DNA of 64,000 nt, from the IMG/VR virus record IMGVR_UViG_3300005826_000294, positions 124,001 to 188,000 of that record; one strand, given 5' to 3'. A model generated the notes under the pieces. The model saw only the letters and a program-made list of their open reading frames with translations, was not told the origin of the DNA and searched no databases. Position 1 is the stretch's first letter; every line of letters begins with the position of its first letter. Made by a program: the position numbers and the translations under genes. The DNA is from a virus. Positions 1 to 64,000 of the stretch are shown here, piece after piece.

Positions 1-875
1 AGTTCATTTGGGACGGATAATGATAAACCCAAAACATTACTTCGTCTTTCACTACGATACTCTGAATTTACAACTGGAGGAACAGTACTATCTAATCTTT
101 CATTTTCTTCTTTATATGTTCCAACAACATATTCTCTTCCATATTCATAAATAACTTGTCTATCTTCAACAAATGCTGGGTTTCTATATATTTTTCCTCC
201 AGTTTGTCCTTTTACTGATTCACCAAGTCCTCCAGATATATATGTAACTTGTTTGCTTGGATCCCAACCAATTTCTTCTAATGATTGCTCAGATTCAAGT
301 CTGGAAAGAAAATCTACAAAACTTTCTTCAACATCTTCTATTTTTACATCACGTCGAATAACACCAGAAGCCTTAATTCCATAAGGAGATATAGTATAAT
401 CTACAGGTGAAGAATGTTTTATGGAACAACGAAAACTATCACTTCCTCCACCAATTATAATTCCTTCTCCAAATTCATTATCTAAAACAATTTCTTCTAA
501 TTTATTACTATTATTTAATCTTATTTGAGATCCTGTTGGACCTTGTAATACAATCTCTCCCTGATCTAATGAAGGAAAACCCTGATCATCAAAATCAACT
601 TCAGAAATAGATGCTAAATCATCACTATAATATGCGTTTGTTGGAAGAATAGCAACAGGGAAATATGTTTTAAAAGCCCCCATAGTTAAAACAATAACAG
701 TTCCAATTTTTATTCCAACAAATATTCCAGAACCACCTTGATTTCCAAATGGATGCGGAATTGGGACTGTTGGCCCTGGATTATCATCATCTAACCATCT
801 CGTATGCATTATACCATCAGCATAATTCACACTTGATACAACAGCTCTTCTTGAAACCGCAGATGAATATCTCAT
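1..875 (-). CDS. Baseplate hub/spike-like protein with OB-fold-like N-terminus (partial)
   Basis: An open frame starts at ATG 875, directly after the stop of the preceding gene, and runs without a stop to the window edge (291 codons visible, C-terminus missing). Its first 60 residues contain DDDNPGPTVPIPHP followed by a Gly-rich strand and GIKIGTVIVL. This pattern resembles the OB-fold domain of gp5/VgrG-like hub and spike proteins. Later parts are hydrophilic, with GGKIYRNPAF and several acidic stretches. It follows a hub-like protein at the end of the sheath-tube-tape-measure series, where baseplate spike components normally lie. The OB-fold call rests on pattern only; a generic baseplate protein is the alternative. 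Confidence 0.6.
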   Translation of the reverse strand, partial: MRYSSAVSRRAVVSSVNYADGIMHTRWLDDDNPGPTVPIPHPFGNQGGSGIFVGIKIGTVIVLTMGAFKTYFPVAILPTNAYYSDDLASISEVDFDDQGFPSLDQGEIVLQGPTGSQIRLNNSNKLEEIVLDNEFGEGIIIGGGSDSFRCSIKHSSPVDYTISPYGIKASGVIRRDVKIEDVEESFVDFLSRLESEQSLEEIGWDPSKQVTYISGGLGESVKGQTGGKIYRNPAFVEDRQVIYEYGREYVVGTYKEENERLDSTVPPVVNSEYRSERRSNVLGLSLSVPNE

Positions 876-3800
876 TTAACTATTCCTTTTCCAACCACCA
901 ACTGGAGGTTGTCTAAGTCTAATTTCAATAACATTTTTCAATGTAGGATCAATTCCTCTTGTTTTTTGGCTTGCTACTAATCCAGATTTAAGGAAATTCT
1001 TCTCAGAAGTGGATAAATTTTTATATTCTTCTGATTGTCTAATATATGTGGAATCAATATATGCGGCATTAATTTGATAATCACCTATATTTTTATCAGA
1101 AGTGTTAATATTATTTGTATTAACAACATCTCCACGACCATCTGCTCCAACACCTCCAGATGGTTCTCCCGGAGCATAAGGACTATGAAACCAACTTCTT
1201 ATCCGACCTATACGAATATTTTGCTCATCTTTATCTCCACCATAAGCAATAAGATAAATTTTTGAAGATTCGGAAACTCTATTACTGAAATCTCTTTTTG
1301 CTATTGAGGCCGCTCGTTTTAATTCTTCAAAATTTCTATTTCCTCTTTGAGCTCCAAGTAAATCTGTATTATTTTTAGCAAAATCAACTACTCCTATAAT
1401 AGTATCCTCTGGAGGAATATCTCTTCTCATTCTATATGCCGTATGAGTTCTACCTTTTGTAACTAAACCTTTACCAATAACATCTAATGGTGTAGGAATA
1501 TATTCTCCCGGAGAATGACCATATGTTAATTTAAGAGTTGTATTAAAACTACCATTATAATTAAATGAGTGTTGCACGGACTCTACATAATATAACATAT
1601 TTCTATGAGTAATATAAACAACATCTCCAAGTTGATAAAATTCATTTCCTATTAATGTAACAGTTCCAGTTATAGTATTTTTTCTTTGTCTAGAAAGTAA
1701 CATAACAGCATATGGAGCACATTGTAATTCAGCACTCCAAAAAAATGGTTTTTCAAAACTTTTTTCAGTTCTCCAACCATATTGTCTCCATAAATCAAAA
1801 TCTGTTCCAAATGCCGTATATACTGGAATATTTGCTAAACTTCCTTTTTCTCCAACAAGTGGTTCTGTCCCATTAACCGAAACACTCGTCATATTTGGTG
1901 GTTTTTCTGTAAATGTTGCTGATATAATATGTTCATCCTTAATTACAAATCTTTCTCCAGACATATGACCTAAAACATTTTTAGTATCATCTTCAACTAA
2001 TTGATCATATATCATATCTAGTTTCTTAAAATTAGAATCTACAAGTCCTTGATCTGTAAAAGCAACTTTTCCAGAACTCATATCTCCAACTTGAATATTT
2101 TGTTCTAATATTTTATCTAATAAAAGTAATAACTTAGACCTTCTACTTATAATATTAGAAATATTTGATATAATATTAGCAGCATCGGATGAAGGAGTTC
2201 TCTGTCCATTTCTAGAAACTCCAATTTTTGCTTTACTATATTCTGGAATACTTGATAATTTTGTCCCTCTTAATCTAACTAATTTTTCTCTAGCATCATT
2301 ATATAAATCTTCATTACCAATAGTGGTATTACTAGTAAGATCTCCTTCAAAAGTTCGTTTTTGTAGATTTACCTGACTTCTTGCCGTAAAAGCTCCACCT
2401 CTAACTCCCTTACTTAATTGAATATTTTTATTTGCCTGAGAAACCGTTGCTTGAAGAGATTTTCTCTCTTGTGGTGTTTGTGCGAAATTTCGCCCAGCAA
2501 TCTCAGATAATGAATTAAAGTTAGCAATAACAAAAATATCTCTTGTGTTCTCTCCATCACTTAAAAGTTTTTGAGTATCAGCAACTGTTTTATATCCTAA
2601 TAAAGCACCATTTAATACTATTTCTGTTTCAAGTGTAATGATCTCTCTAAGTATAGATTGTTCTCTGCTTAAAAATAGATTTTTCAAAAAATCTGGAAGA
2701 ACATCAATTCCAGAAGATTTCGCCATAGAAAATAAATTATTAAAAACAGATGCTGGAGTTCTATTATATTGAGGAGGACGAAAAACTATATGACCCTGAG
2801 AATTACAAAAAATCTCAAAATTAAGAGTTTCAGCAACCGATTTACATATGCTAAGAACATCCTGCCATGAACTTTTCCAAAGATCAGGAGATTGCTGTTC
2901 TTTAAACTTCAATACAAATGCTTGGATATCATAATCTTTATCATATTCATCGGAAATAATTAAATAGTTACGGTCCCTATTTCGTATAATATCTTCTCGT
3001 CTTCTAAGAGAAGCATGTCTTAACCTATCACCAAATAATTTATAATCTTTCCCATTTCCTAATAAATCAAGAGTAATATCATTTCCAGCGATAAATAATA
3101 CGCTTCCTTTTAGTTTTTCGTCTTTATCTTTTTCATATCCACTAATTTCTTTATCAATTTGATCAATAGATTCATTAAGAGATTCTATTTTAGAATTTAA
3201 AGCTCTTGCTATTCTTTTATCACTTGATTTAGAAATTGCTAAAAATTTATCTTCTAATTCCGCCAATTCTGTTCTAAGTTGTGTTAATCTTGAAGATGAT
3301 CCACTAAGTTGTCTTTGAACTTTTAAACCATCAGCAAAAGTTTTAGGATTAATATCATAAGTTTTAAATGGAGAAAAACCTCCTTGAACAATATTAACTG
3401 ATCTTTGAACATCTAAAAATGTATGAAAGTATTGTTTATAATCATTGTAAGTAGTATCTGCAGAAAAAGAACCAGAATTAAGAGCGGTTTGAACAAATCT
3501 TACGGGATCATATGGATGTCCAGTTACTAATAAACTAATAACATTAGCTGCATCCATATTATCAAATGGAGTGTTTGAGGAATATTGACCAATTTCTCTT
3601 CTTAATTGATTATAACTTACAACAGTCCCATCTTTTGGATCCGTTGTAGCCATGTTATAAGTAGCAGTTATAATTCCAGGTTTCCATCTATAAACCAACC
3701 CAGGGGCATGTTGAAATAAAGTAACAAGGTTTCCACCAGTCTGTTGAATATCTTGAGCTGCATCATTTTCTGTTTTTACCTGAATTCCAATTTTTGCCCC

Positions 3801-5582
3801 AGTATCGAAATATACTTTTGCTTCACCATTAAGAATTTTTTTATTCGCGTCCGACCATTCAGGTTTTCCCTTTGGTAATCCAGTTGCAGGATCAGTACTT
3901 ATATTAAATGGAGTTAAAGGATCATATACTATACCCTGAACCTGTTGTAAAGATGGAGATTGATTAAATCGTGATAAAGAAAGCCATTCCATATTGCTAT
4001 TACAAGAAACAGATAATATAAATTTACCAGAATTAGCATTATATTTATCCGTTACATTATTAACAACTCCACCAAAAACTTGAATTCCTCCCTCCCCACT
4101 TCCCTGTAAAGTTCTTAACACTTTGAAATGTTTAAATTTCATATGCTGACCTTCACGTTCCCATTCTATTCTTAATAAATCATCATCTACTTGTGCTTCA
4201 TTTTGTAATCCAAGAATGTTTCCAGTAGCATTAAGAGATCCGGATATAGTAGCTAAATTAAATTTTTCATTAGGATCTTCTATATTTCCAGTTTCTCCTA
4301 ATCTTCTTGTCCCACCATCTATAAAAATATGAACAGAATCAAGAGGTTGAATAATAGATTTTCCCATATGATAAAGTCTCATTTTTTCTCTAGCATATTT
4401 TATCTGTTCTTTTGACTCTTGAGATTTCACTCCACCAATACCATTAAGAAAATTCTTACGCATAGCAAATTCATAATTTTTTAAATTAGTTAAAACAGAT
4501 TTAAATAAAGTTTCCTCTACACTATTAAGAGTGTGTGGTTCTGGAATATCATCCAAATTGTCTTCTGTAATTTCAAAACCAATAGCATCAATTACAGCAG
4601 AAACTCCATAATTGCTTCCAACACCTACGGAAAATGTAATAGCACTTTTACCATTTGCTTCTCTTTCTTTTTGTAATTGAGCATCAGATGCTTGAGATGT
4701 TGTTAAAGATAATCCAGCCGCACTACTAATAGCATCAACAAATCCAGAAAGAGCAGTATCTCTTAAAGCCATTTCAATATCTTGTTCTGTAACAATTAAT
4801 ATTCTATAAGGATCTTCAATATTAAAAGATGCAGAACCACTTCCATTTATATCAAGATTTGTATTAACATCTGAAATAGCAGTTATTTCAAAAATACCAT
4901 TTCCTGGACCAAGTTCTTCTATAATGGGAAAACTACTATCAACATGATATGTTGTTATATCTGGAGGTTGTCTATCAGCTTGGGCTCTTTGTAACTGCAT
5001 AGCTGAAGTAAAATAATCTATTTGCCCTAATTCTTCGCTGGATGTTGATATTAAAGATGCTAAAATTAAACCAGGACTCATTCCTAATTCTTCTAAACGT
5101 TTAATTTTTGTTAATCTTTCATATAAAGCCATCGCTTCACATTTAGATGCAGTTAATCTTTTAATGGCTCTTAATAACCATTTTTCTGCTGGGTCCATTA
5201 ATGTTGGATCATATAGATGCTGTAATCCTGAAAAAGCTCTTTTTTTAATAATAACACTTGTTTGAGGAGATTGGCTATATGTTTGCCTAACATTCGCTTC
5301 TTCTAATGGAGAAACTTCTCCACCTTGAACGTTTCCTCCAGGAATTGCTTGACGGCCATCTCCAACAAAACTTGGATCAAATTGTTCTTGATTTGACCCT
5401 CCAGTTAATTTATCAATAACATTATTTATATCACTTTGTATAGCCTGAAAGGATGTTTTTCTTCCCCTATCTCTGTTTGGTTGTGGAAAACCTGGAATAC
5501 CAATAGCATCACCAAAATCACCTAAAATATTAAGTGTTTTGTCATCAGATAAACTTGGTTGTGTAGTCAAAATAATAGACAT
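876..5582 (-). CDS. Large baseplate/tail hub structural protein
   Basis: 1568 residues, no signal peptide. Around residues 905-940 there is a block containing ETLNFEIFCNSQGHIVFRPP, typical of gp27/gp44/late-control-D-like tail hub proteins (peptide segment followed by a strand-turn-strand with a conserved G and FRP). A charged coiled coil spans roughly residues 760-825. The C-terminal part carries a beta-rich domain near NEFYQLGDVVYITHRN that resembles hub OB/beta domains. The start overlaps the upstream gene's stop by one base. Position after the tape measure and a small tail protein fits a central hub role. The length is much greater than classical hubs, so extra domains are fused. Exact function inferred, not proven. 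Confidence 0.6.
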   Translation of the reverse strand: MSIILTTQPSLSDDKTLNILGDFGDAIGIPGFPQPNRDRGRKTSFQAIQSDINNVIDKLTGGSNQEQFDPSFVGDGRQAIPGGNVQGGEVSPLEEANVRQTYSQSPQTSVIIKKRAFSGLQHLYDPTLMDPAEKWLLRAIKRLTASKCEAMALYERLTKIKRLEELGMSPGLILASLISTSSEELGQIDYFTSAMQLQRAQADRQPPDITTYHVDSSFPIIEELGPGNGIFEITAISDVNTNLDINGSGSASFNIEDPYRILIVTEQDIEMALRDTALSGFVDAISSAAGLSLTTSQASDAQLQKEREANGKSAITFSVGVGSNYGVSAVIDAIGFEITEDNLDDIPEPHTLNSVEETLFKSVLTNLKNYEFAMRKNFLNGIGGVKSQESKEQIKYAREKMRLYHMGKSIIQPLDSVHIFIDGGTRRLGETGNIEDPNEKFNLATISGSLNATGNILGLQNEAQVDDDLLRIEWEREGQHMKFKHFKVLRTLQGSGEGGIQVFGGVVNNVTDKYNANSGKFILSVSCNSNMEWLSLSRFNQSPSLQQVQGIVYDPLTPFNISTDPATGLPKGKPEWSDANKKILNGEAKVYFDTGAKIGIQVKTENDAAQDIQQTGGNLVTLFQHAPGLVYRWKPGIITATYNMATTDPKDGTVVSYNQLRREIGQYSSNTPFDNMDAANVISLLVTGHPYDPVRFVQTALNSGSFSADTTYNDYKQYFHTFLDVQRSVNIVQGGFSPFKTYDINPKTFADGLKVQRQLSGSSSRLTQLRTELAELEDKFLAISKSSDKRIARALNSKIESLNESIDQIDKEISGYEKDKDEKLKGSVLFIAGNDITLDLLGNGKDYKLFGDRLRHASLRRREDIIRNRDRNYLIISDEYDKDYDIQAFVLKFKEQQSPDLWKSSWQDVLSICKSVAETLNFEIFCNSQGHIVFRPPQYNRTPASVFNNLFSMAKSSGIDVLPDFLKNLFLSREQSILREIITLETEIVLNGALLGYKTVADTQKLLSDGENTRDIFVIANFNSLSEIAGRNFAQTPQERKSLQATVSQANKNIQLSKGVRGGAFTARSQVNLQKRTFEGDLTSNTTIGNEDLYNDAREKLVRLRGTKLSSIPEYSKAKIGVSRNGQRTPSSDAANIISNISNIISRRSKLLLLLDKILEQNIQVGDMSSGKVAFTDQGLVDSNFKKLDMIYDQLVEDDTKNVLGHMSGERFVIKDEHIISATFTEKPPNMTSVSVNGTEPLVGEKGSLANIPVYTAFGTDFDLWRQYGWRTEKSFEKPFFWSAELQCAPYAVMLLSRQRKNTITGTVTLIGNEFYQLGDVVYITHRNMLYYVESVQHSFNYNGSFNTTLKLTYGHSPGEYIPTPLDVIGKGLVTKGRTHTAYRMRRDIPPEDTIIGVVDFAKNNTDLLGAQRGNRNFEELKRAASIAKRDFSNRVSESSKIYLIAYGGDKDEQNIRIGRIRSWFHSPYAPGEPSGGVGADGRGDVVNTNNINTSDKNIGDYQINAAYIDSTYIRQSEEYKNLSTSEKNFLKSGLVASQKTRGIDPTLKNVIEIRLRQPPVGGWKRNS

Positions 5583-6367
5583 TATTCCTTCTCTCCTCCA
5601 AAACTTAATGGAGTGTTTTTAGAATCAGATTTATAATAACTCTTTGGTTTTCCTGAATCTGGATCAAAAATAGCGGCTTCACGTTGCCAAGGCATGATAT
5701 TTGATCTAACTCCTCTTCTATCTAGAACTGTGAATGATAATGTGTAATTATAAACACCAACACCATTATTTACTGATTCTTGAACATCAAAACTATTAAA
5801 ATACCCCTTAAAAACCCATCCTTGAAAATACATTTCTACTGAAACAGCAAGAGATCCTAATGTTGGGAGTGTTGATGGAGATGAATTACCTCCAAGAAGA
5901 CCAGTTATTAAACCACCAGTTACATTACCAGCAAAATCTCCTCCAGATTGTTGTGCTCCCGCTCCTATAAGTCCAGCAATGTTTCCTCCAACAGAAAAAG
6001 CATTTACCCTATCTGCCAACATTTGAGCTACTTGTTGAAATGAATCCTGTTCTGCTCTATAAACCTTTCTAAGAATATTAATACCTTCTATTCCAGATGC
6101 TCCAGTATTTCCTTGTAATCTTATATCTATTAATTCTTCCCCCCAATATTGTATAACATACCCACCTTTTGTTCTTTGTTTTTGAATAATTTTTTTTTCT
6201 GAAATATTCATTTGCTGAGGATTAATATACATATCTACAAAACCCAATCCTGGAACTCTCCAACGAATAAGCTGACGGGATTTCCTTCCTTTTGGTGTTT
6301 GAGGATTATTTGCTATAATATCTGGAAGTTGTAAATTGCCTTCTCTACTATTATATTCACTAGCCAT
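5582..6367 (-). CDS. Tail/baseplate structural protein (tube-to-hub adaptor candidate)
   Basis: 261 residues. The N-terminal half contains IRWRVPGLGFVDMYINPQQM and a following KGGYVIQYWGEEL. This layout (short beta strands, INPQ, then YWGEEL) is familiar from small contractile-tail proteins located between tape measure and hub, some of which carry LysM-like domains. A Gly/Ala-rich segment (about residues 120-165) links to a beta-rich C-terminus with MYFQGWVFKGYFNSFDVQES, resembling tail-tube-like folds. One-base overlaps on both sides indicate translational coupling within the tail operon. I cannot assign a precise T4 equivalent. Confidence 0.55.
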   Translation of the reverse strand: MASEYNSREGNLQLPDIIANNPQTPKGRKSRQLIRWRVPGLGFVDMYINPQQMNISEKKIIQKQRTKGGYVIQYWGEELIDIRLQGNTGASGIEGINILRKVYRAEQDSFQQVAQMLADRVNAFSVGGNIAGLIGAGAQQSGGDFAGNVTGGLITGLLGGNSSPSTLPTLGSLAVSVEMYFQGWVFKGYFNSFDVQESVNNGVGVYNYTLSFTVLDRRGVRSNIMPWQREAAIFDPDSGKPKSYYKSDSKNTPLSFGGEKE

Positions 6368-8610
6368 TATTCTCTCCTATCAGCATTTAAAGCTTGTGGA
6401 AGAACCTCTCCTAGAACTTCCATAATTGTTTTATGAACTTTCTTATCATCAGAATCAACTTTTATTACTATTTCTGATTCTGTTCTAGTAACTAACATAT
6501 TTGGGTTCTCTTGTTTTATAACATTTTCTTCTATATTCCTTGTTGTTTTAATATTCTCCATAACGGCTGGACTTGTATTAATAATATCTCTGTTTGATGA
6601 AGAATTAGCAATTTTTTCTAATGCTACAGAAAGATTTGGATCATTTATACCAGTCATCCCTCTTGGCATCATTGCTAAAGTTTGAGTTTTAGGAAGAAGA
6701 TCTCCAGCTCCTGTGGGAAGTCTCTCATTTGATAATCTATCAACTCCCATAAGTCCTTCAAGTATGTAATTTGCGGAGGTTTTTTCTAATTCTATTGGTC
6801 TTGATCCCATATTAAGTTCATTTTGAAAAGTTCTAGCAGGACCAGAAAATCTTCTAAAATCTGTCCCATATCCTCTAAGACCTTCTTTTGTTGCATCTAT
6901 AGCGGCAGGCATGTTTCCAGCTAATTTTAAAGCCCTTGCAGATCCAAGTTTTAAAGATGGTGTTTCTGTAATAGAAGTTGGTTCTAGACCTCCTCCACGA
7001 ACACCCATTCCAAGTCTATTAAATCCTTTTAAATCACTTTGTATGTTCGATAAAATACTATTACTTTGAGATATTCTTTCTCCCAATGCCCGTTCCATCT
7101 TTTCAATAGAAGTAACAGTATTTGCCTGAACATCAGTTCCACGTTTCATTAAATCATTTAATTGACGACTTCCATCGATACGAGATATTCCTCCTTGTTC
7201 AACTCCCTTTAATGTTTCTAATACTCTATTTTGTTGTTCTGTATTCGTAATACCCGCTAATTTTCCAAGCATTTGTCTTTGAAGAACAAACTGCATTTCA
7301 AGTTGAGGATTATTGGCAGCCTGTTCTAATGTTAGAATTTGTCCACCACCAAATCTCGCAATACTAGAAGTAAGAGATTCTAAATTTTTCTCTAATCCAC
7401 CGGGACTTCGCATAGCTAATTCCATTTTAAGACCACCACCAAGAGCTGTTGCTCCCTGAAACATTCCGCTCATCATCCCAATAAAAGCACGATTTTGAAT
7501 ACTCATATTAGCAATTCCAGTTGTAACTTGATTTACTATATTACCAACTTCATTGGCCGCGACACCTCCAGCAGTTAATGAAGAAGCAAATTGTTTCCAT
7601 ATGTTAGTGGCCAAACTAGCATTACTTCCAAATATCCCCATTGAACTACTGGCTTTCATAATTTGTTCAGAAGCCATAGTAGCAGGCATAAAACCTTCTT
7701 TAATAGCTCCATGCATCTCACCCAACATATTAATCATACTTTCACCACTACGATTTAATTGTGTATATGCTTGTTGTTGTATGTTTGAAGCATTTTCAGT
7801 ACTAAGTCCCCAAGCTTTCATTCCAACTTGAGCTAATTGACTAATAGTTATTTGTTTATCTTGAATATAATTATAATTAACTAAAGCAGCATTAGCGGTT
7901 TTTAAAGCATCAGGTATAAATCTAACTTGATCGTTATATTTTTTTGTTTCTTCAAGTCCAAGTCCAAGAGCCATAGCACTAGCTCTCATTCTTTCTGGAA
8001 ACTTTTCTGCTTCAGCATCTGCTTGACCAATACTTTTCCCAAGAGACATAAAATTAAATCGTGCTAGATTTTGAACTTCCAAATTATCTCTTAAACTTTG
8101 ATTCAGACCAGAAAAAATTCCTGTAGAAAAACCTTTAAAATCTTTCATAGGACTTACCATGTCACGAACCATTGAAAAATGATTTAAGGCCATAAGTCCT
8201 ACATTTTCTTTAAGTCCTTCACCGACAGATCTTAATCCAGGCAGTAAATTGCTCATTAAAGATTTTCCAGTATTTACTATCTTATTGATAAAAATACTCA
8301 TTTCACCACTAGCATCTGAACCTTTTTTCTTAAAATTTTCTAAATCTCCTAGTAAATTTCCAAAAGGAATAGCGTTAATTTTATCTCGTAAATCATTAGA
8401 TGTAGATGCAACTTTCCCTAAAGTTTCTTCAATTTGTTTGAATTTTATAGTATTTTGCTCACCAGCCACAGCCATTTGTTTTAGAGCATCTTTAAGACCA
8501 GAGGCTTTTTGTGTTAGAATATCTAATAAAGATTGTAAGTTTCCAAGATTTTTAACATTAGAAGCCTGTTCTAATAGTTTTGATATTGATTCAAGATCTA
8601 CTTCAGCCAT
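6367..8610 (-). CDS. Tape-measure-like tail protein
   Basis: 747 residues, almost entirely predicted helical and rich in Ala, Gly, Met, Asn and Gln, with heptad-like stretches in the first 100 residues and moderately hydrophobic segments around residues 110-170 and 360-400. This composition and its place immediately after the tail chaperone frameshift pair are those of tape measure proteins, which fix tail length and are chaperoned by the two preceding products. At about 1.5 angstrom per residue it would predict a tail of roughly 110 nm. No lysozyme or peptidase motif is visible. It starts 10 bases after the chaperone stop. Confidence 0.7.
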   Translation of the reverse strand: MAEVDLESISKLLEQASNVKNLGNLQSLLDILTQKASGLKDALKQMAVAGEQNTIKFKQIEETLGKVASTSNDLRDKINAIPFGNLLGDLENFKKKGSDASGEMSIFINKIVNTGKSLMSNLLPGLRSVGEGLKENVGLMALNHFSMVRDMVSPMKDFKGFSTGIFSGLNQSLRDNLEVQNLARFNFMSLGKSIGQADAEAEKFPERMRASAMALGLGLEETKKYNDQVRFIPDALKTANAALVNYNYIQDKQITISQLAQVGMKAWGLSTENASNIQQQAYTQLNRSGESMINMLGEMHGAIKEGFMPATMASEQIMKASSSMGIFGSNASLATNIWKQFASSLTAGGVAANEVGNIVNQVTTGIANMSIQNRAFIGMMSGMFQGATALGGGLKMELAMRSPGGLEKNLESLTSSIARFGGGQILTLEQAANNPQLEMQFVLQRQMLGKLAGITNTEQQNRVLETLKGVEQGGISRIDGSRQLNDLMKRGTDVQANTVTSIEKMERALGERISQSNSILSNIQSDLKGFNRLGMGVRGGGLEPTSITETPSLKLGSARALKLAGNMPAAIDATKEGLRGYGTDFRRFSGPARTFQNELNMGSRPIELEKTSANYILEGLMGVDRLSNERLPTGAGDLLPKTQTLAMMPRGMTGINDPNLSVALEKIANSSSNRDIINTSPAVMENIKTTRNIEENVIKQENPNMLVTRTESEIVIKVDSDDKKVHKTIMEVLGEVLPQALNADRRE

Positions 8611-8620
8611 TTAAAAAACC

Positions 8621-8962
8621 TCACTCGAAGGGTGTATATTTTATATCATCAAAATCCATATCAACAATTTGAGAGTATTGGGAAGATTCTCTTTCTTGTT
8701 TAAGCATATCTAATACATCAAGTTCTTTCTTTTCATTAGGTAATCCTCTACCAAACATGTTTTCAACCATATTATTAAAATCTTCATCTGATGTTTCAAA
8801 AGAATTATCTCTTGCGTCTCTAACTTGTTGAACTCCCTCTGGATTTACAAAAATAGCATTATGTTCCGCTATATCTCTTAACATTTCAAATTGTTCTTTT
8901 TTATCCAAAAATATTTGAGTTTGATACCATAGAAGTTGAGCATCATTTAATTTTTCAAACAT
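8621..8962 (-). CDS. Tail assembly chaperone, frameshift extension (gpT-like part)
   Basis: The stretch from the first ATG encodes 113 acidic residues, but that ATG has no Shine-Dalgarno sequence. The same frame is open upstream through the stop codon of the preceding gene, adding about 24 residues that include SSHRLRWDLCKIYQKHVDDP. It therefore most likely is not an independent gene. It is the -1 frame extension of the 9031-9468 protein, joined at the run of seven A (coding strand) at 9034-9040, giving a 282-residue fusion. This reproduces the lambda G/GT arrangement, in which the long form links chaperone to tape measure. The tape measure follows directly. Confidence 0.75.
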   Translation of the reverse strand: MFEKLNDAQLLWYQTQIFLDKKEQFEMLRDIAEHNAIFVNPEGVQQVRDARDNSFETSDEDFNNMVENMFGRGLPNEKKELDVLDMLKQERESSQYSQIVDMDFDDIKYTPFE

Positions 8963-9030
8963 AGGATCATCAACATGTTTCTGATAAATCTTACAAAGGT
9001 CCCATCGGAGTCTATGTGATGATCCCTGTG

Positions 9031-9468
9031 CTATTTTTTTACTTGATCTAATCCAAATTGTTTATCACATCGTTCAGCAATATTAGCATATGATTCAAGT
9101 AATTTTGCGATTACGGGTGTTTGAAGAGAGGATATAATATCCGTTTTAATAGAAATTTGATTTCCAGAAGGTTTAGGATGAAGAGATTCAAGAGGTTGTC
9201 CATTAACGGATTCAACAGCAATCGCTAAAAGTTTTATATTAAAATTAAACATAGTTTCTTCATCTAATTCATTTTTTCCAAATTCTTTTGATAGTGATAT
9301 TCTTTCAGTCGCACTAAGAGATCTTATTGAAAACATTATACCACCAATCTCAACTTCTTCTTTAATACATCCAAGTTCTATTAAAGATTGTAAATCAGTC
9401 ATTTCTATTTTAGATTCTTCTTTTGTAGCACCAACAGTACCAAGAATTTTATGATTTAGTTCTATCAT
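9031..9468 (-). CDS. Tail assembly chaperone (gpG-like)
   Basis: 145 residues. The central region, IRSLSATERISLSKEF followed by LLAIAVESVNGQPL, has the pattern common to tail assembly chaperones (a helix with a basic-acidic start, then a conserved small-residue helix and NGxP turn). It ends in QVKK at the slippery run, so a minority of ribosomes should make the longer form. Translation starts at ATG 9468 behind an AGGAGAGG ribosome site 8 bases upstream. It lies downstream of a terminator (9556-9583) that separates it from the tail tube gene, which would keep chaperone levels below tube levels. Confidence 0.75.
   Translation of the reverse strand: MIELNHKILGTVGATKEESKIEMTDLQSLIELGCIKEEVEIGGIMFSIRSLSATERISLSKEFGKNELDEETMFNFNIKLLAIAVESVNGQPLESLHPKPSGNQISIKTDIISSLQTPVIAKLLESYANIAERCDKQFGLDQVKK
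9034..9040 (-). promoter_or_regulatory. Programmed -1 ribosomal frameshift slippery site
   Basis: On the coding (minus) strand the last codons of the upstream gene read GTA AAA AAA TAG, so seven consecutive A residues lie immediately before the stop. A one-base backward slip changes the next codons to ATA GCA and enters the open frame of the 8621-8962 segment. The A AAA AAA heptamer next to a stop is a classic slippery configuration, and tail chaperone genes are the standard place for it. No strong downstream pseudoknot was identified by eye. Confidence 0.75.
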
Positions 9469-9555
9469 TTTACATACCTCTCCTATTTACCTAAACGGCA
9501 TTTAAACTTAACAAAAATATGGAAATTTCTTTCTTGATTCATTATATTACCGGCA

Positions 9556-9583
9556 GGAAAAAGACCAAGAAATTATCTCGGTC
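9556..9583 (-). terminator. Rho-independent terminator after tail tube gene
   Basis: Read on the minus strand, GACCGAGA and TCTTGGTC form an 8-pair stem with one G-U, loop of five, followed by five U. It begins 7 bases after the tube stop codon. The 87 bases that follow, up to 9469, hold only an AT-rich leader and the strong ribosome site of the chaperone gene; an AATATAAT box there could be a weak promoter. Confidence 0.8.
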
Positions 9584-9590
9584 AATAATT

Positions 9591-10226
9591 TTATTCTGCA
9601 AATACAGCATTAGTAAGATTAGAAACATCCATAGAGCCTCTATAACCTGCTCCTGGAGTTGCCCCACCAGATCCAGAATCAGTTGCAGTCTCTCTACCAA
9701 AAGTATCAGTTTGAGGCTGAATACCACGAGAGCCACCAATTACTGCTGAGTTCTGTGTGCTTCCAAGATTTGTTCTAATATCTTCAATTAAAATTTGAGC
9801 ATCTTCCTGAATAATGAAATTATCTGCTTGATATTTTGGAGAATATCGTGAAAACCAACAATTTTCAAGAGTATGAACCACAGCTCCATCAGTATCACCA
9901 GCAGTTCGATCAATAATTTGAATATCAAAAGGAATTAATTGAGATTTAATATTAATAAAACCTCTTTTAAAAGCCTCTGTAAGTCTAAGTCGATCAAAAA
10001 CAACTCTTGTAATATTTGCTTCATATTCTGTTGCTTTATTTGGTACAATTTCCAGAATTCCATCAAGACCAACTTCTTTAACTCTCTCAAGTCCTCTGTT
10101 TTGCGTAATGTTAATACTTTGAATAGCACCAACAGCCTCATTATCTACTTTAATAAGTATTTGGGTAGAAAGTCCCGTGCTAATGTTGCTGTTTAAATTT
10201 GATCCTGTAAGTGGATAGGAAACCAT
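9591..10226 (-). CDS. Tail tube protein (copy 1)
   Basis: 211 residues with the features of contractile-tail tube proteins: an N-terminal arm, alternating strands, and the blocks LSTQILIKVDNEAVGAIQSI, GLDGILEIVPNK and RGFINIKSQLIPFDIQIID. It lies downstream of the sheath and is followed by a terminator, as expected for an abundant virion protein. A paralogue lies at 10964-11566. The SD sequence GGAGGA is encoded by the last codons of the endonuclease gene just upstream (10228), spacing 4-5 bases. The C-terminus is longer and more Gly-rich than in the paralogue. The T4 gp19-like assignment is from pattern and gene order. Confidence 0.75.
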   Translation of the reverse strand: MVSYPLTGSNLNSNISTGLSTQILIKVDNEAVGAIQSINITQNRGLERVKEVGLDGILEIVPNKATEYEANITRVVFDRLRLTEAFKRGFINIKSQLIPFDIQIIDRTAGDTDGAVVHTLENCWFSRYSPKYQADNFIIQEDAQILIEDIRTNLGSTQNSAVIGGSRGIQPQTDTFGRETATDSGSGGATPGAGYRGSMDVSNLTNAVFAE

Positions 10227-10227
10227 A

Positions 10228-10977
10228 TTATTCCTCCATAAATATTTTATATTTTTTTCTCTTCCTATCTAAAAAATTGGCCTCGCAATCTTCATATAAC
10301 CAGTCCATTATTTTTATTACTTGCTTTCCGCCGAATGAAATTCTAAAACAATTTCCATGTTTATGAGAAACTTTCATTCCTCCAGTTAAATTAACATGAT
10401 GTTTTATTTTATTTCTACACCATTCCAATATATATTTGGATCCAGAATATATTTCAAAACTTAAAGGATTTCTACAACATAAACTTCCATCGCCATCAAA
10501 ATATCCTCTAATATAATGTCTATCAAAACGAACCGGCATATTTTCTGGAGGTTGTATAACTAAAGATTTACAAGAACCTATATTAAATTTTCTTTTTAAA
10601 TCATCTCTAATTATATCCGATCTGAACTTAATATAACAAGAATTATTTTTCTTAATTACCTTACTAGAAACTTCCACAAATTCTTTAAATTTTTCTAAAT
10701 GATTGTAGTCTATTAAATGTAAATTTATTGATATTTGATTACCAAAAATACAACCATCTGCTCCTAAAAACCCTGCCCAATAGCAACTATTTTTATTAAA
10801 ACTAGAAAATACATTATCATTTATAGATATTTTCCTTTTAGGACCAGTCTTTCTTCTTTCAATATTATTTTTTTTTAATTTATTAAAAATAGTAGTTTCA
10901 CTATATCCTATTTTATTTCCAATTTCTTTTAAAGTAAGTCCTTTATTATATAATTCAATAATATTATATGTTTTCAA
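10228..10977 (-). CDS. LAGLIDADG homing endonuclease
   Basis: 249 residues. The N-terminus (about 5-38) is a helix-turn-helix of the LTLKEIGNKIGYSETTI type. Two LAGLIDADG motifs follow: WAGFLGADG near residues 67-75 and IRGYFDGDG near 156-164, each with the catalytic acidic residue, so a single-chain enzyme is expected. It cuts DNA at a long site and spreads by gene conversion. It starts at TTG 10977, overlapping the upstream tube paralogue by 14 bases, and ends 1 base before the other tube gene, so it sits exactly between two tube paralogues without breaking either. Confidence 0.88.
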   Translation of the reverse strand: MKTYNIIELYNKGLTLKEIGNKIGYSETTIFNKLKKNNIERRKTGPKRKISINDNVFSSFNKNSCYWAGFLGADGCIFGNQISINLHLIDYNHLEKFKEFVEVSSKVIKKNNSCYIKFRSDIIRDDLKRKFNIGSCKSLVIQPPENMPVRFDRHYIRGYFDGDGSLCCRNPLSFEIYSGSKYILEWCRNKIKHHVNLTGGMKVSHKHGNCFRISFGGKQVIKIMDWLYEDCEANFLDRKRKKYKIFMEE

Positions 10978-11566
10978 GAGGATTACCTATATTTAATTTC
11001 TCATATCTTCCTATCCTTCCATTTGTATCTGTTGCTCTTTCTATTGTATCGTGTTCATATCCAATGCCTCTATATCCACCTGTTGCTGCACTGGTACTAT
11101 TTCTTGTAGTGGTTATATATTCGCACCATAATTGAGATGTTTCTAGAACAATAAAATTTTCGGCACGAAATTGAGGGTTATATTGTCTAAACCAACAACT
11201 ATTAAAAACATGAATAATAGCATCTCCAGAATATTTTAATTCTGTTTTATCAATAATATAAATATCAAAAGGAACTCTTTGTGATTGTATATTTATAAAT
11301 CCTCTAGCAAATGATTCTGGAAGTCTCATTCCATCAAAAACAATCCTATCTACACTAAGTTCTATTTTGGTTGCTCCTTTTGGATGTATTTCTACAATTC
11401 CATCTGTTCCAATTTCTTCCCAACGATGAAGTTCTCTGTTTTGGATTATAGCTAATCTTTGAATAGCACCAACAGTAGTGTTATTTACTTTAATAGTAAT
11501 TTGAGTTGATAAACTACTATTAATACGATTTTCTATTAAACTTCCACTAGATGGATAATTTGTCAT
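10964..11566 (-). CDS. Tail tube protein paralogue (copy 2)
   Basis: 200 residues, clearly homologous along its whole length to the tube protein at 9591-10226: both share SLSTQI/LSTQI-IKV, VGAIQ, DGI-EI, RGFINI-SQ, PFDI-IID and a CWF block followed by FI. Roughly four residues in ten are identical by eye. The C-terminus ends after EKLNIGNPLENI and lacks the Gly-rich extension. The ATG lies 4 bases after GGAG, a ribosome site lying inside the 3' end of the preceding endonuclease gene. Whether it is a second tube layer, an initiator or terminator ring, or a minor tube variant cannot be told. Confidence 0.72.
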   Translation of the reverse strand: MTNYPSSGSLIENRINSSLSTQITIKVNNTTVGAIQRLAIIQNRELHRWEEIGTDGIVEIHPKGATKIELSVDRIVFDGMRLPESFARGFINIQSQRVPFDIYIIDKTELKYSGDAIIHVFNSCWFRQYNPQFRAENFIVLETSQLWCEYITTTRNSTSAATGGYRGIGYEHDTIERATDTNGRIGRYEKLNIGNPLENI

Positions 11567-13046
11567 TATACTCCAAGAACCTATTATATTTTCTATCTAA
11601 ATAAATATTTGAATTTCCGTATAACCAATTTAAAATGTTTATAGTATATTTTCCTTTAAACTCTACACAATATGTATTAGAATTTCTTTTTGTAATTGAT
11701 GGGTTTCCACATTTGATAGATTTTATTTGATTATAAACCCATGTTAAAAAATCTTTAGATCCGGAGCATATAAATAAACGAGGAACTTTATTCCATCCAA
11801 CACTTCCATCGCCATCTACATATCCGCGAATAAAATGTCTAATCATATTTGTAGGTAAATTAGGAGGTTTAAGAATTAATGTTTTATTTCTAACTATATT
11901 AAAATTAATTAATAAACTTTGCACCAAATCTAAAGAATTAAATTGAATAACGCAAGATTTTGTTATTTTTCCAAAAGATTTTCTATCTCTTTGCTTTATT
12001 TCCGCATTGCTATTTAAAAAATCTTTTATTTTAAATAGATGAGTTCTGTCTTTATGTGAAAGTTCTATACTTAAATGATATTTATCAACCCATCCATCTG
12101 CAGATATAAAACCTGCCCAATAACAACTATATTCATTTATATCTATAAAATTATTATTTAAAACTCTTTTTGTAGTTTTCCTGACCCCAAGTTTTTTAAA
12201 TTTTCCAAGTAAAACCCATTTAGAAATATTATATTTTTTAGATAAATCTTCTAAACTATCTCCACCTAAATATTCATTTGAAATTGCTTTATAATCTAAA
12301 TCAATATTCTTATATTCACAATATTTTTTATATTTACGATCAAGTTTTATAGTTGAATCTTTATATAACCAATCAAATATTTTTATAGAATTTTTATTTT
12401 TTACATCAATACGAAAGGATTTTTTTCCATAAATATGATCTTTATTTATTAATCCAAAATACTGAAGTTTGTTAGAAATCCAATAAATTATATCTCTTGA
12501 TCCACTAACAATATTAAAATTACAGGTTCCTCCATAACATCCAATATGCCCATCGCCATCAAAATAACCACGAATATAATGAGATAATAAATTTTCAGGT
12601 ATTTGTGGTGGTTGTAAAGTTAATGATTTTCTGGGGACAATATTAAAATTATTATTTAATGAAAAGAACATCTGCTTTGAACATACTTGAATATAACAAT
12701 CTCTATGACCGATAGATATTTTATTTGTTGTTCCAACACATTCTTTAAATTTTTCTAAATGATTAATATCTTTAATATTTAAATGTAAAGATATTCTATA
12801 ATCACCCTTCCCAACAAAAACATTTCCATCGGCGGCAATAAATCCAGCCCAATAACAACTTTCAGGAGTAAAAGTGTCAAAAAGAGGATAGTTGTATTTA
12901 GAAGAACGAGAAATTAAGATATTATATTTTTTAAGATTATACCATATTGTAGAATATGGTATGTTTTCAATTTTAGATATTTCTAATATGCTATGATTAT
13001 TTGCTAAGTTCCTAAGTCGCTCTTCATCTATACAACTATCTCTCAA
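11547..13046 (-). CDS. Tandem double LAGLIDADG homing endonuclease
   Basis: 499 residues containing two complete endonuclease units in one chain. Unit 1 has a helix-turn-helix (about 10-45) and motifs WAGFIAADG (66-74) and IRGYFDGDG (158-166). Unit 2 has a second helix-turn-helix (about 255-290) and motifs AGFISADG (310-318) and IRGYVDGDG (406-414). Single-chain enzymes of this class normally have two motifs; four with two DNA-binding domains indicates a head-to-tail fusion. It starts at TTG 13046 with GGAG 6 bases upstream, 18 bases after the sheath stop, and its 3' end overlaps the tube paralogue start by 20 bases. Confidence 0.88.
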   Translation of the reverse strand: MRDSCIDEERLRNLANNHSILEISKIENIPYSTIWYNLKKYNILISRSSKYNYPLFDTFTPESCYWAGFIAADGNVFVGKGDYRISLHLNIKDINHLEKFKECVGTTNKISIGHRDCYIQVCSKQMFFSLNNNFNIVPRKSLTLQPPQIPENLLSHYIRGYFDGDGHIGCYGGTCNFNIVSGSRDIIYWISNKLQYFGLINKDHIYGKKSFRIDVKNKNSIKIFDWLYKDSTIKLDRKYKKYCEYKNIDLDYKAISNEYLGGDSLEDLSKKYNISKWVLLGKFKKLGVRKTTKRVLNNNFIDINEYSCYWAGFISADGWVDKYHLSIELSHKDRTHLFKIKDFLNSNAEIKQRDRKSFGKITKSCVIQFNSLDLVQSLLINFNIVRNKTLILKPPNLPTNMIRHFIRGYVDGDGSVGWNKVPRLFICSGSKDFLTWVYNQIKSIKCGNPSITKRNSNTYCVEFKGKYTINILNWLYGNSNIYLDRKYNRFLEYNDKLSI

Positions 13047-13064
13047 TTTGACTCCAAAAAAATT

Positions 13065-15611
13065 TTAGAACAATCCTACACTTATGTCTATGAAAATCCA
13101 ATTGGCTGGATAGTTAGGCTCTACCTCAACAACAATATTATATTGTCTTGGTTCAACATCATCTCTGGATACTGATAGATTTCTATAATCAGTAATAAGA
13201 CCTTTAGAAACAAAAGCATTTAGTAGTTTTATTGCTTTTTGAGTTAATGATGGAATTAGAGTTTCATCACTAGGTTGCCCAATAAAAGATCTAAAACTAC
13301 GACGCATTGTTCTTGCTAATTGATCACGGATAAAGATAATAGAGATTTCCTCTTCTTCTGGGGCACCGCTTTGAGTAGTAGTTTTACCATGTTGAACTCT
13401 TCCACCACCAGTAACTGGCTGAATAACGGTAATTCCAGCGTCACCAAGTTTATTGAGAACTGTTTGCTTATATACCTTATCATTTAAAATAGTAAAACCT
13501 GTAAGTATCTTAAATGTAAGAGGCATTGCGATATTTGGTTCTCCTGCTAACCAACCGCCCGCGGCTGCAGCAATATAATATCCTGGAATTGTAGTTCGAG
13601 TTCCATTTATAACTCTTATAATTTCATCCGGATAAAAATAAACTACACGAAATGTATCACCAAAATTAGTAGATACTCCATAGTCCGCAAGATCTTCAAT
13701 ATTTCCATCCAAAATCTCTTCTGGATCATCACCTTGAATACCTTCTAAAATACCAATATCTTCAACAGCCGCAAGTTCGGTTCCAATAACATTATCAGTT
13801 GAAAGACCTTGAAGTGCTCCTGTTAATAAAACACGCTCTCTCTTATAATAGGTAGAAGACATACGCTCGCAATGAACTCTAAATGCTTGCTGAATTGCCG
13901 AGAATGTTTGAGTTGGAAGAGGAACAAGAATTTGAACATCTTGTGTTTCCAAAACATCAAGAATACTTGCCCAATTAGCATCATAAAAATCAGCATCATT
14001 TTGATCAATATAACTAACTCTTAAACCTTTCTTCAAAGCAAGTGCTAAATCGGTTGTAAATAGGATTCTCTGTGATTCATTTCCAGGTAATAATAATTGC
14101 CATTTAACATTACTTGCCGAAATAAATGATCCGGAAGTTCTTGTAATTTTAACTGTATTAGGATCTACAACCTCAGAAATAGAGTATCTACCATCATTAA
14201 CTGTTCCTGTATAGAAAATATCAATTTCTTTACTTTGGGTTATAGCTTGTGAAGTAAAAATTGCAGTTTCACTATAAAATGTTGCAGTTGTTCCGACACC
14301 AATAGGAGTAATTGTCGCATCATTAGCACTTTGTTCAATTTGATCATCAGAAACAACTGTATAACTATATGAATAACCACTTTGACCTGGATCCATAAAT
14401 TCCTGCATCAATAGAGTATCTACACCAGTTTGCTCATAAGCAGAAAAGGCGGCTGTAATATCTGGATCATAGAAAGTTATTTTATTAGGAAAAATCTGAT
14501 CTTCTGTTCCATCAGTATTTAGAATAAATAAATTAACTGTTGTATCACCATCTGGTTTTCCAGGATAATCAATAAAGAAAATCAAATCATCAGCATTAGC
14601 ACTTCCAGTTGCCCCTCCAATACCAGTAAGAGAATTATAGGCCGGAAGAACAATATCAGAGGTTCTTCTTGGAAGAGGTGGTTTGGCTTGAACTGCTAAA
14701 ACAGAAGTTGCTCCATTTTCAAAAGCCATTTGAGCACCGAGTGAAAGAGTATTTTCAGTGCTTGGAGTTCCATATGTAGCAAATAATTTTCCAGGATCTG
14801 TAAAAAGCTTAGGATCTTCTACATCATTAGAAGCAATATATCGTGCTTCAAGCTTATCCATACTTTGAAGAACTTTACTATCTACCTCAATAGTAAATTT
14901 ATCACCAACAGCAAAAGGCTGAGCTGGAGATGGGTTGTTATAAATAGCAAACGATAAAACACCATTATCAACAACATTTCCATCACTTATCCAAGTGTAA
15001 GGTTGTCCATATCCATCGGAAAGTTGTCCAGAAACAGAACCTCTTACAATAAATGTAGCAGTTTCTCTAATTGGATTGCCAGAACCATCTTTTAGAACAC
15101 TAGTACATCTTATAGTCCAGGTTTCTGCTGTAGCATTTGTGTCTGATAAAGTTGGAGTTGATAAGTATCCATCCCCAATATTTGTAGAAGCAGTACTATA
15201 TAGTTTTCCACCCTTATCAATAATACTAGCACTCTGCATTTCAATTTTACCAGTAGCAACTTCAAGTTTAGCATCATATTGAGATGAAAAACTTGTTCCA
15301 TCAATAGTTCCTTCTAAAACTCTAAGTGGCGACCCATTTAGAAGAAGTGTAGTTCTATTTGTGACGATAGGATAATTTGCTAAACGAAAAAATCTTCCAT
15401 AACCATCAGAGGTTGCGGTGAAAGTAGGATTGAAACCATCTTCTCCATTTCCTTCTGCTGATTCTATAACTGTTTCTTCTCTTCGGCCTTCTCCAATAAC
15501 ACTAAGAATACGAAGACCCCCTGGTATAGAAAGTGCTCTTTGTAGAGTCCTTATTCTTGAAAATGTATCAGGTTGACTATAACCGACAATTCCTGGAATA
15601 TTTATTCCCAT
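13065..15611 (-). CDS. Tail sheath protein
   Basis: 848 residues. The N-terminus (GINIPGIVGYSQPDTFSR) and the C-terminal domain are those of contractile sheath proteins. The C-terminal domain includes RTMRRSFRSFIGQPSDETL, then LLNAFVSKGLITDYRNL and a final strand with VVVEVEPNYPANWIFIDIS-like spacing. The central part is expanded and contains DGY-bearing loops. The sheath surrounds the tube and contracts during infection. It starts at ATG 15611 behind AGGAGG, 8 bases upstream. A candidate late promoter lies 73 bases upstream (15684-15692). It is followed by an endonuclease gene and then the tube genes. Confidence 0.9.
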   Translation of the reverse strand: MGINIPGIVGYSQPDTFSRIRTLQRALSIPGGLRILSVIGEGRREETVIESAEGNGEDGFNPTFTATSDGYGRFFRLANYPIVTNRTTLLLNGSPLRVLEGTIDGTSFSSQYDAKLEVATGKIEMQSASIIDKGGKLYSTASTNIGDGYLSTPTLSDTNATAETWTIRCTSVLKDGSGNPIRETATFIVRGSVSGQLSDGYGQPYTWISDGNVVDNGVLSFAIYNNPSPAQPFAVGDKFTIEVDSKVLQSMDKLEARYIASNDVEDPKLFTDPGKLFATYGTPSTENTLSLGAQMAFENGATSVLAVQAKPPLPRRTSDIVLPAYNSLTGIGGATGSANADDLIFFIDYPGKPDGDTTVNLFILNTDGTEDQIFPNKITFYDPDITAAFSAYEQTGVDTLLMQEFMDPGQSGYSYSYTVVSDDQIEQSANDATITPIGVGTTATFYSETAIFTSQAITQSKEIDIFYTGTVNDGRYSISEVVDPNTVKITRTSGSFISASNVKWQLLLPGNESQRILFTTDLALALKKGLRVSYIDQNDADFYDANWASILDVLETQDVQILVPLPTQTFSAIQQAFRVHCERMSSTYYKRERVLLTGALQGLSTDNVIGTELAAVEDIGILEGIQGDDPEEILDGNIEDLADYGVSTNFGDTFRVVYFYPDEIIRVINGTRTTIPGYYIAAAAGGWLAGEPNIAMPLTFKILTGFTILNDKVYKQTVLNKLGDAGITVIQPVTGGGRVQHGKTTTQSGAPEEEEISIIFIRDQLARTMRRSFRSFIGQPSDETLIPSLTQKAIKLLNAFVSKGLITDYRNLSVSRDDVEPRQYNIVVEVEPNYPANWIFIDISVGLF

Positions 15612-15683
15612 TAACCAATCCTCCTAAATTTTTTCTATGATGTATATTTCAATAAAATACAGCACTTAATCGCTATACAATAA

Positions 15684-15692
15684 TATTGATAG
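15684..15692 (-). promoter_or_regulatory. Candidate phage late promoter motif (sheath operon)
   Basis: On the minus strand a run of seven A is followed by CTATCAATA, then an AT-rich stretch and the sheath start 73 bases on. The same A-tract plus CTATCAATA recurs at 42806-42814 and 56771-56779, also between genes. It resembles the T4 late box TATAAATA. The 167-base gap 15612-15778 holds this motif, a plus-strand counterpart, and nothing else recognisable. Confidence 0.5.
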
Positions 15693-15736
15693 TTTTTTTA
15701 ATTTCCAACATATTGAAATGATAGAGCAATTGTTTT

Positions 15737-15745
15737 CTATCAATT
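15737..15745 (+). promoter_or_regulatory. Candidate promoter for the plus-strand endonuclease island
   Basis: The plus strand reads CTATCAATT, an eight-of-nine match to the motif found upstream of minus-strand units, 33 bases before ATG 15779. It points away from the sheath motif at 15684, so the gap would be a divergent promoter region. It lacks the A-tract seen in the other copies, so confidence is lower. Confidence 0.35.
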
Positions 15746-15778
15746 TTTTAACATATTTTAAACTTTAATAGGGGAAAA

Positions 15779-16861
15779 ATGAAAAGAAAAACAACAGAGG
15801 ACTTTATTAAAGATGCGGAGAAGGTTCATGGTGATAGATATGATTATAATAAAGTAAATTATATAAACTGTAAGACAAAAGTAGAAATTATTTGCTCAAA
15901 ACATGGAGTGTTTAAACAAGCTCCAACTCCTCATATTAAAAATAAACAAGGATGCCCAAGATGTGCTGGTAATAAAAAAAAGACAACAGAAGAATTTGTT
16001 AAAGAAGCTAAAAATACACATAAAAATAAATACAATTATTCTAAAACCAAATATATTAATGTTCATACAAAAGTTAAAATAATTTGTCCAAAACATGGAG
16101 AGTTTTATCAAACCCCAAAAAACCATTTGTCATTACATGGATGCTCAAAATGTGCTGGTAATAAAAAGAAAACAACAGAGGAATTTATTAAAGATGCTAT
16201 AAAAGTTCATGGAAAAAAATATGATTATAGTGATGTAATATATAAGAGAGAAAATAAAAAGGTTAAAATAATTTGCCCAAAACATGGAGAGTTTTATCAA
16301 ATTCCAAACGGACATTTATCAGGAAAAGGATGTTTAAAATGCGGAGTTATAAATAAAAATACAAAAGAGTTTATTAAAGATGCAAAAAAAACTCATGGAG
16401 ATAGATATAATTATAATAAAGTAAATTATATAAATTGTAAAACAAAAGTTATTATTATTTGTTATAAACACGGAGAATTTAAACAATCTCCAAATAATCA
16501 CATTAATGGTAATAATTGTCCTAAATGTAATAAAACAAACATATCAAATATATCTCAAAAATGGTTAGATATGTGTGGCGTTCCATTAAATTGTAGAGAA
16601 ATCATAATTAAATGCGGAAGAAAAAAATATATTGTAGATGGATATATTAAAAAAACCAATACAATATATGAATTCTGGGGAGATTACTGGCACGGAAATC
16701 CAGAAATATTTAATCCAAAAGAAATCAACATAAATCGTAAAAAAACATTTGGAGAACTATATAAAGAAACAATTAATAAAAAGAAAAATCTAAAACTAGC
16801 AGGATACAATATTATAGATATTTGGGAAAACAAATTTAAAAATGAAACCAAAATTGGATGA
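15779..16861 (+). CDS. Array-type homing endonuclease with four DUF723-like repeats
   Basis: 360 residues on the strand opposite to almost everything else. Four repeats of about 60 residues (starting near 3, 68, 134 and 195) carry TTEEFIKDA, HG-YDY, KVNYIN, then ICPKHGEF and a CP-C pair. These look like small zinc-binding DNA-recognition units of the DUF723 type. The C-terminal 110 residues hold YIVDGYIKKTNTIYEFWGDYWHGNP and a distal WE, a nuclease core also present in the protein at 34049. The ribosome site AGGGG precedes the ATG by about 5 bases. The gene is a free-standing mobile endonuclease inserted between sheath and tail terminator genes. Confidence 0.75.
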   Translation: MKRKTTEDFIKDAEKVHGDRYDYNKVNYINCKTKVEIICSKHGVFKQAPTPHIKNKQGCPRCAGNKKKTTEEFVKEAKNTHKNKYNYSKTKYINVHTKVKIICPKHGEFYQTPKNHLSLHGCSKCAGNKKKTTEEFIKDAIKVHGKKYDYSDVIYKRENKKVKIICPKHGEFYQIPNGHLSGKGCLKCGVINKNTKEFIKDAKKTHGDRYNYNKVNYINCKTKVIIICYKHGEFKQSPNNHINGNNCPKCNKTNISNISQKWLDMCGVPLNCREIIIKCGRKKYIVDGYIKKTNTIYEFWGDYWHGNPEIFNPKEININRKKTFGELYKETINKKKNLKLAGYNIIDIWENKFKNETKIG

Positions 16862-17207
16862 TAATGAAGCTTTTTGCGTAAGATGCTTTAAAATAAAAGA
16901 TAAAAAAAATTTTTATGCCAGAAAAGATAGTGGCCGTCCGCTTAGTTATTGTATGAAATGTCAAAATGAAGTTAAAATATTAAAATTAGAAGAAAAATTA
17001 GAAAGAATTATTGAAGAACGTGGGGGAATATGTAAAGATTGTAAAATATCATATCCAACCCCTATATATGAATTTTACTATGAAAATAAAACATATAATA
17101 TAAGTAAAGCAAAAAACATGTCTATTGAAAGAATTAAAAAAGATCTAAAAGATCATATTATGTTATGTAAAAATTGTAGTGCTATTAGAAAATGGGTAGG
17201 AAGTTAA
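16842..17207 (+). CDS. HNH-like zinc protein with altered catalytic positions
   Basis: 121 residues overlapping the upstream endonuclease by 20 bases. Two CxxC pairs near the N-terminus (CVRC, CMKC) are followed by GGICKDCKISYPTPIYEF and IMLCKNCSAIRKW. The layout is that of small HNH proteins whose core reads EFDH and later CxNCH. Here the corresponding positions are EFYY and NCS, so the expected catalytic histidines look replaced. It may be an inactive or regulatory relic of an endonuclease, or a DNA-binding partner of the upstream gene. It ends tail-to-tail with the minus-strand gene at 17204, the stop codons overlapping by two bases. Confidence 0.6.
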   Translation: MKPKLDDNEAFCVRCFKIKDKKNFYARKDSGRPLSYCMKCQNEVKILKLEEKLERIIEERGGICKDCKISYPTPIYEFYYENKTYNISKAKNMSIERIKKDLKDHIMLCKNCSAIRKWVGS

Positions 17208-17956
17208 GTATCAAGATCAGATTGATCAACAAGAGTTGTATCTGGACTGGCTCCAAATATATTATAATTAAAACAGAAATTTATAGCATGAACTAAGTTT
17301 TCAATTGGTAAAGCCCGTCTCCACTCTGAAAAAGCCTCTACTGTTATACTTTGTAGAAATACATGATCATTTCCCCATTGTTCATTACTTTCATTCCCAA
17401 TACTAACATTTTTTATAAACAATCCGGCTTCATAAAGTTCCTGTCTTGCTTTTCCAATAAGAAAAGATGAAATAATATCAGTCAATTCCTCTCTATCTGG
17501 AATACTTTCTGAGGCAATTACAATCTCAAAACTTTGTTCCCAAGCACCAGCAACAATATGATGTGTTGGAACATTAATATAAGACCTTCCACCATAACCA
17601 TCTAGTACAAGATCTAAACGATATTTTGTAGTTTGATTTTGATTAAAACTCACATGATAAGTTCTTCCAGAAGAATATTTTACGACAACAGCAGGCCAAA
17701 ACCTAATATCATATCTAAATGAATCTCCTATAAATATTCTTGTAGTTCTTTCTTCTTGAATATCTGGAGGCATATCAGTAAGATCTGGTGTTAATGGAAA
17801 TCCAAAAGCATCAGTTCTATATTTGTAGAATGTATCTTGACGGAAATATTCCCTTAATGCGTCTATAAGAAGATTTTTTCCTTGAGAAACAGCAGTTTGC
17901 TGAACAAAACTTGATAATTGAAAAAGATCGCTATAGACACGATGTGAGGCCGACAT
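17204..17956 (-). CDS. Probable tail terminator / tail completion protein
   Basis: 250 residues. Early helices (FVQQTAVSQGKNLLIDALRE) and a later mixed alpha-beta region (RELTDIISSFLIGKARQELYEAGLFIKNVSIG-like) fit small ring-forming neck or tail terminator proteins. It lies directly before the sheath-tube module (separated only by the plus-strand insertion), the usual place for the gp15/gpU-type tail terminator. It overlaps the upstream gene by 1 base. The fold assignment is inference from position and size. Confidence 0.45.
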   Translation of the reverse strand: MSASHRVYSDLFQLSSFVQQTAVSQGKNLLIDALREYFRQDTFYKYRTDAFGFPLTPDLTDMPPDIQEERTTRIFIGDSFRYDIRFWPAVVVKYSSGRTYHVSFNQNQTTKYRLDLVLDGYGGRSYINVPTHHIVAGAWEQSFEIVIASESIPDREELTDIISSFLIGKARQELYEAGLFIKNVSIGNESNEQWGNDHVFLQSITVEAFSEWRRALPIENLVHAINFCFNYNIFGASPDTTLVDQSDLDT

Positions 17957-18462
17957 TATCCCTCCAATTTGGGTTGAGCAACTCTAATAAGTGTTTGATC
18001 TGGATTTACATTAAACCCAACCGTAGTATTAATCATTTTTTCTAAAAAATATCTCGCCTTATATTTCCCTGAAGGTAGAAAAGACATCCATTCTCCAGCT
18101 CTATTTGTTTTTGTTTGTTTTACGACATCTCCACTTTCATTTACAACTGTTACATTAACTCCTATAAGAGACTTCCCTTCTTTATTTTTAATTTTTCCCA
18201 TTACTTTTGTTGTATTTGTAGCTGACTTCATAGCACCAGCATTCATGGCATTTATTTCAGTAGCATTTGGTTCTGTTCCTAAAATAGATGGTCCTTGCTT
18301 AATAGTTGGTTCAGATTTAAGTGAAGGTTTGGAATTTGGTACAAATCCATTTGCTCTACTTAATAATTCTTTTACATTTTGCTCAACAGTTATAAATCTC
18401 CTATCCAATAACTCTACTTTTTCTAATAAACTCTCAATCATCTCTAACCCTGACTTCGTCAT
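17956..18462 (-). CDS. Small virion protein: coiled coil plus carboxypeptidase-regulatory-like Ig domain
   Basis: 168 residues. The first 35 residues form an amphipathic helix (MIESLLEKVELLDRRFITVE). A low-complexity linker rich in Ser, Pro and Asn follows. The last 80 residues (GKIKNKEGKSLIGVNVTVVN, then TNRAGEWMSFLPSGKYKARY) match the beta-sandwich pattern of carboxypeptidase-regulatory-like domains: G-V-V-D, N-G-x-F/W, L-x-x-G-x-Y. Such domains decorate phage virions and may bind carbohydrate. It lies between a giant spike protein and the tail terminator candidate; function unknown. Confidence 0.6.
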   Translation of the reverse strand: MTKSGLEMIESLLEKVELLDRRFITVEQNVKELLSRANGFVPNSKPSLKSEPTIKQGPSILGTEPNATEINAMNAGAMKSATNTTKVMGKIKNKEGKSLIGVNVTVVNESGDVVKQTKTNRAGEWMSFLPSGKYKARYFLEKMINTTVGFNVNPDQTLIRVAQPKLEG

Positions 18463-18474
18463 TACTTTCTCCTT

Positions 18475-21400
18475 TTATAAGGTATAATTCACTCTCACTT
18501 GTAAAACATATATTGTACCAACAGTATTTTGTGGTATTAATCTTATCGCATGTACATCTTCATATTGCATTATATTATTTCCAGATGGAATTACAATTTC
18601 TTCTTGGATTCCATTACCTTGGGCATCTGAGGCAGCTCTAATTGGTATTGTTGTTTGTAAACTTCCAAATCCTCTACTTAGATTCCATTCTAATTGAAAA
18701 TCCCCTTTAACTCCTGCAGATATATTATAATAAACTTCAACATTATTGATTGTAGCACCAGCAGGAACTATTTCTGTACTAAAATAAAAATTTAAATTAT
18801 AATAAGTAGCATCATATGTACTACTAGAAACTACCCATCCTCCTCCATAAGTTATCCAACTCGAAAAACTACCACTTATAGCTGAATCTATTACGGCTGC
18901 ACCATTTGGAAGAACTACATTATAAGTTTGTCCCTTATTCATATAATCTACATTTTTAGAACCACCATCTGTAATCATAGGCCCAGAAGAAGAAGTTGCA
19001 GTAAAATCATTATTTGTGATTAAACAATAATATGATACAGACCCAAGTTCTAAAACAGCTTCAGTAGTATATGATACAGTTCCTCTAAATACATTATTAT
19101 TTATTAAAGTATTTAGAGTAGAATTAATATAAAGATGAGTTTTTGTATTACTTTCAGTAGTTATGAAGTTTCCAATCACTTGACTTCGACTTGATTGAAA
19201 ATCGACTACTCTATTAGTTAATGATAATGATGTAGAAATAATATTATTATTGACTAATTTAATATTTATATGAGTTGTATTATGACTCATACTAACTAAT
19301 GTATAATTATCTGATGAAGTGAATGTATTATTAGAAACAACTATATTTGGACAATTAAAGGTTTTTATTGGAGCACAGCAATTTATTATACTATTTTGAG
19401 AAACAATAGTCCCATCACAGTTTTCCATATATATGCCTTGATCTGAAGAGTTTCCATAAAAATCTCTTACTTTATTTCCAACCATACTATCTTCAATATG
19501 ATCACCTCCAGAAGTTCCTCCTCCACCATCAAATACAATTGCTTGCTTCAACCCTATATTTGATCCACTATTTTTTAATATATTATAAGAAAGAATACAA
19601 TCTTGACTAGTATTTGATATTAATATCCCTATTCCAGATGCAGAACTAGAATCCGTTATATTTATAATATTTTTATCTACCAATGTTTTATTAGGATCAA
19701 TTAATTTTATAATTCCATCAGTTGCGGATAAAGAAATATCTGAACTTGTAATTAAATTATTTTTTATTATAGAGTTTTCATCACTATTAAGAATTATTGC
19801 TGATACATATAGTTCATTAAATCCGCAATCAGAAATTATATTATTACTTGTATTTGTTAAAGCTAAAATGCCTGTATTTATATTTGAAAAATAACAACCT
19901 TTAATTTGGCATTCTGTTAAAGTAAGAGCTTCTATCCCTATATTTGTAGAAACCACACTTGTATAAGAAATATTTGAATTTATAATAAATGAATTCTGTA
20001 AAATATTAGTTTTTATAGCCGATCCAGCAGATGTTGGCGATCCAAGATTAATCATACAATTATTCATATATAAATCTACAATTCCAGTTCCAGCAGAAAT
20101 ATACATAAAATAATTATCATTTGTAGAAGTTAATGTGCTTTGAGAATTATTAATATGTATAGTGTCAATACTAGTTGTAGAATAAAACACATAAGCATCG
20201 ACTGAACCAATAGAAGTATCAAAATTAAAAATACAATTATTAATTATTGTATTAGTTAATGAAGTTGAATATACTATTCTTGAAAAACCTGATGAATTTC
20301 TAATATTCTCAAATAAACAATTTTCTAATGTTAAATCTACAATGCTCGTTGTAGAATTTCCAATTATAGCAGATGTGCCCGCAGAACTATCCATTTCAAT
20401 TTTTAAATCTCTAATACAAAGACCTGTAATTGAAGTTCCACTTATTGGAGCAAATAAAGTAGTTCCAGAACCTATAATAAATATATTTGGACGAGTTATT
20501 ATAGAACTACCACTTCTTACATCTCCAAGAATAGTAACTCCATCTGGAACATATAATGGACCATTAGAAAGATTATGAGTAATAGTCCCACGAACTCTCA
20601 CTCTTCTTGAAGTTGTTCCACTATTATAAATATAATAAAATGCTGATTGTAATGAAGAAAAAGATCCATTAATTTCTTCATCATCTGCTACTAAATCTAT
20701 TTTATTATCAATATTATTTACAAATCTTCTCAAATCACGAATATCAGTAACCGTGTTTGAAGAATTAACATCTACTTGAGCTAAAATTACTTTATCCGAA
20801 CTGTTAATTATTTCTAAAACAGATGGTGTGGTAAATCCAGAACCAACCTGATCATCCTTCATAAATTGTAAAATACCATCTCCATCTACAAAAATATTAT
20901 AAGTAGAAATTAAGCCATCTTTTGGAATATCTAAACCAGTAGTACTAACAGAATAAATATTTCCATCTACAAGAACCTGTCCACCTTCAACAATAAGACT
21001 TCCAGATACTTCAAATCCATAAATTACACCATTTCCTCTTAAAAGTGATCTTGGATATGAAATATAATCTCTAGAAAAATCATTTCTTATATCTTTACGT
21101 CCTACTGTTCCAAGCAATCTTCGGTCAGATAAATGTTTAAACCCGTTAGTATCATGAAGAACTTGTCCTACTTGAACATATTTATCTTCAGATGCTCTTT
21201 TATATATTGTAAGGTCTATTGCCTGATCTGTTGTTGTAGTTAAAAATCCATCATTAGCAATTTCTATATCAACATAATCTACATTATTGTAATCATATAT
21301 TCTAAATCTATAACCAATAACATCAGAAGTTGGAAGAATGTATGTAGTTCCCGGATCTGTAACATCAACACTAGAAGCTGGAGATGTTACTGGAGTTCCC

Positions 21401-23355
21401 ATCTTTACAACTTTATCTGAACCAACATTCTGAAAATTTATTCTTTTTGTCCCAACAGGAAAATCTCTCGACATTTCAATAATATTGAACCAGTTTTCTG
21501 GAGAAGCCGTAGAACCACCAGCCCCTATATATTCAACTCGTACTACCCCACGCAACTCCCCGTAATCTTGATCATAACCATCCATAAATAATTCATATAA
21601 TGTATGAATACCAGTATTCGTAGAAACACTAAAAGAATCAGAATAAATTTCAACAGATACATTTGTAGCGGTAGAAAATCCTGAATGACTACCAATGGTT
21701 ATCGAATTCGATGTTGAAGAGTTAAATACATATGTTCCAGCATCTGGATGATTCTTAATTCTAACAACTCCTGTTTGATCAACTCCAAAAGCAGTTAGAT
21801 CTTGATCAATATTTTTAATTAATTTAGAAGTATCTGTAACACCAGAAGCACTAACAATTTTTCGTATTCCATAAAAATTATATCCATCAATATAAAATCT
21901 TCTAGGACCAACACTATAATCAGATTCATTTCCTACGAAGCCTAATGCTTCCCAAGCACTTTCAGATGGCGTAGAAACATCACGAAACTCAACATATCCA
22001 TCTGGTTCATCAAAAGCAATTCCTATTTCTCCCTTATGTGTAAATGCTATGAGAGGATAGTTATAAGTATCACTTTTAAAAATTTTATTTAAAGCAATAG
22101 AAAGACCTTCTGGAGTCCAAATGCTGGGAGTTGAGTTTATAACAGGATATGTTTGAAGTGCTTGATATGCATCTATATCTATTGTTTCTCCTGTTGCCCA
22201 AGCAATTTTGATATATTTACTAGTACTTGTTATTTTTCTTGTGTCTAATCCATTACTAAGTAAATAAGGAGCACTTGGATGGATAAGTTGAAGTAAAGAT
22301 CCTCCAAGATTTCCAGGAATTGTATCATGACGTATTGCTAATTTTAGCATACTGGGTTCTGTAGTTTCTTCAATATTCCTATAAATAGTAGCTGTGGGAC
22401 TTACACCACTTATAGGAATAGCTCTAAAAAAATAAACTATTCCAGTAGAAGCATTTACATTATCGATATTTCTTGTATAAGTCTCTGTTCCAATAACAAT
22501 ATCTATTCTATCTCCTCTTAAAACTTGAGCTAAATCAGAAGGAACCGAGGTAAATGCTACATTTTTATCACCAGCAGATATATTATTAATGGCTGATGAT
22601 GAAATAATAGTTACCCCATGGTTAGTAGAACCATAAAATGTTTTTTGAGTATTTAAAATACCATTACTATGTTGTTCATCTTGATGTATGGTTAAAGTTG
22701 TAACTCCAAGAGCATCGAGTTTTTCAATAGCCGTTTGAACTTCATCAGCATTTATGAATGTATCTGTATCATCAAAAGAAATAGCACTCGCATTATGAGC
22801 ATCAATAGGGTCAGATATATGATCAACAATTCTTGTATCAAGGTCATTAATTATGCCTTGTAAATTATAATTAACATATGTTCCTAAATATCCATCTATA
22901 TCACTTGTGCGATGACGACTAAAAGTTGAAGGATGTGCTACATGTCTTGCGAGATTAGTAATATCTCCCTGAACTACTTTATTAAGAGCATCATGCTCTA
23001 CACGTAAGGCCCCAATTAATTCTCTTAATATTTTTGTAGAATAGTTTAAATCTAATTTTGATTCTGTAATACCAGCATTATTACCAACCATACTATCTGT
23101 AATTGGTAAAGTAACTAAACCAATAGTAGAAAGAGCAGATGCTTTAATAGTTCCATCAACATTTAAAGATTGATTAAGTCTTGAAGCAACATCTGTATTA
23201 GAACCATGTGGGTTTATTCCCAAAGTTTGCTCAATGTTAAAAACTGCACTACGTATACCATTAATGGCGTCTCCGCCTATCTCAACGATATTATCATCTA
23301 TTCTAATTAAAGTTACATCATCGTCAAGTTCATTAGGATATTTGCTATCAACCAT
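18475..23355 (-). CDS. Giant beta-helix tail spike/fibre protein
   Basis: 1626 residues. The N-terminal 60 residues (KYPNELDDDVT, then RSAVFNIEQTLGINPHG) closely match the N-terminus of the spike at 24469, indicating a shared virion-anchoring domain. Residues about 880-1500 are a right-handed parallel beta-helix of the pectate-lyase/NosD kind, with recurrent N-N-x-I/F and G-N-x-I rungs after the characteristic entry SFSSLQSAFYYIYNSGT and YVPDGVTILGD. A beta-sandwich-like C-terminus follows. Such proteins bind or degrade host surface glycans. Starts at ATG 23355 behind GGAGG. Enzymatic activity cannot be judged from sequence. Confidence 0.8.
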   Translation of the reverse strand: MVDSKYPNELDDDVTLIRIDDNIVEIGGDAINGIRSAVFNIEQTLGINPHGSNTDVASRLNQSLNVDGTIKASALSTIGLVTLPITDSMVGNNAGITESKLDLNYSTKILRELIGALRVEHDALNKVVQGDITNLARHVAHPSTFSRHRTSDIDGYLGTYVNYNLQGIINDLDTRIVDHISDPIDAHNASAISFDDTDTFINADEVQTAIEKLDALGVTTLTIHQDEQHSNGILNTQKTFYGSTNHGVTIISSSAINNISAGDKNVAFTSVPSDLAQVLRGDRIDIVIGTETYTRNIDNVNASTGIVYFFRAIPISGVSPTATIYRNIEETTEPSMLKLAIRHDTIPGNLGGSLLQLIHPSAPYLLSNGLDTRKITSTSKYIKIAWATGETIDIDAYQALQTYPVINSTPSIWTPEGLSIALNKIFKSDTYNYPLIAFTHKGEIGIAFDEPDGYVEFRDVSTPSESAWEALGFVGNESDYSVGPRRFYIDGYNFYGIRKIVSASGVTDTSKLIKNIDQDLTAFGVDQTGVVRIKNHPDAGTYVFNSSTSNSITIGSHSGFSTATNVSVEIYSDSFSVSTNTGIHTLYELFMDGYDQDYGELRGVVRVEYIGAGGSTASPENWFNIIEMSRDFPVGTKRINFQNVGSDKVVKMGTPVTSPASSVDVTDPGTTYILPTSDVIGYRFRIYDYNNVDYVDIEIANDGFLTTTTDQAIDLTIYKRASEDKYVQVGQVLHDTNGFKHLSDRRLLGTVGRKDIRNDFSRDYISYPRSLLRGNGVIYGFEVSGSLIVEGGQVLVDGNIYSVSTTGLDIPKDGLISTYNIFVDGDGILQFMKDDQVGSGFTTPSVLEIINSSDKVILAQVDVNSSNTVTDIRDLRRFVNNIDNKIDLVADDEEINGSFSSLQSAFYYIYNSGTTSRRVRVRGTITHNLSNGPLYVPDGVTILGDVRSGSSIITRPNIFIIGSGTTLFAPISGTSITGLCIRDLKIEMDSSAGTSAIIGNSTTSIVDLTLENCLFENIRNSSGFSRIVYSTSLTNTIINNCIFNFDTSIGSVDAYVFYSTTSIDTIHINNSQSTLTSTNDNYFMYISAGTGIVDLYMNNCMINLGSPTSAGSAIKTNILQNSFIINSNISYTSVVSTNIGIEALTLTECQIKGCYFSNINTGILALTNTSNNIISDCGFNELYVSAIILNSDENSIIKNNLITSSDISLSATDGIIKLIDPNKTLVDKNIINITDSSSASGIGILISNTSQDCILSYNILKNSGSNIGLKQAIVFDGGGGTSGGDHIEDSMVGNKVRDFYGNSSDQGIYMENCDGTIVSQNSIINCCAPIKTFNCPNIVVSNNTFTSSDNYTLVSMSHNTTHINIKLVNNNIISTSLSLTNRVVDFQSSRSQVIGNFITTESNTKTHLYINSTLNTLINNNVFRGTVSYTTEAVLELGSVSYYCLITNNDFTATSSSGPMITDGGSKNVDYMNKGQTYNVVLPNGAAVIDSAISGSFSSWITYGGGWVVSSSTYDATYYNLNFYFSTEIVPAGATINNVEVYYNISAGVKGDFQLEWNLSRGFGSLQTTIPIRAASDAQGNGIQEEIVIPSGNNIMQYEDVHAIRLIPQNTVGTIYVLQVRVNYTL

Positions 23356-23373
23356 AAGGTTTCCTCCGGAAAA

Positions 23374-23694
23374 TTATGCTTCTCCATTTTCGTTTTTCTC
23401 TATTTTTGTTTCAGTTATTGTCTCAGATTTTTTATCTGTCTTTTTTCCAACACTTATAATCTCATCTTTTAAAACATGTTTCTGTAAAACATTAGCCCCA
23501 AAATATGCTGAAATAATAAGTGTTATTAAAGAAACGTATTCTACTCCAGAAAGAATAAATAATGGAGTAGGGGCTTTAAAAACCCACGCACTTAAAAGTG
23601 GCGGAATGAAAGTTCCGATAGTAGATATTGAAAGAACTAATAACACAAGAACCCATTTTCTAGAACGAACTTTTTTATCTACATCTTCAACCAT
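23374..23694 (-). CDS. Small two-span membrane protein
   Basis: 106 residues with two clear hydrophobic segments: about 13-37 (WVLVLLVLSISTIGTFIPPL) and about 46-66 (LSGVEYVSLITLIISAYFGA). A basic loop precedes the first segment and a highly charged Lys/Glu tail of about 35 residues ends the protein. Size and topology would suit a holin, but no lysin is adjacent and other phage membrane proteins look alike. The ATG is preceded by GGAG and lies inside the 3' end of the upstream gene (8-base overlap). Confidence 0.55.
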   Translation of the reverse strand: MVEDVDKKVRSRKWVLVLLVLSISTIGTFIPPLLSAWVFKAPTPLFILSGVEYVSLITLIISAYFGANVLQKHVLKDEIISVGKKTDKKSETITETKIEKNENGEA

Positions 23695-24019
23695 CTTTTT
23701 CTCCAGACTTAATTTTTTTCATTAAAGTTTCTTTTAAACTTGCTATATCACCATACGGCATTGAAGGCATGGACCCAAATTGAGGCATCATGTTTTGAGA
23801 TGATAAACTCTTCTGTACTTGAGCTATAGCTTGTTTTCTCATTTCTTCAACCTGATCCATCATCTCTTGTCTTTGATTTTCAATACTTTCTTTTACATAA
23901 GATTTTGTATTAGGAACTTCTTCACCTAATAATTTATATAGTTGTGGTAATCTTTTATTTAAAATAACTGAAACTTTTTCAAAATCCTTAACAATTTCTC
24001 TTAATAATTCCTTATCCAT
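23687..24019 (-). CDS. Helical protein of unknown function
   Basis: 110 residues, almost wholly helical, with a Gln/Glu/Met-rich middle (RQEMMDQVEEMRKQAIAQVQ) likely to form a coiled coil. The C-terminus is rich in Met, Pro and Ser and then Lys. Not recognised. It overlaps the following membrane-protein gene by 8 bases, so the two are probably co-translated. It may be an assembly or scaffold-like accessory of the spike genes on either side, but that is only context. Confidence 0.5.
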   Translation of the reverse strand: MDKELLREIVKDFEKVSVILNKRLPQLYKLLGEEVPNTKSYVKESIENQRQEMMDQVEEMRKQAIAQVQKSLSSQNMMPQFGSMPSMPYGDIASLKETLMKKIKSGEKDG

Positions 24020-24027
24020 TTCTGCTC

Positions 24028-24459
24028 CTATTCAGCATTATGTAATGCTTCTAAAAGTGATGTATAAAATGAAACAGATTGAGTAAATTTTTCATATTTT
24101 TGTAAATATTTTTCTGCTTCTTTCTCATCGGATTGTAATAAAGAGTTATACATATTTAAAGCATTTTCTGCTAAAATATTAGCTTTTTCCTTATTCATAT
24201 AATAAATTGCTGTATTATTCGGAGTAACAAAATCATTATTCTCATATCCATCAATTATAGTGATTATATCATATCCATCAAATCTATATGATTGATCATT
24301 AATATGTTCATAAATAAATGGAGGAAACTCTCTACCATCTAAAAGTTTTACTGTTTGATTATTTTTAATTTCTTCATTATTTAATTCTGCTACTCCACTA
24401 TCAAATTCTTCTTCTGAAATTTTCGTATACATTTTTTTTATTTGAAACTCTATACTCAT
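24028..24459 (-). CDS. Conserved-looking small protein, unknown function
   Basis: 143 residues. The N-terminal half is beta-rich with two DGY tripeptides (YRFDGYDI and IIDGYEN). The C-terminal half is a long helix with many Glu and Lys (SDEKEAEKYLQKYEKFTQSV). It starts behind AAGGTGAT. Not recognised. Position between two spike genes suggests a chaperone or minor appendage component; this is inference. Confidence 0.5.
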   Translation of the reverse strand: MSIEFQIKKMYTKISEEEFDSGVAELNNEEIKNNQTVKLLDGREFPPFIYEHINDQSYRFDGYDIITIIDGYENNDFVTPNNTAIYYMNKEKANILAENALNMYNSLLQSDEKEAEKYLQKYEKFTQSVSFYTSLLEALHNAE

Positions 24460-24468
24460 TTTATCACC

Positions 24469-27400
24469 TTATGAAGCATAACCATTATCATCTCCCAGTC
24501 GTGGTAAAGCACCAAATCCTCCAGGATTTGCCCCGCCCTTCGCAATATTAGCATCAATAACATAATTTGTTGCGGATGTATAATCAATTCCCATTATAGA
24601 ACCACTATTAGAAACTCTATTTCCAACACATAATACTTCTACACTTGACTTCATACTAATAGATGAATCAGCTCCAACACCATAAATTCTGTTTCCAACA
24701 CAAATTCCACGCTCTCCATAATCTAAATTAATACCAATAGTGCTTGAATTTGTGGGACTATTGACGCTATTTCCAACACAAACCCAATCATCAACGTAAG
24801 TTAAATCAATTTGAGAGACACCATTTCCACCACATCTTGTTAAATAATTACCACAAATAGTAATTTCATTAGAATATATAACTATTCCTTGAAAAATAGA
24901 ATCTCGTATCCAATTACCAGAAATTAAACATCCTGCAGAATTTGTATCAATATATAAACCATTAAAAGAAGGAGAAAAAATCCAATTTGAAGATATTAAA
25001 GTACCTCCACTAGTTCCACTTAATATTATTCCACTATAAGATGGGTCATATATATAATTTCCAGTTATATTACAGAATACACTATTATATATTTCTATTC
25101 CAGTAGCTCCAACACTATAAATCATATTTCCTTGAATTAACAAGTTGCTTGCCCCTGAAGCACCTTTTATTCCATAGTTTAAAGATTGTAAAATTGAATT
25201 ACCAGAAATTGTACTGAAATCTCCACTACTAGTTAAATATATAGAAGAATTAGATGAACCTTGAATTATATTATTATTACAAATAACATAACTACCATCA
25301 ATTTCAATTCCATAATAATTAGCATTTTTAATAAAATTTCCTGAAACAATTGACCTACTTCCAATATCTTTTATTCCATGATAACCAGAAGTGCCTGTTT
25401 GATCTGTTATCATAAAATTATTCAAAATTATTGAGTCAGTACTTCCATTCATATGAATTGGAGATTTATTAACAAAAGAATATGTGCCTACAATCAAATT
25501 ATCAGCAATTGTATAAAAAGAACCTGCTCCTATATATATACCATAATCTAAATTAGAACGAGGAGTATCAATTACATTACCACTTATTAATGTTTTTTTA
25601 CTAGAAGTTGAAGTAGAAATTCCATATGAATTCGCTTCTCCTCCATATTGTATAATTACATTATTATTTACATTACAACTATCTCCAACTTCAAAAATAC
25701 CATGACTTGAATTTGATGTTCCTTGCATAATATTATTCGAACATAATACTTGAGAAGTTCCATTAAAATGAAAACCTATTTTTGGACAACCAAACAATAT
25801 ATTTCCAATAGCACTAATTCTTGACCATCCATTAGGAGTATAAAATGCCCCATTAGTACCACTATAAAGATTTGACATTATGTTTCCAGAAATCAAAACA
25901 TTATAATTAGAGAAACTAACAACCGAAAGTTCAATTCCATATCCACCAGCACCATAGTTAGCAATATAATTATTTGATATAATTGAAGAAGAACCGACTC
26001 CAGAAATTCCAGAAGAACCAGAGCCTATAACTGATTGTAACCAGTTATTAGTTATTATAGATCCAGCACAATCAGTAACTTTAATTCCCCAACCCTGACA
26101 ACTTATTAAACGATTATCTGAAATAGTAATTCTATCTCCTGTAGTAGATTGAATTCCAGCAGAATTATAACTATTAATAGTGTTTCCAACAACAATACTA
26201 TCATCACCTATATAATCTATTCCAACAGATGAGTTAGAGTTTCCAAGTAATACATTTCCAGATATTGTAATACCAGAATTATTATTAACTTGAATTCCTG
26301 TTCCAGCAACACCATTAATTGTATTATTTGCTATTACTCCAATTGAAGATGTTGCCATTTCTATTGCTGATGTAGTAGTTGTGATACTTGGATTACCATA
26401 AATTTGATTTCCAATAGCATGACTACAATTTTCGATCGCATAGATTCCAGGTGCTGTTATTTTGTTTCCAACAACCCAAGTTTCGGCTCCACGTCCTTTA
26501 ATAGCAATCATTGTTGATGGTGGAGTTCCAACACTATAATAATTATCAATGAAATTTCCATAAATTGAAATAAAAGCTCCACTTCCTGTTCCAGCTCTAC
26601 AATTTATTCCATAATTAGAAATACCCTTAATTGTATTATCTGAAATTACACATCCATTATCTTGTCCAGAAGCATTATTCCAAATAGCAATTCCATTTAA
26701 CATAACAGTTGTTGAAGATTGAAATCCAAGAATTAAATTACCATCAATTCTACATTGGGTTGGATAAGCAAGAAGTATCCCAGTATTAAATCCACCTTTA
26801 ATAATATTATCTCCAATTGTACAATATTGTGATGCTTTAATTCCAGAATATGAAGTAGCACTAAAAATATCTTGATAAATAATATTTCCAACAATTACAG
26901 AATTCTTTAAAACTTGAGCATATTTATTAGATGTTTGATATTCTATTCCTCCCAATTCTACTTCTACAATATTTTCAGAAAAAACAGAATTAGAAACAGT
27001 TGTTGAACCTCCTGAACTACCTAATCTCAAAAAATAAGGACAAGCAGTAGATCCAGCTTTTGTTAATTTACAATTAGTAATTGATAAATTAATAATATTT
27101 GTACTATTCCCAACAACAGCGAGACATAACTTTGTTCCTGATACTCCAAGATTTGATTCTAAAGTTATGTCTGTTAAAGTAATATTATCTGCTAATACAT
27201 CAAATAACTTATAATCTTGATTTGTTGTAATCTTTCTTCCGCATCCATCAATTTCTATTCCTTCTAAAGTTAATGCTATTTCCATTTCTGAACTAGAAGT
27301 GATAGATATATCACTAGATAATAGGATCTTCATTGGCGGAATTAATTCATTTCCATTATTTATTATTTTAACATATTCAATAGCAGATTTTAATGAAGTA

Positions 27401-28503
27401 AAATCACAACCATATCCATCTTTTCCAGAAATAGGTTTATTACCAACACTTATGTAATTCTTATCATTTACAAAAACTCCGTATCTTCTTATATCTATGC
27501 TTGTCGTCCAAGTAGCACCAGATCTTATTATTTTATGAAGAAGAACTACTGGATTTTCTGGTCGTGTTGGAATTGAAGTGGAAATATTAGCAGAAGCAAC
27601 TCCACTAGATACTTCCATATATACATAAGAAGTAGTACCATCTGGAACTACAACACTTCCACCGCTATATTTTAATATACGACCATTAGCGGAAACAAAA
27701 CCAGAAGAAACATTTGCTGTTCCACCTGATCCTGAAACTGCTAGTCCTTCAACCACAAAAGCATTAAAAGCTTTGTCTCTAAAACTAGCACCTTCATCCA
27801 AAAAGTTACCAGCTTCTATTAATTGACTTTGAACATCTGTACCAGAAAATGTATATCTAGTCCCAGTAGAAGTTGAAAAACCTGTCGTTCCAACTAGTCC
27901 AGAACCTGTTGAATTTCCAAAAGCATCAATAAGATTTAATAAAGATATTAATTGTGCTTTTAAAGTTCCAGAAGATACAGAAAAATTTGTTCCACTAATA
28001 GAAGCACCACTTATTTTTTGTGTTCCAGTGGTTCCACCACCAAGTTGTGATACTATTTCAGTTATTGCGTTCCTAATTAAAGATAATGAAATAGAGGCTC
28101 CGTCAGCAAATGTAGAAGATCCGCTTCCACCATACATTATAGCATCATTAAGAAACTCAAGAATACTGGATACCTGATCTGCTAAAGGACCTGCAACTAA
28201 ACTATAAGGAGGCGTATCTAATGATGTTGGAAGAACCCCAGTCCTTACAGGACTCATAATAACATCATCAAAGTGTCTAGGAGGGTTTCCAAGAACATGG
28301 GCTTCTATATTACTATATGCGTCATTTAATCGTGCGACCACAGTTCCAAATGGACCTTGGGGATTAACACCAAGTGTTCTCTCAATTGCTAGAATAGCAC
28401 TTCTTAAATCATTGTGGTCTCCAGCAACTATCTCTGAACGTTTATCAACAGCGACTCTGATCTCTGCGTAACCATCAACAGAGGTGGGGTATTTTGTAGC
28501 CAT
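24469..28503 (-). CDS. Giant beta-helix tail spike protein (NosD-like)
   Basis: About 1344 residues. ATG 28503 is preferred because AGGAGAG lies 10 bases upstream; an earlier TTG at 28512 would sit on that site. The N-terminal 70 residues (KYPTSVDGYAEIRVAVDKR, RSAILAIERTLGVNPQG) match those of the spike at 18475. From about residue 350 onward nearly the whole protein is a right-handed beta-helix: rungs of about 22-25 residues repeating G-N-x-I, I-S-G/N-N and GI patterns, as in NosD and pectate-lyase-like spikes. No C-terminal receptor or autoproteolysis domain was recognised. Likely a glycan-binding or depolymerase spike. Confidence 0.8.
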   Translation of the reverse strand: MATKYPTSVDGYAEIRVAVDKRSEIVAGDHNDLRSAILAIERTLGVNPQGPFGTVVARLNDAYSNIEAHVLGNPPRHFDDVIMSPVRTGVLPTSLDTPPYSLVAGPLADQVSSILEFLNDAIMYGGSGSSTFADGASISLSLIRNAITEIVSQLGGGTTGTQKISGASISGTNFSVSSGTLKAQLISLLNLIDAFGNSTGSGLVGTTGFSTSTGTRYTFSGTDVQSQLIEAGNFLDEGASFRDKAFNAFVVEGLAVSGSGGTANVSSGFVSANGRILKYSGGSVVVPDGTTSYVYMEVSSGVASANISTSIPTRPENPVVLLHKIIRSGATWTTSIDIRRYGVFVNDKNYISVGNKPISGKDGYGCDFTSLKSAIEYVKIINNGNELIPPMKILLSSDISITSSSEMEIALTLEGIEIDGCGRKITTNQDYKLFDVLADNITLTDITLESNLGVSGTKLCLAVVGNSTNIINLSITNCKLTKAGSTACPYFLRLGSSGGSTTVSNSVFSENIVEVELGGIEYQTSNKYAQVLKNSVIVGNIIYQDIFSATSYSGIKASQYCTIGDNIIKGGFNTGILLAYPTQCRIDGNLILGFQSSTTVMLNGIAIWNNASGQDNGCVISDNTIKGISNYGINCRAGTGSGAFISIYGNFIDNYYSVGTPPSTMIAIKGRGAETWVVGNKITAPGIYAIENCSHAIGNQIYGNPSITTTTSAIEMATSSIGVIANNTINGVAGTGIQVNNNSGITISGNVLLGNSNSSVGIDYIGDDSIVVGNTINSYNSAGIQSTTGDRITISDNRLISCQGWGIKVTDCAGSIITNNWLQSVIGSGSSGISGVGSSSIISNNYIANYGAGGYGIELSVVSFSNYNVLISGNIMSNLYSGTNGAFYTPNGWSRISAIGNILFGCPKIGFHFNGTSQVLCSNNIMQGTSNSSHGIFEVGDSCNVNNNVIIQYGGEANSYGISTSTSSKKTLISGNVIDTPRSNLDYGIYIGAGSFYTIADNLIVGTYSFVNKSPIHMNGSTDSIILNNFMITDQTGTSGYHGIKDIGSRSIVSGNFIKNANYYGIEIDGSYVICNNNIIQGSSNSSIYLTSSGDFSTISGNSILQSLNYGIKGASGASNLLIQGNMIYSVGATGIEIYNSVFCNITGNYIYDPSYSGIILSGTSGGTLISSNWIFSPSFNGLYIDTNSAGCLISGNWIRDSIFQGIVIYSNEITICGNYLTRCGGNGVSQIDLTYVDDWVCVGNSVNSPTNSSTIGINLDYGERGICVGNRIYGVGADSSISMKSSVEVLCVGNRVSNSGSIMGIDYTSATNYVIDANIAKGGANPGGFGALPRLGDDNGYAS

Positions 28504-28504
28504 A

Positions 28505-29386
28505 CTAAACAAACTCTCCTAAATATTTATTTTTTGCTATATTATATTTTCTATCAAGCCTAGTTTTAAAAACTGAATCTTTATATAACCATTCTAAAAT
28601 TCTTTTGGTTTGTATTCTTCCTCCAAATGATATTTCACATATATTTTTATAAGCACATATTTTAGTTTTATTTGAAAAACAATATTTATTAAGGTTTTTA
28701 CTAACCCAACTTAACATTTCTTTTGTTCCCGCAAATCCTATTTTATATTCTGTTTTACAAATATAACCATCGCCATCTAAATATCCTCTTATAAAATTTC
28801 TTATATTACTTTCATTATATAATACTGGAGGTTTTAAGGTTAAAGATTTTTTTTCAGTTATATTGAAATTTTTATATAAATTAGAACAAATTTCTTCAGA
28901 CCCAAACACAACTCCAATTTGATTTTTATATGAATATAACTTATTATTAAAATTTATAGCATTAGCAAATTTATTTATAGCATCTATATCACATTTTTTT
29001 AAAGTAAAACTTAATTTTGTTTTTAATACACAACCATCAGACGCTATAAAACCGCCCCAATATGAATTTTCATTATTAATAAAATTAAAAAAATTATGAT
29101 TAATAAATGGATTTCTCATAATTTCAGACGCTGTTTTTCCAATTCCCAATTTTTTTATTCTATATGAAATAGAACTATAACTTATATCATATTTTTTAGA
29201 AATCTCTTTTACATTCATACCTTTTAAATATTCTTTTTTTATAATATTATCACTCAGATTTAAACGTCTAGTTAAAATTATTCCCTGATATTTTAATTCT
29301 TTTCTTATTTTATACTTACTAATTCCTAATAATTTATGTATTTCAGATATTGTTTTACCAGATTTATATAATTGTATTATATTCAT
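28505..29386 (-). CDS. LAGLIDADG homing endonuclease
   Basis: 293 residues. Two consecutive helix-turn-helix segments (about 3-30 and 46-82, the second with GMNVKEISKKYDISYSSI) precede motifs WGGFIASDG (110-118) and IRGYLDGDG (199-207). It begins with an ATGA overlap on the stop of the upstream fibre gene. Its last codons supply the AGGAGAG ribosome site of the downstream spike. So it is a free-standing element inserted exactly between two virion genes. Confidence 0.87.
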   Translation of the reverse strand: MNIIQLYKSGKTISEIHKLLGISKYKIRKELKYQGIILTRRLNLSDNIIKKEYLKGMNVKEISKKYDISYSSISYRIKKLGIGKTASEIMRNPFINHNFFNFINNENSYWGGFIASDGCVLKTKLSFTLKKCDIDAINKFANAINFNNKLYSYKNQIGVVFGSEEICSNLYKNFNITEKKSLTLKPPVLYNESNIRNFIRGYLDGDGYICKTEYKIGFAGTKEMLSWVSKNLNKYCFSNKTKICAYKNICEISFGGRIQTKRILEWLYKDSVFKTRLDRKYNIAKNKYLGEFV

Positions 29387-31359
29387 AATGTATGAGTATG
29401 TCCTACAACATTTTGAACAATACCGTTTATTATTATATGATTATGATTTTCTGAAACCAATGTTGCTGTTTTATAACTTAAAATATTTACATTCTCAGGA
29501 ATAACAATCTGATGATTATGAGCAGGAATACCTGGAGCAGAAGATGTTGATGTAACTGCTGAACCAGGTCTCGGGCTTGCATCTCTTAAAATAGGAAATT
29601 GATAAATAATATCCGACACAGGGAAACGCTTCATTCTAAATTTTTGAGCCCCCGTTTGTGTAAAAAAAGCTCTCACCCTTGTTACATCCAAAATCTCATA
29701 TCTAAACTCTTCAGTATTATCTGGATTAAATCTTATTAAAATATCTCTATCTTTTATCGCCGGAAAAGCCATAGTCCAAGCCGAAGGTTCATATGCTGGC
29801 TCTAATCCTCCGCGATCTACAATGTTTGTATCATCTGTTGAAGGATCAACTCTTACAAGAATTCTACGATCTGATCTTCGTGGATTAAAAAATTGAACAT
29901 ATCCCTGCGTAAAACCTACTCCTAAACAAGTAGGACATTTAGCATTTTGATGTTCTCTCCTCTGCATCACACAATGGCACCTAATTCCTGTCCACATTCT
30001 TCTAGCAAGAACAAATGGTTCTCCTGTAGATTCTAATAAAAGTTCTTCTCGTTGAAACATATGAGTACTAACATCTGATTCTTTAACTAAATGTCTATTA
30101 CCATCAGCATCAAATCTAACCTGAGCTCCACCAAAATAACTTTTATTACATTGTCCTTTCATAAAACTACTAGGGGATTTTGCTCTATATGTTCCACAAT
30201 AATCAAGTCTTGGAAAATCTCCAGAAGCATCATTATTATCACCTGGAGTTGTAATATTATCAAATGGTTGTTGTCTTATTCTTAAATAACCATCATGAAA
30301 GGCATATCCATCATATCCATCTCTATACCCATCACTATATCCATCTAATAATACATTTGTTAAAGCATAATTCGGTTTTTGAAATGTAGGAACAGATTGA
30401 ACTTTTTTTGTATTTCCATCTTCTTTTCCACCATATAATCTTATTAATGATCCTAAACTATGATTTTCAGCATATGTTATATCAAAACCACGAGTTGCTA
30501 CAACAAAACCACTAGGAGAATATTGTTTTGAAGAATATCTTATAAGTTCGTCTCCAATAAGCAATATTCCAAAATCTGGAAAACCTGATGTTGATACTGC
30601 TGGAACAAAAAGTGCTTGATCATTAATATAACCATCTAATTGTGTTAATGGATAAGAATATAAATCTACCCCTACTTGATTTCTTCCAGTTATAGTTATA
30701 TGGCTAGGATTAAATTCTGCTACTCTTACTCCAAAGAAATATTGATCACCTGGTCTTAAACCCGCTATTGTTGCTTTATTATCGATAGACATAAAATCTG
30801 GATAACCGTCGAATACTAATTCTCTATCAGTAGAAACATAAATATTATAAAAAATTACATTATTTTCATTATTTGGATATGCTTCCAACCAATCAAGTTG
30901 AACCTCAGTCCCAATTCCTAAGTCTGTTGCTATTTCCAATCCCAAATTAGTTGGAGGAAAAAATGGCTTACTAGGATCACAAGCTCTAGATAATGATGTT
31001 GTAGAAATTTCTGGTGCAGAAGTAGAATACCCTGATGTAAAAAATGAATAATCTAATTCTATTAAATCATCAAGATTATCTTTAACTTCAAGATGTATAT
31101 TTATTTCAGAAGCTCTAGGAAAGAAACTAGGGGCTTTAGGATATATTCCAACAACATTTTTTCCTGTCCCAGACGCAATATTTCCAGAATATCCTCCAAC
31201 AAATGCTCCATTTGATATTACAGAAACACCTAATATGGTTACAGAAAGAGTGTTGATTTGTGCTGGATTAGCACCATCAAGAATAGTAAAACTAATTATG
31301 CTAGTCCTAGAAACACTCGTTTGATTAGAACTTGGAATTAATTGTGTAAATTCCGCCAT
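29383..31359 (-). CDS. Virion appendage/baseplate protein with Ig-like, zinc-knuckle and HxH motifs
   Basis: 658 residues. The N-terminus (about 1-230) is beta-rich and Ser/Thr-rich like Ig/Fn3 domains. A burst of DGY tripeptides lies near residues 340-360. Cysteines 461, 463, 475 and 478 (CHC, then CPTC) form a compact zinc-binding knuckle. The last 50 residues carry three HxH pairs (about 614, 639 and 654), the metal-binding pattern seen in T4 long-tail-fibre tips and similar fibres. A candidate promoter lies 49 bases upstream (31408). Specific role unknown; a fibre or baseplate-periphery protein is likely. Confidence 0.6.
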   Translation of the reverse strand: MAEFTQLIPSSNQTSVSRTSIISFTILDGANPAQINTLSVTILGVSVISNGAFVGGYSGNIASGTGKNVVGIYPKAPSFFPRASEINIHLEVKDNLDDLIELDYSFFTSGYSTSAPEISTTSLSRACDPSKPFFPPTNLGLEIATDLGIGTEVQLDWLEAYPNNENNVIFYNIYVSTDRELVFDGYPDFMSIDNKATIAGLRPGDQYFFGVRVAEFNPSHITITGRNQVGVDLYSYPLTQLDGYINDQALFVPAVSTSGFPDFGILLIGDELIRYSSKQYSPSGFVVATRGFDITYAENHSLGSLIRLYGGKEDGNTKKVQSVPTFQKPNYALTNVLLDGYSDGYRDGYDGYAFHDGYLRIRQQPFDNITTPGDNNDASGDFPRLDYCGTYRAKSPSSFMKGQCNKSYFGGAQVRFDADGNRHLVKESDVSTHMFQREELLLESTGEPFVLARRMWTGIRCHCVMQRREHQNAKCPTCLGVGFTQGYVQFFNPRRSDRRILVRVDPSTDDTNIVDRGGLEPAYEPSAWTMAFPAIKDRDILIRFNPDNTEEFRYEILDVTRVRAFFTQTGAQKFRMKRFPVSDIIYQFPILRDASPRPGSAVTSTSSAPGIPAHNHQIVIPENVNILSYKTATLVSENHNHIIINGIVQNVVGHTHTL

Positions 31360-31407
31360 TTATATATACATCCTATTATTTGGTATATTACTCTAAAAAT
31401 ATGAAAT

Positions 31408-31416
31408 TATTAATAG
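31408..31416 (-). promoter_or_regulatory. Candidate late promoter motif, variant
   Basis: The minus strand reads TCTATTAATA, one base different from the CTATCAATA core found at three other gene boundaries. It lies in the 59-base gap between the metallopeptidase stop (31419) and the fibre start (31359). No A-tract precedes it, and such AT-rich strings also occur by chance here. Confidence 0.3.
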
Positions 31417-31418
31417 AA

Positions 31419-31907
31419 TCAAATGTCCTTAGTAAGTTCCTGAATATACTCTTTTCTTTTCTTACCTTTAACATCATGATGATCTAAAAGTTGTTCAAGA
31501 TATAATTGGATTTTCTCGGGAGATTCATGATCATCCATATATTCTATTTGAGCCTGAAAGGCTTCTTGTTCATTTTCATCATCCAAATATTTATCTTTAT
31601 CTACTTTTCCTTTTACCATTCCAGCTTCTTGTTGAAAACAATGGGTCAGTTCGTGTATTACGTATCTCATAATATCTTCCCATTTTTCAGATTTTAATAA
31701 ATTTTCGTTTAAAATTATAATACCATTAATAGTTTTTGCTGATACATCTAATGGTTCAAATTTAATTTCAACAGAATCAACAAAGTCTATATCTTTATTA
31801 TATTTTTTACATTTCTCTTTATATGGTTCTTCTTTCTTAACTTCCTTTTTAATTTTTTTTATTAATCCATCATATAGTTTAGAAAGACGAGTCAATGTAA
31901 TCACCAT
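31419..31907 (-). CDS. Zinc metallopeptidase-like protein (HExxH)
   Basis: 162 residues. The zincin signature HELTH lies at 85-89 in a helix preceded by IMRYVI. It is followed about 25 residues later by ENEQEAFQAQIEYM, where Glu 115 (or a neighbour) would be the third zinc ligand. The N-terminus is Lys-rich. No signal peptide, so action would be in the cytoplasm or within the virion. Its start lies inside the 3' end of the preceding endonuclease gene (29-base overlap) and lacks a good ribosome site; a downstream TTG is an alternative start. It could process a virion protein; substrate unknown. Confidence 0.65.
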   Translation of the reverse strand: MVITLTRLSKLYDGLIKKIKKEVKKEEPYKEKCKKYNKDIDFVDSVEIKFEPLDVSAKTINGIIILNENLLKSEKWEDIMRYVIHELTHCFQQEAGMVKGKVDKDKYLDDENEQEAFQAQIEYMDDHESPEKIQLYLEQLLDHHDVKGKKRKEYIQELTKDI

Positions 31908-32808
31908 ATCCTATTTTTATTAAAAAACTATCAAATCTATTATGTATTTTTCTATATTTATTTTCATTAAAATGGGATTCTAAGTCCTTAATAACAAACG
32001 CAAACCAATTTAATTTCTTAATTTTTCTGCGTTTATATTTATCTCTATAAAAAACTTTATTAAAAACATCTTTTCCAAATATTGGTTTAAAATGTCCAAT
32101 TCCATCCCAACAAATAGCAATCTTTAATTCGGGAATTGTAATATCAATTTCATATGGAGGTATTAAATCATAATCGTGATGAATAATTTCAGCATTTAAT
32201 CTTTTGTTTAATTGATTATAAAATGCTATTTCTCTTTTTGATCCCAATCTCCCCGCTTCTTCCATCGCCTTCATAGATTTTATAGATCTTCTTATTTCAA
32301 TTCTCTTTACTCTTTCATTATATTTTTCGCAAGAAAACTCTTTAAATATTTTTATTATTGATGAAGAGCATAATGAAAATTTTTCTGCTATTTCTTTAAC
32401 AAATAAATTAGTATTAAAATAAGATAAAATCTGCTTTTTGGTCTCTTTGCTTATTGAATTAGGACGATCTTTCATCCTGTTTGATCTATAAATTGAATTA
32501 TTATGAAGATATTTTTTATAAATATTTTTATCTAAACTAACATATTTTTGAATTGTTCTTTTCTTAATATTAAATTTTTTGCTTAATTCCGTTAAACATA
32601 ATCCATTATTTACAGCATCATATATATCATAAATGTTTTTATTATAAACAGAATTATTACTATTAATTACTCTATTCTTAACAACTTTTTCACCAAATAC
32701 TTTAATCCAATAAGATTTAATTGTTCTTGGATCTAAATTATATTCTTTCTGTAATAATGTTAAGGGTTTAGTGGAATATATCTCTAAAAGTAGTTTATTT
32801 ATATCCAT
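31879..32808 (-). CDS. Vsr-like (EDxHD-type) homing endonuclease
   Basis: About 309 residues. ATG 32808 is chosen because it has GAAGAG upstream and overlaps the previous gene by only 14 bases; a TTG at 32841 is the alternative. Three helix-turn-helix segments in the N-terminal two-thirds (such as GLCLTELSKKFNIKKRTI) precede a C-terminal nuclease core with HHDYDLIPPYEIDITIP, AICWDGIGH and a basic tail ending in WFAFVIKD. This core is like very-short-patch repair endonucleases and the EDxHD homing family known from Bacillus phages. It is the last of four adjacent endonuclease genes. Confidence 0.78.
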   Translation of the reverse strand: MDINKLLLEIYSTKPLTLLQKEYNLDPRTIKSYWIKVFGEKVVKNRVINSNNSVYNKNIYDIYDAVNNGLCLTELSKKFNIKKRTIQKYVSLDKNIYKKYLHNNSIYRSNRMKDRPNSISKETKKQILSYFNTNLFVKEIAEKFSLCSSSIIKIFKEFSCEKYNERVKRIEIRRSIKSMKAMEEAGRLGSKREIAFYNQLNKRLNAEIIHHDYDLIPPYEIDITIPELKIAICWDGIGHFKPIFGKDVFNKVFYRDKYKRRKIKKLNWFAFVIKDLESHFNENKYRKIHNRFDSFLIKIGYGDYIDSSF

Positions 32809-32977
32809 CCAACTCTTCTTTTTGTAATTCAGCAATAGCAAGTGCTTGGTTTAAATTTGCTATACTTTCTTTCGCCACTTCAATTGCGTGCTGTAATCCT
32901 GCTATTTCTACTTTTACTTGCTTTAATGTAGATGGTTCGTTTATTCCTAAATACGCAATATACTTTTTAACTAACAT
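32795..32977 (-). CDS. Small coiled-coil protein, unknown function
   Basis: 60 residues. The first 15 are a short beta-like start (VKKYIAYLGINEPS). The rest is a helix with heptads (VEIAGLQHAIEVAKESIANL) ending in Glu/Lys and DGY. It is wedged between endonuclease genes, overlapping both neighbours by about 11-14 bases. It probably is the resident phage gene into whose borders the endonucleases inserted. Not recognised. Confidence 0.5.
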   Translation of the reverse strand: MLVKKYIAYLGINEPSTLKQVKVEIAGLQHAIEVAKESIANLNQALAIAELQKEELDGYK

Positions 32978-34052
32978 TTTTAATCCTTAAAACATTAAAA
33001 TCCTTATGTAAATTTTCAATTATCTTACTAACTGTTTTATTTACAATATACTTATCAACTTTTGAACAATCATCATCTATAATAATAACTTTCCATCCAA
33101 TTTTACATAATCTTTCTATTTTATCATTATCCCTTTCTTTAACTCTTTTTAATTTATTTTCACCAAAGATAGATTTCCTATGAAATGGTCCATCCCAAAA
33201 AATCGCTATTTTTTTTGATGGAATTGTAATATCTATTTCATATGGTTCGCAAATATCTAAATCATGATGTTTTACATTAAAAGATTGTTTTAATAATTTG
33301 TAGCATAAATTCTCGGGCTCAGATCCAGAAATACCATTTTTTCCACATTTTATTAAAGATTTTCGAAGACCTTCCTTTCTAACCATTATTAGCCTTTCTT
33401 CTCTATCTTCTTTACTAAAATTCTGAGAATAAAATTTTCTTACAGTTGCTTTTGATATATTACATTTAGAAGCAATTTCTTTTAAAGATGTTGAGGTAAA
33501 AAACATAATTCTAAGAGACTTCTTAATTTTCTTATCTATAACAGATAAATTCTTTATCTTTACATCTCTGTTTCTTTTAGAAGTTTTATTTTTACCATAA
33601 AACTCTATCCAATATTTATATGTAGTTTTATTATTACAACCAACCAATTTTGAAACATCTTTAATTGTTAAATCAGAATTAAATAAAGTTTTGATTTTAT
33701 TAATCTTTTCTTGAGATAAAACCCTTTTCCCATAATCTTTTATAGTTTTTGGTTTCCATCCAGCAATTTTTATATTTGGATTTCTTCTTCCATCTTTATA
33801 TTGTTTTGAAGTATCATTACTTCTTATAGTATGTAAAAACTTTTTAAAATCTATATTTCTTTTTAATAATTTTCTAATATAAGCAGGAGAACAAAAAATA
33901 TTATCTTGCTTTGATAATTGTATAACACCTTTATTAGTATTCAATATTAATTTATCTTGTTTTAGTCTAAATTCTTTATGTAATATATCTTTTTTATTCA
34001 TAATATGTCTAGATATATTTGAACTAATAATATTACAAACTGGACACTTCAT
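32967..34052 (-). CDS. Vsr-like homing endonuclease with N-terminal zinc finger
   Basis: 361 residues. It begins with CPVC and two downstream histidines (a C2H2-like finger), then helix-turn-helix segments including SDLTIKDVSKLVGCNNKTTY and TSLKEIASKCNISKATV. The nuclease core holds VKHHDLDICEPYEIDITIP and AIFWDGPFH followed by a Lys/Arg-rich helix and WKVIIIDDD. It resembles the genes at 31879 and 35398 throughout, so these are paralogues. It overlaps the upstream gene by 4 bases (ATGA). Confidence 0.78.
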   Translation of the reverse strand: MKCPVCNIISSNISRHIMNKKDILHKEFRLKQDKLILNTNKGVIQLSKQDNIFCSPAYIRKLLKRNIDFKKFLHTIRSNDTSKQYKDGRRNPNIKIAGWKPKTIKDYGKRVLSQEKINKIKTLFNSDLTIKDVSKLVGCNNKTTYKYWIEFYGKNKTSKRNRDVKIKNLSVIDKKIKKSLRIMFFTSTSLKEIASKCNISKATVRKFYSQNFSKEDREERLIMVRKEGLRKSLIKCGKNGISGSEPENLCYKLLKQSFNVKHHDLDICEPYEIDITIPSKKIAIFWDGPFHRKSIFGENKLKRVKERDNDKIERLCKIGWKVIIIDDDCSKVDKYIVNKTVSKIIENLHKDFNVLRIKNVS

Positions 34053-35401
34053 AGTTCTTTAAGAATATCATTTTCAACCATCATTGCTTTATTTATAATT
34101 GTTTGTTCCGATAGTAATATTGGATTATAAATATTATTTTTATCTCCGCTTTCCCATCTATAAATAATTTTATGTTTTTTTGATATTTTATTTAAACGAT
34201 GTATTGTATGTAATAATAAATCTCCATATTTTTCTTTGGAAACACGATTTATATCGTTTGGAGCATATATAGAAGGATTTCCATGCCAAAAATCCCCTAA
34301 ATATTCATATACTATCCCTTCATATAAAGCATCAACAATATATTTACCTACTCTAATTTCACGATTTTTATTAGGTATTTTCAACTCATTAAGCCATTCA
34401 ATACAAGATATGGATACAGATTTATTATTACACATTGAACAACCAGTTCCATTAACTCGATTTTTAATATTAGCTTCCCATGAATGTCCTTTTTTACACT
34501 TCCACCAAACTTTCTTATGAGATTGAGGCAAATAAAGAGAAGGATCTAAATTTTTATCATAATCCCATTCTTTACATAAATCTGGATAATTAAATAATAA
34601 GTTATATTTACTATGAACAACTTTATTTTCACATATTAAACACTTATTTGTTCTTTTTACAAAAACACGAATTTTTAATTTATAACTATGACCTTTATCA
34701 CACTTCCACCAAACTTTCTTTACAGAACTAGGCAAATAATTTTTAGGAGAATCGTTCTTATCATAATCCCAATGTTTACAAATATCTGGAAAAAGAACAG
34801 ATAAATTATTCTCTTCCGTTGCTTTTTGCCCATCACAATAAGGACATCCATGTCCCGCTATCCGTGTCGCTGTTCGTGCTTTCCAAGTATGATTGTTTTT
34901 ACAAATCCACCATAAATTTTTGTTAGTAAAAGGTCTATGTTTGCTTGGATCAAAGTTATTCTTTTCTTGGTTAAGTTCCTTACACAACTCTGGATATTTA
35001 TATAATAAACTATCCTCTAATAATGTTTTTTTACTATTACAATAAGGACATCCATGGCCATTGGTTCGTGTATTTGGAGAAGCATCCCAGCTGTGTCCTT
35101 TATTACACTTCCACCATGTTTTTTTACATGACCCAGATGTGTATTGATTAGGATCTAATTTATTTTTATCATAATCCCATTCTTCACATAAAATAGGATG
35201 TTTAACTAATAAGTTATTTTCTTTTGATGGTTTTTTGCCAGAACAATAGGGACAACCACTATGTTTAGATTTCCTATTATTTATAGAAGCCTCCCATGAA
35301 TGATTGTTTTTACAAATCCACCACACTCTTTCTGCGGATTTATAGCCTTCTATAGAACCGTTTTTATCAAAATCCCATTCAGTATATAAATCTTTTATCA
35401 T
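34049..35401 (-). CDS. Array-type endonuclease: five zinc-ribbon repeats plus WHGNP nuclease core
   Basis: 450 residues. Five repeats of about 60 residues each contain a WDYDKN-like start, WWKCxxGHSW and a distal GCPYC-type Cys pair, the pattern of the probable zinc-ribbon family DUF4379. The fourth repeat is the most diverged. After residue 330 comes a nuclease core with IVDALYEGIVYEYLGDFWHG and a distal YRWE. The same core ends the unrelated repeat array at 15779. It overlaps both neighbours by 4 bases, forming a translationally coupled set of endonucleases. Mobility is inferred from family resemblance and context. Confidence 0.72.
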   Translation of the reverse strand: MIKDLYTEWDFDKNGSIEGYKSAERVWWICKNNHSWEASINNRKSKHSGCPYCSGKKPSKENNLLVKHPILCEEWDYDKNKLDPNQYTSGSCKKTWWKCNKGHSWDASPNTRTNGHGCPYCNSKKTLLEDSLLYKYPELCKELNQEKNNFDPSKHRPFTNKNLWWICKNNHTWKARTATRIAGHGCPYCDGQKATEENNLSVLFPDICKHWDYDKNDSPKNYLPSSVKKVWWKCDKGHSYKLKIRVFVKRTNKCLICENKVVHSKYNLLFNYPDLCKEWDYDKNLDPSLYLPQSHKKVWWKCKKGHSWEANIKNRVNGTGCSMCNNKSVSISCIEWLNELKIPNKNREIRVGKYIVDALYEGIVYEYLGDFWHGNPSIYAPNDINRVSKEKYGDLLLHTIHRLNKISKKHKIIYRWESGDKNNIYNPILLSEQTIINKAMMVENDILKEL

Positions 35402-36519
35402 TTTAATATTATAAACCTTTTTGATGGATTTTGATAAAAATAGTTAATAATATCTATAAATCTATATTCATCTTCGTCTTTTATATTACCATTATCTTCT
35501 ATTACTATATGACACCAATTCTTTTTATATAAATTTCTTTTTCTAATTATATCATTTATAATGGTTTTTCTATATGCCTCTTCACCAAATATTGGAGATC
35601 TATGACATTTCCCATCCCAACAAATTGCGATTTTCTTTGATGGAATACTTATATCTATTTCTAATGGAAATACAACTTCATAATCATGATGTATAACATT
35701 TCTTCTTCCAAATCTATTAGTTAATTTTCTATAAAATTTTCTTTCAGGCTTGGAACCAATAAATCTACAAAGTTTATAGGAAGATGCTGTTTTTCTTTGC
35801 TGAATTTGCTTCATTCTTATTTTTCTTTTTTTTAAATCTTCTTCTTTGAATATTTCGTTCCAAACTCTTTTAATACTTCCAGAAGATGTTTTACATATTT
35901 TACATATTTTTCTAATAGAAAGATCTGACTTAAAATATTTAATAATTTTCTTATAACTATATGGATCTCTATTTTCTATTTTTTGTAAAGAAGAACTCTT
36001 TTTCTGTCGTTGTTTTGAAATTCTTTTTCCTCTATAATGAATATCTTCACTATTAAAGTTATATTTCATTATCCTTGATACTGTATTATATCCACATCCA
36101 ACCTTTTTAGAGATTTCTGTAATTGTTAAATCAGTATAAAAAAGATCTCTAACTTTATTTATGATATTTTCATTAACAATGAAATATCTATTGCCAGTGT
36201 TTGTTAAGTTTTTATTAGGTTTTCTTTTTTTTAATTCATATTGCCGTTTTAAAGATAAAGAATTCATTAATGATTTTCTTTCTTTATATCCTTCAATCAT
36301 ACTCCATTGCTTACATATATAACCAAAACTTATTCTAAATCCATATTTAACACTTAATTTTTTTGATAAATCAACACATGAAATGTTTTTATTAAAATAA
36401 CTAATTATATCTTTATTAATAATATCAACAAAGTATTTATGATCTTTAACCTTAAAAATATGATTGCTTATTCCTTTAATTTGATATAACTTATTACAAA
36501 CTGGACACTTCATCGTCAT
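35398..36519 (-). CDS. Vsr-like homing endonuclease with N-terminal zinc finger
   Basis: 373 residues, paralogous to the genes at 32967 and 31879. It has an N-terminal CPVC finger with two histidines, several helix-turn-helix segments (for example DLTITEISKKVGCGYNTV and DLSIRKICKICKTSSGSI), then VIHHDYEVVFPLEIDISIP and AICWDGKCHRSPIFG. It starts 1 base after the stop of the virion gene at 36520; ATG 36513 is a possible alternative start. It is the first of the four-endonuclease run. Confidence 0.78.
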   Translation of the reverse strand: MTMKCPVCNKLYQIKGISNHIFKVKDHKYFVDIINKDIISYFNKNISCVDLSKKLSVKYGFRISFGYICKQWSMIEGYKERKSLMNSLSLKRQYELKKRKPNKNLTNTGNRYFIVNENIINKVRDLFYTDLTITEISKKVGCGYNTVSRIMKYNFNSEDIHYRGKRISKQRQKKSSSLQKIENRDPYSYKKIIKYFKSDLSIRKICKICKTSSGSIKRVWNEIFKEEDLKKRKIRMKQIQQRKTASSYKLCRFIGSKPERKFYRKLTNRFGRRNVIHHDYEVVFPLEIDISIPSKKIAICWDGKCHRSPIFGEEAYRKTIINDIIRKRNLYKKNWCHIVIEDNGNIKDEDEYRFIDIINYFYQNPSKRFIILK

Positions 36520-37404
36520 TTATATTATCCTTCTTTGTCTTAAATGTCGTAACCTCATATAATTTGGGGAAACAGCAAGTACTCGAAATCCGCCGAAACC
36601 TGTTGGTATCGGTTTTATACTGTTTTTAATATACTTTAACATATCTGTATGTCTTTGAACGAAATGACTTAATTCATTATTTAAAGTAGCCGATAATGGG
36701 GGTGGGTTCATGGAGACACCATTATCTGTTAGTGTAAACTCTCTTCCTGCCTCAATTAACATTTGAGCGGCTGTAGCAAGAATAAAAGCACCCTCAACAA
36801 TTATATGAGCAAATCTTTTATATATTACTTCCATATCAAAAGTAAAATCTGTAAAATGAGGTGTTTGATTAAATTCACTTAAACTACATTTAAGAAAATA
36901 TACAAGTTCTTCATCTGTAAAAACAAAACAATCAACAAAGGTTGTATTACCATATGCATCAAGACTTTCAACTTCCAGATTATTCTTTAATCTTGCTTTT
37001 AGGCAAGTTAATAAGCAGTTAATACCTTGAATTTCCTCATCACTAAGAACTATCCTACAAGGATCTCCAATTTTATCTCCAGCGACACCAATATCAGCAT
37101 CTCTTTCAAGGACGATAAAGTTTAATCTCGCTTCCGTTGTAAAGCCATTTAGTGTTGCTCTCCAATGATCAACCCAAATACCTGTGGAGGAATTTTGTGG
37201 AACCATGAATGTTGTTCTATATCTACCAGAATCAATACGAGAAACATAAGCAGAAGAAAGGGAACGGACTACATTTCCTTGACTATCTATAATTTCAACT
37301 TCTGGAGATGAATCAGCATCGGCAACTTGACCTGTTGCATCTCTTAAATCTATTTCTAACACAACGGTCTGTCCTTTTATAACTTGCCTACAAGTTGTAA
37401 CCAT
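36520..37404 (-). CDS. Virion structural protein with N-terminal Ig-like domain
   Basis: 294 residues. Residues 1-100 form a beta-sandwich pattern (VLEIDLRDATGQVADADSSP, DSGRYRTTFMVP, GIWVDHWRATL) typical of Ig-like domains on phage baseplate or neck proteins. Residues 120-294 are mainly helical, with FTDEELVYFLKCSLSEF and ALNNELSHFVQRH-like helices, and a basic C-terminal end (MRLRHLRQRRII). A strong AGGAGG lies 4 bases before ATG 37404, within the 3' end of the upstream endonuclease. It may be a neck or baseplate-plate protein; not identified further. Confidence 0.5.
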   Translation of the reverse strand: MVTTCRQVIKGQTVVLEIDLRDATGQVADADSSPEVEIIDSQGNVVRSLSSAYVSRIDSGRYRTTFMVPQNSSTGIWVDHWRATLNGFTTEARLNFIVLERDADIGVAGDKIGDPCRIVLSDEEIQGINCLLTCLKARLKNNLEVESLDAYGNTTFVDCFVFTDEELVYFLKCSLSEFNQTPHFTDFTFDMEVIYKRFAHIIVEGAFILATAAQMLIEAGREFTLTDNGVSMNPPPLSATLNNELSHFVQRHTDMLKYIKNSIKPIPTGFGGFRVLAVSPNYMRLRHLRQRRII

Positions 37405-38317
37405 TGTTCCTCCTAAAATGCTCTATATATAATAAAAACTCCTTTCTATCAAACTTATCACTTTTAGACATATTATCCTTTGCTTTCAACCATTGATGAT
37501 TTTCTGGAGCAAAGGCAGCCTTTATGTGTATTGGATCATTAAAATCAAATGCTGAGAGTGGGAAAATATGATCAATATGATATTCATCTATATTTTCTGG
37601 AAATGGTTTTAAATGATCAATAATATCATTATATTTTATACTTTTATTCTTTATATTTCCAAATCTTGCTCTTAATTTAGTTTTAATTCTATAATTATTA
37701 TCATTTTTATATCTTTCTTTTCTATAACAATTTCTACATATTGTTCCGTTTTCTGTTTTCTTATATCCTTCTTTTATTTCACCACATTTACATTTATGTT
37801 TTGGAGCTTCATAACATTTTTCGCACAAATTATTTTTCTTTATTCCTATATTTCCGCATTTACATAAAATAGTTTTTCTTTTATATTGTTTTCCATAACA
37901 TTTTGAACATAATTTATTTGCTTCGATTGGTTTTATTTCTCCACATTTACATTTATATTTTGGAGCTTCATAACATTTTACACAAATAGGAAAACCATCT
38001 ATATATGAATAAATTGGCATATGTTTAAAGCATTTAGAACATTCAATTATTTTTCCTTTATAACAAGAACGACATATCGGCCCTTCTTTTACTGCTATTT
38101 CTTTATTCTTTTTACATATACAACATATTTGTTTAGGAGACTTATAACATTTATTACATTTAGTTTTTGTAATCATTTTAGAGTAATTACCGCAATTAGG
38201 ACATGTTTTTTTAATCCTACTATAACATTTTACACAAAAACCTTTTGCTTTATGTGGTTTTATATCACCACAGGATTTACATTTAATCACAGGCAATTTC
38301 AATTCTTGGAAAACCAT
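37388..38317 (-). CDS. Cys-rich HNH homing endonuclease
   Basis: 309 residues. The first 210 residues contain more than a dozen CxxC or CxC pairs in short zinc-ribbon repeats of the form K-C-x-C-G-x-I-K followed by C-x-K-C-Y. The C-terminal nuclease has an HNH core: DEYHIDHIFPLSAFDF, then APENHQWLKAKDN. Homologous genes lie at 41468 and 61895 with fewer ribbons. The annotated ATG overlaps the upstream virion gene by 35 bases with weak SD; internal GTG or TTG codons are alternatives. Its 3' end overlaps the next gene's ribosome site and start. Confidence 0.8.
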   Translation of the reverse strand: MVFQELKLPVIKCKSCGDIKPHKAKGFCVKCYSRIKKTCPNCGNYSKMITKTKCNKCYKSPKQICCICKKNKEIAVKEGPICRSCYKGKIIECSKCFKHMPIYSYIDGFPICVKCYEAPKYKCKCGEIKPIEANKLCSKCYGKQYKRKTILCKCGNIGIKKNNLCEKCYEAPKHKCKCGEIKEGYKKTENGTICRNCYRKERYKNDNNYRIKTKLRARFGNIKNKSIKYNDIIDHLKPFPENIDEYHIDHIFPLSAFDFNDPIHIKAAFAPENHQWLKAKDNMSKSDKFDRKEFLLYIEHFRRNNGYNL

Positions 38318-38606
38318 AAGGTCTTTCTACAACAAATTCAGCAATATTTTCTATTGTATCGTTCCCATATTCTCCCTGCATTATTGCTGTATAATTTCCT
38401 ATAATACTAAAAGATGTTTCCAACATATATGTGCCCTTTTTAAGTCTAAACATAGGGCGAGGATAACCAACAAGGTCAGTCCCATTAGGTTGAACAACTC
38501 TTTCAATTCTTGGATTTGCTATCTCTACAGGCACTCCATTTACTACAACTTCCCACGCTATTCTTGCGATATTGGGAGTTGGTTGAAAAGGTCCAATTCC
38601 AGGCAT
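38283..38606 (-). CDS. Small beta-rich virion protein
   Basis: 107 residues with alternating strands (IAWEVVVNGVPVEIANP, then RPMFRLKKGTYMLETSFSII), like a single Ig-like domain. It is part of a chain of small genes with 1-base overlaps (38606, 38884), probably translated together. Not recognised; likely a minor capsid, neck or appendage component because all neighbours are structural. Confidence 0.45.
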   Translation of the reverse strand: MPGIGPFQPTPNIARIAWEVVVNGVPVEIANPRIERVVQPNGTDLVGYPRPMFRLKKGTYMLETSFSIIGNYTAIMQGEYGNDTIENIAEFVVERPYGFPRIEIACD

Positions 38607-38884
38607 TATACTGGTGTCCTCCTATATGTTATAAAAAGTGGGCAACCGACTTCTGGAGGAAAAGGATCATCATCTATAAATGTAAATTCTAATGCTCCTG
38701 TCTCAAAAAAATCATTATTCTTTGTATATGAAACTCCATTATAAATCACTATCAATGAATCAGGAATATATTCTTGAGTTGTATTAAATATAAGTTTATA
38801 TCCGTCAATTTGATCAGTTATGTCCTCTTCAACATGTAAGTGATCTGGAGCAACTGTTCCATCAAATAAAGAAGAAATCGGCAT
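38606..38884 (-). CDS. Small beta-rich virion protein
   Basis: 92 residues. The sequence includes LHVEEDITDQIDGYKLIFNT, PDSLIVIYNGV and a final TYRRTPV. The segment SLIVIYNGVSYTKNNDFFE resembles the short module in phage fibre proteins that reads as V-Y-x-NG followed by a few strands (compare IYRNGQLL at 39282 and 42306). Overlaps both neighbours by 1 base. Function unknown beyond probable virion role. Confidence 0.45.
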   Translation of the reverse strand: MPISSLFDGTVAPDHLHVEEDITDQIDGYKLIFNTTQEYIPDSLIVIYNGVSYTKNNDFFETGALEFTFIDDDPFPPEVGCPLFITYRRTPV

Positions 38885-39204
38885 TAAGCCTCCTTAGCTG
38901 TCTTTTTCTTTTTAGTTTTTGGTTTTTCATCAACGATCAAAGGAGCTTCCATCTTTTCTTCTTCTACTACTTCTTCCTCAACTTTTTCTTCTTCTTCTCC
39001 ATTTTCTTGTAATACTGCTTGTTCTCGTAAAGCATTCATTCTACCAACTATAACCTTAATCATTTGTTCAGCACATTGAGCATATCCTGTATAAAATGCT
39101 TTTTGATCTAAAGCTTTATCTCTCACAGGTTCTAGTTGTAATTGCAGTTCTTGTAATCCATCAGCCATATTTCTCATTACTGTTACTTTTTCTTTATCTA
39201 CCAT
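38884..39204 (-). CDS. Helical protein with acidic then basic tail
   Basis: 106 residues. A helical N-terminal two-thirds (NMADGLQELQLQLEPVRDKA) is followed by a Glu-rich stretch and then KPKTKKKKTAKEA, a strikingly basic end. It is separated from the upstream Cys-rich fibre gene by a strong terminator, so it should be expressed at lower level or from read-through. Unrecognised; could be a trimer-assisting or scaffolding accessory. Confidence 0.45.
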   Translation of the reverse strand: MVDKEKVTVMRNMADGLQELQLQLEPVRDKALDQKAFYTGYAQCAEQMIKVIVGRMNALREQAVLQENGEEEEKVEEEVVEEEKMEAPLIVDEKPKTKKKKTAKEA

Positions 39205-39224
39205 TTCTTTAAACCCCTTTAACG

Positions 39225-39257
39225 AAAAAAAGGGACGGCGACTTCTGCCGCCGCCCC
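39225..39257 (-). terminator. Strong rho-independent terminator after Cys-rich fibre gene
   Basis: On the minus strand GGGGCGGCGGC pairs with GTCGCCGTCCC (11 pairs including G-U) around an AGAA loop, followed by seven U. It is one of the most GC-rich spots in the window and starts about 25 bases after the stop at 39282. It implies that the upstream fibre gene is highly transcribed. Confidence 0.9.
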
Positions 39258-39281
39258 GATAGGCATTAACCTAAAATATTA

Positions 39282-41444
39282 TTAAGTCATGTCTACAATT
39301 TGAACAATTGCGTTCTTTCTTAAGTTTCCACTAAATAATAAATTATTTAATGTTCCTGTCTGTCGGGCAACGTCATTTGCTACAGCACCTACAGTAGCTT
39401 TTGATGTTGGATCGTTATAGAGAAGTTGTCCATTTCTATAAATGAAAATATTATCTCTAAACTGGATATCAGTATATGTACTTAAATCTATTGCTGTCCC
39501 CTGATCAGCTGTACGAGAACTATCAAGAGTATCCGCAATAGATTCAGCCAAAGTAACCTCATAAACAGCCCTTTCAGGATTTAGAGTTACTGCACTTAAA
39601 GCATCATCAATTCCCTCTAATACACCAATAAGACTATTTACATCACCAACTGGAGTAATATTATCAAATATAGGCATTACATAATAAGCATCAATCCATC
39701 TATGAGTTGTATCACCCATTTGATAAGAATCATCACAACATGGAGTAAGATCACTACAAACTTCTGCTACTGTTAAACAACCAGTGATCTCAAGATTTTC
39801 AATTGTAGTGTCAGTGAAAATCAAATTATCAGCAGTTAAATTAACAAAATAACCATCATTAAATCTATGAGTTGAGTCTCCAATATCATAAGCATCATCG
39901 CAACAAGGAATGATATCGCTACAAATTCCACCATTGAAAACAACACATCCATCAAAAGTTGTAAGTCCTGTAACGTTAAGGTCATCTCCAATACTTACAT
40001 CTCCTGTGGTTGTAACATTGGTTGTGTTAACGTCAGTTGCATTAACGGTTGTAGCATTAACAGTTGTTACATCTATTGTTACAGCATCTAAGTTTGTAAA
40101 ATAACCATCATTAAATCTATGAGTTGAATCTCCAATATCATAAGCATCATCGCAACAAGGAATGATATCGCTACAAATTCCACCATTGAAAACAACACAT
40201 CCATCAAAAGTTGTTGTTCCATTTATATCTATATCATTAGTAACATTAAGATCAGTTGTATTTATAATTGTTGTGTTGATTGTAGTTGTATTAACTGTAG
40301 TAGAATCAAGATTTACAAAATATCCATCCTGCCATCTTTGAGTTTCACTACCAATATCATAAGCATCATCACAACAAGGTAAAATATCACTACAAACCAC
40401 ACCATCAAAATTAATACAATCTTCACTTCCAGTGCCTAAGAAAATATCGCCATCAAGTAAAATGTCTTCACTGGATAATGTAAGTTTTCCATCTCCATCT
40501 AAACATAATGATGCTTGATAGGCGTTTGATCCATCACCAGAATTAAGAACTACACAGGCATCTAGATCATCTGTATTTCCTTCATCACCAACATGAACAA
40601 CCGGATTTTGTTTTACACCATCTTCATAAATAACAAATTGAAATCTATCTCCATTAACACTATCTGTAATCATACATAGATAGCCATCAATTAGAGCTGT
40701 TCCATCGCCACCAGATAGAACTAAACAAGCATCTTCATCAGTTGCGGCATCAGCATCATTATTAACCTGCCAAGAATCACTTGGTGTCCCTGTTAGATTA
40801 GTAGTGCTATTAAATATATTTTCTAATGCTTCTTGAACATCATCACCAACTACAACACCACTATCATCTACACCAATCTTGCTAGCACCAGAATCTCCAA
40901 TTTCTGTTGAAGAAAGATCACCATAAGCGTCACCCGCACCGATATAAGCAATTGCTCTATCTGGTACAACATCTGATCCAGCAGTAAAAGATGAAGATAA
41001 TCCCCAATATCCATCAAAAACCCAACCAGTACGATTATATCCATCAGTATCTCGCTCTGAAAGACCTGTCCATGAACTTAATGATTCTGTACCACTAACA
41101 TTAAGTGTAGTAATTGGATCAGTTACTAACATTTGTTCTGTATTTATATATGTGGTTGTTCCATTAACAGTGAAATCACCCTGGACAATCGCATTTGCTT
41201 TCATTTCTACATTACCAGTAAAAGTAACCTGACCATCACCTGTCTGATTAATTTCACCATCATCTGCATGAATCTCTAATCTGGTAGCACCCCCGTTGGC
41301 GCGATCTTGAAAAATTAACCCTGTTAAATATCCATCTTCTAAGTCGCCACCCGAATATCCGTCAATCGTTAATTGCGCAAATTCATAACTACCATTAGAA
41401 TCTAATTGATCTGGACGGAGAACTGAACGTTGTGCCATCATCAT
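39282..41444 (-). CDS. Cys-rich repeat fibre/head-fibre-like virion protein
   Basis: 720 residues. Four copies of the fibre repeat usually reading IIP-D-YDLGS-RW-Y occur here as CSDIIPCCDDAYDIG, with adjacent cysteines at about 357/358, 430/431, 514/515 and 569/570 and a following DGYF. Between them lie Thr/Asn-rich beta linkers (TTVNTTTINTT-type) typical of trimeric fibres. The C-terminus (FIYRNGQLLYNDP) matches that of the 42306 protein and is a common fibre tip or capping module. Two of the repeats are nearly identical at DNA level (39846 and 40098). GGAGG lies 10 bases before ATG 41444; a strong terminator follows. Confidence 0.7.
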   Translation of the reverse strand: MMMAQRSVLRPDQLDSNGSYEFAQLTIDGYSGGDLEDGYLTGLIFQDRANGGATRLEIHADDGEINQTGDGQVTFTGNVEMKANAIVQGDFTVNGTTTYINTEQMLVTDPITTLNVSGTESLSSWTGLSERDTDGYNRTGWVFDGYWGLSSSFTAGSDVVPDRAIAYIGAGDAYGDLSSTEIGDSGASKIGVDDSGVVVGDDVQEALENIFNSTTNLTGTPSDSWQVNNDADAATDEDACLVLSGGDGTALIDGYLCMITDSVNGDRFQFVIYEDGVKQNPVVHVGDEGNTDDLDACVVLNSGDGSNAYQASLCLDGDGKLTLSSEDILLDGDIFLGTGSEDCINFDGVVCSDILPCCDDAYDIGSETQRWQDGYFVNLDSTTVNTTTINTTIINTTDLNVTNDIDINGTTTFDGCVVFNGGICSDIIPCCDDAYDIGDSTHRFNDGYFTNLDAVTIDVTTVNATTVNATDVNTTNVTTTGDVSIGDDLNVTGLTTFDGCVVFNGGICSDIIPCCDDAYDIGDSTHRFNDGYFVNLTADNLIFTDTTIENLEITGCLTVAEVCSDLTPCCDDSYQMGDTTHRWIDAYYVMPIFDNITPVGDVNSLIGVLEGIDDALSAVTLNPERAVYEVTLAESIADTLDSSRTADQGTAIDLSTYTDIQFRDNIFIYRNGQLLYNDPTSKATVGAVANDVARQTGTLNNLLFSGNLRKNAIVQIVDMT
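39846..39962. repeat. 117-bp direct repeat, copy A (within fibre gene)
   Basis: This segment matches 40098-40214 with a single mismatch. It encodes the third CSDIIPCC-type fibre repeat. Near-identity at synonymous sites shows a recent duplication or gene conversion, and a likely site for repeat-number change by recombination. Confidence 0.85.
40098..40214. repeat. 117-bp direct repeat, copy B (within fibre gene)
   Basis: Second copy of the repeat at 39846-39962, offset by 252 bases; it encodes the second CSDIIPCC-type fibre repeat. The DNA between the copies encodes Thr/Asn-rich linkers that differ, so only the core unit was duplicated or homogenised. Confidence 0.85.
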
Positions 41445-41467
41445 TGTACATATGCCTCCAAAATTAA

Positions 41468-42082
41468 CTATTTTTTATCTTTCATATATAACATAAACTT
41501 ATCAAACTCTTGTTTATTATACTTCCCGCCTTTTCTACAATTCTCATTTTTCTTCAACCATCTATGATTTTCTGGAGAAAAAGCAATTTTTATATGAGAT
41601 AAATTATTAAAATTAAAAGCAACCAAAGGAAATATATGATCAATATGATATTCTTTACGATCTCCTGGACAATTCCCTAAATGCTCAAAAATTTGTTGAT
41701 AATTAATTCCATATTCTCTTGATGTCTTCACCTTTCCTTTTTTGCTATATCTTTTAAACGCATTACATAATCTTTTTCTTAGAGTATCAATTACAGAATA
41801 TCTTTCTTTTTTTCTACATGAACTACAAATTGGATTACCATTATTCCTAACAAATACAAATCTTAAATTATTACATATAGAACATATTTCTTCATTTTTA
41901 TATTGTTTGTTATAACACTTTTGGCACATCACTCCATTTTTTATTGAATGAGTTTCTTTTATTTTACCACAAGTTTCACATTTTCTATTTTTTGGAGGAT
42001 GTTGTTTATTATAACAAGCTTTACATAAAATATTCTTTTTATTATATATTGTTTTTATTTTAAAGCACAAAGAACATTTCAT
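41468..42082 (-). CDS. Cys-rich HNH homing endonuclease
   Basis: 204 residues. About four zinc ribbons (CSLC, CKAC, CETCGKIKETHS, CQKC, CSIC, CSSC) are followed by the HNH core KEYHIDHIFPLVAFNF and SPENHRWLKKNEN. It belongs to the same family as 37388 and 61895 but has a shorter ribbon array. It starts with an ATGA overlap on the stop of the upstream gene and ends 24 bases before the Cys-rich fibre gene, again a precise junction insertion. Confidence 0.8.
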   Translation of the reverse strand: MKCSLCFKIKTIYNKKNILCKACYNKQHPPKNRKCETCGKIKETHSIKNGVMCQKCYNKQYKNEEICSICNNLRFVFVRNNGNPICSSCRKKERYSVIDTLRKRLCNAFKRYSKKGKVKTSREYGINYQQIFEHLGNCPGDRKEYHIDHIFPLVAFNFNNLSHIKIAFSPENHRWLKKNENCRKGGKYNKQEFDKFMLYMKDKK

Positions 42083-42309
42083 GAATTTTTGCTATAAATT
42101 ATCTTTTTTAACGAACGCATTTCATCATCATATTTACGCATATCGCTATTTATAAACTCTATTGCCAACATTTCAGCTTTATTTCCAGGATCTTCAAACA
42201 CAAAGTTAAATTTATCCCCACGGCCACACTCAATTAGACGAAGTCCCTGTAATTTGAGATATGCTGCTAACGCAATATCGCTAGTTGTATATGTCTCATT
42301 TTTAGTCAT
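42079..42309 (-). CDS. Small DUF5659-like protein
   Basis: 76 residues from ATG 42309, preferred because it forms an ATGA overlap with the upstream stop and has AGGTGAT 7 bases before it (a more upstream in-frame ATG at 42354 has no such site). The sequence TYTTSDIALAAYLKLQGLRL, then FVFEDPGN, matches the compact helix-strand pattern of DUF5659-type proteins found in phages and bacteria. Function is unknown; it is too small to be more specific. Confidence 0.5.
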   Translation of the reverse strand: MTKNETYTTSDIALAAYLKLQGLRLIECGRGDKFNFVFEDPGNKAEMLAIEFINSDMRKYDDEMRSLKKIIYSKNS

Positions 42310-42725
42310 AGTGTAATCACCTGTATAGTATCGCCCTTTAAAAGTTGCATACAAAACCGAATGTGACCGGTTGTACTTCCCGGATATACATCTGCCGGGT
42401 CATCTGGGTCTACAGGGAGTTGGTTTCCATTAAACAATAATTGTCCGTTTCTATAAATAGCTACGCGTTCTACAAATAATGCCGTATCATAAGTCAATCC
42501 ACCAGGAATAGCGAAATCTTGATAGGCTGGAAATTTACTCGTAAGTCTTATCCTCCCTATAGGAGCGTCATTGCTCAAGAGACGATCACATAATCCTACT
42601 GCGAGCTTTTCGCAGGTCACATTGTGATCTTTTATTTTCTCTGTAATTACAGAGTCCGTAGCTAGATCTACGCTTTCTATAGATCGATCTAGTACCTGGG
42701 ACCCTCTTACGAGAGATCTTGGCAT
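42306..42725 (-). CDS. Small fibre-like virion protein with shared C-terminal module
   Basis: 139 residues. The N-terminus (VLDRSIESVDLATDSVITEK) has the helical-beta repeat common near fibre attachment regions. The C-terminus (VAIYRNGQLLFNG, LKGDTIQVITL) matches the end of the 39282 fibre. GAGGAG lies 8 bases before ATG 42725, and a candidate late promoter is 81 bases upstream (42806). The 100-base leader between promoter and gene contains only a short GC-rich inverted repeat (TGCC/GGCA). Confidence 0.55.
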   Translation of the reverse strand: MPRSLVRGSQVLDRSIESVDLATDSVITEKIKDHNVTCEKLAVGLCDRLLSNDAPIGRIRLTSKFPAYQDFAIPGGLTYDTALFVERVAIYRNGQLLFNGNQLPVDPDDPADVYPGSTTGHIRFCMQLLKGDTIQVITL

Positions 42726-42805
42726 TAACTTAACTCCTCTTTAACAAAAACTAATTAACATAACTGCCCTAAGGCACGACTTTATAATCTACATACATAT
42801 GAGAT

Positions 42806-42814
42806 TATTGATAG
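42806..42814 (-). promoter_or_regulatory. Candidate phage late promoter motif
   Basis: Minus strand: seven A, then CTATCAATA, then AT-rich sequence with TAGATTATAAAG. It lies 12-20 bases beyond the stop of the AAA+ ATPase gene and starts the 42725 transcription unit. The A-tract and nonamer are identical to the copy before the sheath at 15684. Confidence 0.5.
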
Positions 42815-42825
42815 TTTTTTTATAA

Positions 42826-44415
42826 TTATGAACTAAGAGATACATCAAGTACGTAATCTTCAGTATTAAAAGTAAATCCACTCTTCACTCCAGCATCCAA
42901 AACACCAATTTGACTTAACATAATATTTTCTACTATATCAATTACTTGCTCAATAGTAATTGATCCGGTTCCTTGGATCTCTGATATACATGTATTTCTT
43001 ACAATTTCTTCACCAATTTGAGTAAATAATGCTCCACTCACTTGTTCTTGTCTCATTAAAGGCATCTTTTTTCCGCTCTTTAAAGTTGCTATAGCAAGGG
43101 GTTTTTCATTATCATAAATATGAGAAATTATTTTTTCAGTTATTTTTTCTTCTATAAGTTTATTTAATAATGGTGGTATTTCTCCACGAACAAATTCTAC
43201 ATTTAATATTTCTAAAGCAGCCTCTCTTGAAGGTCTTGAAATCTCTAAAATAGCATCTCCTAATCTTCCAGGTCTCATTAATGCTGGGTCAATTAATTCT
43301 GGCCTATTTGTTGCTCCAATAAAAATAACATCTTGATTAGTATCAACTCCTTGAAGTTCTGTAAGAAGTGTTGGAACAATAGTTTTTTCTGGAGAATATG
43401 TAGCAGTATCTTTTCTTTTTCCTGCAATACTTTCAATTTCATCCCAAAAAATAATAGATGTAAATCCAGTAGTTTCTGCCATTTTTCTTGCTTCATCAAA
43501 AAGTTTTCTTATAGAGGCTTCTGTATTTCCTGCCCATTTTGATAATAACTCCGGACCATTAATAAGAAAAAACCCTCTTTCATCGCTGGATCCTTTTATC
43601 TCAGCATTCTTTTCTCTTAATTTTAACATCTCATTAAATATTGCTTTAGCAATCATGGTTTTTCCACATCCTGGAGAACCATGAAGCAAGGCCGCTCTTA
43701 AAGGTTTTAATCCATATTTTTTAAACTTATCTTTATAAACAGTTGGGAATATTAATCTTTCTTGTAAATATTTCTTTTCTTCTTCTAAACCTTTTACATC
43801 TTCAAATGTTATGTTAGGAACCTCTGATAAAGAAAACATACTTTTTTCTCTTGTTCCAAGAACTTCAAGAACTATTTGAGATTCTAAATCATAACGGATT
43901 TCATCACCTTCTTTACAGAAAACCCAATCTGCTACTTTTAGAATTAGTTCATGTCCGCCATCATCTATAACTATTCTACTATCATCTAATACTCTTTGAA
44001 CTCTTGATAAACGACCATCATATATCTCATGATCCCGAATTCCAGCAAGCACGCGATCTGGTCCATGACCCATTACAAAAACTTCTGTTCCTGTTTTTAA
44101 TTTATTTACATCTACATCTGGAGAAATAATAATTTCTTCTTTTATTGGTCCCAATTGAACCAAAGCCCTTCTATTAGGAAGGGCTTTTACACATCTAACT
44201 CGTTGTCCAGACTTATCTTGTAAAACCTTAATTCTTTCACGAAGACTTTCTAATTCTCTTTTATATACATTAGCATTTTCAGCCTCTTCCATATAATACC
44301 ATAATACATCAATAAGATGAGACATTTCATTAGGAGTTAAGGCTTTTGATAATTCGTATTTTCCACCTCGTATGAAACATTCTCCAACTAATTTTTTTAC
44401 TTCAAATCTATCCAT
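42826..44415 (-). CDS. Mpa/ARC-type proteasomal AAA+ ATPase (unfoldase)
   Basis: 529 residues in the exact order of the bacterial proteasome activator Mpa/ARC: N-terminal helix/coiled coil (to about 70), two OB-like domains (about 72-190, with IISPDVDVNKLKTGTEVFVM aligned to the Mpa inter-domain block), then one AAA+ module. Walker A is GSPGCGKT (246-253), Walker B IIFWDE (321-326), pore loop KWAG (293-296), sensor 1 GATN (367-370), and RPGR at 381-384. The C-terminal helical domain also aligns with Mpa. The usual C-terminal GQYL proteasome-docking tail is missing (it ends DVSLSS). Expected role: a ring-shaped ATP-driven protein unfoldase. It follows the phosphoesterase gene by 10 bases. Confidence 0.85.
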   Translation of the reverse strand: MDRFEVKKLVGECFIRGGKYELSKALTPNEMSHLIDVLWYYMEEAENANVYKRELESLRERIKVLQDKSGQRVRCVKALPNRRALVQLGPIKEEIIISPDVDVNKLKTGTEVFVMGHGPDRVLAGIRDHEIYDGRLSRVQRVLDDSRIVIDDGGHELILKVADWVFCKEGDEIRYDLESQIVLEVLGTREKSMFSLSEVPNITFEDVKGLEEEKKYLQERLIFPTVYKDKFKKYGLKPLRAALLHGSPGCGKTMIAKAIFNEMLKLREKNAEIKGSSDERGFFLINGPELLSKWAGNTEASIRKLFDEARKMAETTGFTSIIFWDEIESIAGKRKDTATYSPEKTIVPTLLTELQGVDTNQDVIFIGATNRPELIDPALMRPGRLGDAILEISRPSREAALEILNVEFVRGEIPPLLNKLIEEKITEKIISHIYDNEKPLAIATLKSGKKMPLMRQEQVSGALFTQIGEEIVRNTCISEIQGTGSITIEQVIDIVENIMLSQIGVLDAGVKSGFTFNTEDYVLDVSLSS

Positions 44416-44425
44416 TTACTTTCCC

Positions 44426-45094
44426 TTATAATTCTATTAATTCTATATTCCCATCATCACCAATAATAACATAAGCTCTATGATGAGAATCAACCCAATC
44501 TCCTGTGTTATAATACATTGTATCATATATTTTTCTACAACAAGGCCTATGGGTATGTCCAGCTATAATAATATTTGCCTGACTTTCAAGTCTTACTAAT
44601 TTATTTTCTTGTTTTTGTAATAAAAATTTTTGTACTATCCATGTTTTATGTAAAGCATGTTGTAGATCTATGCCTGTTAATTCATAGATCAATCGATTAA
44701 ATCTAATAATAAAACGACTAAATTTAGGATATTTCATTACTGTTGAGTCTGTTTGATGTCCGTGATAAATCCTTATTATTTTATTATCAATTCTTAATAA
44801 AATATCTTTTTTAAATGAGATCTTTGGTAATATATCTTGTAATCCATAAACAAACCAGTCATGATTTCCATTTATATATATTATGTTTTTAAATTTCTGT
44901 ATTACTGATAAAAATGATCTATGTCTTTCATCAAAATTTAGATTTTTAGCAAAATCAAATATATCTCCATTTAATACTAAAGTACAATCTTTATTCGAGA
45001 AATTTTCCAATAAAGATAATAAACTCGGCAAATTTCTATTTGCTTGACGATCTCCTATATGAGTATCACTAAGGACCAACCACAATTTTTTCAA
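44426..45094 (-). CDS. Calcineurin-like metallophosphoesterase (LpxH-like)
   Basis: 222 residues with the full metal-site set: SDTHIG (D10, H12), NGDIFD (43-47), GNHD (76-79), HGH (111-113) and GHTH (179-182). The overall spacing is like LpxH-type UDP-diacylglucosamine pyrophosphatases or related small phosphodiesterases. Substrate is not predictable. The TTG start at 45094 lies within the end of the upstream gene; GGAG is only a base or two away, so a nearby TTG 9 bases later may be used instead. Part of a three-gene cassette with the AAA+ ATPase. Confidence 0.8.
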   Translation of the reverse strand: MKKLWLVLSDTHIGDRQANRNLPSLLSLLENFSNKDCTLVLNGDIFDFAKNLNFDERHRSFLSVIQKFKNIIYINGNHDWFVYGLQDILPKISFKKDILLRIDNKIIRIYHGHQTDSTVMKYPKFSRFIIRFNRLIYELTGIDLQHALHKTWIVQKFLLQKQENKLVRLESQANIIIAGHTHRPCCRKIYDTMYYNTGDWVDSHHRAYVIIGDDGNIELIEL

Positions 45095-45560
45095 ACTCCT
45101 TATTATTTAAACAATAATCATACAAATCTTCTGGAGTTGTAGATTCAGGTTCCATATTTGTTTTCAAACCTGATTTATTTAATAATATTGTAACTGCTTC
45201 CGAACAATGTAATTTTTTTGAATCTCTAAAAGGATTTCTATACCATTTCCCAAACCATCTTCTAGCACCTAATCCAAAAGCAGACCAAAAATCATATGTT
45301 CCTCCTAACCATTTTGCTATATATTTTAGACCCTCAGATAAGTCTTTATTACATTTAAATTCATCTACCAATTTATTCTTTTTAATCCATTTAGATTTTG
45401 GTGTTAATTTATATCCCCAAAAAGTTGCTTCAATTACAAATATGTCTTGTAAAACCTCTGAATAATATGTAGCAAAAGCATGACTAACTCTTCCTTTTGT
45501 AAACCATCTTATCAACTTTCCCATTATCCCCGAGCTTGAAGAAAATCCTATAGTAATCAT
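45069..45560 (-). CDS. Permuted papain-like (YiiX/NlpC-P60 type) hydrolase
   Basis: 163 residues from ATG 45560, which has AGGAGG 5 bases upstream (a GTG 6 bases earlier overlaps that site and is less likely). The order of motifs is a catalytic His first (GRVSHAF, H27), an acidic strand (VIEAT, E44) and Cys late (LHCSEAV, C119). This is the circularly permuted NlpC/P60 or YiiX family, which includes amidases, acyltransferases and proteases. No signal peptide. It overlaps the phosphoesterase gene by 26 bases. It may act on peptide, lipid or cell wall; the sequence does not decide. Confidence 0.7.
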   Translation of the reverse strand: MITIGFSSSSGIMGKLIRWFTKGRVSHAFATYYSEVLQDIFVIEATFWGYKLTPKSKWIKKNKLVDEFKCNKDLSEGLKYIAKWLGGTYDFWSAFGLGARRWFGKWYRNPFRDSKKLHCSEAVTILLNKSGLKTNMEPESTTPEDLYDYCLNNKEFEKIVVGP

Positions 45561-45583
45561 AAGCACCTCCTATTGACGGCACT

Positions 45584-46684
45584 TTAACTATCATCATAAC
45601 TCAAACAATAAAAAGTTGCTGTTGCTAACGAACCTCCTAACTCAACATCATGTTGTAATTTAACTAAAATTTCCATACCATAATTTCCAAATATCTCTGT
45701 AACTGCTTGATAGTTCCAAGGATATGTGATTACATCAACATCAAGATCTCTCCAAGTTGGAGTTTGACATGTTGTAGCAGGAATTGGGGGTTTAGAACCA
45801 TTAGCCTCATTAATATAATCTATTTGTGATTTATAAATAGTTGGATTCCCAAGAGGAATTTTTGTACCACTTGGATATGGAGTTGGTGTGTATTGTGGAG
45901 CAAAAACATCAACTAATCCATATGGTTGAAATGTAACAGAATCTTTAATTGAAATATTGCTACTAAATTGAACCTCAGTAGATACAATTTTTAACTTTTT
46001 TCCACTTTGTGGTCTTAAAATCCAATCAGATCCATTTACTTCATATGTATCTACAGTGATAGTCTCAGATTCAGATAATGGAGTTAAAAATGTAACTCTA
46101 GAATTACGATAATCTACTATAAAATCCCCTCCATATCCATCATGAGGGTCTTGTTCTGTTTTCTCTACATCATCAACATAAACTTTTAATCTAGGGACAT
46201 AACCTTCTTCTGTTGTAATAAAATCTTCATCACTATATTTTCCATGATAATTATCAATCCAACATTTTCCAGTTGGACTATCATAATTGGTGTGATCACC
46301 AGAATCAACTAAAGTCTGTCCAGATACTTTTATAGATTTAAAATACCAAGTAGTTTTATCAGTCCAATTTGGTGTAATCGCTGTATATCTCGATCCTTCA
46401 GTGCTTTCAACAGATACACGAAGAACATTATCTTTTGTTACTTTTTCTAATGAATTTACTTCTTCTATAGGAACTCCATCATGTCCATTAAGTGTAAATC
46501 CAAGAAGAGATTCATCTCCAACATCTAATTCATCTTTCATAAAAACACTAATAGTATCTCCAATAACATTTATATGACTTAATGCTATTTTTATTTCACT
46601 ATCGCGAATCTCTTCAGTCAATTTTTCAATATCTACAGCTTCATTTAAAGTATCTGATGCTACAGAGTATGTATATTCTGCCAT
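45584..46684 (-). CDS. Virion structural protein, beta-rich
   Basis: 366 residues. Mostly strands and turns, with PHDGYGGDFIVDYRNSRVTFLTPL and GKKLKIVSTEVQFSSNISIKD, a pattern common in phage baseplate-periphery or fibre proteins. No catalytic motif found. Overlaps the upstream gene by 1 base and precedes the non-structural cassette by 23 bases. Specific role not known. Confidence 0.45.
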   Translation of the reverse strand: MAEYTYSVASDTLNEAVDIEKLTEEIRDSEIKIALSHINVIGDTISVFMKDELDVGDESLLGFTLNGHDGVPIEEVNSLEKVTKDNVLRVSVESTEGSRYTAITPNWTDKTTWYFKSIKVSGQTLVDSGDHTNYDSPTGKCWIDNYHGKYSDEDFITTEEGYVPRLKVYVDDVEKTEQDPHDGYGGDFIVDYRNSRVTFLTPLSESETITVDTYEVNGSDWILRPQSGKKLKIVSTEVQFSSNISIKDSVTFQPYGLVDVFAPQYTPTPYPSGTKIPLGNPTIYKSQIDYINEANGSKPPIPATTCQTPTWRDLDVDVITYPWNYQAVTEIFGNYGMEILVKLQHDVELGGSLATATFYCLSYDDS

Positions 46685-47268
46685 TATATTCTCCTTACAG
46701 AAACTTTACTATCTTTAATTGATATTTCTTTACCATTTTTTGTTGTTGATGCTTGAAATTTTATACAATGATAACCAGATTCCCATTCTATATTTAAAAA
46801 ACTACACTGGGTAATCCAACTCTCACTGTCTAATGATTCAAGAACATATAAGTCTTCATTATCTATATTAACTCTTAAAGAAATTAATCCTTTTTTATTT
46901 TTTCTTTTAACATTTGTGGTCCAATCTATACGATAATTACCAGAACAAAAAGGACTATTTGGGTTTATAGATATAATTGTCATTGGCTCTGTAGAAGATG
47001 TATTTATCTCTTGTTCTTGTGTTCCTTCTAATTCATTTATTAAAGTATTATTTTCTATTCCAAAATCTACAATATCTTTTTCTTCCTGATTCATTTCAAT
47101 TATATTATATCCATCATATCCATCATACCCATCAATTTTCCAATATTTTGAAGGAATGTCTTCTACATTAGATAAATCAGGATTAATTATCCAATCTTCT
47201 GTTGAATAGTCAGGAGTATTAACTGATAATAAGTATTCTTTTGTAGTCTTATTTAAAACATTCGCCAT
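46684..47268 (-). CDS. Virion structural protein with DGY cluster
   Basis: 194 residues. Contains KIDGYDGYDGYNIIEM, three DGY units in a row. A beta-rich C-terminal half (NSPFCSGNYRIDWTTNVKRK, GLISLRVNIDNEDLYVLESL) looks like an Ig-like domain. It starts 2 bases after the LamG-type gene. Not recognised; an appendage protein by context. Confidence 0.45.
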   Translation of the reverse strand: MANVLNKTTKEYLLSVNTPDYSTEDWIINPDLSNVEDIPSKYWKIDGYDGYDGYNIIEMNQEEKDIVDFGIENNTLINELEGTQEQEINTSSTEPMTIISINPNSPFCSGNYRIDWTTNVKRKNKKGLISLRVNIDNEDLYVLESLDSESWITQCSFLNIEWESGYHCIKFQASTTKNGKEISIKDSKVSVRRI

Positions 47269-47270
47269 AA

Positions 47271-47909
47271 CTATCTCCTACGAGGTCTTAAAGCCGCATC
47301 ATATACATAACTAGGAGCACCAGATGCTGAAGAAAAATTAATCTGACTTTGTCCCATATTTTTTACCACCCCTGTTCCAGAAATTGTAGAACCATTTGCT
47401 CCACCAAAAAGAGTCAAACGAGTAGTCATTCCATATACAATTGAATCACTTCCACGAGAATTATAAATTGTTAATGCTTCGGACGCATTTAATTTTCTTG
47501 TATATAATCTAATATCATATAAACTTCCATTAAAATAATTAGTTGTTCCATATCTACTAAATAAAGCCGCAAGACCACTTTGAGGAGTATTAACAGATGT
47601 ATTTGTATTTATTAATGCTCCATTAACATACATCTCTGCCGTATTATTAAAATCATTCCATGTACATACAAAATGATATAATACTCCAATTGAAAGAGTA
47701 TAATTTAACCCACTGCCTTCATTACCAAAATCATTATAAAACGTTGTTCCATCTATTCTGCCTTCAAAATCGTTTCCAGTTCCAAAAAAACGCTGAACAC
47801 CAGTTAAAGAATTAGCACGAATCCAAAAACTAATAGATCCTATTATACCAGGAGAAAATGATGATACACTTTGTGCTCCATAGCCAGTTCCAGGTGCTGA
47901 AAGTCCCAT
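47271..47909 (-). CDS. LamG/concanavalin-like lectin-domain protein
   Basis: 212 residues from ATG 47909, which overlaps the upstream stop (TAATG) and has GGAG just before it; an ATG at 47945 is less supported. The pattern GSISFWIRAN, then YHFVCTWNDFNNTAEMYVNG and a final GSLYDIRLYTRKLNASEA is that of the laminin-G-like jellyroll domain family. Such domains on phage virions bind sugars, so it may help adsorption. It follows the large spike gene and may be its partner. Confidence 0.75.
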   Translation of the reverse strand: MGLSAPGTGYGAQSVSSFSPGIIGSISFWIRANSLTGVQRFFGTGNDFEGRIDGTTFYNDFGNEGSGLNYTLSIGVLYHFVCTWNDFNNTAEMYVNGALINTNTSVNTPQSGLAALFSRYGTTNYFNGSLYDIRLYTRKLNASEALTIYNSRGSDSIVYGMTTRLTLFGGANGSTISGTGVVKNMGQSQINFSSASGAPSYVYDAALRPRRR

Positions 47910-50900
47910 TAGCTCCATCCTATCGTTATAGAATGTAATAACCAATCACCAGGTAAAGTATCAGTTGGAACATTACGACATAACTCAAAAAGATATGTAA
48001 CTCCAACTGTTAATCCTAATGTGCTTATAGCTATTGTTTGAGAATCCTTTTGATAATACACATTGTTAGGCATAGATAAGTTTGTTAATAATGTTGGAGA
48101 TCCCCATGCAGGTATAACAGCATTGTCAGGAATTGCTCTTTTATATAAGTTTAATCCAACATTTGCTGTTGTGGCTGCCGTGGCTCTACGACTAAGAAAT
48201 CCTAAAATAATGTTTGTAGCCCCTGTTGGAACACGAATTGTAAATCCTACACCTTCTACTGTTGTATCATCAAATGCTCTTACTGACAATGCTGTGTTAT
48301 TAGCATCTGGAATAAGAGGTGCTAGTGAATTAACTGCCCAGTCTGAACTTACAGGAGATTCTAATTGATCAGCTTGAAATATCTTATGAGGAACAATAGA
48401 ACTTCCACCACTAACCGCCGCCCATGATGGATTTGAACCAACACCATTTGTTTTTAAATAATAACCAGATGTTCCATAACCTAAACGAACCCAGTTTGTT
48501 CCATTATGATATAAAATATCCCCTTGAACAGGATTTCCAGCAGCCTGTACTGATCTTACTGTTGTTGAGTTTCCATTATTTATATTAGTAGTGTGACCAG
48601 TAACCAAATTGTCTGCTAAATAACAATTATTTGTATTTGCACCAGAAGCAATTCTTATTCCATCCCCAGTGTTATTTAAAATTCTATTACTAGCAATAAG
48701 AATATTAGTACTATTAGCATCTGCTGTTACATAAATACCATGACTACCATTACCATGAATATGGTTATTAGAAATTAAACTATTTGTATCTACAGTACAT
48801 TCAATTCCACTTCCACCATTGCTTGCTATGTGACATGAAGTAACTAAACTATCTTCTCCAGTCCATATTCCTTCTCCAACATTGTTTTCAATAGTACACA
48901 TAGAAATTACATCTTCTTCTCCATCTGTATCAATGCCTACTCCACCATTGTTACTTGAAACACAACTAGAAATTATTGTTGAGTTAGAACCTATTGCGGT
49001 TTCTATACCCTCAGCATCATTATAGTTTAAAACACAATGAGAAATAAGTGTAGATACTGCTCCACTTTGAACTAAAATACCATTTGATCCATTATTACAG
49101 GCATTGGTAGATGAAATGGCAACAGTATTACAACCAGATCCAACTACAATACCATTTCCAACATTACCAGATACAAGTCCTGAAAAAGATACTGATCTAC
49201 AATTACTATATGTAATTCCTACTCCACATTGAACAACTCCAATATCAGAAAAAGCCGCTGATCCGGAATCTTCAACTACTACACCAACATTACAACCTTG
49301 TATTTCCATTCTACGAAAAATACAACTAATTGCTCCTCTTACTAATAATGCATTTCCTGTTGCTCCACTTAAAGTTATATTATCTATATTAGCAGAAGTA
49401 ACCGCTGAGGTTCCAAGCATTGCTTGTCCAGATATTGTTAAACCTTCATAAGTTCCAGCAACAGTTAAATGAGTATTATCTGTAATACTAGCAATTTGAT
49501 AAAATGTTCCTCCAATAGCAATGAAATCTCCTGGAGATAAATTTGTAAAAGTCGTTCCACTACCTACTACAGCAGATGTTCCAGATGTTATAGATATAGT
49601 CCCAGATTCTTCTGTTGTACCTCCATTTCCATCAATAGTAACACTATATCCATTAGATAAATCTATAATACAATCATCTTCTCCTAATAGAAGACCTCCA
49701 TCTGGAACCACTATATTTGCTGTCTCAACATATGTTCCTGTTCTTACAAAAACAGATTTAGCTCCAGATGTAAAAGCAGCTGAAGGAAGTGTGTAATCTC
49801 CACCAGAAGGGGCAACAATAGCATCATATAAAGTTTGACCTCCACCAGGGCCCGCTGGGCCCGTAGCTCCAGATGCTTCTGCATCACGGATTACTAAACC
49901 ACAAGCATTAGCCGTAGTTATAAAATCTTTATCGTTAAATTCCGTTGCTTGAATTTTTATTTTATCGCCATCATTTAATTCGGCTAAAATTGTTGCAGAT
50001 CCACCACCAGATAAATCATTTTTAGATACTCCTGATCTAATACGACTTCCGCCTATTTCATTATATCCACCACCTGTATCTAATACTAAACGAGCAAGAG
50101 CATGTCCATCATTCCCACCAGTTACTTCAAAACTCATATAATATGTAATTTCATACCAACCATCAGTATTTATTTCTACAACGGCAGAATCTGTTGTATG
50201 TGTAAATGCGGAATCTTCACGGACTTCAGTATCAAGAGTTATATCAACCCAACTTGGACTATCAGGAATATCAATTCCACCAGCAGCATCATAAGCAAAA
50301 AATAAAGCTCTACTACTTCCAGATCCTCCTGGAGGCTCTGCCCATGTCCCATCTGCTCTAAGATAATTAATAATTCCACCACCAAGTTTTGGTAGAAGAC
50401 CATGATAAGATGTTGTTGAATTTAAATCTGTATTATCATCAGGAGAAGCTAAATCATCTAATTTAATAGCATCATCTCCTCCTGACTGATGAGTAGATGC
50501 GTGTAATGGAAGAGAACCTGGTATAGAAGCACATTGCCATCTAGAAGATGTTGTTGTATAAGACAGAGCAACTCCACTTCCTGATTTTATAATCAAATCT
50601 GAATCATTTGGTAATGCTAATCTTTGAGTACTAGTAGATCCCAGATCTTCATGTTTTAGAGTTAGATCATAATCAGATAAATTTGTAACCCACATAAATT
50701 TCCCATGATCAACTTGTGAAAACCCAGTGACTTCAAAATTTTGATTTGCCGAATGAAATTGAGCCATTCCATAATCTTCAATATCAACATTATCATAAGA
50801 GGTTGTAGATCCGACGTTTATTCCATATGGACTTTGGGCGATACTTCTAATATTGGCAGCAGTATCAGTTTGAATAGGATCGCCCATAGTAGCAATACGT

Positions 50901-51985
50901 CCATCATCGCTAATAATAAAACTACTATTTTGTAAGATTTTACCTGTTGTCCCATCCCATCGAGCGGCGGCATTATCTGTAGAACTACCCGGTCCCGAAA
51001 TATCTCCAGATCCTGATCCTGATACAACATATTCAATATTTCCAGAACCAGAATTATATGCTAAAATATATCCATCAGCAATTCCTGAATCATCAACATT
51101 AACTCCCATAATTTGATAAGCATCTTGTCTATCAGCTAAAACCCCATTAAGCCCAGCAACATTTATTTCATCATCTCCACCATTTTGATGCCTTGGAGCA
51201 TGTAATAGAAAATCAGAATTAAGATTAGTTATTTCGCTTTGTAGATAAGCATCTTGAGAAATTGAATCAGAATTAAGATTAGTTAATTCACTCTGTAAAT
51301 AAGCATCTTGACTTATAGAATCAAAGTTTAAATTAGTTATTTCGCTTTGTAGATAAGCATCTTGAGAAATTGAATCAGAATTAAGATTAGTTAATTCACT
51401 CTGTAAATAAGCATCTTGACTTATAGAATCAGAGTTTAAATTGGTTATTTCACTCTGTAGATAAGCATCGGCAGAAATATAATCAATATAAATACTTGAA
51501 ATTTCACCTTGTAAATAGGCATCTTGACTTATAGAATCAGAGTTTAAATTAGTTAATTCACTCTGTAAATAAGCATCTTGATTTATAGAATCAGAGTTTA
51601 AATTAGTTAATTCACTCTGTAAATAAGCATCTTGATTTGTTATAGTTTGAAATATATCAGGTAAATCATATCCATCAACCAAATTAACATTAATTATATT
51701 ATAGCCCTCAAGATCCAAATTACCATTAATTGTAGTATTATTAATAACAATTTCAGAATCGGCCGCTTCTTGTGGAGTATTAGATGGATCTGTTTCAACA
51801 AAAACCCATCCTAAAGTTTCCATATAATTATCTAAATCATCTTTTGAAGTTGATGGTGCTGTAACATCCCAAACAACTAAAGAAGCAATATAACCAGAAG
51901 AAATAGAGGAAGCATCAGCAGGTGGAACTTGGTTTTTAACCTTATTAATATCTACACCAGAAAATTTATATCTATAAACAGGCAT
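47909..51985 (-). CDS. Long tail fibre/spike with 18-residue repeats and beta-helix
   Basis: 1358 residues. Residues about 115-260 contain eight copies of an 18-residue unit (SISQDAYLQSELTNLNSD), probably a trimeric helical shaft. Two fibre-hinge modules of the type HxxxHQNGGDDEI occur (near 265 and 500). A beta-sandwich domain (about 560-700) is followed by a short collagen-like GATGPAGPGGG. A pectate-lyase-like beta-helix (about 725-1150) begins YVETANIVVPDGG. A C-terminal beta domain ends the protein. It is a likely receptor-binding or glycan-targeting appendage. Confidence 0.75.
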   Translation of the reverse strand: MPVYRYKFSGVDINKVKNQVPPADASSISSGYIASLVVWDVTAPSTSKDDLDNYMETLGWVFVETDPSNTPQEAADSEIVINNTTINGNLDLEGYNIINVNLVDGYDLPDIFQTITNQDAYLQSELTNLNSDSINQDAYLQSELTNLNSDSISQDAYLQGEISSIYIDYISADAYLQSEITNLNSDSISQDAYLQSELTNLNSDSISQDAYLQSEITNLNFDSISQDAYLQSELTNLNSDSISQDAYLQSEITNLNSDFLLHAPRHQNGGDDEINVAGLNGVLADRQDAYQIMGVNVDDSGIADGYILAYNSGSGNIEYVVSGSGSGDISGPGSSTDNAAARWDGTTGKILQNSSFIISDDGRIATMGDPIQTDTAANIRSIAQSPYGINVGSTTSYDNVDIEDYGMAQFHSANQNFEVTGFSQVDHGKFMWVTNLSDYDLTLKHEDLGSTSTQRLALPNDSDLIIKSGSGVALSYTTTSSRWQCASIPGSLPLHASTHQSGGDDAIKLDDLASPDDNTDLNSTTSYHGLLPKLGGGIINYLRADGTWAEPPGGSGSSRALFFAYDAAGGIDIPDSPSWVDITLDTEVREDSAFTHTTDSAVVEINTDGWYEITYYMSFEVTGGNDGHALARLVLDTGGGYNEIGGSRIRSGVSKNDLSGGGSATILAELNDGDKIKIQATEFNDKDFITTANACGLVIRDAEASGATGPAGPGGGQTLYDAIVAPSGGDYTLPSAAFTSGAKSVFVRTGTYVETANIVVPDGGLLLGEDDCIIDLSNGYSVTIDGNGGTTEESGTISITSGTSAVVGSGTTFTNLSPGDFIAIGGTFYQIASITDNTHLTVAGTYEGLTISGQAMLGTSAVTSANIDNITLSGATGNALLVRGAISCIFRRMEIQGCNVGVVVEDSGSAAFSDIGVVQCGVGITYSNCRSVSFSGLVSGNVGNGIVVGSGCNTVAISSTNACNNGSNGILVQSGAVSTLISHCVLNYNDAEGIETAIGSNSTIISSCVSSNNGGVGIDTDGEEDVISMCTIENNVGEGIWTGEDSLVTSCHIASNGGSGIECTVDTNSLISNNHIHGNGSHGIYVTADANSTNILIASNRILNNTGDGIRIASGANTNNCYLADNLVTGHTTNINNGNSTTVRSVQAAGNPVQGDILYHNGTNWVRLGYGTSGYYLKTNGVGSNPSWAAVSGGSSIVPHKIFQADQLESPVSSDWAVNSLAPLIPDANNTALSVRAFDDTTVEGVGFTIRVPTGATNIILGFLSRRATAATTANVGLNLYKRAIPDNAVIPAWGSPTLLTNLSMPNNVYYQKDSQTIAISTLGLTVGVTYLFELCRNVPTDTLPGDWLLHSITIGWS
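51210..51637. repeat. 54-bp tandem repeat, eight units
   Basis: Eight imperfect 54-base units within the fibre gene 47909-51985, each encoding an 18-residue helical repeat with the DAYLQ core. Several units are nearly identical in DNA and one (around 51480) is diverged. This is a coding tandem repeat, not a CRISPR array. Confidence 0.9.
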
Positions 51986-52725
51986 TATGATGCTACCTCC
52001 AAACTAGCAACTATATTATCAGGACTACTGGAAATTGAAGAAGATTTATTTACTCTTATTGCTATAAGATCACCAGCAGATACATTTGCCGAATTTACTA
52101 AATCTGAACCATCTTGAGCAGTATTAGACATGGCAACTACTAATGAAGAACCAGATCCATTAACCAATACTGTATAAGTGATTGTGGCAGAACCAGATCC
52201 AGCGGAATTATGACGAACTCTAAGATTTTTAAGAACTCCAGAATATGGAATTCTCATTGAAGCAACAGTTGTCTCAGCAACAGAATCATCATATCCTGGA
52301 GTTAAATATCTAACTGTTGTTGAAGTAGCAATATCATCATCTCCCCATATTAAAATAGCATGAACAAGATCTCCTACCTGAACACTTTTCTTATTATAAC
52401 CATCAGCACTATCCTCTATAACTACTAAATCAGAAAATACTGGATCGGTTTTTCCACTAATACCACTGATTTCATTAGCAACATTATCATGAATCGCATC
52501 ATTATCAATGCTGGTTCCAGAGTTTGTTATTTCAACCCAAGTTGGAGTGGTTTCTGTTAAAACCCACCAGGTAAGAGTATCTATTTCTTTTGCTATTTTC
52601 CCAATATCAGTAGATGTAAAACCAGATGCTCCAGTTCGTGCCGAAGAATCTGCATATTCATATGCGTGTGAAATATGTATTCCATCTGTTATATCTTGCT
52701 GACTATGTTTAGGATGACAAGTCAT
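51985..52725 (-). CDS. Virion structural protein, beta-rich
   Basis: 246 residues. The N-terminus starts with HPKHSQQDITDGIHISHAYE, similar to the lead segments of short fibre proteins. The C-terminal 110 residues (RIPYSGVLKNLRVRHNSAGS, then ITYTVLVNGSGSSLVVAMS) form a jellyroll-like beta domain frequent in fibre and head-decoration proteins. One-base overlap with the next gene. Exact role unknown. Confidence 0.5.
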   Translation of the reverse strand: MTCHPKHSQQDITDGIHISHAYEYADSSARTGASGFTSTDIGKIAKEIDTLTWWVLTETTPTWVEITNSGTSIDNDAIHDNVANEISGISGKTDPVFSDLVVIEDSADGYNKKSVQVGDLVHAILIWGDDDIATSTTVRYLTPGYDDSVAETTVASMRIPYSGVLKNLRVRHNSAGSGSATITYTVLVNGSGSSLVVAMSNTAQDGSDLVNSANVSAGDLIAIRVNKSSSISSSPDNIVASLEVAS

Positions 52726-52728
52726 AAT

Positions 52729-53376
52729 TTACCCCACAATCAATAGTATTCCATTATCATTTATTAGCCAACCGCATTCTCCAGTTAAAGGTAATGATGG
52801 TGTTAAATCTCCATCAACAGAATATAGTATCTGCCCACAACATGTTGGAGGTGTTATTGATATTTTAAGTTGTTCATTGCTTCCTTCGTTTTCAACACTA
52901 ATATCAATGCCATATCCCTCAATAATTTTATTTTCTAAATAACCTGCAGAAGTATCATTTGAAGATACTTTTACTAATTCATCTCCACCAGTGCTTCCAC
53001 CACCACCAGTTGTATTTATCCATATAGCAGATCCTGCTGTATTATCTATTAAAACATATTCATAACCATCTGTTGTATCAATCCACCTTAATCCAACATC
53101 ATATCCATCATTTATATCTTCATTGATTGTTGGAGAAATAGAAGAAATTACATATAACGAATCATCTCCGCTTCCAAGGTGTGTATTTATATGAAGATCT
53201 GGTGGTAATGTATCTGGATGTCTTAAATTAAAAACGCCATACGCATCCTTAGCATAGAAATAACCATCACTATATCGCATTTCACGTATAGATCCAGGTA
53301 ATCCATAACCATCTTCAAGAAATTTAATTCCATCAGCTTGGTTAATTCCAGCAAATTCATCTGGAGTGCGAGGCAT
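52729..53376 (-). CDS. Virion structural protein with DGY repeats
   Basis: 215 residues. Four DGY units (for example EDGYGLPGSIREMRYSDGYF). A Cys pair near the C-terminus (ITPPTCCGQILYSVDGDL) recalls the CC motifs of the 39282 fibre. Regularly spaced strands suggest a small fibre or decoration protein. It starts 9 bases after the coiled-coil gene at 53386. No function assigned. Confidence 0.45.
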   Translation of the reverse strand: MPRTPDEFAGINQADGIKFLEDGYGLPGSIREMRYSDGYFYAKDAYGVFNLRHPDTLPPDLHINTHLGSGDDSLYVISSISPTINEDINDGYDVGLRWIDTTDGYEYVLIDNTAGSAIWINTTGGGGSTGGDELVKVSSNDTSAGYLENKIIEGYGIDISVENEGSNEQLKISITPPTCCGQILYSVDGDLTPSLPLTGECGWLINDNGILLIVG

Positions 53377-53385
53377 TAAAACTCC

Positions 53386-53643
53386 TTATTTTTTTATGAA
53401 TCCATACGTATTTGGATCAAAAACCCAATCCTCTTCATCAGGCATCCCTCTATTCTTAGCTAATGCTCTTAAATGATTCATAAATTCGTTTTCTAATGAA
53501 CTTAATCTTTCTAATAGAGTTTGTTCAGTTCTTAAAGCCTGACGCCTAACAGAACCTATGGCGGCCATAGAATCTTTAATATCTTGCTGATACTTTTGAA
53601 CAGCCTGCTTTTCTTCAATAGTTAAAACCATATTCTCTTCCAT
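53386..53643 (-). CDS. Small coiled-coil protein
   Basis: 85 residues, mainly one long charged helix (VQKYQQDIKDSMAAIGSVRR, then QTLLERLSSLENEFMNHLRA) ending in an aromatic tail (DWVFDPNTYGFIKK). Not recognised. In a chain of small genes between the HNH protein and fibre genes; might be a fibre chaperone. Confidence 0.45.
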   Translation of the reverse strand: MEENMVLTIEEKQAVQKYQQDIKDSMAAIGSVRRQALRTEQTLLERLSSLENEFMNHLRALAKNRGMPDEEDWVFDPNTYGFIKK

Positions 53644-53646
53644 TAC

Positions 53647-53955
53647 TTACTCCTTATCTTTTCCTATCGTTAATACAAGAGGATTATGTTTAATCCTCCA
53701 AAACTCTTTAGGGATTGGAGGGTTCTCCCCTTTTCTAAACCACATTAATTTTTGCCCATCTGTAGTATGATATAAACCAATAATAATAAGATCTCCAGAA
53801 TGTACACAGCCATGACAGTTTGGACACAATATTGCTAGGTTATTGTCAGAATTAGTACTTCTTTCATCAGATCTTGGAATGATATGATGTCTATGTAAAA
53901 TAGCTTTCTTTTGAAGCCCACAAATCTCACAATTTACCTTTGGTCTTAACGCCAT
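53647..53955 (-). CDS. Small HNH endonuclease
   Basis: 102 residues. Zinc pairs CEIC and CPNCH flank the HNH core LHRHHIIPRSDERST and NNLAILCPNCHGCVHSG. This is the compact HNH type found in phages as a packaging-associated nuclease or as a homing element. It overlaps its neighbours by a single base and lacks a DNA-binding array, unlike the larger HNH genes here. The packaging role is typical near terminase, which is not seen in this window. Confidence 0.75.
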   Translation of the reverse strand: MALRPKVNCEICGLQKKAILHRHHIIPRSDERSTNSDNNLAILCPNCHGCVHSGDLIIIGLYHTTDGQKLMWFRKGENPPIPKEFWRIKHNPLVLTIGKDKE

Positions 53956-54389
53956 TATTCTTCCTTATCTGATGCTATAATTGGTATATCAGAATCTACA
54001 TCTATTGATTTACTTTCTATATCAAGTTGTTTTAGATATTCTTCATCTTCATTCATAACCAAATCTTTTACCTCTTCATCAATATCACCTACTTCTATTA
54101 CTATAGATGATTTTCTTCTTTGCGGAAAAGTAATTGCTGATGGATCAGCCATCTCTTTTAGAGGTAATTCTGGTTCTTTAATACGATTAACTTTCATTAA
54201 ACATCTTCCAAGATATTTTGATATAGAACCATTTTCTTCAGAACTTAATATATCTTTAACGGTTACGCGACTTTTCTTAGCAAGCAAATTTCTAGCCTTA
54301 CCTGCAGGGATTTTAACCCGAAGGTCGCCAAGATTAATGTCGCGTCCCGTTATATTTTTTAGGATATATTCAGATCCAATATTTTTCAT
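53955..54389 (-). CDS. Unknown small protein
   Basis: 144 residues. An N-terminal beta segment (EYILKNITGRDINLGDLRVK) with IPAGKARNLLAKKSRVTVKD resembles short domains seen in phage head or tail accessory proteins. The C-terminal third is strongly acidic (Asp/Glu-rich, DVDSDIPIIASDKEE). No recognised function. It overlaps the cold-shock gene by 1 base. Confidence 0.45.
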   Translation of the reverse strand: MKNIGSEYILKNITGRDINLGDLRVKIPAGKARNLLAKKSRVTVKDILSSEENGSISKYLGRCLMKVNRIKEPELPLKEMADPSAITFPQRRKSSIVIEVGDIDEEVKDLVMNEDEEYLKQLDIESKSIDVDSDIPIIASDKEE

Positions 54390-54631
54390 TACTCCTCATT
54401 CATGGGTTCTTCTAACACTACAACATTCTCTGCCTGAGGGCCAGTGTTATTTGTCCCAAGAGTAAAAGAAACCTTTTGTCCAGCGGTTAAGGTCTTAAAA
54501 GCACCAGGCTCCGCTACAATATTAGTATAATGGACAAATAAATCCTTTCCTCCATCTTCAGGCTTACAAAACCCAAAACCTAAATTGTTATTAAACCATA
54601 TCACTTCACCCTTCATTACTTGATCTGTCAT
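54389..54631 (-). CDS. Cold-shock domain protein (CspA-like)
   Basis: 80 residues covering one full cold-shock domain: GEVIWFNNNLGFGFCKPEDG (RNP1-like GFGF), KDLFVHYTNI (RNP2-like FVHY) and FKTLTAGQKVSFTLG followed by GPQAENV. Such proteins bind single-stranded nucleic acid and can melt RNA structure or antiterminate. In a phage late operon it might influence structured mRNAs. Its start lies within the 3' end of the preceding endonuclease gene (26-base overlap). Confidence 0.9.
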   Translation of the reverse strand: MTDQVMKGEVIWFNNNLGFGFCKPEDGGKDLFVHYTNIVAEPGAFKTLTAGQKVSFTLGTNNTGPQAENVVVLEEPMNEE

Positions 54632-55721
54632 TTTTCATTTTCTCCTTTACTTCTTTACTAATGCGGGTTCGTCCCGCATCAACTTCACAAATAGTACTTA
54701 CATTTACACCATACTTTTCCGCAACTTCATAAAAAGTATATTCCTTTAAATCATTAATAATATTCTCTACATCATTTCTAGATAATCTGTTTTTATCTAA
54801 ATGATTCATATTATTTTGCTTTAAAACATTTGAAACAAAAACTATAGAAACATCATTTTCTTTAGCAATATCTTTCTTTTTTCTGCCTTTTATTCTTTCA
54901 TTAATAATATTTTCTCTAATTAAATTATAATCTTTTTGTTCTATCCATTCAACATTTAATTTATTTATTTTTACAAGATTTTTTACAAGTTCATATTTTC
55001 TATCCAATATTGTGAAATCATAAGCATTTTTGAATAACCATTTAATTGTATTTGTATATTTATTTTTTCCTTGAATTTGAAGTTTAAAAGACCCAGTATC
55101 ATATAATATAGTGGTTTGAGTATTAATAGTTCCAAAGTTATTCAAACAATTCTTAATCCATTGTAACACTTCTTTTGTTCCTCTAGCAGTCATATTATTA
55201 TATTTTGGAGAATAAGATCCATCTCCATCTATATAACCTCTAATAAAGGATCTAATATTTTCTTCTTTAGAAATATTTGGTGGAATAAGAGTTTTAGCTT
55301 TCCTTGGAGTTATATTAAAATTTTTTAATAAATCTTCAACTATATAATCATTTATTATATGAACTGATGCTGTTTCTCTTGTTTTTCTTTCATTAATAGT
55401 TCCATTAAAACATAGCACAGAACAAAGTTTTTGTAAATGTTTAATATCTTTTTTATGTATTTCTAATGATAAATTATTATAATGAACACATCCATCAGCG
55501 GCTAAAAATCCTGCCCAATAAGAATTAATATTATTAGGTTGCTGAAAAAATCTTTTATTTAGAGTAAATCTTCTTTTATCTCCAATATTGTAGTGTAAGT
55601 TATAAACTCTATTTCTTATAGTAGATCTTGAAACATTCATAGTTTCAGCGATTTTTCTTTCAGAAATTCCCTTTCTATATAAATAATTTATTTTTTCTAC
55701 ATCTACAGATATTTTTTTCAT
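54606..55721 (-). CDS. LAGLIDADG homing endonuclease with C-terminal DNA-binding extension
   Basis: 371 residues. N-terminal helix-turn-helix (about 12-42, GISERKIAETMNVSRSTI), motifs WAGFLAADG (69-77) and IRGYIDGDG (160-168). There are also two further helix-turn-helix segments after residue 270 (GRKKKDIAKENDVSIVFV; FYEVAEKYGVNVSTI). ATGA overlap with the upstream stop; its 3' end overlaps the cold-shock gene. A GC-rich hairpin-forming stretch (54661-54679) in the coding region is noted separately. Confidence 0.87.
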   Translation of the reverse strand: MKKISVDVEKINYLYRKGISERKIAETMNVSRSTIRNRVYNLHYNIGDKRRFTLNKRFFQQPNNINSYWAGFLAADGCVHYNNLSLEIHKKDIKHLQKLCSVLCFNGTINERKTRETASVHIINDYIVEDLLKNFNITPRKAKTLIPPNISKEENIRSFIRGYIDGDGSYSPKYNNMTARGTKEVLQWIKNCLNNFGTINTQTTILYDTGSFKLQIQGKNKYTNTIKWLFKNAYDFTILDRKYELVKNLVKINKLNVEWIEQKDYNLIRENIINERIKGRKKKDIAKENDVSIVFVSNVLKQNNMNHLDKNRLSRNDVENIINDLKEYTFYEVAEKYGVNVSTICEVDAGRTRISKEVKEKMKNDRSSNEG

Positions 55722-55930
55722 TTATTTTCAAAATGACAATATTGAATATCAAAACAAATATGATCACATTGATCTTTATATGTAATTGTTCCGTACTTAA
55801 TAACTTCATTTATATTTTTATGATTTAGAATATGAAAATCTCTTATTACTACCATTTTTCCTTTTGGAGCTTTAATTATAGGGAGACCAGATATTTTAAG
55901 AGTTCTTCCTTTAGATTGAACATATACCAT
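55718..55930 (-). CDS. Unknown small protein
   Basis: 70 residues. Beta-rich start (MVYVQSKGRTLKISGLPIIK) and C-terminal Cys/His positions (CDHICFDIQYCHFE) that could bind metal. Not recognised. It lies 2 bases after the next upstream gene and shares an ATGA overlap with the endonuclease that follows. Confidence 0.4.
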   Translation of the reverse strand: MVYVQSKGRTLKISGLPIIKAPKGKMVVIRDFHILNHKNINEVIKYGTITYKDQCDHICFDIQYCHFENK

Positions 55931-55932
55931 TC

Positions 55933-56157
55933 TTACTCTCCTTTGGTAAATTCTTTATTAATTGTTAAATCACTATGAATATCTAATAAAGCCTGTACTT
56001 GTAATATTGCCGCCTTAGACATATCTTCTTTTTCACTATCCGGAGCGAGAGCAATTGCTCTATCCCATTTATCAAAAAGATTTTGTAAATCTCTATCTGC
56101 TCCTATTCTTTTAGCATAATCCAACAATCCTTGTCGGACTTGTTTCTCAGTCTTCAT
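55933..56157 (-). CDS. Unknown small helical protein
   Basis: 74 residues, helical (VRQGLLDYAKRIGADRDLQN, then SEKEDMSKAAILQVQALLDI). No motif recognised. Shine-Dalgarno sequence GGAG lies just before ATG 56157. In a run of small genes between the SNase-like and cold-shock genes, probably one transcript from the promoter candidate at 56771. Confidence 0.4.
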   Translation of the reverse strand: MKTEKQVRQGLLDYAKRIGADRDLQNLFDKWDRAIALAPDSEKEDMSKAAILQVQALLDIHSDLTINKEFTKGE

Positions 56158-56167
56158 TTATTACTCC

Positions 56168-56458
56168 TTAATAACCAGGCCAGAAATAATCATCATCAAA
56201 ATTTTTTCTTTTTACATGGGGACATGAATCCTCATATATTCCCCAAAGACGGGAAATTTCATTATCTTGTAAATCATTATTCATATATAAGGAATCTTCA
56301 ACAGTCATGAAAGCAGCGACAACATTTTTTAACCAGTTCTCCTGCTCGGGGGTAGGTTCTTCCGTGCTTCCATATTTCACTTGTTCTAATGTTCCTCGGG
56401 ACATTATATGTCCACCAGTATTATATGTTATTCCATCTGAGCGTTTTATGAAACTCAT
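56168..56458 (-). CDS. Unknown small protein
   Basis: 96 residues, acidic, with TPEQENWLKNVVAAFMTVED and a C-terminal aromatic end (DDDYFWPGY). Not recognised. One-base overlap with 56458-56736 indicates coupled translation. Confidence 0.4.
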   Translation of the reverse strand: MSFIKRSDGITYNTGGHIMSRGTLEQVKYGSTEEPTPEQENWLKNVVAAFMTVEDSLYMNNDLQDNEISRLWGIYEDSCPHVKRKNFDDDYFWPGY

Positions 56459-56736
56459 TATTTTGCCCAGGCTTCAACTCGCACCGTGCTAGCTCCTCCA
56501 ACATAACGGAACCACACCTTTGATTCTACTCTATTATCAAATACTAATCCTGCAGAAGCATCACTTGGATTTAAATTTCCATGAACAATGTCCCCATCAA
56601 ATGAATACTCAACAATATTTGCTCCTGTATTTAAAAAAGAAAATCCTTGTGATAAGAATTCAAAATTTACTTGAGGGGCGGATGGAAAAACCGCTACATC
56701 TACAGTTACTTCATCAAAATAATTCCATTTAGACAT
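56458..56736 (-). CDS. Small beta-sandwich virion-like protein
   Basis: 92 residues, beta-rich throughout (VDVAVFPSAPQVNFEFLSQG; VEYSFDGDIVHGNLNPSDAS; ESKVWFRYVGG). The pattern, with a central EYSFDG-like strand and a terminal VRVEAW strand, is that of small phage domains that attach to tail or fibre proteins. A promoter candidate is 35 bases upstream. Confidence 0.45.
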   Translation of the reverse strand: MSKWNYFDEVTVDVAVFPSAPQVNFEFLSQGFSFLNTGANIVEYSFDGDIVHGNLNPSDASAGLVFDNRVESKVWFRYVGGASTVRVEAWAK

Positions 56737-56770
56737 ATCAAAGCTCCATTAATCTATAATAATGATCCTA

Positions 56771-56779
56771 TATTGATAG
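56771..56779 (-). promoter_or_regulatory. Candidate phage late promoter motif
   Basis: Minus strand: six A and a T, then CTATCAATA, then TAGGATCATTATTATAG, in the 68-base gap between the stop at 56805 and ATG 56736. Core identical to 15684 and 42806. Confidence 0.5.
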
Positions 56780-56804
56780 ATTTTTTCTTTAATTTTTATT
56801 AATT

Positions 56805-57671
56805 CTATGGTGTTGTTACGTTTATTGTAGCCCCAGAGGCTCCTATATTACCACTGGCAAGATAATTTAAAAACATATTAATTGTTCCATTTGATCCATT
56901 ATATGCTGTGTTCGAAGCACCAACATCAATAGTACTTATATTAAGATTTATAAAACCTGCTCCTCCTGCCCCATGCCAAACTCCAATTAAACCTGTTAAT
57001 GTTCCCAACTGGACAATATGATCTACTCTTCCAACAACACTAGAAGTTCCATAATTTCCAACACCAACAGCATTATTTGCTTGTAAATATAAATCTCCTA
57101 CTTTAACGTGCATGTGCCCACCAGCAATAACATCACATCCAACACCAACACGTTCAGTGAAAATAGAATTTACATTAGCTAAAATTACTGCTGGGGCTAC
57201 TACAGCACCAGTATCAAAATTAAATACTCCAACACCTACTGTTCCAGTCTGTACAATTTTATCAGCATATAACCAATTTGTCCCGCCATTTCCTGTTAAA
57301 GCTTTATAAACTGCTGTTTTTTGAGCAGAAATAATAGAATGAAATGTAACAGATGAATTATCTCCAGTAAATTCTACTACTCCATTATAATAACCTCCAC
57401 CACTATCTTGAATTGTAGCACTTGGAGCATATACACTACGATTTTCAGGAACAATAATACTTTCATTATAAATTCCCGAATCTAAACAAACTACTACAAT
57501 ACCAGCACTAGAAGCAGATAAAGCCGCTCCAAATGTAAGAAATGCTTTTTCAATAGTTTTCCCATCATTAGAATCGCTTCCATGCTTTCCAACCCATAAT
57601 ATATTTTGATTATCTATTAAAGGAGCAAATGAACTGCTTATACTCCCAGAAATTCCTAAAAAACTGCTCAT
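56805..57671 (-). CDS. Beta-helix virion protein (pectate-lyase-like)
   Basis: 288 residues. The entry ILWVGKHGSDSNDGKTIEKA is the standard lead of phage pectate-lyase-like domains (WVGKxGsD-NDGkT), followed by IVVVCLDSGIYNESIIVPEN and repeating short strands up to a C-terminal NGTINMFLNYL. Likely a small glycan-binding or decoration protein. It starts 9 bases after the SNase-like gene stop and is followed by a promoter candidate. Confidence 0.7.
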   Translation of the reverse strand: MSSFLGISGSISSSFAPLIDNQNILWVGKHGSDSNDGKTIEKAFLTFGAALSASSAGIVVVCLDSGIYNESIIVPENRSVYAPSATIQDSGGGYYNGVVEFTGDNSSVTFHSIISAQKTAVYKALTGNGGTNWLYADKIVQTGTVGVGVFNFDTGAVVAPAVILANVNSIFTERVGVGCDVIAGGHMHVKVGDLYLQANNAVGVGNYGTSSVVGRVDHIVQLGTLTGLIGVWHGAGGAGFINLNISTIDVGASNTAYNGSNGTINMFLNYLASGNIGASGATINVTTP

Positions 57672-57680
57672 CTTATCCTC

Positions 57681-58043
57681 CTATTTATAGACATCAGCAT
57701 AACCTTCTTTTAATAAGTGGTCATTAAGTAATATCTCTTCTCCATCTATAGTAAAATACAAATCAATTAACCATCTTCCATATTTATCAGGTTTATAAGT
57801 AATTGCTCGTAAATATTGAGATTTATTAAGACATTCTTCTACATACGCTTTAGCTTTTAAGCCGGCTTCTTTTTCTATTCCACGCACTTCTGGCGTATTT
57901 ATTCTTGCTAAACGAAAATTCATTTCAGTAGATATAGTCTGTAAAATATGAAAACCTATATCTATATCTTTATATAGTCTTAGACGAACAGTATCGCCAT
58001 CTACCACTCTTACAAGTTCTGCTCTATAGTTATATTCAGTCAT
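57681..58043 (-). CDS. Staphylococcal nuclease-like (thermonuclease) protein
   Basis: 120 residues, one complete SNase domain: VVDGDTVRLRL (residues 14-24, metal and strand), FRLARINTPE (43-52) and KYGRWLID (87-94, catalytic Arg 90). Aligned to SNase, Arg 44 is the first catalytic Arg and Glu 52 the general base, while the Ca ligand Asp is Asn 49. No signal peptide, so it would act inside the cell or virion. It is preceded by an AT-rich 73-base gap; start at ATG 58043. Confidence 0.85.
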   Translation of the reverse strand: MTEYNYRAELVRVVDGDTVRLRLYKDIDIGFHILQTISTEMNFRLARINTPEVRGIEKEAGLKAKAYVEECLNKSQYLRAITYKPDKYGRWLIDLYFTIDGEEILLNDHLLKEGYADVYK

Positions 58044-58104
58044 AATTAAACTCCATATTATATTTAATAATATTAATATATAGATACACTACTCCTATGA
58101 TAAA

Positions 58105-58121
58105 AATAATTTTTAATTATT
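58105..58121 (-). terminator. Weak AT-only hairpin at methyltransferase gene end
   Basis: AATAATT and AATTATT form a 7-pair stem around a three-base loop, with a short U-rich flank on the minus strand, overlapping the stop at 58117. All pairs are A-U, so stability is low. The rest of the gap up to 58044 is AT-rich without a clear motif. Confidence 0.25.
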
Positions 58122-59139
58122 GTTTTGTGAATATATAGACGGGTTCTAATTTGGAGGTTCCTGCGGTTTTATTTAGATGACTACGAATGGTCTTCAGGTG
58201 GATGGTCTCTTTATAAACAAATTTATCATTTGCCATTTCAAACATTTTAGGAAAATTAATTACATTTAATGCGAAATACTTATTCGGCTTTAACATTCTA
58301 TAAACATTATCTAATGTATTTTTCCAATATATATTATAAAAATAATCTTCTCCTTTATTATATGCTTGTGAATCATCTGAACTATAAACTTCCTGATTAA
58401 AATATGGAGGAGAAGACATAGCAAAATCTATTGTATTTTCTCCTAGAAATGTATTTTCCGAAACTCCATTTATTAGTTTATAATTTTTAAAATTAAAATG
58501 TTTAGCCATAGCTTCAAGTTCAAAAGAAGTCAAAGGATCTACCCCAACATATTGTCTATTACAGGACATTGCTCCTAATAATCTTCCTCCAAATCCCATA
58601 CTATAATCATATACAATATCATTTTTTTTAGAATATCTTTCATATAAAAATTTAGCAATTGTAGGCTTAAACATACTTATCATAGGGATTTTTCTTGCTG
58701 ATCTAAATCCTTGGACTATCTGTCTAAAACTAATTTGAAATGCTTCAATATCATTCTCATGTTTTTTCTTATACCAATCTATACCAAGTCTATTTTGAAT
58801 TACACTTTTTAAAACATTATCATCTTGGAATAACTCTATAATATTTTTCTTTTTAGGTTCAGTTGATCCAAAAAATGATTTACAAAAATACTTACATATA
58901 AAAGTCCCAACACTACTATTATTAAATAAAACATCTTCTTCTACATTACATTTAAAATCAACAAGTCTCTTCCATTCACTATCTACCTTTTTTATATCAT
59001 CTGGATACATAAATCCTATGTTTCTAAAATATTGGAAAATAGGTTCTATTAATTCTATTCTTTCTTCTTTACTTAATGATTCAACATACTTTTTTGTTAA
59101 TTTATTTTCATTAATTGTAATTACGTCATTAAAATTCAT
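58117..59139 (-). CDS. DNA methyltransferase (SPPY-type)
   Basis: 340 residues. The SAM-binding motif I region is YDYSMGFGGRLLGAM (about 177-191), followed by VGVDP. The catalytic motif IV is SSPPYFNQ (242-249), the SPPY form typical of N4-cytosine and some N6-adenine amino-methyltransferases. Helical N-terminal 150 residues precede the catalytic domain and could be a target-recognition or partner region. It overlaps the GNAT-like gene by 4 bases (ATGA), so the two are coupled. No cognate restriction enzyme is seen nearby, which favours a self-protection or modification role. Confidence 0.8.
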   Translation of the reverse strand: MNFNDVITINENKLTKKYVESLSKEERIELIEPIFQYFRNIGFMYPDDIKKVDSEWKRLVDFKCNVEEDVLFNNSSVGTFICKYFCKSFFGSTEPKKKNIIELFQDDNVLKSVIQNRLGIDWYKKKHENDIEAFQISFRQIVQGFRSARKIPMISMFKPTIAKFLYERYSKKNDIVYDYSMGFGGRLLGAMSCNRQYVGVDPLTSFELEAMAKHFNFKNYKLINGVSENTFLGENTIDFAMSSPPYFNQEVYSSDDSQAYNKGEDYFYNIYWKNTLDNVYRMLKPNKYFALNVINFPKMFEMANDKFVYKETIHLKTIRSHLNKTAGTSKLEPVYIFTKQ

Positions 59140-59900
59140 TTTACCTTCCCTGAATATTCTATATGATTATTTAACCCTGGAAATTTTTCTTTATATCTCA
59201 ACAAACTCTTATTTGATGAAAATCCAAGCATTACATATTCTATATTAAGATTATTTGCCTTTTCATATAAAGAAAAATCTATTAATTCCGATAGAATTGG
59301 GTTTTTCTTATATAAAGCTTTTCCAACAATATATGAACTATATCTTCCTCTATTAGATAATGTTCCAAGAGCTACTAACTCATTACCATTATAACAAAAA
59401 GAATTAATACATTCATTATGAAAATTATTCATATAAAAATATAGATTTTTTCCACTATTATCTCTAAAATATTTATCAGAATAATTCTCTCTCCATTGTT
59501 CTATAAATATCTTTACATCATTAATATCTCTATAATAATCTAACACTTCTATATCTAATTTGTCAATTCTATTTAATCTATTTCTTAAACCACGATATTT
59601 TTTACCAGAAGGATATAATGTTTTCGATAAATCCAAAAATCCTGAATCTCCTTTTGACTTTAAAACCTTAAAAGCATTTTTTAAAACTACAACATCATCA
59701 AAAGAGAAATAATGAAAATTAAATGGAACATACTCTTTTAACCATATAATATCACTATTCTTTAATTCATCAAAAATTACAATATTTCTTCTTTTACCTA
59801 CCATCCAAGTAGCATATCGGTCATATTCGCAAATATCTCTTGCCATCTTTCCTAATAAGCATTTCCAAGAATACTTATCAATATAACTAATCTTCATCAT
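59136..59900 (-). CDS. GNAT-fold acyltransferase-like protein
   Basis: 254 residues. The pattern RGLRNRLNRID, then GKNLYFYMNNFHNECINSF, NELVALGTLS and YIVGKALYKKNP followed by a terminal YKEKFPG fits the GNAT/FemAB-like (DUF2156-type) acyltransferase families. Mu Mom, a DNA-modifying enzyme, has the same general fold. It is translationally coupled to the DNA methyltransferase, so a two-step DNA modification is one possibility; a stand-alone acetyltransferase is the other. The start (ATG ATG at 59900) lies inside the endonuclease gene's 3' end (14-base overlap). Confidence 0.6.
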   Translation of the reverse strand: MMKISYIDKYSWKCLLGKMARDICEYDRYATWMVGKRRNIVIFDELKNSDIIWLKEYVPFNFHYFSFDDVVVLKNAFKVLKSKGDSGFLDLSKTLYPSGKKYRGLRNRLNRIDKLDIEVLDYYRDINDVKIFIEQWRENYSDKYFRDNSGKNLYFYMNNFHNECINSFCYNGNELVALGTLSNRGRYSSYIVGKALYKKNPILSELIDFSLYEKANNLNIEYVMLGFSSNKSLLRYKEKFPGLNNHIEYSGKVK

Positions 59901-60855
59901 ATTCCTCTATCATTTGTTTTATAAAATTTTCTACATTATCTTTATATGAAATAATTTTATAGTTAATATTATTCTTTTTATAATACTCTATTTTTTCATT
60001 TTCTCCACTATCATATGGATGTTTTCTATTATTCTTCATTCCATCAATTTCTAACCATATTTCCTTTCCATTCTTTAATTCAATAAAAAAATCGCAGGTC
60101 CATTGCCTGCTCTCACAAACCAAACTCTCATATTTATATCTTTTTATATGTTTTGATTTAAATAAAATATCTCCAGCGGTTTTTTCAATTGAAGATAAAT
60201 AAATATTACCATCATCTCCTTTAAAATATCCCCTTCCATGAAATTGATTAATTGTATTATATTTTGGGTCAATTTTTTTCATTATATCTTCCCACGCAAT
60301 ATAATTAAATTTTTTCTTTATTATATAACAACTATATGGAAACTTATCTTTTGAAGCATTTCTTATGCTCCAATATTCTAAACATTTAATATCATTATTA
60401 TTTTCTTTATACCATTTAATAAGAGAATTTATTATATTTTGTCGAGATATGTTTGAAATAATTCCAGCTTCTAATAGTGCCTTGGACCAAGAACCAAAAA
60501 TCTTTTTAAATGTAGGACTACAATACCTTATATTTGATAATTCATAATATTCTTTTTGAGTAGGGATTCTACCAAGTTTTTTATAAACTTGTTTTAAATC
60601 ATCAATAATTTCTTTTTTTGTTTTATTTCTCACTTGATTTGGTTTAAACCCAGCAACTAAAAGAGATTTTGATAAAGAACCAAATGCTCTCTTATAAGCA
60701 TTAATACTATATTTACTACCATTCTTTAAACTTAAATCTTCTTTCTTTGGAGTTCTACCTAATTTCTCGTACATTTCTTTAAGATTTTTTATTAATTTAT
60801 TATTAGATATTTTATAACAAGCATTCCCTACATTTTCTTTAAAAACCTCTTTCAT
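59887..60855 (-). CDS. Endonuclease-associated-repeat homing nuclease, main part (frame-disrupted gene)
   Basis: 322 residues from the internal ATG 60855. Several 45-55-residue repeats of the homing-endonuclease-associated type (KLGRTPKKEDLSLKNGSKYS, then AFGSLSKSLLVAGF; KLGRIPTQKEY with IFGSWSKALLEAG) form a DNA-binding array. The C-terminal 100 residues hold a nuclease-like core, YLSSIEKTAGD, WTCDFFIELKNGKEIWLEID and YKIISYKD, similar to PD-(D/E)xK enzymes. The frame stays open upstream to 61023 and encodes one more repeat (KISKESLIDDLKRVYSIINK), so the real gene continues into the 60971-61183 fragment through a single-base frameshift. Paralogue at 62659. Confidence 0.7.
   Translation of the reverse strand: MKEVFKENVGNACYKISNNKLIKNLKEMYEKLGRTPKKEDLSLKNGSKYSINAYKRAFGSLSKSLLVAGFKPNQVRNKTKKEIIDDLKQVYKKLGRIPTQKEYYELSNIRYCSPTFKKIFGSWSKALLEAGIISNISRQNIINSLIKWYKENNNDIKCLEYWSIRNASKDKFPYSCYIIKKKFNYIAWEDIMKKIDPKYNTINQFHGRGYFKGDDGNIYLSSIEKTAGDILFKSKHIKRYKYESLVCESRQWTCDFFIELKNGKEIWLEIDGMKNNRKHPYDSGENEKIEYYKKNNINYKIISYKDNVENFIKQMIEEYDED
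60680..60760. repeat. 81-bp copy of repeat shared with second endonuclease
   Basis: Matches 63449-63529 with about five mismatches; encodes the TPKKEDLSLKNGSKYS segment in both paralogous endonuclease genes, so they duplicated or exchanged DNA recently. Confidence 0.8.
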
Positions 60856-60970
60856 CCATTTATTCCAACTTTGTATTCTTATATAAGAAGAAGTTGAATA
60901 ATTTCCATATTTATTATATTCTTTTTTACTGGGAGGTTTGTTAATAATACTATAAACTCTTTTTAAATCA

Positions 60971-61183
60971 TCAATTAAACTTTCCTTTGATATTTTTAAA
61001 GAATTTGTTCTTTTTATAAAATCCTACTTTATTACACCATTCCGACCATAACATTCTATCTGTATAAGGATCAGAAGAATATTTACCATATCTAATATAT
61101 TCTTCTTTTGTGGGAATTTTTCCGAGTTTATTTACAACATATCTTAAATTTTCCAATAATTCTTCATAACTTAACTTTTTCAT
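60971..61183 (-). pseudogene. N-terminal fragment of the frame-disrupted endonuclease
   Basis: 70 residues from ATG 61183 (ATGA overlap with the upstream gene; TTG 61195 is an alternative). It encodes one endonuclease-associated repeat (LLENLRYVVNKLGKIPTKEE, then LWSEWCNKVGFYKK) and then runs into nonsense and a stop. A +1 shift at the TATAAAAAGAACA run would continue into TNSLKISKESLIDDL of the downstream frame. Either a decayed gene, a sequencing or assembly error at an A-run, or rarely a programmed shift. Confidence 0.6.
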
Positions 61184-61923
61184 TTCTTTCCCCAACGATG
61201 TTCATATCCAATAACAGGACAATCTCCAATCCAATCCAAAAAATCTAAATTATCAAATACCAAGATATAATAATCTCCACTCCTTTTCTTTACATTTACC
61301 TTAAAACCTAAATTTTTAAGCATAATACATAATTTATTATTATCTTCAAAAGAAAACCCACAAGTCGAAATCTTAACTTTATTCTCAAAATATCCGTCCC
61401 CCAAATACCAATGTAAAGCCGTTTCTTTTGTTAAATTAAACTCTGGAACTATTTTGGTTCCATTAATATACCATTTATTATATATTTCGGTCCAAGATAT
61501 ATTTGATGTTGTTCTCGTCCTAAATTGCTTTTTTCCTCCATTTCTCTCTTTTAGGATAAAACATTTAACAGGAATATCTAATTTATTATATAAATATCTT
61601 CCATAATGAAAATTTGCCGTGGAATGAGAAAAACAAGCATTACTTTTATATTGTCCAGATAAATATAAACAACCATCTCCTAATAATTCTCCATTTATAA
61701 TCTCAATACATCTTTTAGAAATTATAATAGGTTTATCCTGAGGACGACCAGATATTTTTCCTACATCTATTCCAGCACAATTAATAGCATTTCTCCAACT
61801 ACCAAAATGTCTTTTATATGTTGATGAAGAGGGTCCATTCAATTTATCAATATAACTTTGAGATATATTATCTAACGAAAAAGATCTTAAATAATTAATC
61901 AATTCTTCTTTTGTATATTTCAT
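61180..61923 (-). CDS. LAGLIDADG homing endonuclease (LAGLIDADG_2-like)
   Basis: 247 residues. One endonuclease-associated repeat at the N-terminus (LINYLRSFSLDNISQSYIDK, then HFGSWRNAINCAGI) is followed by motifs GELLGDGCL (78-86) and HWYLGDGYF (171-179), which carry single acidic residues and the short inter-motif spacing of the LAGLIDADG_2 type. So it is a different subfamily from the other LAGLIDADG proteins in the window but shares its targeting repeat with the neighbouring genes at 59887 and 62659. It overlaps the preceding HNH gene by 29 bases. Confidence 0.8.
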   Translation of the reverse strand: MKYTKEELINYLRSFSLDNISQSYIDKLNGPSSSTYKRHFGSWRNAINCAGIDVGKISGRPQDKPIIISKRCIEIINGELLGDGCLYLSGQYKSNACFSHSTANFHYGRYLYNKLDIPVKCFILKERNGGKKQFRTRTTSNISWTEIYNKWYINGTKIVPEFNLTKETALHWYLGDGYFENKVKISTCGFSFEDNNKLCIMLKNLGFKVNVKKRSGDYYILVFDNLDFLDWIGDCPVIGYEHRWGKK

Positions 61924-62590
61924 TTAAATACTCTAAAAATTTCCTTTTATTATATGTAGCGTTTTTCTTAAAATTATCTTCTTTTTTTAACCATTGATGG
62001 TTTTTTGGATTAAAAGCCGCTTTAATATGATATACATTATTAAAATCAAAAGCGGATAAAGGAAAAATATGATCTATATTATAATTCTCAATATCCTTAG
62101 GAAAAGGTTTTAAATATTCAATAATAGCATAATAATCTATTCCATACTCATCCGATTTTGTTTTTCCATTAGAATATGTTTTAAAAGCATAATATAACCT
62201 TTGTCTTAGTTTTAATATAATAGAAAATATAGGATCATCTTTCCTTTTTTTCTTATTATAACAATTCCTACACATCTTTTTAGAACATATATTTCTATAT
62301 TTGCCACAAATATAACAATATCCTTTATTATTATAACAATTTTTACATATCTGGGTTTTTCTTATATGTATCTCTTTTTCATTACCACAAATAGAACATA
62401 TCTTTTTCTTATATGTATATGTTCTTTTATAACAAACATCACATAATTTACTTGTATGAAGTTCCTTTATTTTTCCACATTCTATACATTCTTTTTTTTT
62501 TCTCTTATATTGTTTATTATAACATTTTTTACATAACATAGGGGATTTTTTTACAATCTTTTGGCCCCCGCAAACGGAACATTTTTTCAT
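61895..62590 (-). CDS. Cys-rich HNH homing endonuclease
   Basis: 231 residues. About five zinc ribbons with CSVCGG, CKKCY, CIECGKIKELHT, CDVCY and CSICGNEKEIHI, then the HNH core ENYNIDHIFPLSAFDF and NPKNHQWLKKEDN. The usual HIDH is NIDH here, so the first HNH histidine is replaced by Asn and the activity may be altered. It lies behind an AGGTG ribosome site and an unusual GC-rich palindromic leader (62613-62624). Confidence 0.78.
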   Translation of the reverse strand: MKKCSVCGGQKIVKKSPMLCKKCYNKQYKRKKKECIECGKIKELHTSKLCDVCYKRTYTYKKKICSICGNEKEIHIRKTQICKNCYNNKGYCYICGKYRNICSKKMCRNCYNKKKRKDDPIFSIILKLRQRLYYAFKTYSNGKTKSDEYGIDYYAIIEYLKPFPKDIENYNIDHIFPLSAFDFNNVYHIKAAFNPKNHQWLKKEDNFKKNATYNKRKFLEYLNEIYKRRID

Positions 62591-62612
62591 GAAAGCACCT
62601 TTCAGGTTAGAG

Positions 62613-62624
62613 TCGTCGCGACGA
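62613..62624. other. Perfect 12-bp GC-rich palindrome in a leader region
   Basis: The string TCGTCGCGACGA equals its own reverse complement and lies 23 bases before the HNH gene start, with a second smaller palindrome GTCGAC 6 bases further upstream. In such AT-rich sequence two CG-rich palindromes in the 68-base gap 62591-62658 are striking. Could be a protein-binding site or a recombination scar; no known attachment or operator is recognised. Confidence 0.5.
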
Positions 62625-62658
62625 AAATTGTCGACAAAAAAATGAATAAAAATTCTAA

Positions 62659-63591
62659 CTATTCAAAATTATTCAAATTTTTTATTATTGTGTCTCTAAT
62701 GTTCGTATCTCTATAAGATATTATAATATAATTGAACTTATTATCATTATAATACTTTATTTTTTCATTATTATCATATGGGTATTTTCTGCTATTTTTC
62801 ATTCCATCTACTTCAATCCAAATCCCATCTGTATAAAAATCACAAGTCCAAGACCTATTATTACAAACTCGCTTTTCATATTCGTAATTTTTTATTAATC
62901 CTTTATTCTTTAAATCAAATAAAATATCTCCCGTTTTCTTTTCTATGGAAGATAAATATTTATTGCCATCATTACCCTTATGAATATGTCTTCCATAGAA
63001 AATATCTTTGGTTTTATAATTTTTATCAATTTTCTTCATAATATCTTCCCATAAAATATTATCAAATTTCTTTTTTATAGTATTACAACTATAAGGAAAC
63101 TTACCATTTTCTTTTGCCTTCCTTATACTCCAATACTCTAAACATCTAATATTATTATTTTCTCTATACCATTTTTTTAGAGCATTTATAATATCCTGTT
63201 TATCTATATTTTTGGCATTTATGACAGGAATTTCAGCCTCTAACAGTAGTTTAGTCCAAGACCCAAATATTTTTTTAATTGTTAAAGAAGTATATCTAAT
63301 ATTAGAATATGTAAAATATTCTTCCTGAGATGGAGTTTTACCTATTTTATTATATACATTTATTAAATCATCAATAATATTTTTTTTAGATTTATTTCTC
63401 ACCTGATTTGGCTTCATACCAGATGATAAAAGAGCAATCTCTAATGATCCAAATGCTCTTTTATAAGCATTAATACTATACTTACTACCATTCTTTAAAC
63501 TTAAATCTTCTTTCTTTGGTGTCCTTCCTAAACTATATTTTAAACTAATTAAATTATTAATTAAATCATCATCACTTATTTTATTAGACAC
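62659..63591 (-). CDS. Endonuclease-associated-repeat homing nuclease, intact paralogue
   Basis: 310 residues. Repeats of the associated type (LGRTPKKEDLSLKNGSKYSI with AFGSLEIALLSSG; IGKTPSQEEYFTYSNIRYTS with IFGSWTKLLLEAE) precede a nuclease-like C-terminus (YLSSIEKKTGDILF; WTCDFYTDGIWIEVDGMKN; FNYIIISYRD). Closely similar to the disrupted gene at 59887, so this is an intact version. It lies directly after the capsid terminator and before the HNH gene. Confidence 0.75.
   Translation of the reverse strand: MSNKISDDDLINNLISLKYSLGRTPKKEDLSLKNGSKYSINAYKRAFGSLEIALLSSGMKPNQVRNKSKKNIIDDLINVYNKIGKTPSQEEYFTYSNIRYTSLTIKKIFGSWTKLLLEAEIPVINAKNIDKQDIINALKKWYRENNNIRCLEYWSIRKAKENGKFPYSCNTIKKKFDNILWEDIMKKIDKNYKTKDIFYGRHIHKGNDGNKYLSSIEKKTGDILFDLKNKGLIKNYEYEKRVCNNRSWTCDFYTDGIWIEVDGMKNSRKYPYDNNEKIKYYNDNKFNYIIISYRDTNIRDTIIKNLNNFE
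63449..63529. repeat. 81-bp copy of repeat shared with disrupted endonuclease
   Basis: Counterpart of 60680-60760; the pair brackets a 2.7 kb block holding a LAGLIDADG gene and an HNH gene, so recombination between them would delete that block. Confidence 0.8.
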
Positions 63592-63604
63592 TTTTTCTCC
63601 AAAT

Positions 63605-63628
63605 AAAAAAGACCCGATTTCTCGGGTC
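63605..63628 (-). terminator. Rho-independent terminator after capsid gene
   Basis: GACCCGA and TCGGGTC form a 7-pair GC-rich stem (63611-63617 with 63622-63628) around a TTTC loop. On the minus strand six U follow. The plus strand has a U-tract too, so it may act in both directions. It is 27 bases after the capsid stop codon. Confidence 0.9.
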
Positions 63629-63655
63629 TTTTTAAATATTACTTATTTGGTTTTA

Positions 63656-64000
63656 TTAGCCTACGGCTACAGACTTACGACCAACAGCAACACCTCTTGG
63701 GTTAACAACACCAATTCCTATGATTTCCGATACAACCCATCCAAGCTTTAACTGTTTAGGTTCATCGGCTGGTAGTACCTCGATGTCCTGACGGACAGGC
63801 ATTACACCTACGAACTCTGGATCGGCAGCACCAAAAATAGTTCCAGGTGGAACAATCTTGGAAACGATGATATCCGCACCCCAGATATGAGCATATAGCC
63901 CGGTCTGAAGAACTTCTCTCATTGTTACTGGATCTACCTCACCACCAGTAGCGCCCTGACCACCACCAGTAGCCCAATTTAGAATATCATTAAACTCAAT
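63656..64000 (-). CDS. Major capsid protein, C-terminal part (partial)
   Basis: The frame is open to the window edge; 114 residues are visible and the N-terminus lies outside. The segment TMREVLQTGLYAHIWGADII, VPPGTIFGAADPEFVGVMPV and GWVVSEIIGIGVVNPRGVAV fits the C-terminal domain of HK97-fold major capsid proteins of large myophages (a helix, an IVPPGT strand, and VVNPRGV near the end). Strong terminator directly after it agrees with very high expression. The internal ATG 63922 is not a real start, because the frame continues beyond it. The gp23-like assignment is inference. Confidence 0.6.
   Translation of the reverse strand: MEFNDILNWATGGGQGATGGEVDPVTMREVLQTGLYAHIWGADIIVSKIVPPGTIFGAADPEFVGVMPVRQDIEVLPADEPKQLKLGWVVSEIIGIGVVNPRGVAVGRKSVAVG

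Follow-up and report, generated by a model that had tools for sequence, protein, structure and literature searches.

A divergent Mpa/ARC-type AAA+ ATPase lacking the proteasome-docking tail is encoded by a phage

Mpa/ARC is known as the unfoldase of the actinobacterial proteasome, with pupylation as the tag. Members of this family are ring-shaped hexamers, with coiled-coil pairs atop a double-OB ring, which is followed by the ATPase ring. In Mpa, a flexible linker and then a GQYL motif come after the beta-grasp domain. The GQYL end is present in 56 cellular ARCs of the set compared here. Tail-less cellular ARCs also exist, and the sampled Corynebacterium ARCs are without GQYL. Corynebacterium lacks prcBA, and pupylated ferritin is the proposed substrate that its ARC would unfold in the absence of a proteasome (PMC8223512). 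Interaction with the 20S proteasome in the absence of GQYL has been shown by Cpa (PMC8223512).

A related ATPase is encoded in a virus record of 301,683 bp. The window, which is the whole stretch of 64,000 nucleotides analysed, comprises positions 124001-188000 of this record. The record encodes fibres, a tail sheath and a baseplate wedge protein, and most of it is syntenic with another phage contig, G035. Because of the tail genes and this synteny the phage origin, assumed from the letters alone in an earlier sequence-only reading of the DNA, is not in doubt. The gene at 42826-44415 on the minus strand (record positions 166826-168415) is an unbroken frame of 529 codons with an ATG start. The translated sequence of 529 amino acids terminates in DYVLDVSLSS.

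The protein is a divergent member of the Mpa/ARC-type AAA+ proteins. The Pfam AAA family matches with E=1.7e-33, and the proteasomal-ATPase OB family Prot_ATP_ID_OB_C matches weakly, under the family cut-off. The top NCBIfam family is TIGR03689 (pup_AAA), with 254.5 bits and residues 52-497 aligned to profile positions 28-477 of 512. This score is about half of the equivalog threshold of 504.75 bits; thus the protein is ARC-type by architecture and not a TIGR03689 equivalog. Full-length scores are 311 bits with an ARC profile, 281 with a profile of phage ARC-like proteins, 171 with CDC48, 126 with PAN and 119 with FtsH, the five profiles being unequal in depth. The separate segments were compared with shuffled controls. 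Residues 1-195 alone give 39.6 bits with the cellular ARC profile and 28.0 with the phage ARC-like profile, vs. at most 6.4 bits with PAN, FtsH and CDC48, where shuffled sequences reach 7; the N-terminal segment is thus not above the controls with the PAN profile. Residues 409-529 give 13.8 bits (cellular ARC) and 12.1 bits (phage ARC-like), and PAN, FtsH and CDC48 are at or below zero. As judged from these profiles, all three segments favour ARC.

Searches of structure and genome databases by sequence gave related results. CDC48/p97 entries are on top when the PDB is searched with the sequence of the ATPase, but this rank is due to the two AAA domains per entry, whose scores add up. With a family profile, Mpa is the only match that runs unbroken from the N-terminus through the C-terminal domain (434 bits), compared with ∼252 bits for a single CDC48-type domain among the alignments shown. 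A ranking of 84,980 species genomes by the ATPase, made with two patterns of which one favours ARC, has only ARC proteins as its best cellular matches; their 30-40% identity spans the OB, AAA and C-terminal parts. No full-length relative above about 31% identity was found, so functional conservation cannot be checked by orthologues. An FtsH identity was considered, since many of the phage matches carry an FtsH annotation, and was rejected because the protein has no M41 peptidase domain and its N- and C-terminal segments match ARC only. It is highly probable that the ATPase is of the ARC type.

The predicted structure displays the domain order of Mpa/ARC. An AlphaFold2 model was made without templates from 53 aligned sequences (mean pLDDT 85.9, pTM 0.72); the alignment included ARC proteins, so that model and sequence result are not wholly separate lines of evidence. 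An N-terminal coiled-coil helix of 40 residues (28-67; 44215-44334, minus strand as for all parts of the gene) is followed by two five-stranded OB folds. The first, at residues 71-126 (44038-44205), is defined by the model and segment profiles and includes the block ISPDVDVNKLKTG, which can be aligned with ARC; the second, at residues 135-187 (43855-44013), is in addition matched weakly by Pfam. The AAA+ module comprises residues ∼196-410 (43186-43830), as seen in the model, Pfam, the profiles and the tree. It carries Walker A, GSPGCGKT, at residues 246-253 (43657-43680), and pore loop 1, KWAG, at residues 293-296 (43528-43539), which corresponds to K-F-V-G of Mpa. Walker B residues D325/E326, sensor N370 and arginines R381/R384 are also conserved, and the catalytic residues are thus intact. 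A C-terminal beta-grasp-like domain at residues 439-529 (42829-43101), delimited by the model and segment profiles, ends in DVSLSS. Its strands 439-445, 450-454 and 522-527 pack round helix 461-481, and the unit occupies the place of the Mpa beta-grasp (PMC8755798). The sequence-only reading had listed the coiled coil, tandem OB region, AAA+ module, the block, both loop motifs and a specific C-terminal domain, all of which are seen in the alignment or the model; the double OB fold, whose absence was to speak against the assignment, is present as two barrels. The structure prediction and fold search it proposed point the same way: in a Foldseek search of the PDB with the model, ranks 1-30 are all Mpa chains (E 1e-34 to 1e-27), followed by 26S Rpt subunits (5e-24). 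Among the viral predicted structures of BFVD, none spans the whole fold.

The protein thus shares with Mpa/ARC (TIGR03689) the coiled coil, double OB, AAA+ with a pore loop of the Ar-Hb-Gly type and beta-grasp, and Mpa/ARC is both the best PDB fold match and the best family profile over its whole length. It differs in the absence of the post-beta-grasp linker and GQYL, in an identity of about 31% at best, and in that searches of the phage record gave no match to Pup, PafA/Dop or 20S. PAN and Rpt have a similar unfoldase layout of coiled coil, OB and AAA+, but with one OB fold and no beta-grasp.

Phylogenetic trees place the ATPase on the ARC side. In the tree of the AAA core (95 rows), cellular ARC, the phage ARC-like proteins and the ATPase are separated from CDC48, PAN and FtsH with support of 100/94, and in the full-length tree the ARC side, including the ATPase, is separated from PAN at 100/99. 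The branch of the ATPase is extremely long, however (2.5 for the AAA core and 5.0 for the full-length sequence). AU tests give p values of 0.45 for joining the ATPase to the phage clade, 0.41 for cellular ARC and, with the AAA core alone, 0.35 for CDC48 and 0.22 for FtsH; kinship to neither of the last two is rejected, because the branch is very long. Placement in another AAA+ clade, which was to speak against the sequence-only reading, is thus not borne out by the trees, though less sharply than the absence of the double OB fold. Since the branch is so long, the AAA tree by itself does not carry the ARC assignment, which is based on domain architecture and segment matches.

The chain stops at the last beta-grasp strand, both in the model and in the translation, without linker or GQYL; the missing GQYL had already been read from the letters. 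Neither GQYL nor a penultimate aromatic docking motif is present at the C-terminus. That tail-less ARCs have a cellular precedent in Corynebacterium corrects the sequence-only reading, which gave docking by GQYL as the rule. Corynebacterium ARC is similar to the phage protein in having the ARC architecture and no GQYL, and it is proposed to unfold without degrading. It differs in that Corynebacterium keeps Pup, PafA and Dop for substrate tagging, none of which was found in the phage record. An ARC-type ATPase without GQYL is also encoded by a contig labelled Nanoarchaeota (a MAG, locus L098); it is full in length and branches deeply within the ARC clade. This could be a case of misbinning.

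The protein had been described as if it were a single case, but scans of IMG/VR detected about 70 distinct phage-labelled ARC-like ATPases, several of them on contigs between 180 and 530 kb in size, and a shorter relative in Brevundimonas phages (e.g. Strzyga) is already named 'proteasome-associated ATPase' in GenBank. A scan of viral contigs with the ATPase as a single protein gave no relative. Among the ∼70 phage ARC-like proteins, none has a GQYL end and none a penultimate aromatic residue. The sampled proteins with OB domains, such as those of a 532-kb contig (L025) and a 340-kb contig (L299), are grouped in one clade (99/99) next to cellular ARC. The best trees leave the ATPase of the window outside this clade, with the AU p of 0.45 for joining it. 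Members of the clade resemble it in being phage-encoded ARC-type AAA+ proteins with the C-terminal domain, mostly one or more OB domains and no GQYL. Some IMG/VR records may hold host DNA. Cellular-type behaviour is seen for L023 and also for L207, which falls among the cellular ARCs in the tree and was left out of the phage count; L189 was excluded as cellular. Not counted either was MT835496.1 (L005), an INPHARED entry labelled 'Bacteriophage sp.' with an Mpa gene. The part fetched is actinobacterial in content, with the gene order TrmI-like methyltransferase, Mpa, Dop, PafA, and the entry is likely to be mislabelled host DNA.

Genes next to the phage ARC-like ATPases are recurrent. Directly downstream, an open reading frame of 45-120 amino acids with a Cys-pair tail is found at 22 of 42 loci, against a background of 43 in 1258 windows (3.4%). 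The small proteins are charged and apparently disordered, with a short helix motif and Cys-rich C-termini such as SSGCTCW, RRGPCGC and RCGCG; the loci include L026, L193, L196, L272, L293, L300, L273, L278, L282, L292 and L309. At 20 loci of IMG/VR and INPHARED, the first, second or third gene after the ATPase encodes a DUF1360 membrane protein. For two of the 20, PF07098 (DUF1360) matches with 1.8e-7 and 3.9e-9. A motif of the CP[YW]C..HW type is carried by the DUF1360 protein, at loci such as L006, L026, L193, L269, L282, L293 and L300. No description of a phage operon or gene set with an ARC-type ATPase was found in the literature searched.

In size, layout and gene position, the small Cys-tailed proteins are reminiscent of Pup, but the sequences give no support for kinship. 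Pfam Pup does not match them. N-terminal Pup-likeness exceeds the 95% control in six of 26. With a profile of the Cys-tailed proteins, real Pups score well above shuffled sequences and equal to reversed Pups. The likeness is therefore that of an acidic amphipathic helix, and Pup homology is not claimed. The clade and the window phage differ in these neighbours: they are frequent in the clade, whereas neither the Cys-tailed gene nor DUF1360 was found in the window phage.

In the window phage, the ATPase gene is surrounded by minus-strand genes of another kind. Directly upstream is a calcineurin-like metallophosphoesterase of 222 amino acids (44426-45094; Metallophos_2, 7e-12), whose gene stops 10 bp before the ATPase start; the two genes probably share one transcript. 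A protein of 165 amino acids at 45069-45566 matches phrog_1128 (3e-13), with no significant match in the PDB or INPHARED. From its SHA...LHCSEAV motif, it is possibly a circularly permuted hydrolase of the papain/NlpC-P60 fold. Downstream of the ATPase lies a fibre-like protein of 139 amino acids (42306-42725), the C-terminal part of which (IYRNGQLLxN) resembles, on comparison of the translations by eye, that of a 720-amino-acid fibre-like protein at 39282-41444.

These genes are part of an accessory fibre island on the minus strand at 37388-53386 (16 kb), delimited by comparison with the phage contigs G035 and G037. In G035, 9.7 kb of other fibre-type genes are present instead (106029-115735). 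In G037, the place of the island is nearly empty, with about 0.8 kb (90086-90848), and the surrounding tail module is syntenic. An orthologue of the ATPase was found in none of the syntenic phages G035, G036 and G037. Since the island is replaced in one relative and almost absent in another, the ATPase is an accessory gene and not one of the core tail-assembly set of the lineage. A 1347-amino-acid protein (24469-28512), when used as query for further relatives of the phage, gave no match.

A search of the phage genome for Pup, PafA/Dop and proteasome subunits had been suggested. No match to the 20S proteasome (PF00227), PafA/Dop (PF03136), Pup (PF05639) or ClpP (PF00574) is present in the 301,683-bp record, which may be incomplete. 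Pfam scans of 183 proteins outside the window, with the first 25 families per set considered, list no Clp or FtsH peptidase. The same scans show trigger factor, a DnaJ-like protein, EF-Ts and the archaeal-type peptidyl-tRNA hydrolase PTH2 in one set of the record (G000, A2, 187656-300000), and PrkA kinase, SpoVR and DUF444, each with a strong Pfam match, in another (A1, 1-96500). The last three constitute a stress-operon trio in bacteria.

Because the ATPase lacks a docking tail and the record has yielded neither a 20S or ClpP protease nor a Pup system, the explanation we favour, with some reserve, is that it unfolds or disassembles proteins in the infected cell on its own (a stand-alone unfoldase), without a coupled protease. 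A hexamer, threading and the lack of coupled proteolysis are what we infer for it. Three coiled-coil pairs of the hexamer would recruit a protein, the target being chosen by the coiled coils or by some adaptor. The KWAG pore loops would then pull the polypeptide through the OB and ATPase rings, driven by ATP, and the product would be released instead of degraded, as proposed for Corynebacterium ARC with ferritin. The protein acted upon may be either a phage structural protein or a host complex that stands in the way of infection. The sequence-only reading had likewise proposed remodelling of the virion or of host proteins without a proteasome, or else work with a different protease. Counted against this explanation are the AU tests of the AAA core, the lack of a closer full-length relative, the ARC proteins in the alignment behind the model, and the absence of a Cys-tailed or DUF1360 neighbour in the window phage. 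A host peptidase may also be a partner, since the record may be incomplete, and by analogy a 20S contact of the Cpa type would not need GQYL. The ATPase might then hand host or phage proteins to a compartmental protease of the host, 20S or other, as part of host takeover. Every structural part of a proteasomal unfoldase but the tail is kept, and Cpa is a precedent (PMC8223512); but the tail is missing here and in all ∼70 phage relatives, and the record has yielded no peptidase partner, which makes delivery to a host protease unlikely.

Location suggests another role, that of a chaperone in virion assembly or fibre maturation, by which the tail fibres of the neighbouring genes would be remodelled. 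The gene is situated between fibre genes of the tail module and directly upstream of a fibre-like open reading frame. Yet G035, with fibres of its own, has retained the tail module in the absence of the ATPase, and G037 also does without it. Around other phage ARC-like genes this fibre context is not seen, and adjacency may only mirror insertion into a variable island. The accessory location lowers the standing of this role without removing it, and we regard it as improbable. The very long branch (2.5 and 5.0), and the AAA-core AU tests that reject neither CDC48 nor FtsH kinship, would agree with a moron under relaxed selection or with a generic CDC48/FtsH-like AAA+ protein whose N-terminal domains are convergent. 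Against both stand the intact catalytic motifs, the 529-codon frame without a break, the N- and C-terminal segments that match ARC only and the Mpa fold over the full length. Both readings are very doubtful.

With the stand-alone unfoldase as the favoured role, viruses seem to have reused the ARC motor for something other than proteasomal degradation. Phage ARC motors without a docking tail would show a second, proteasome-independent life of the ARC machine in viruses, and the set would offer simple systems for ARC unfolding without degradation. The operon of ATPase, Cys-tailed protein and DUF1360 in the related phages names candidate partners. A tentative and rather speculative extension is that these phages have proteasome-free ARC systems, in which an unfoldase, a small, disordered, Pup-like Cys-tailed recruiter and the DUF1360 membrane protein would extract particular proteins or take them apart in the course of infection, and of which the ATPase of the window would be a distant branch with the same motor but not the two partners.

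At seven loci of phage ARC-like genes (L030, L032, L200, L206, L278, L287 and L326), a recurrent protein family is found within five genes of the ARC-like gene. At four of these (L030, L206, L278 and L326), the neighbour is itself an AAA+ protein, about 500-560 amino acids long and partly related.
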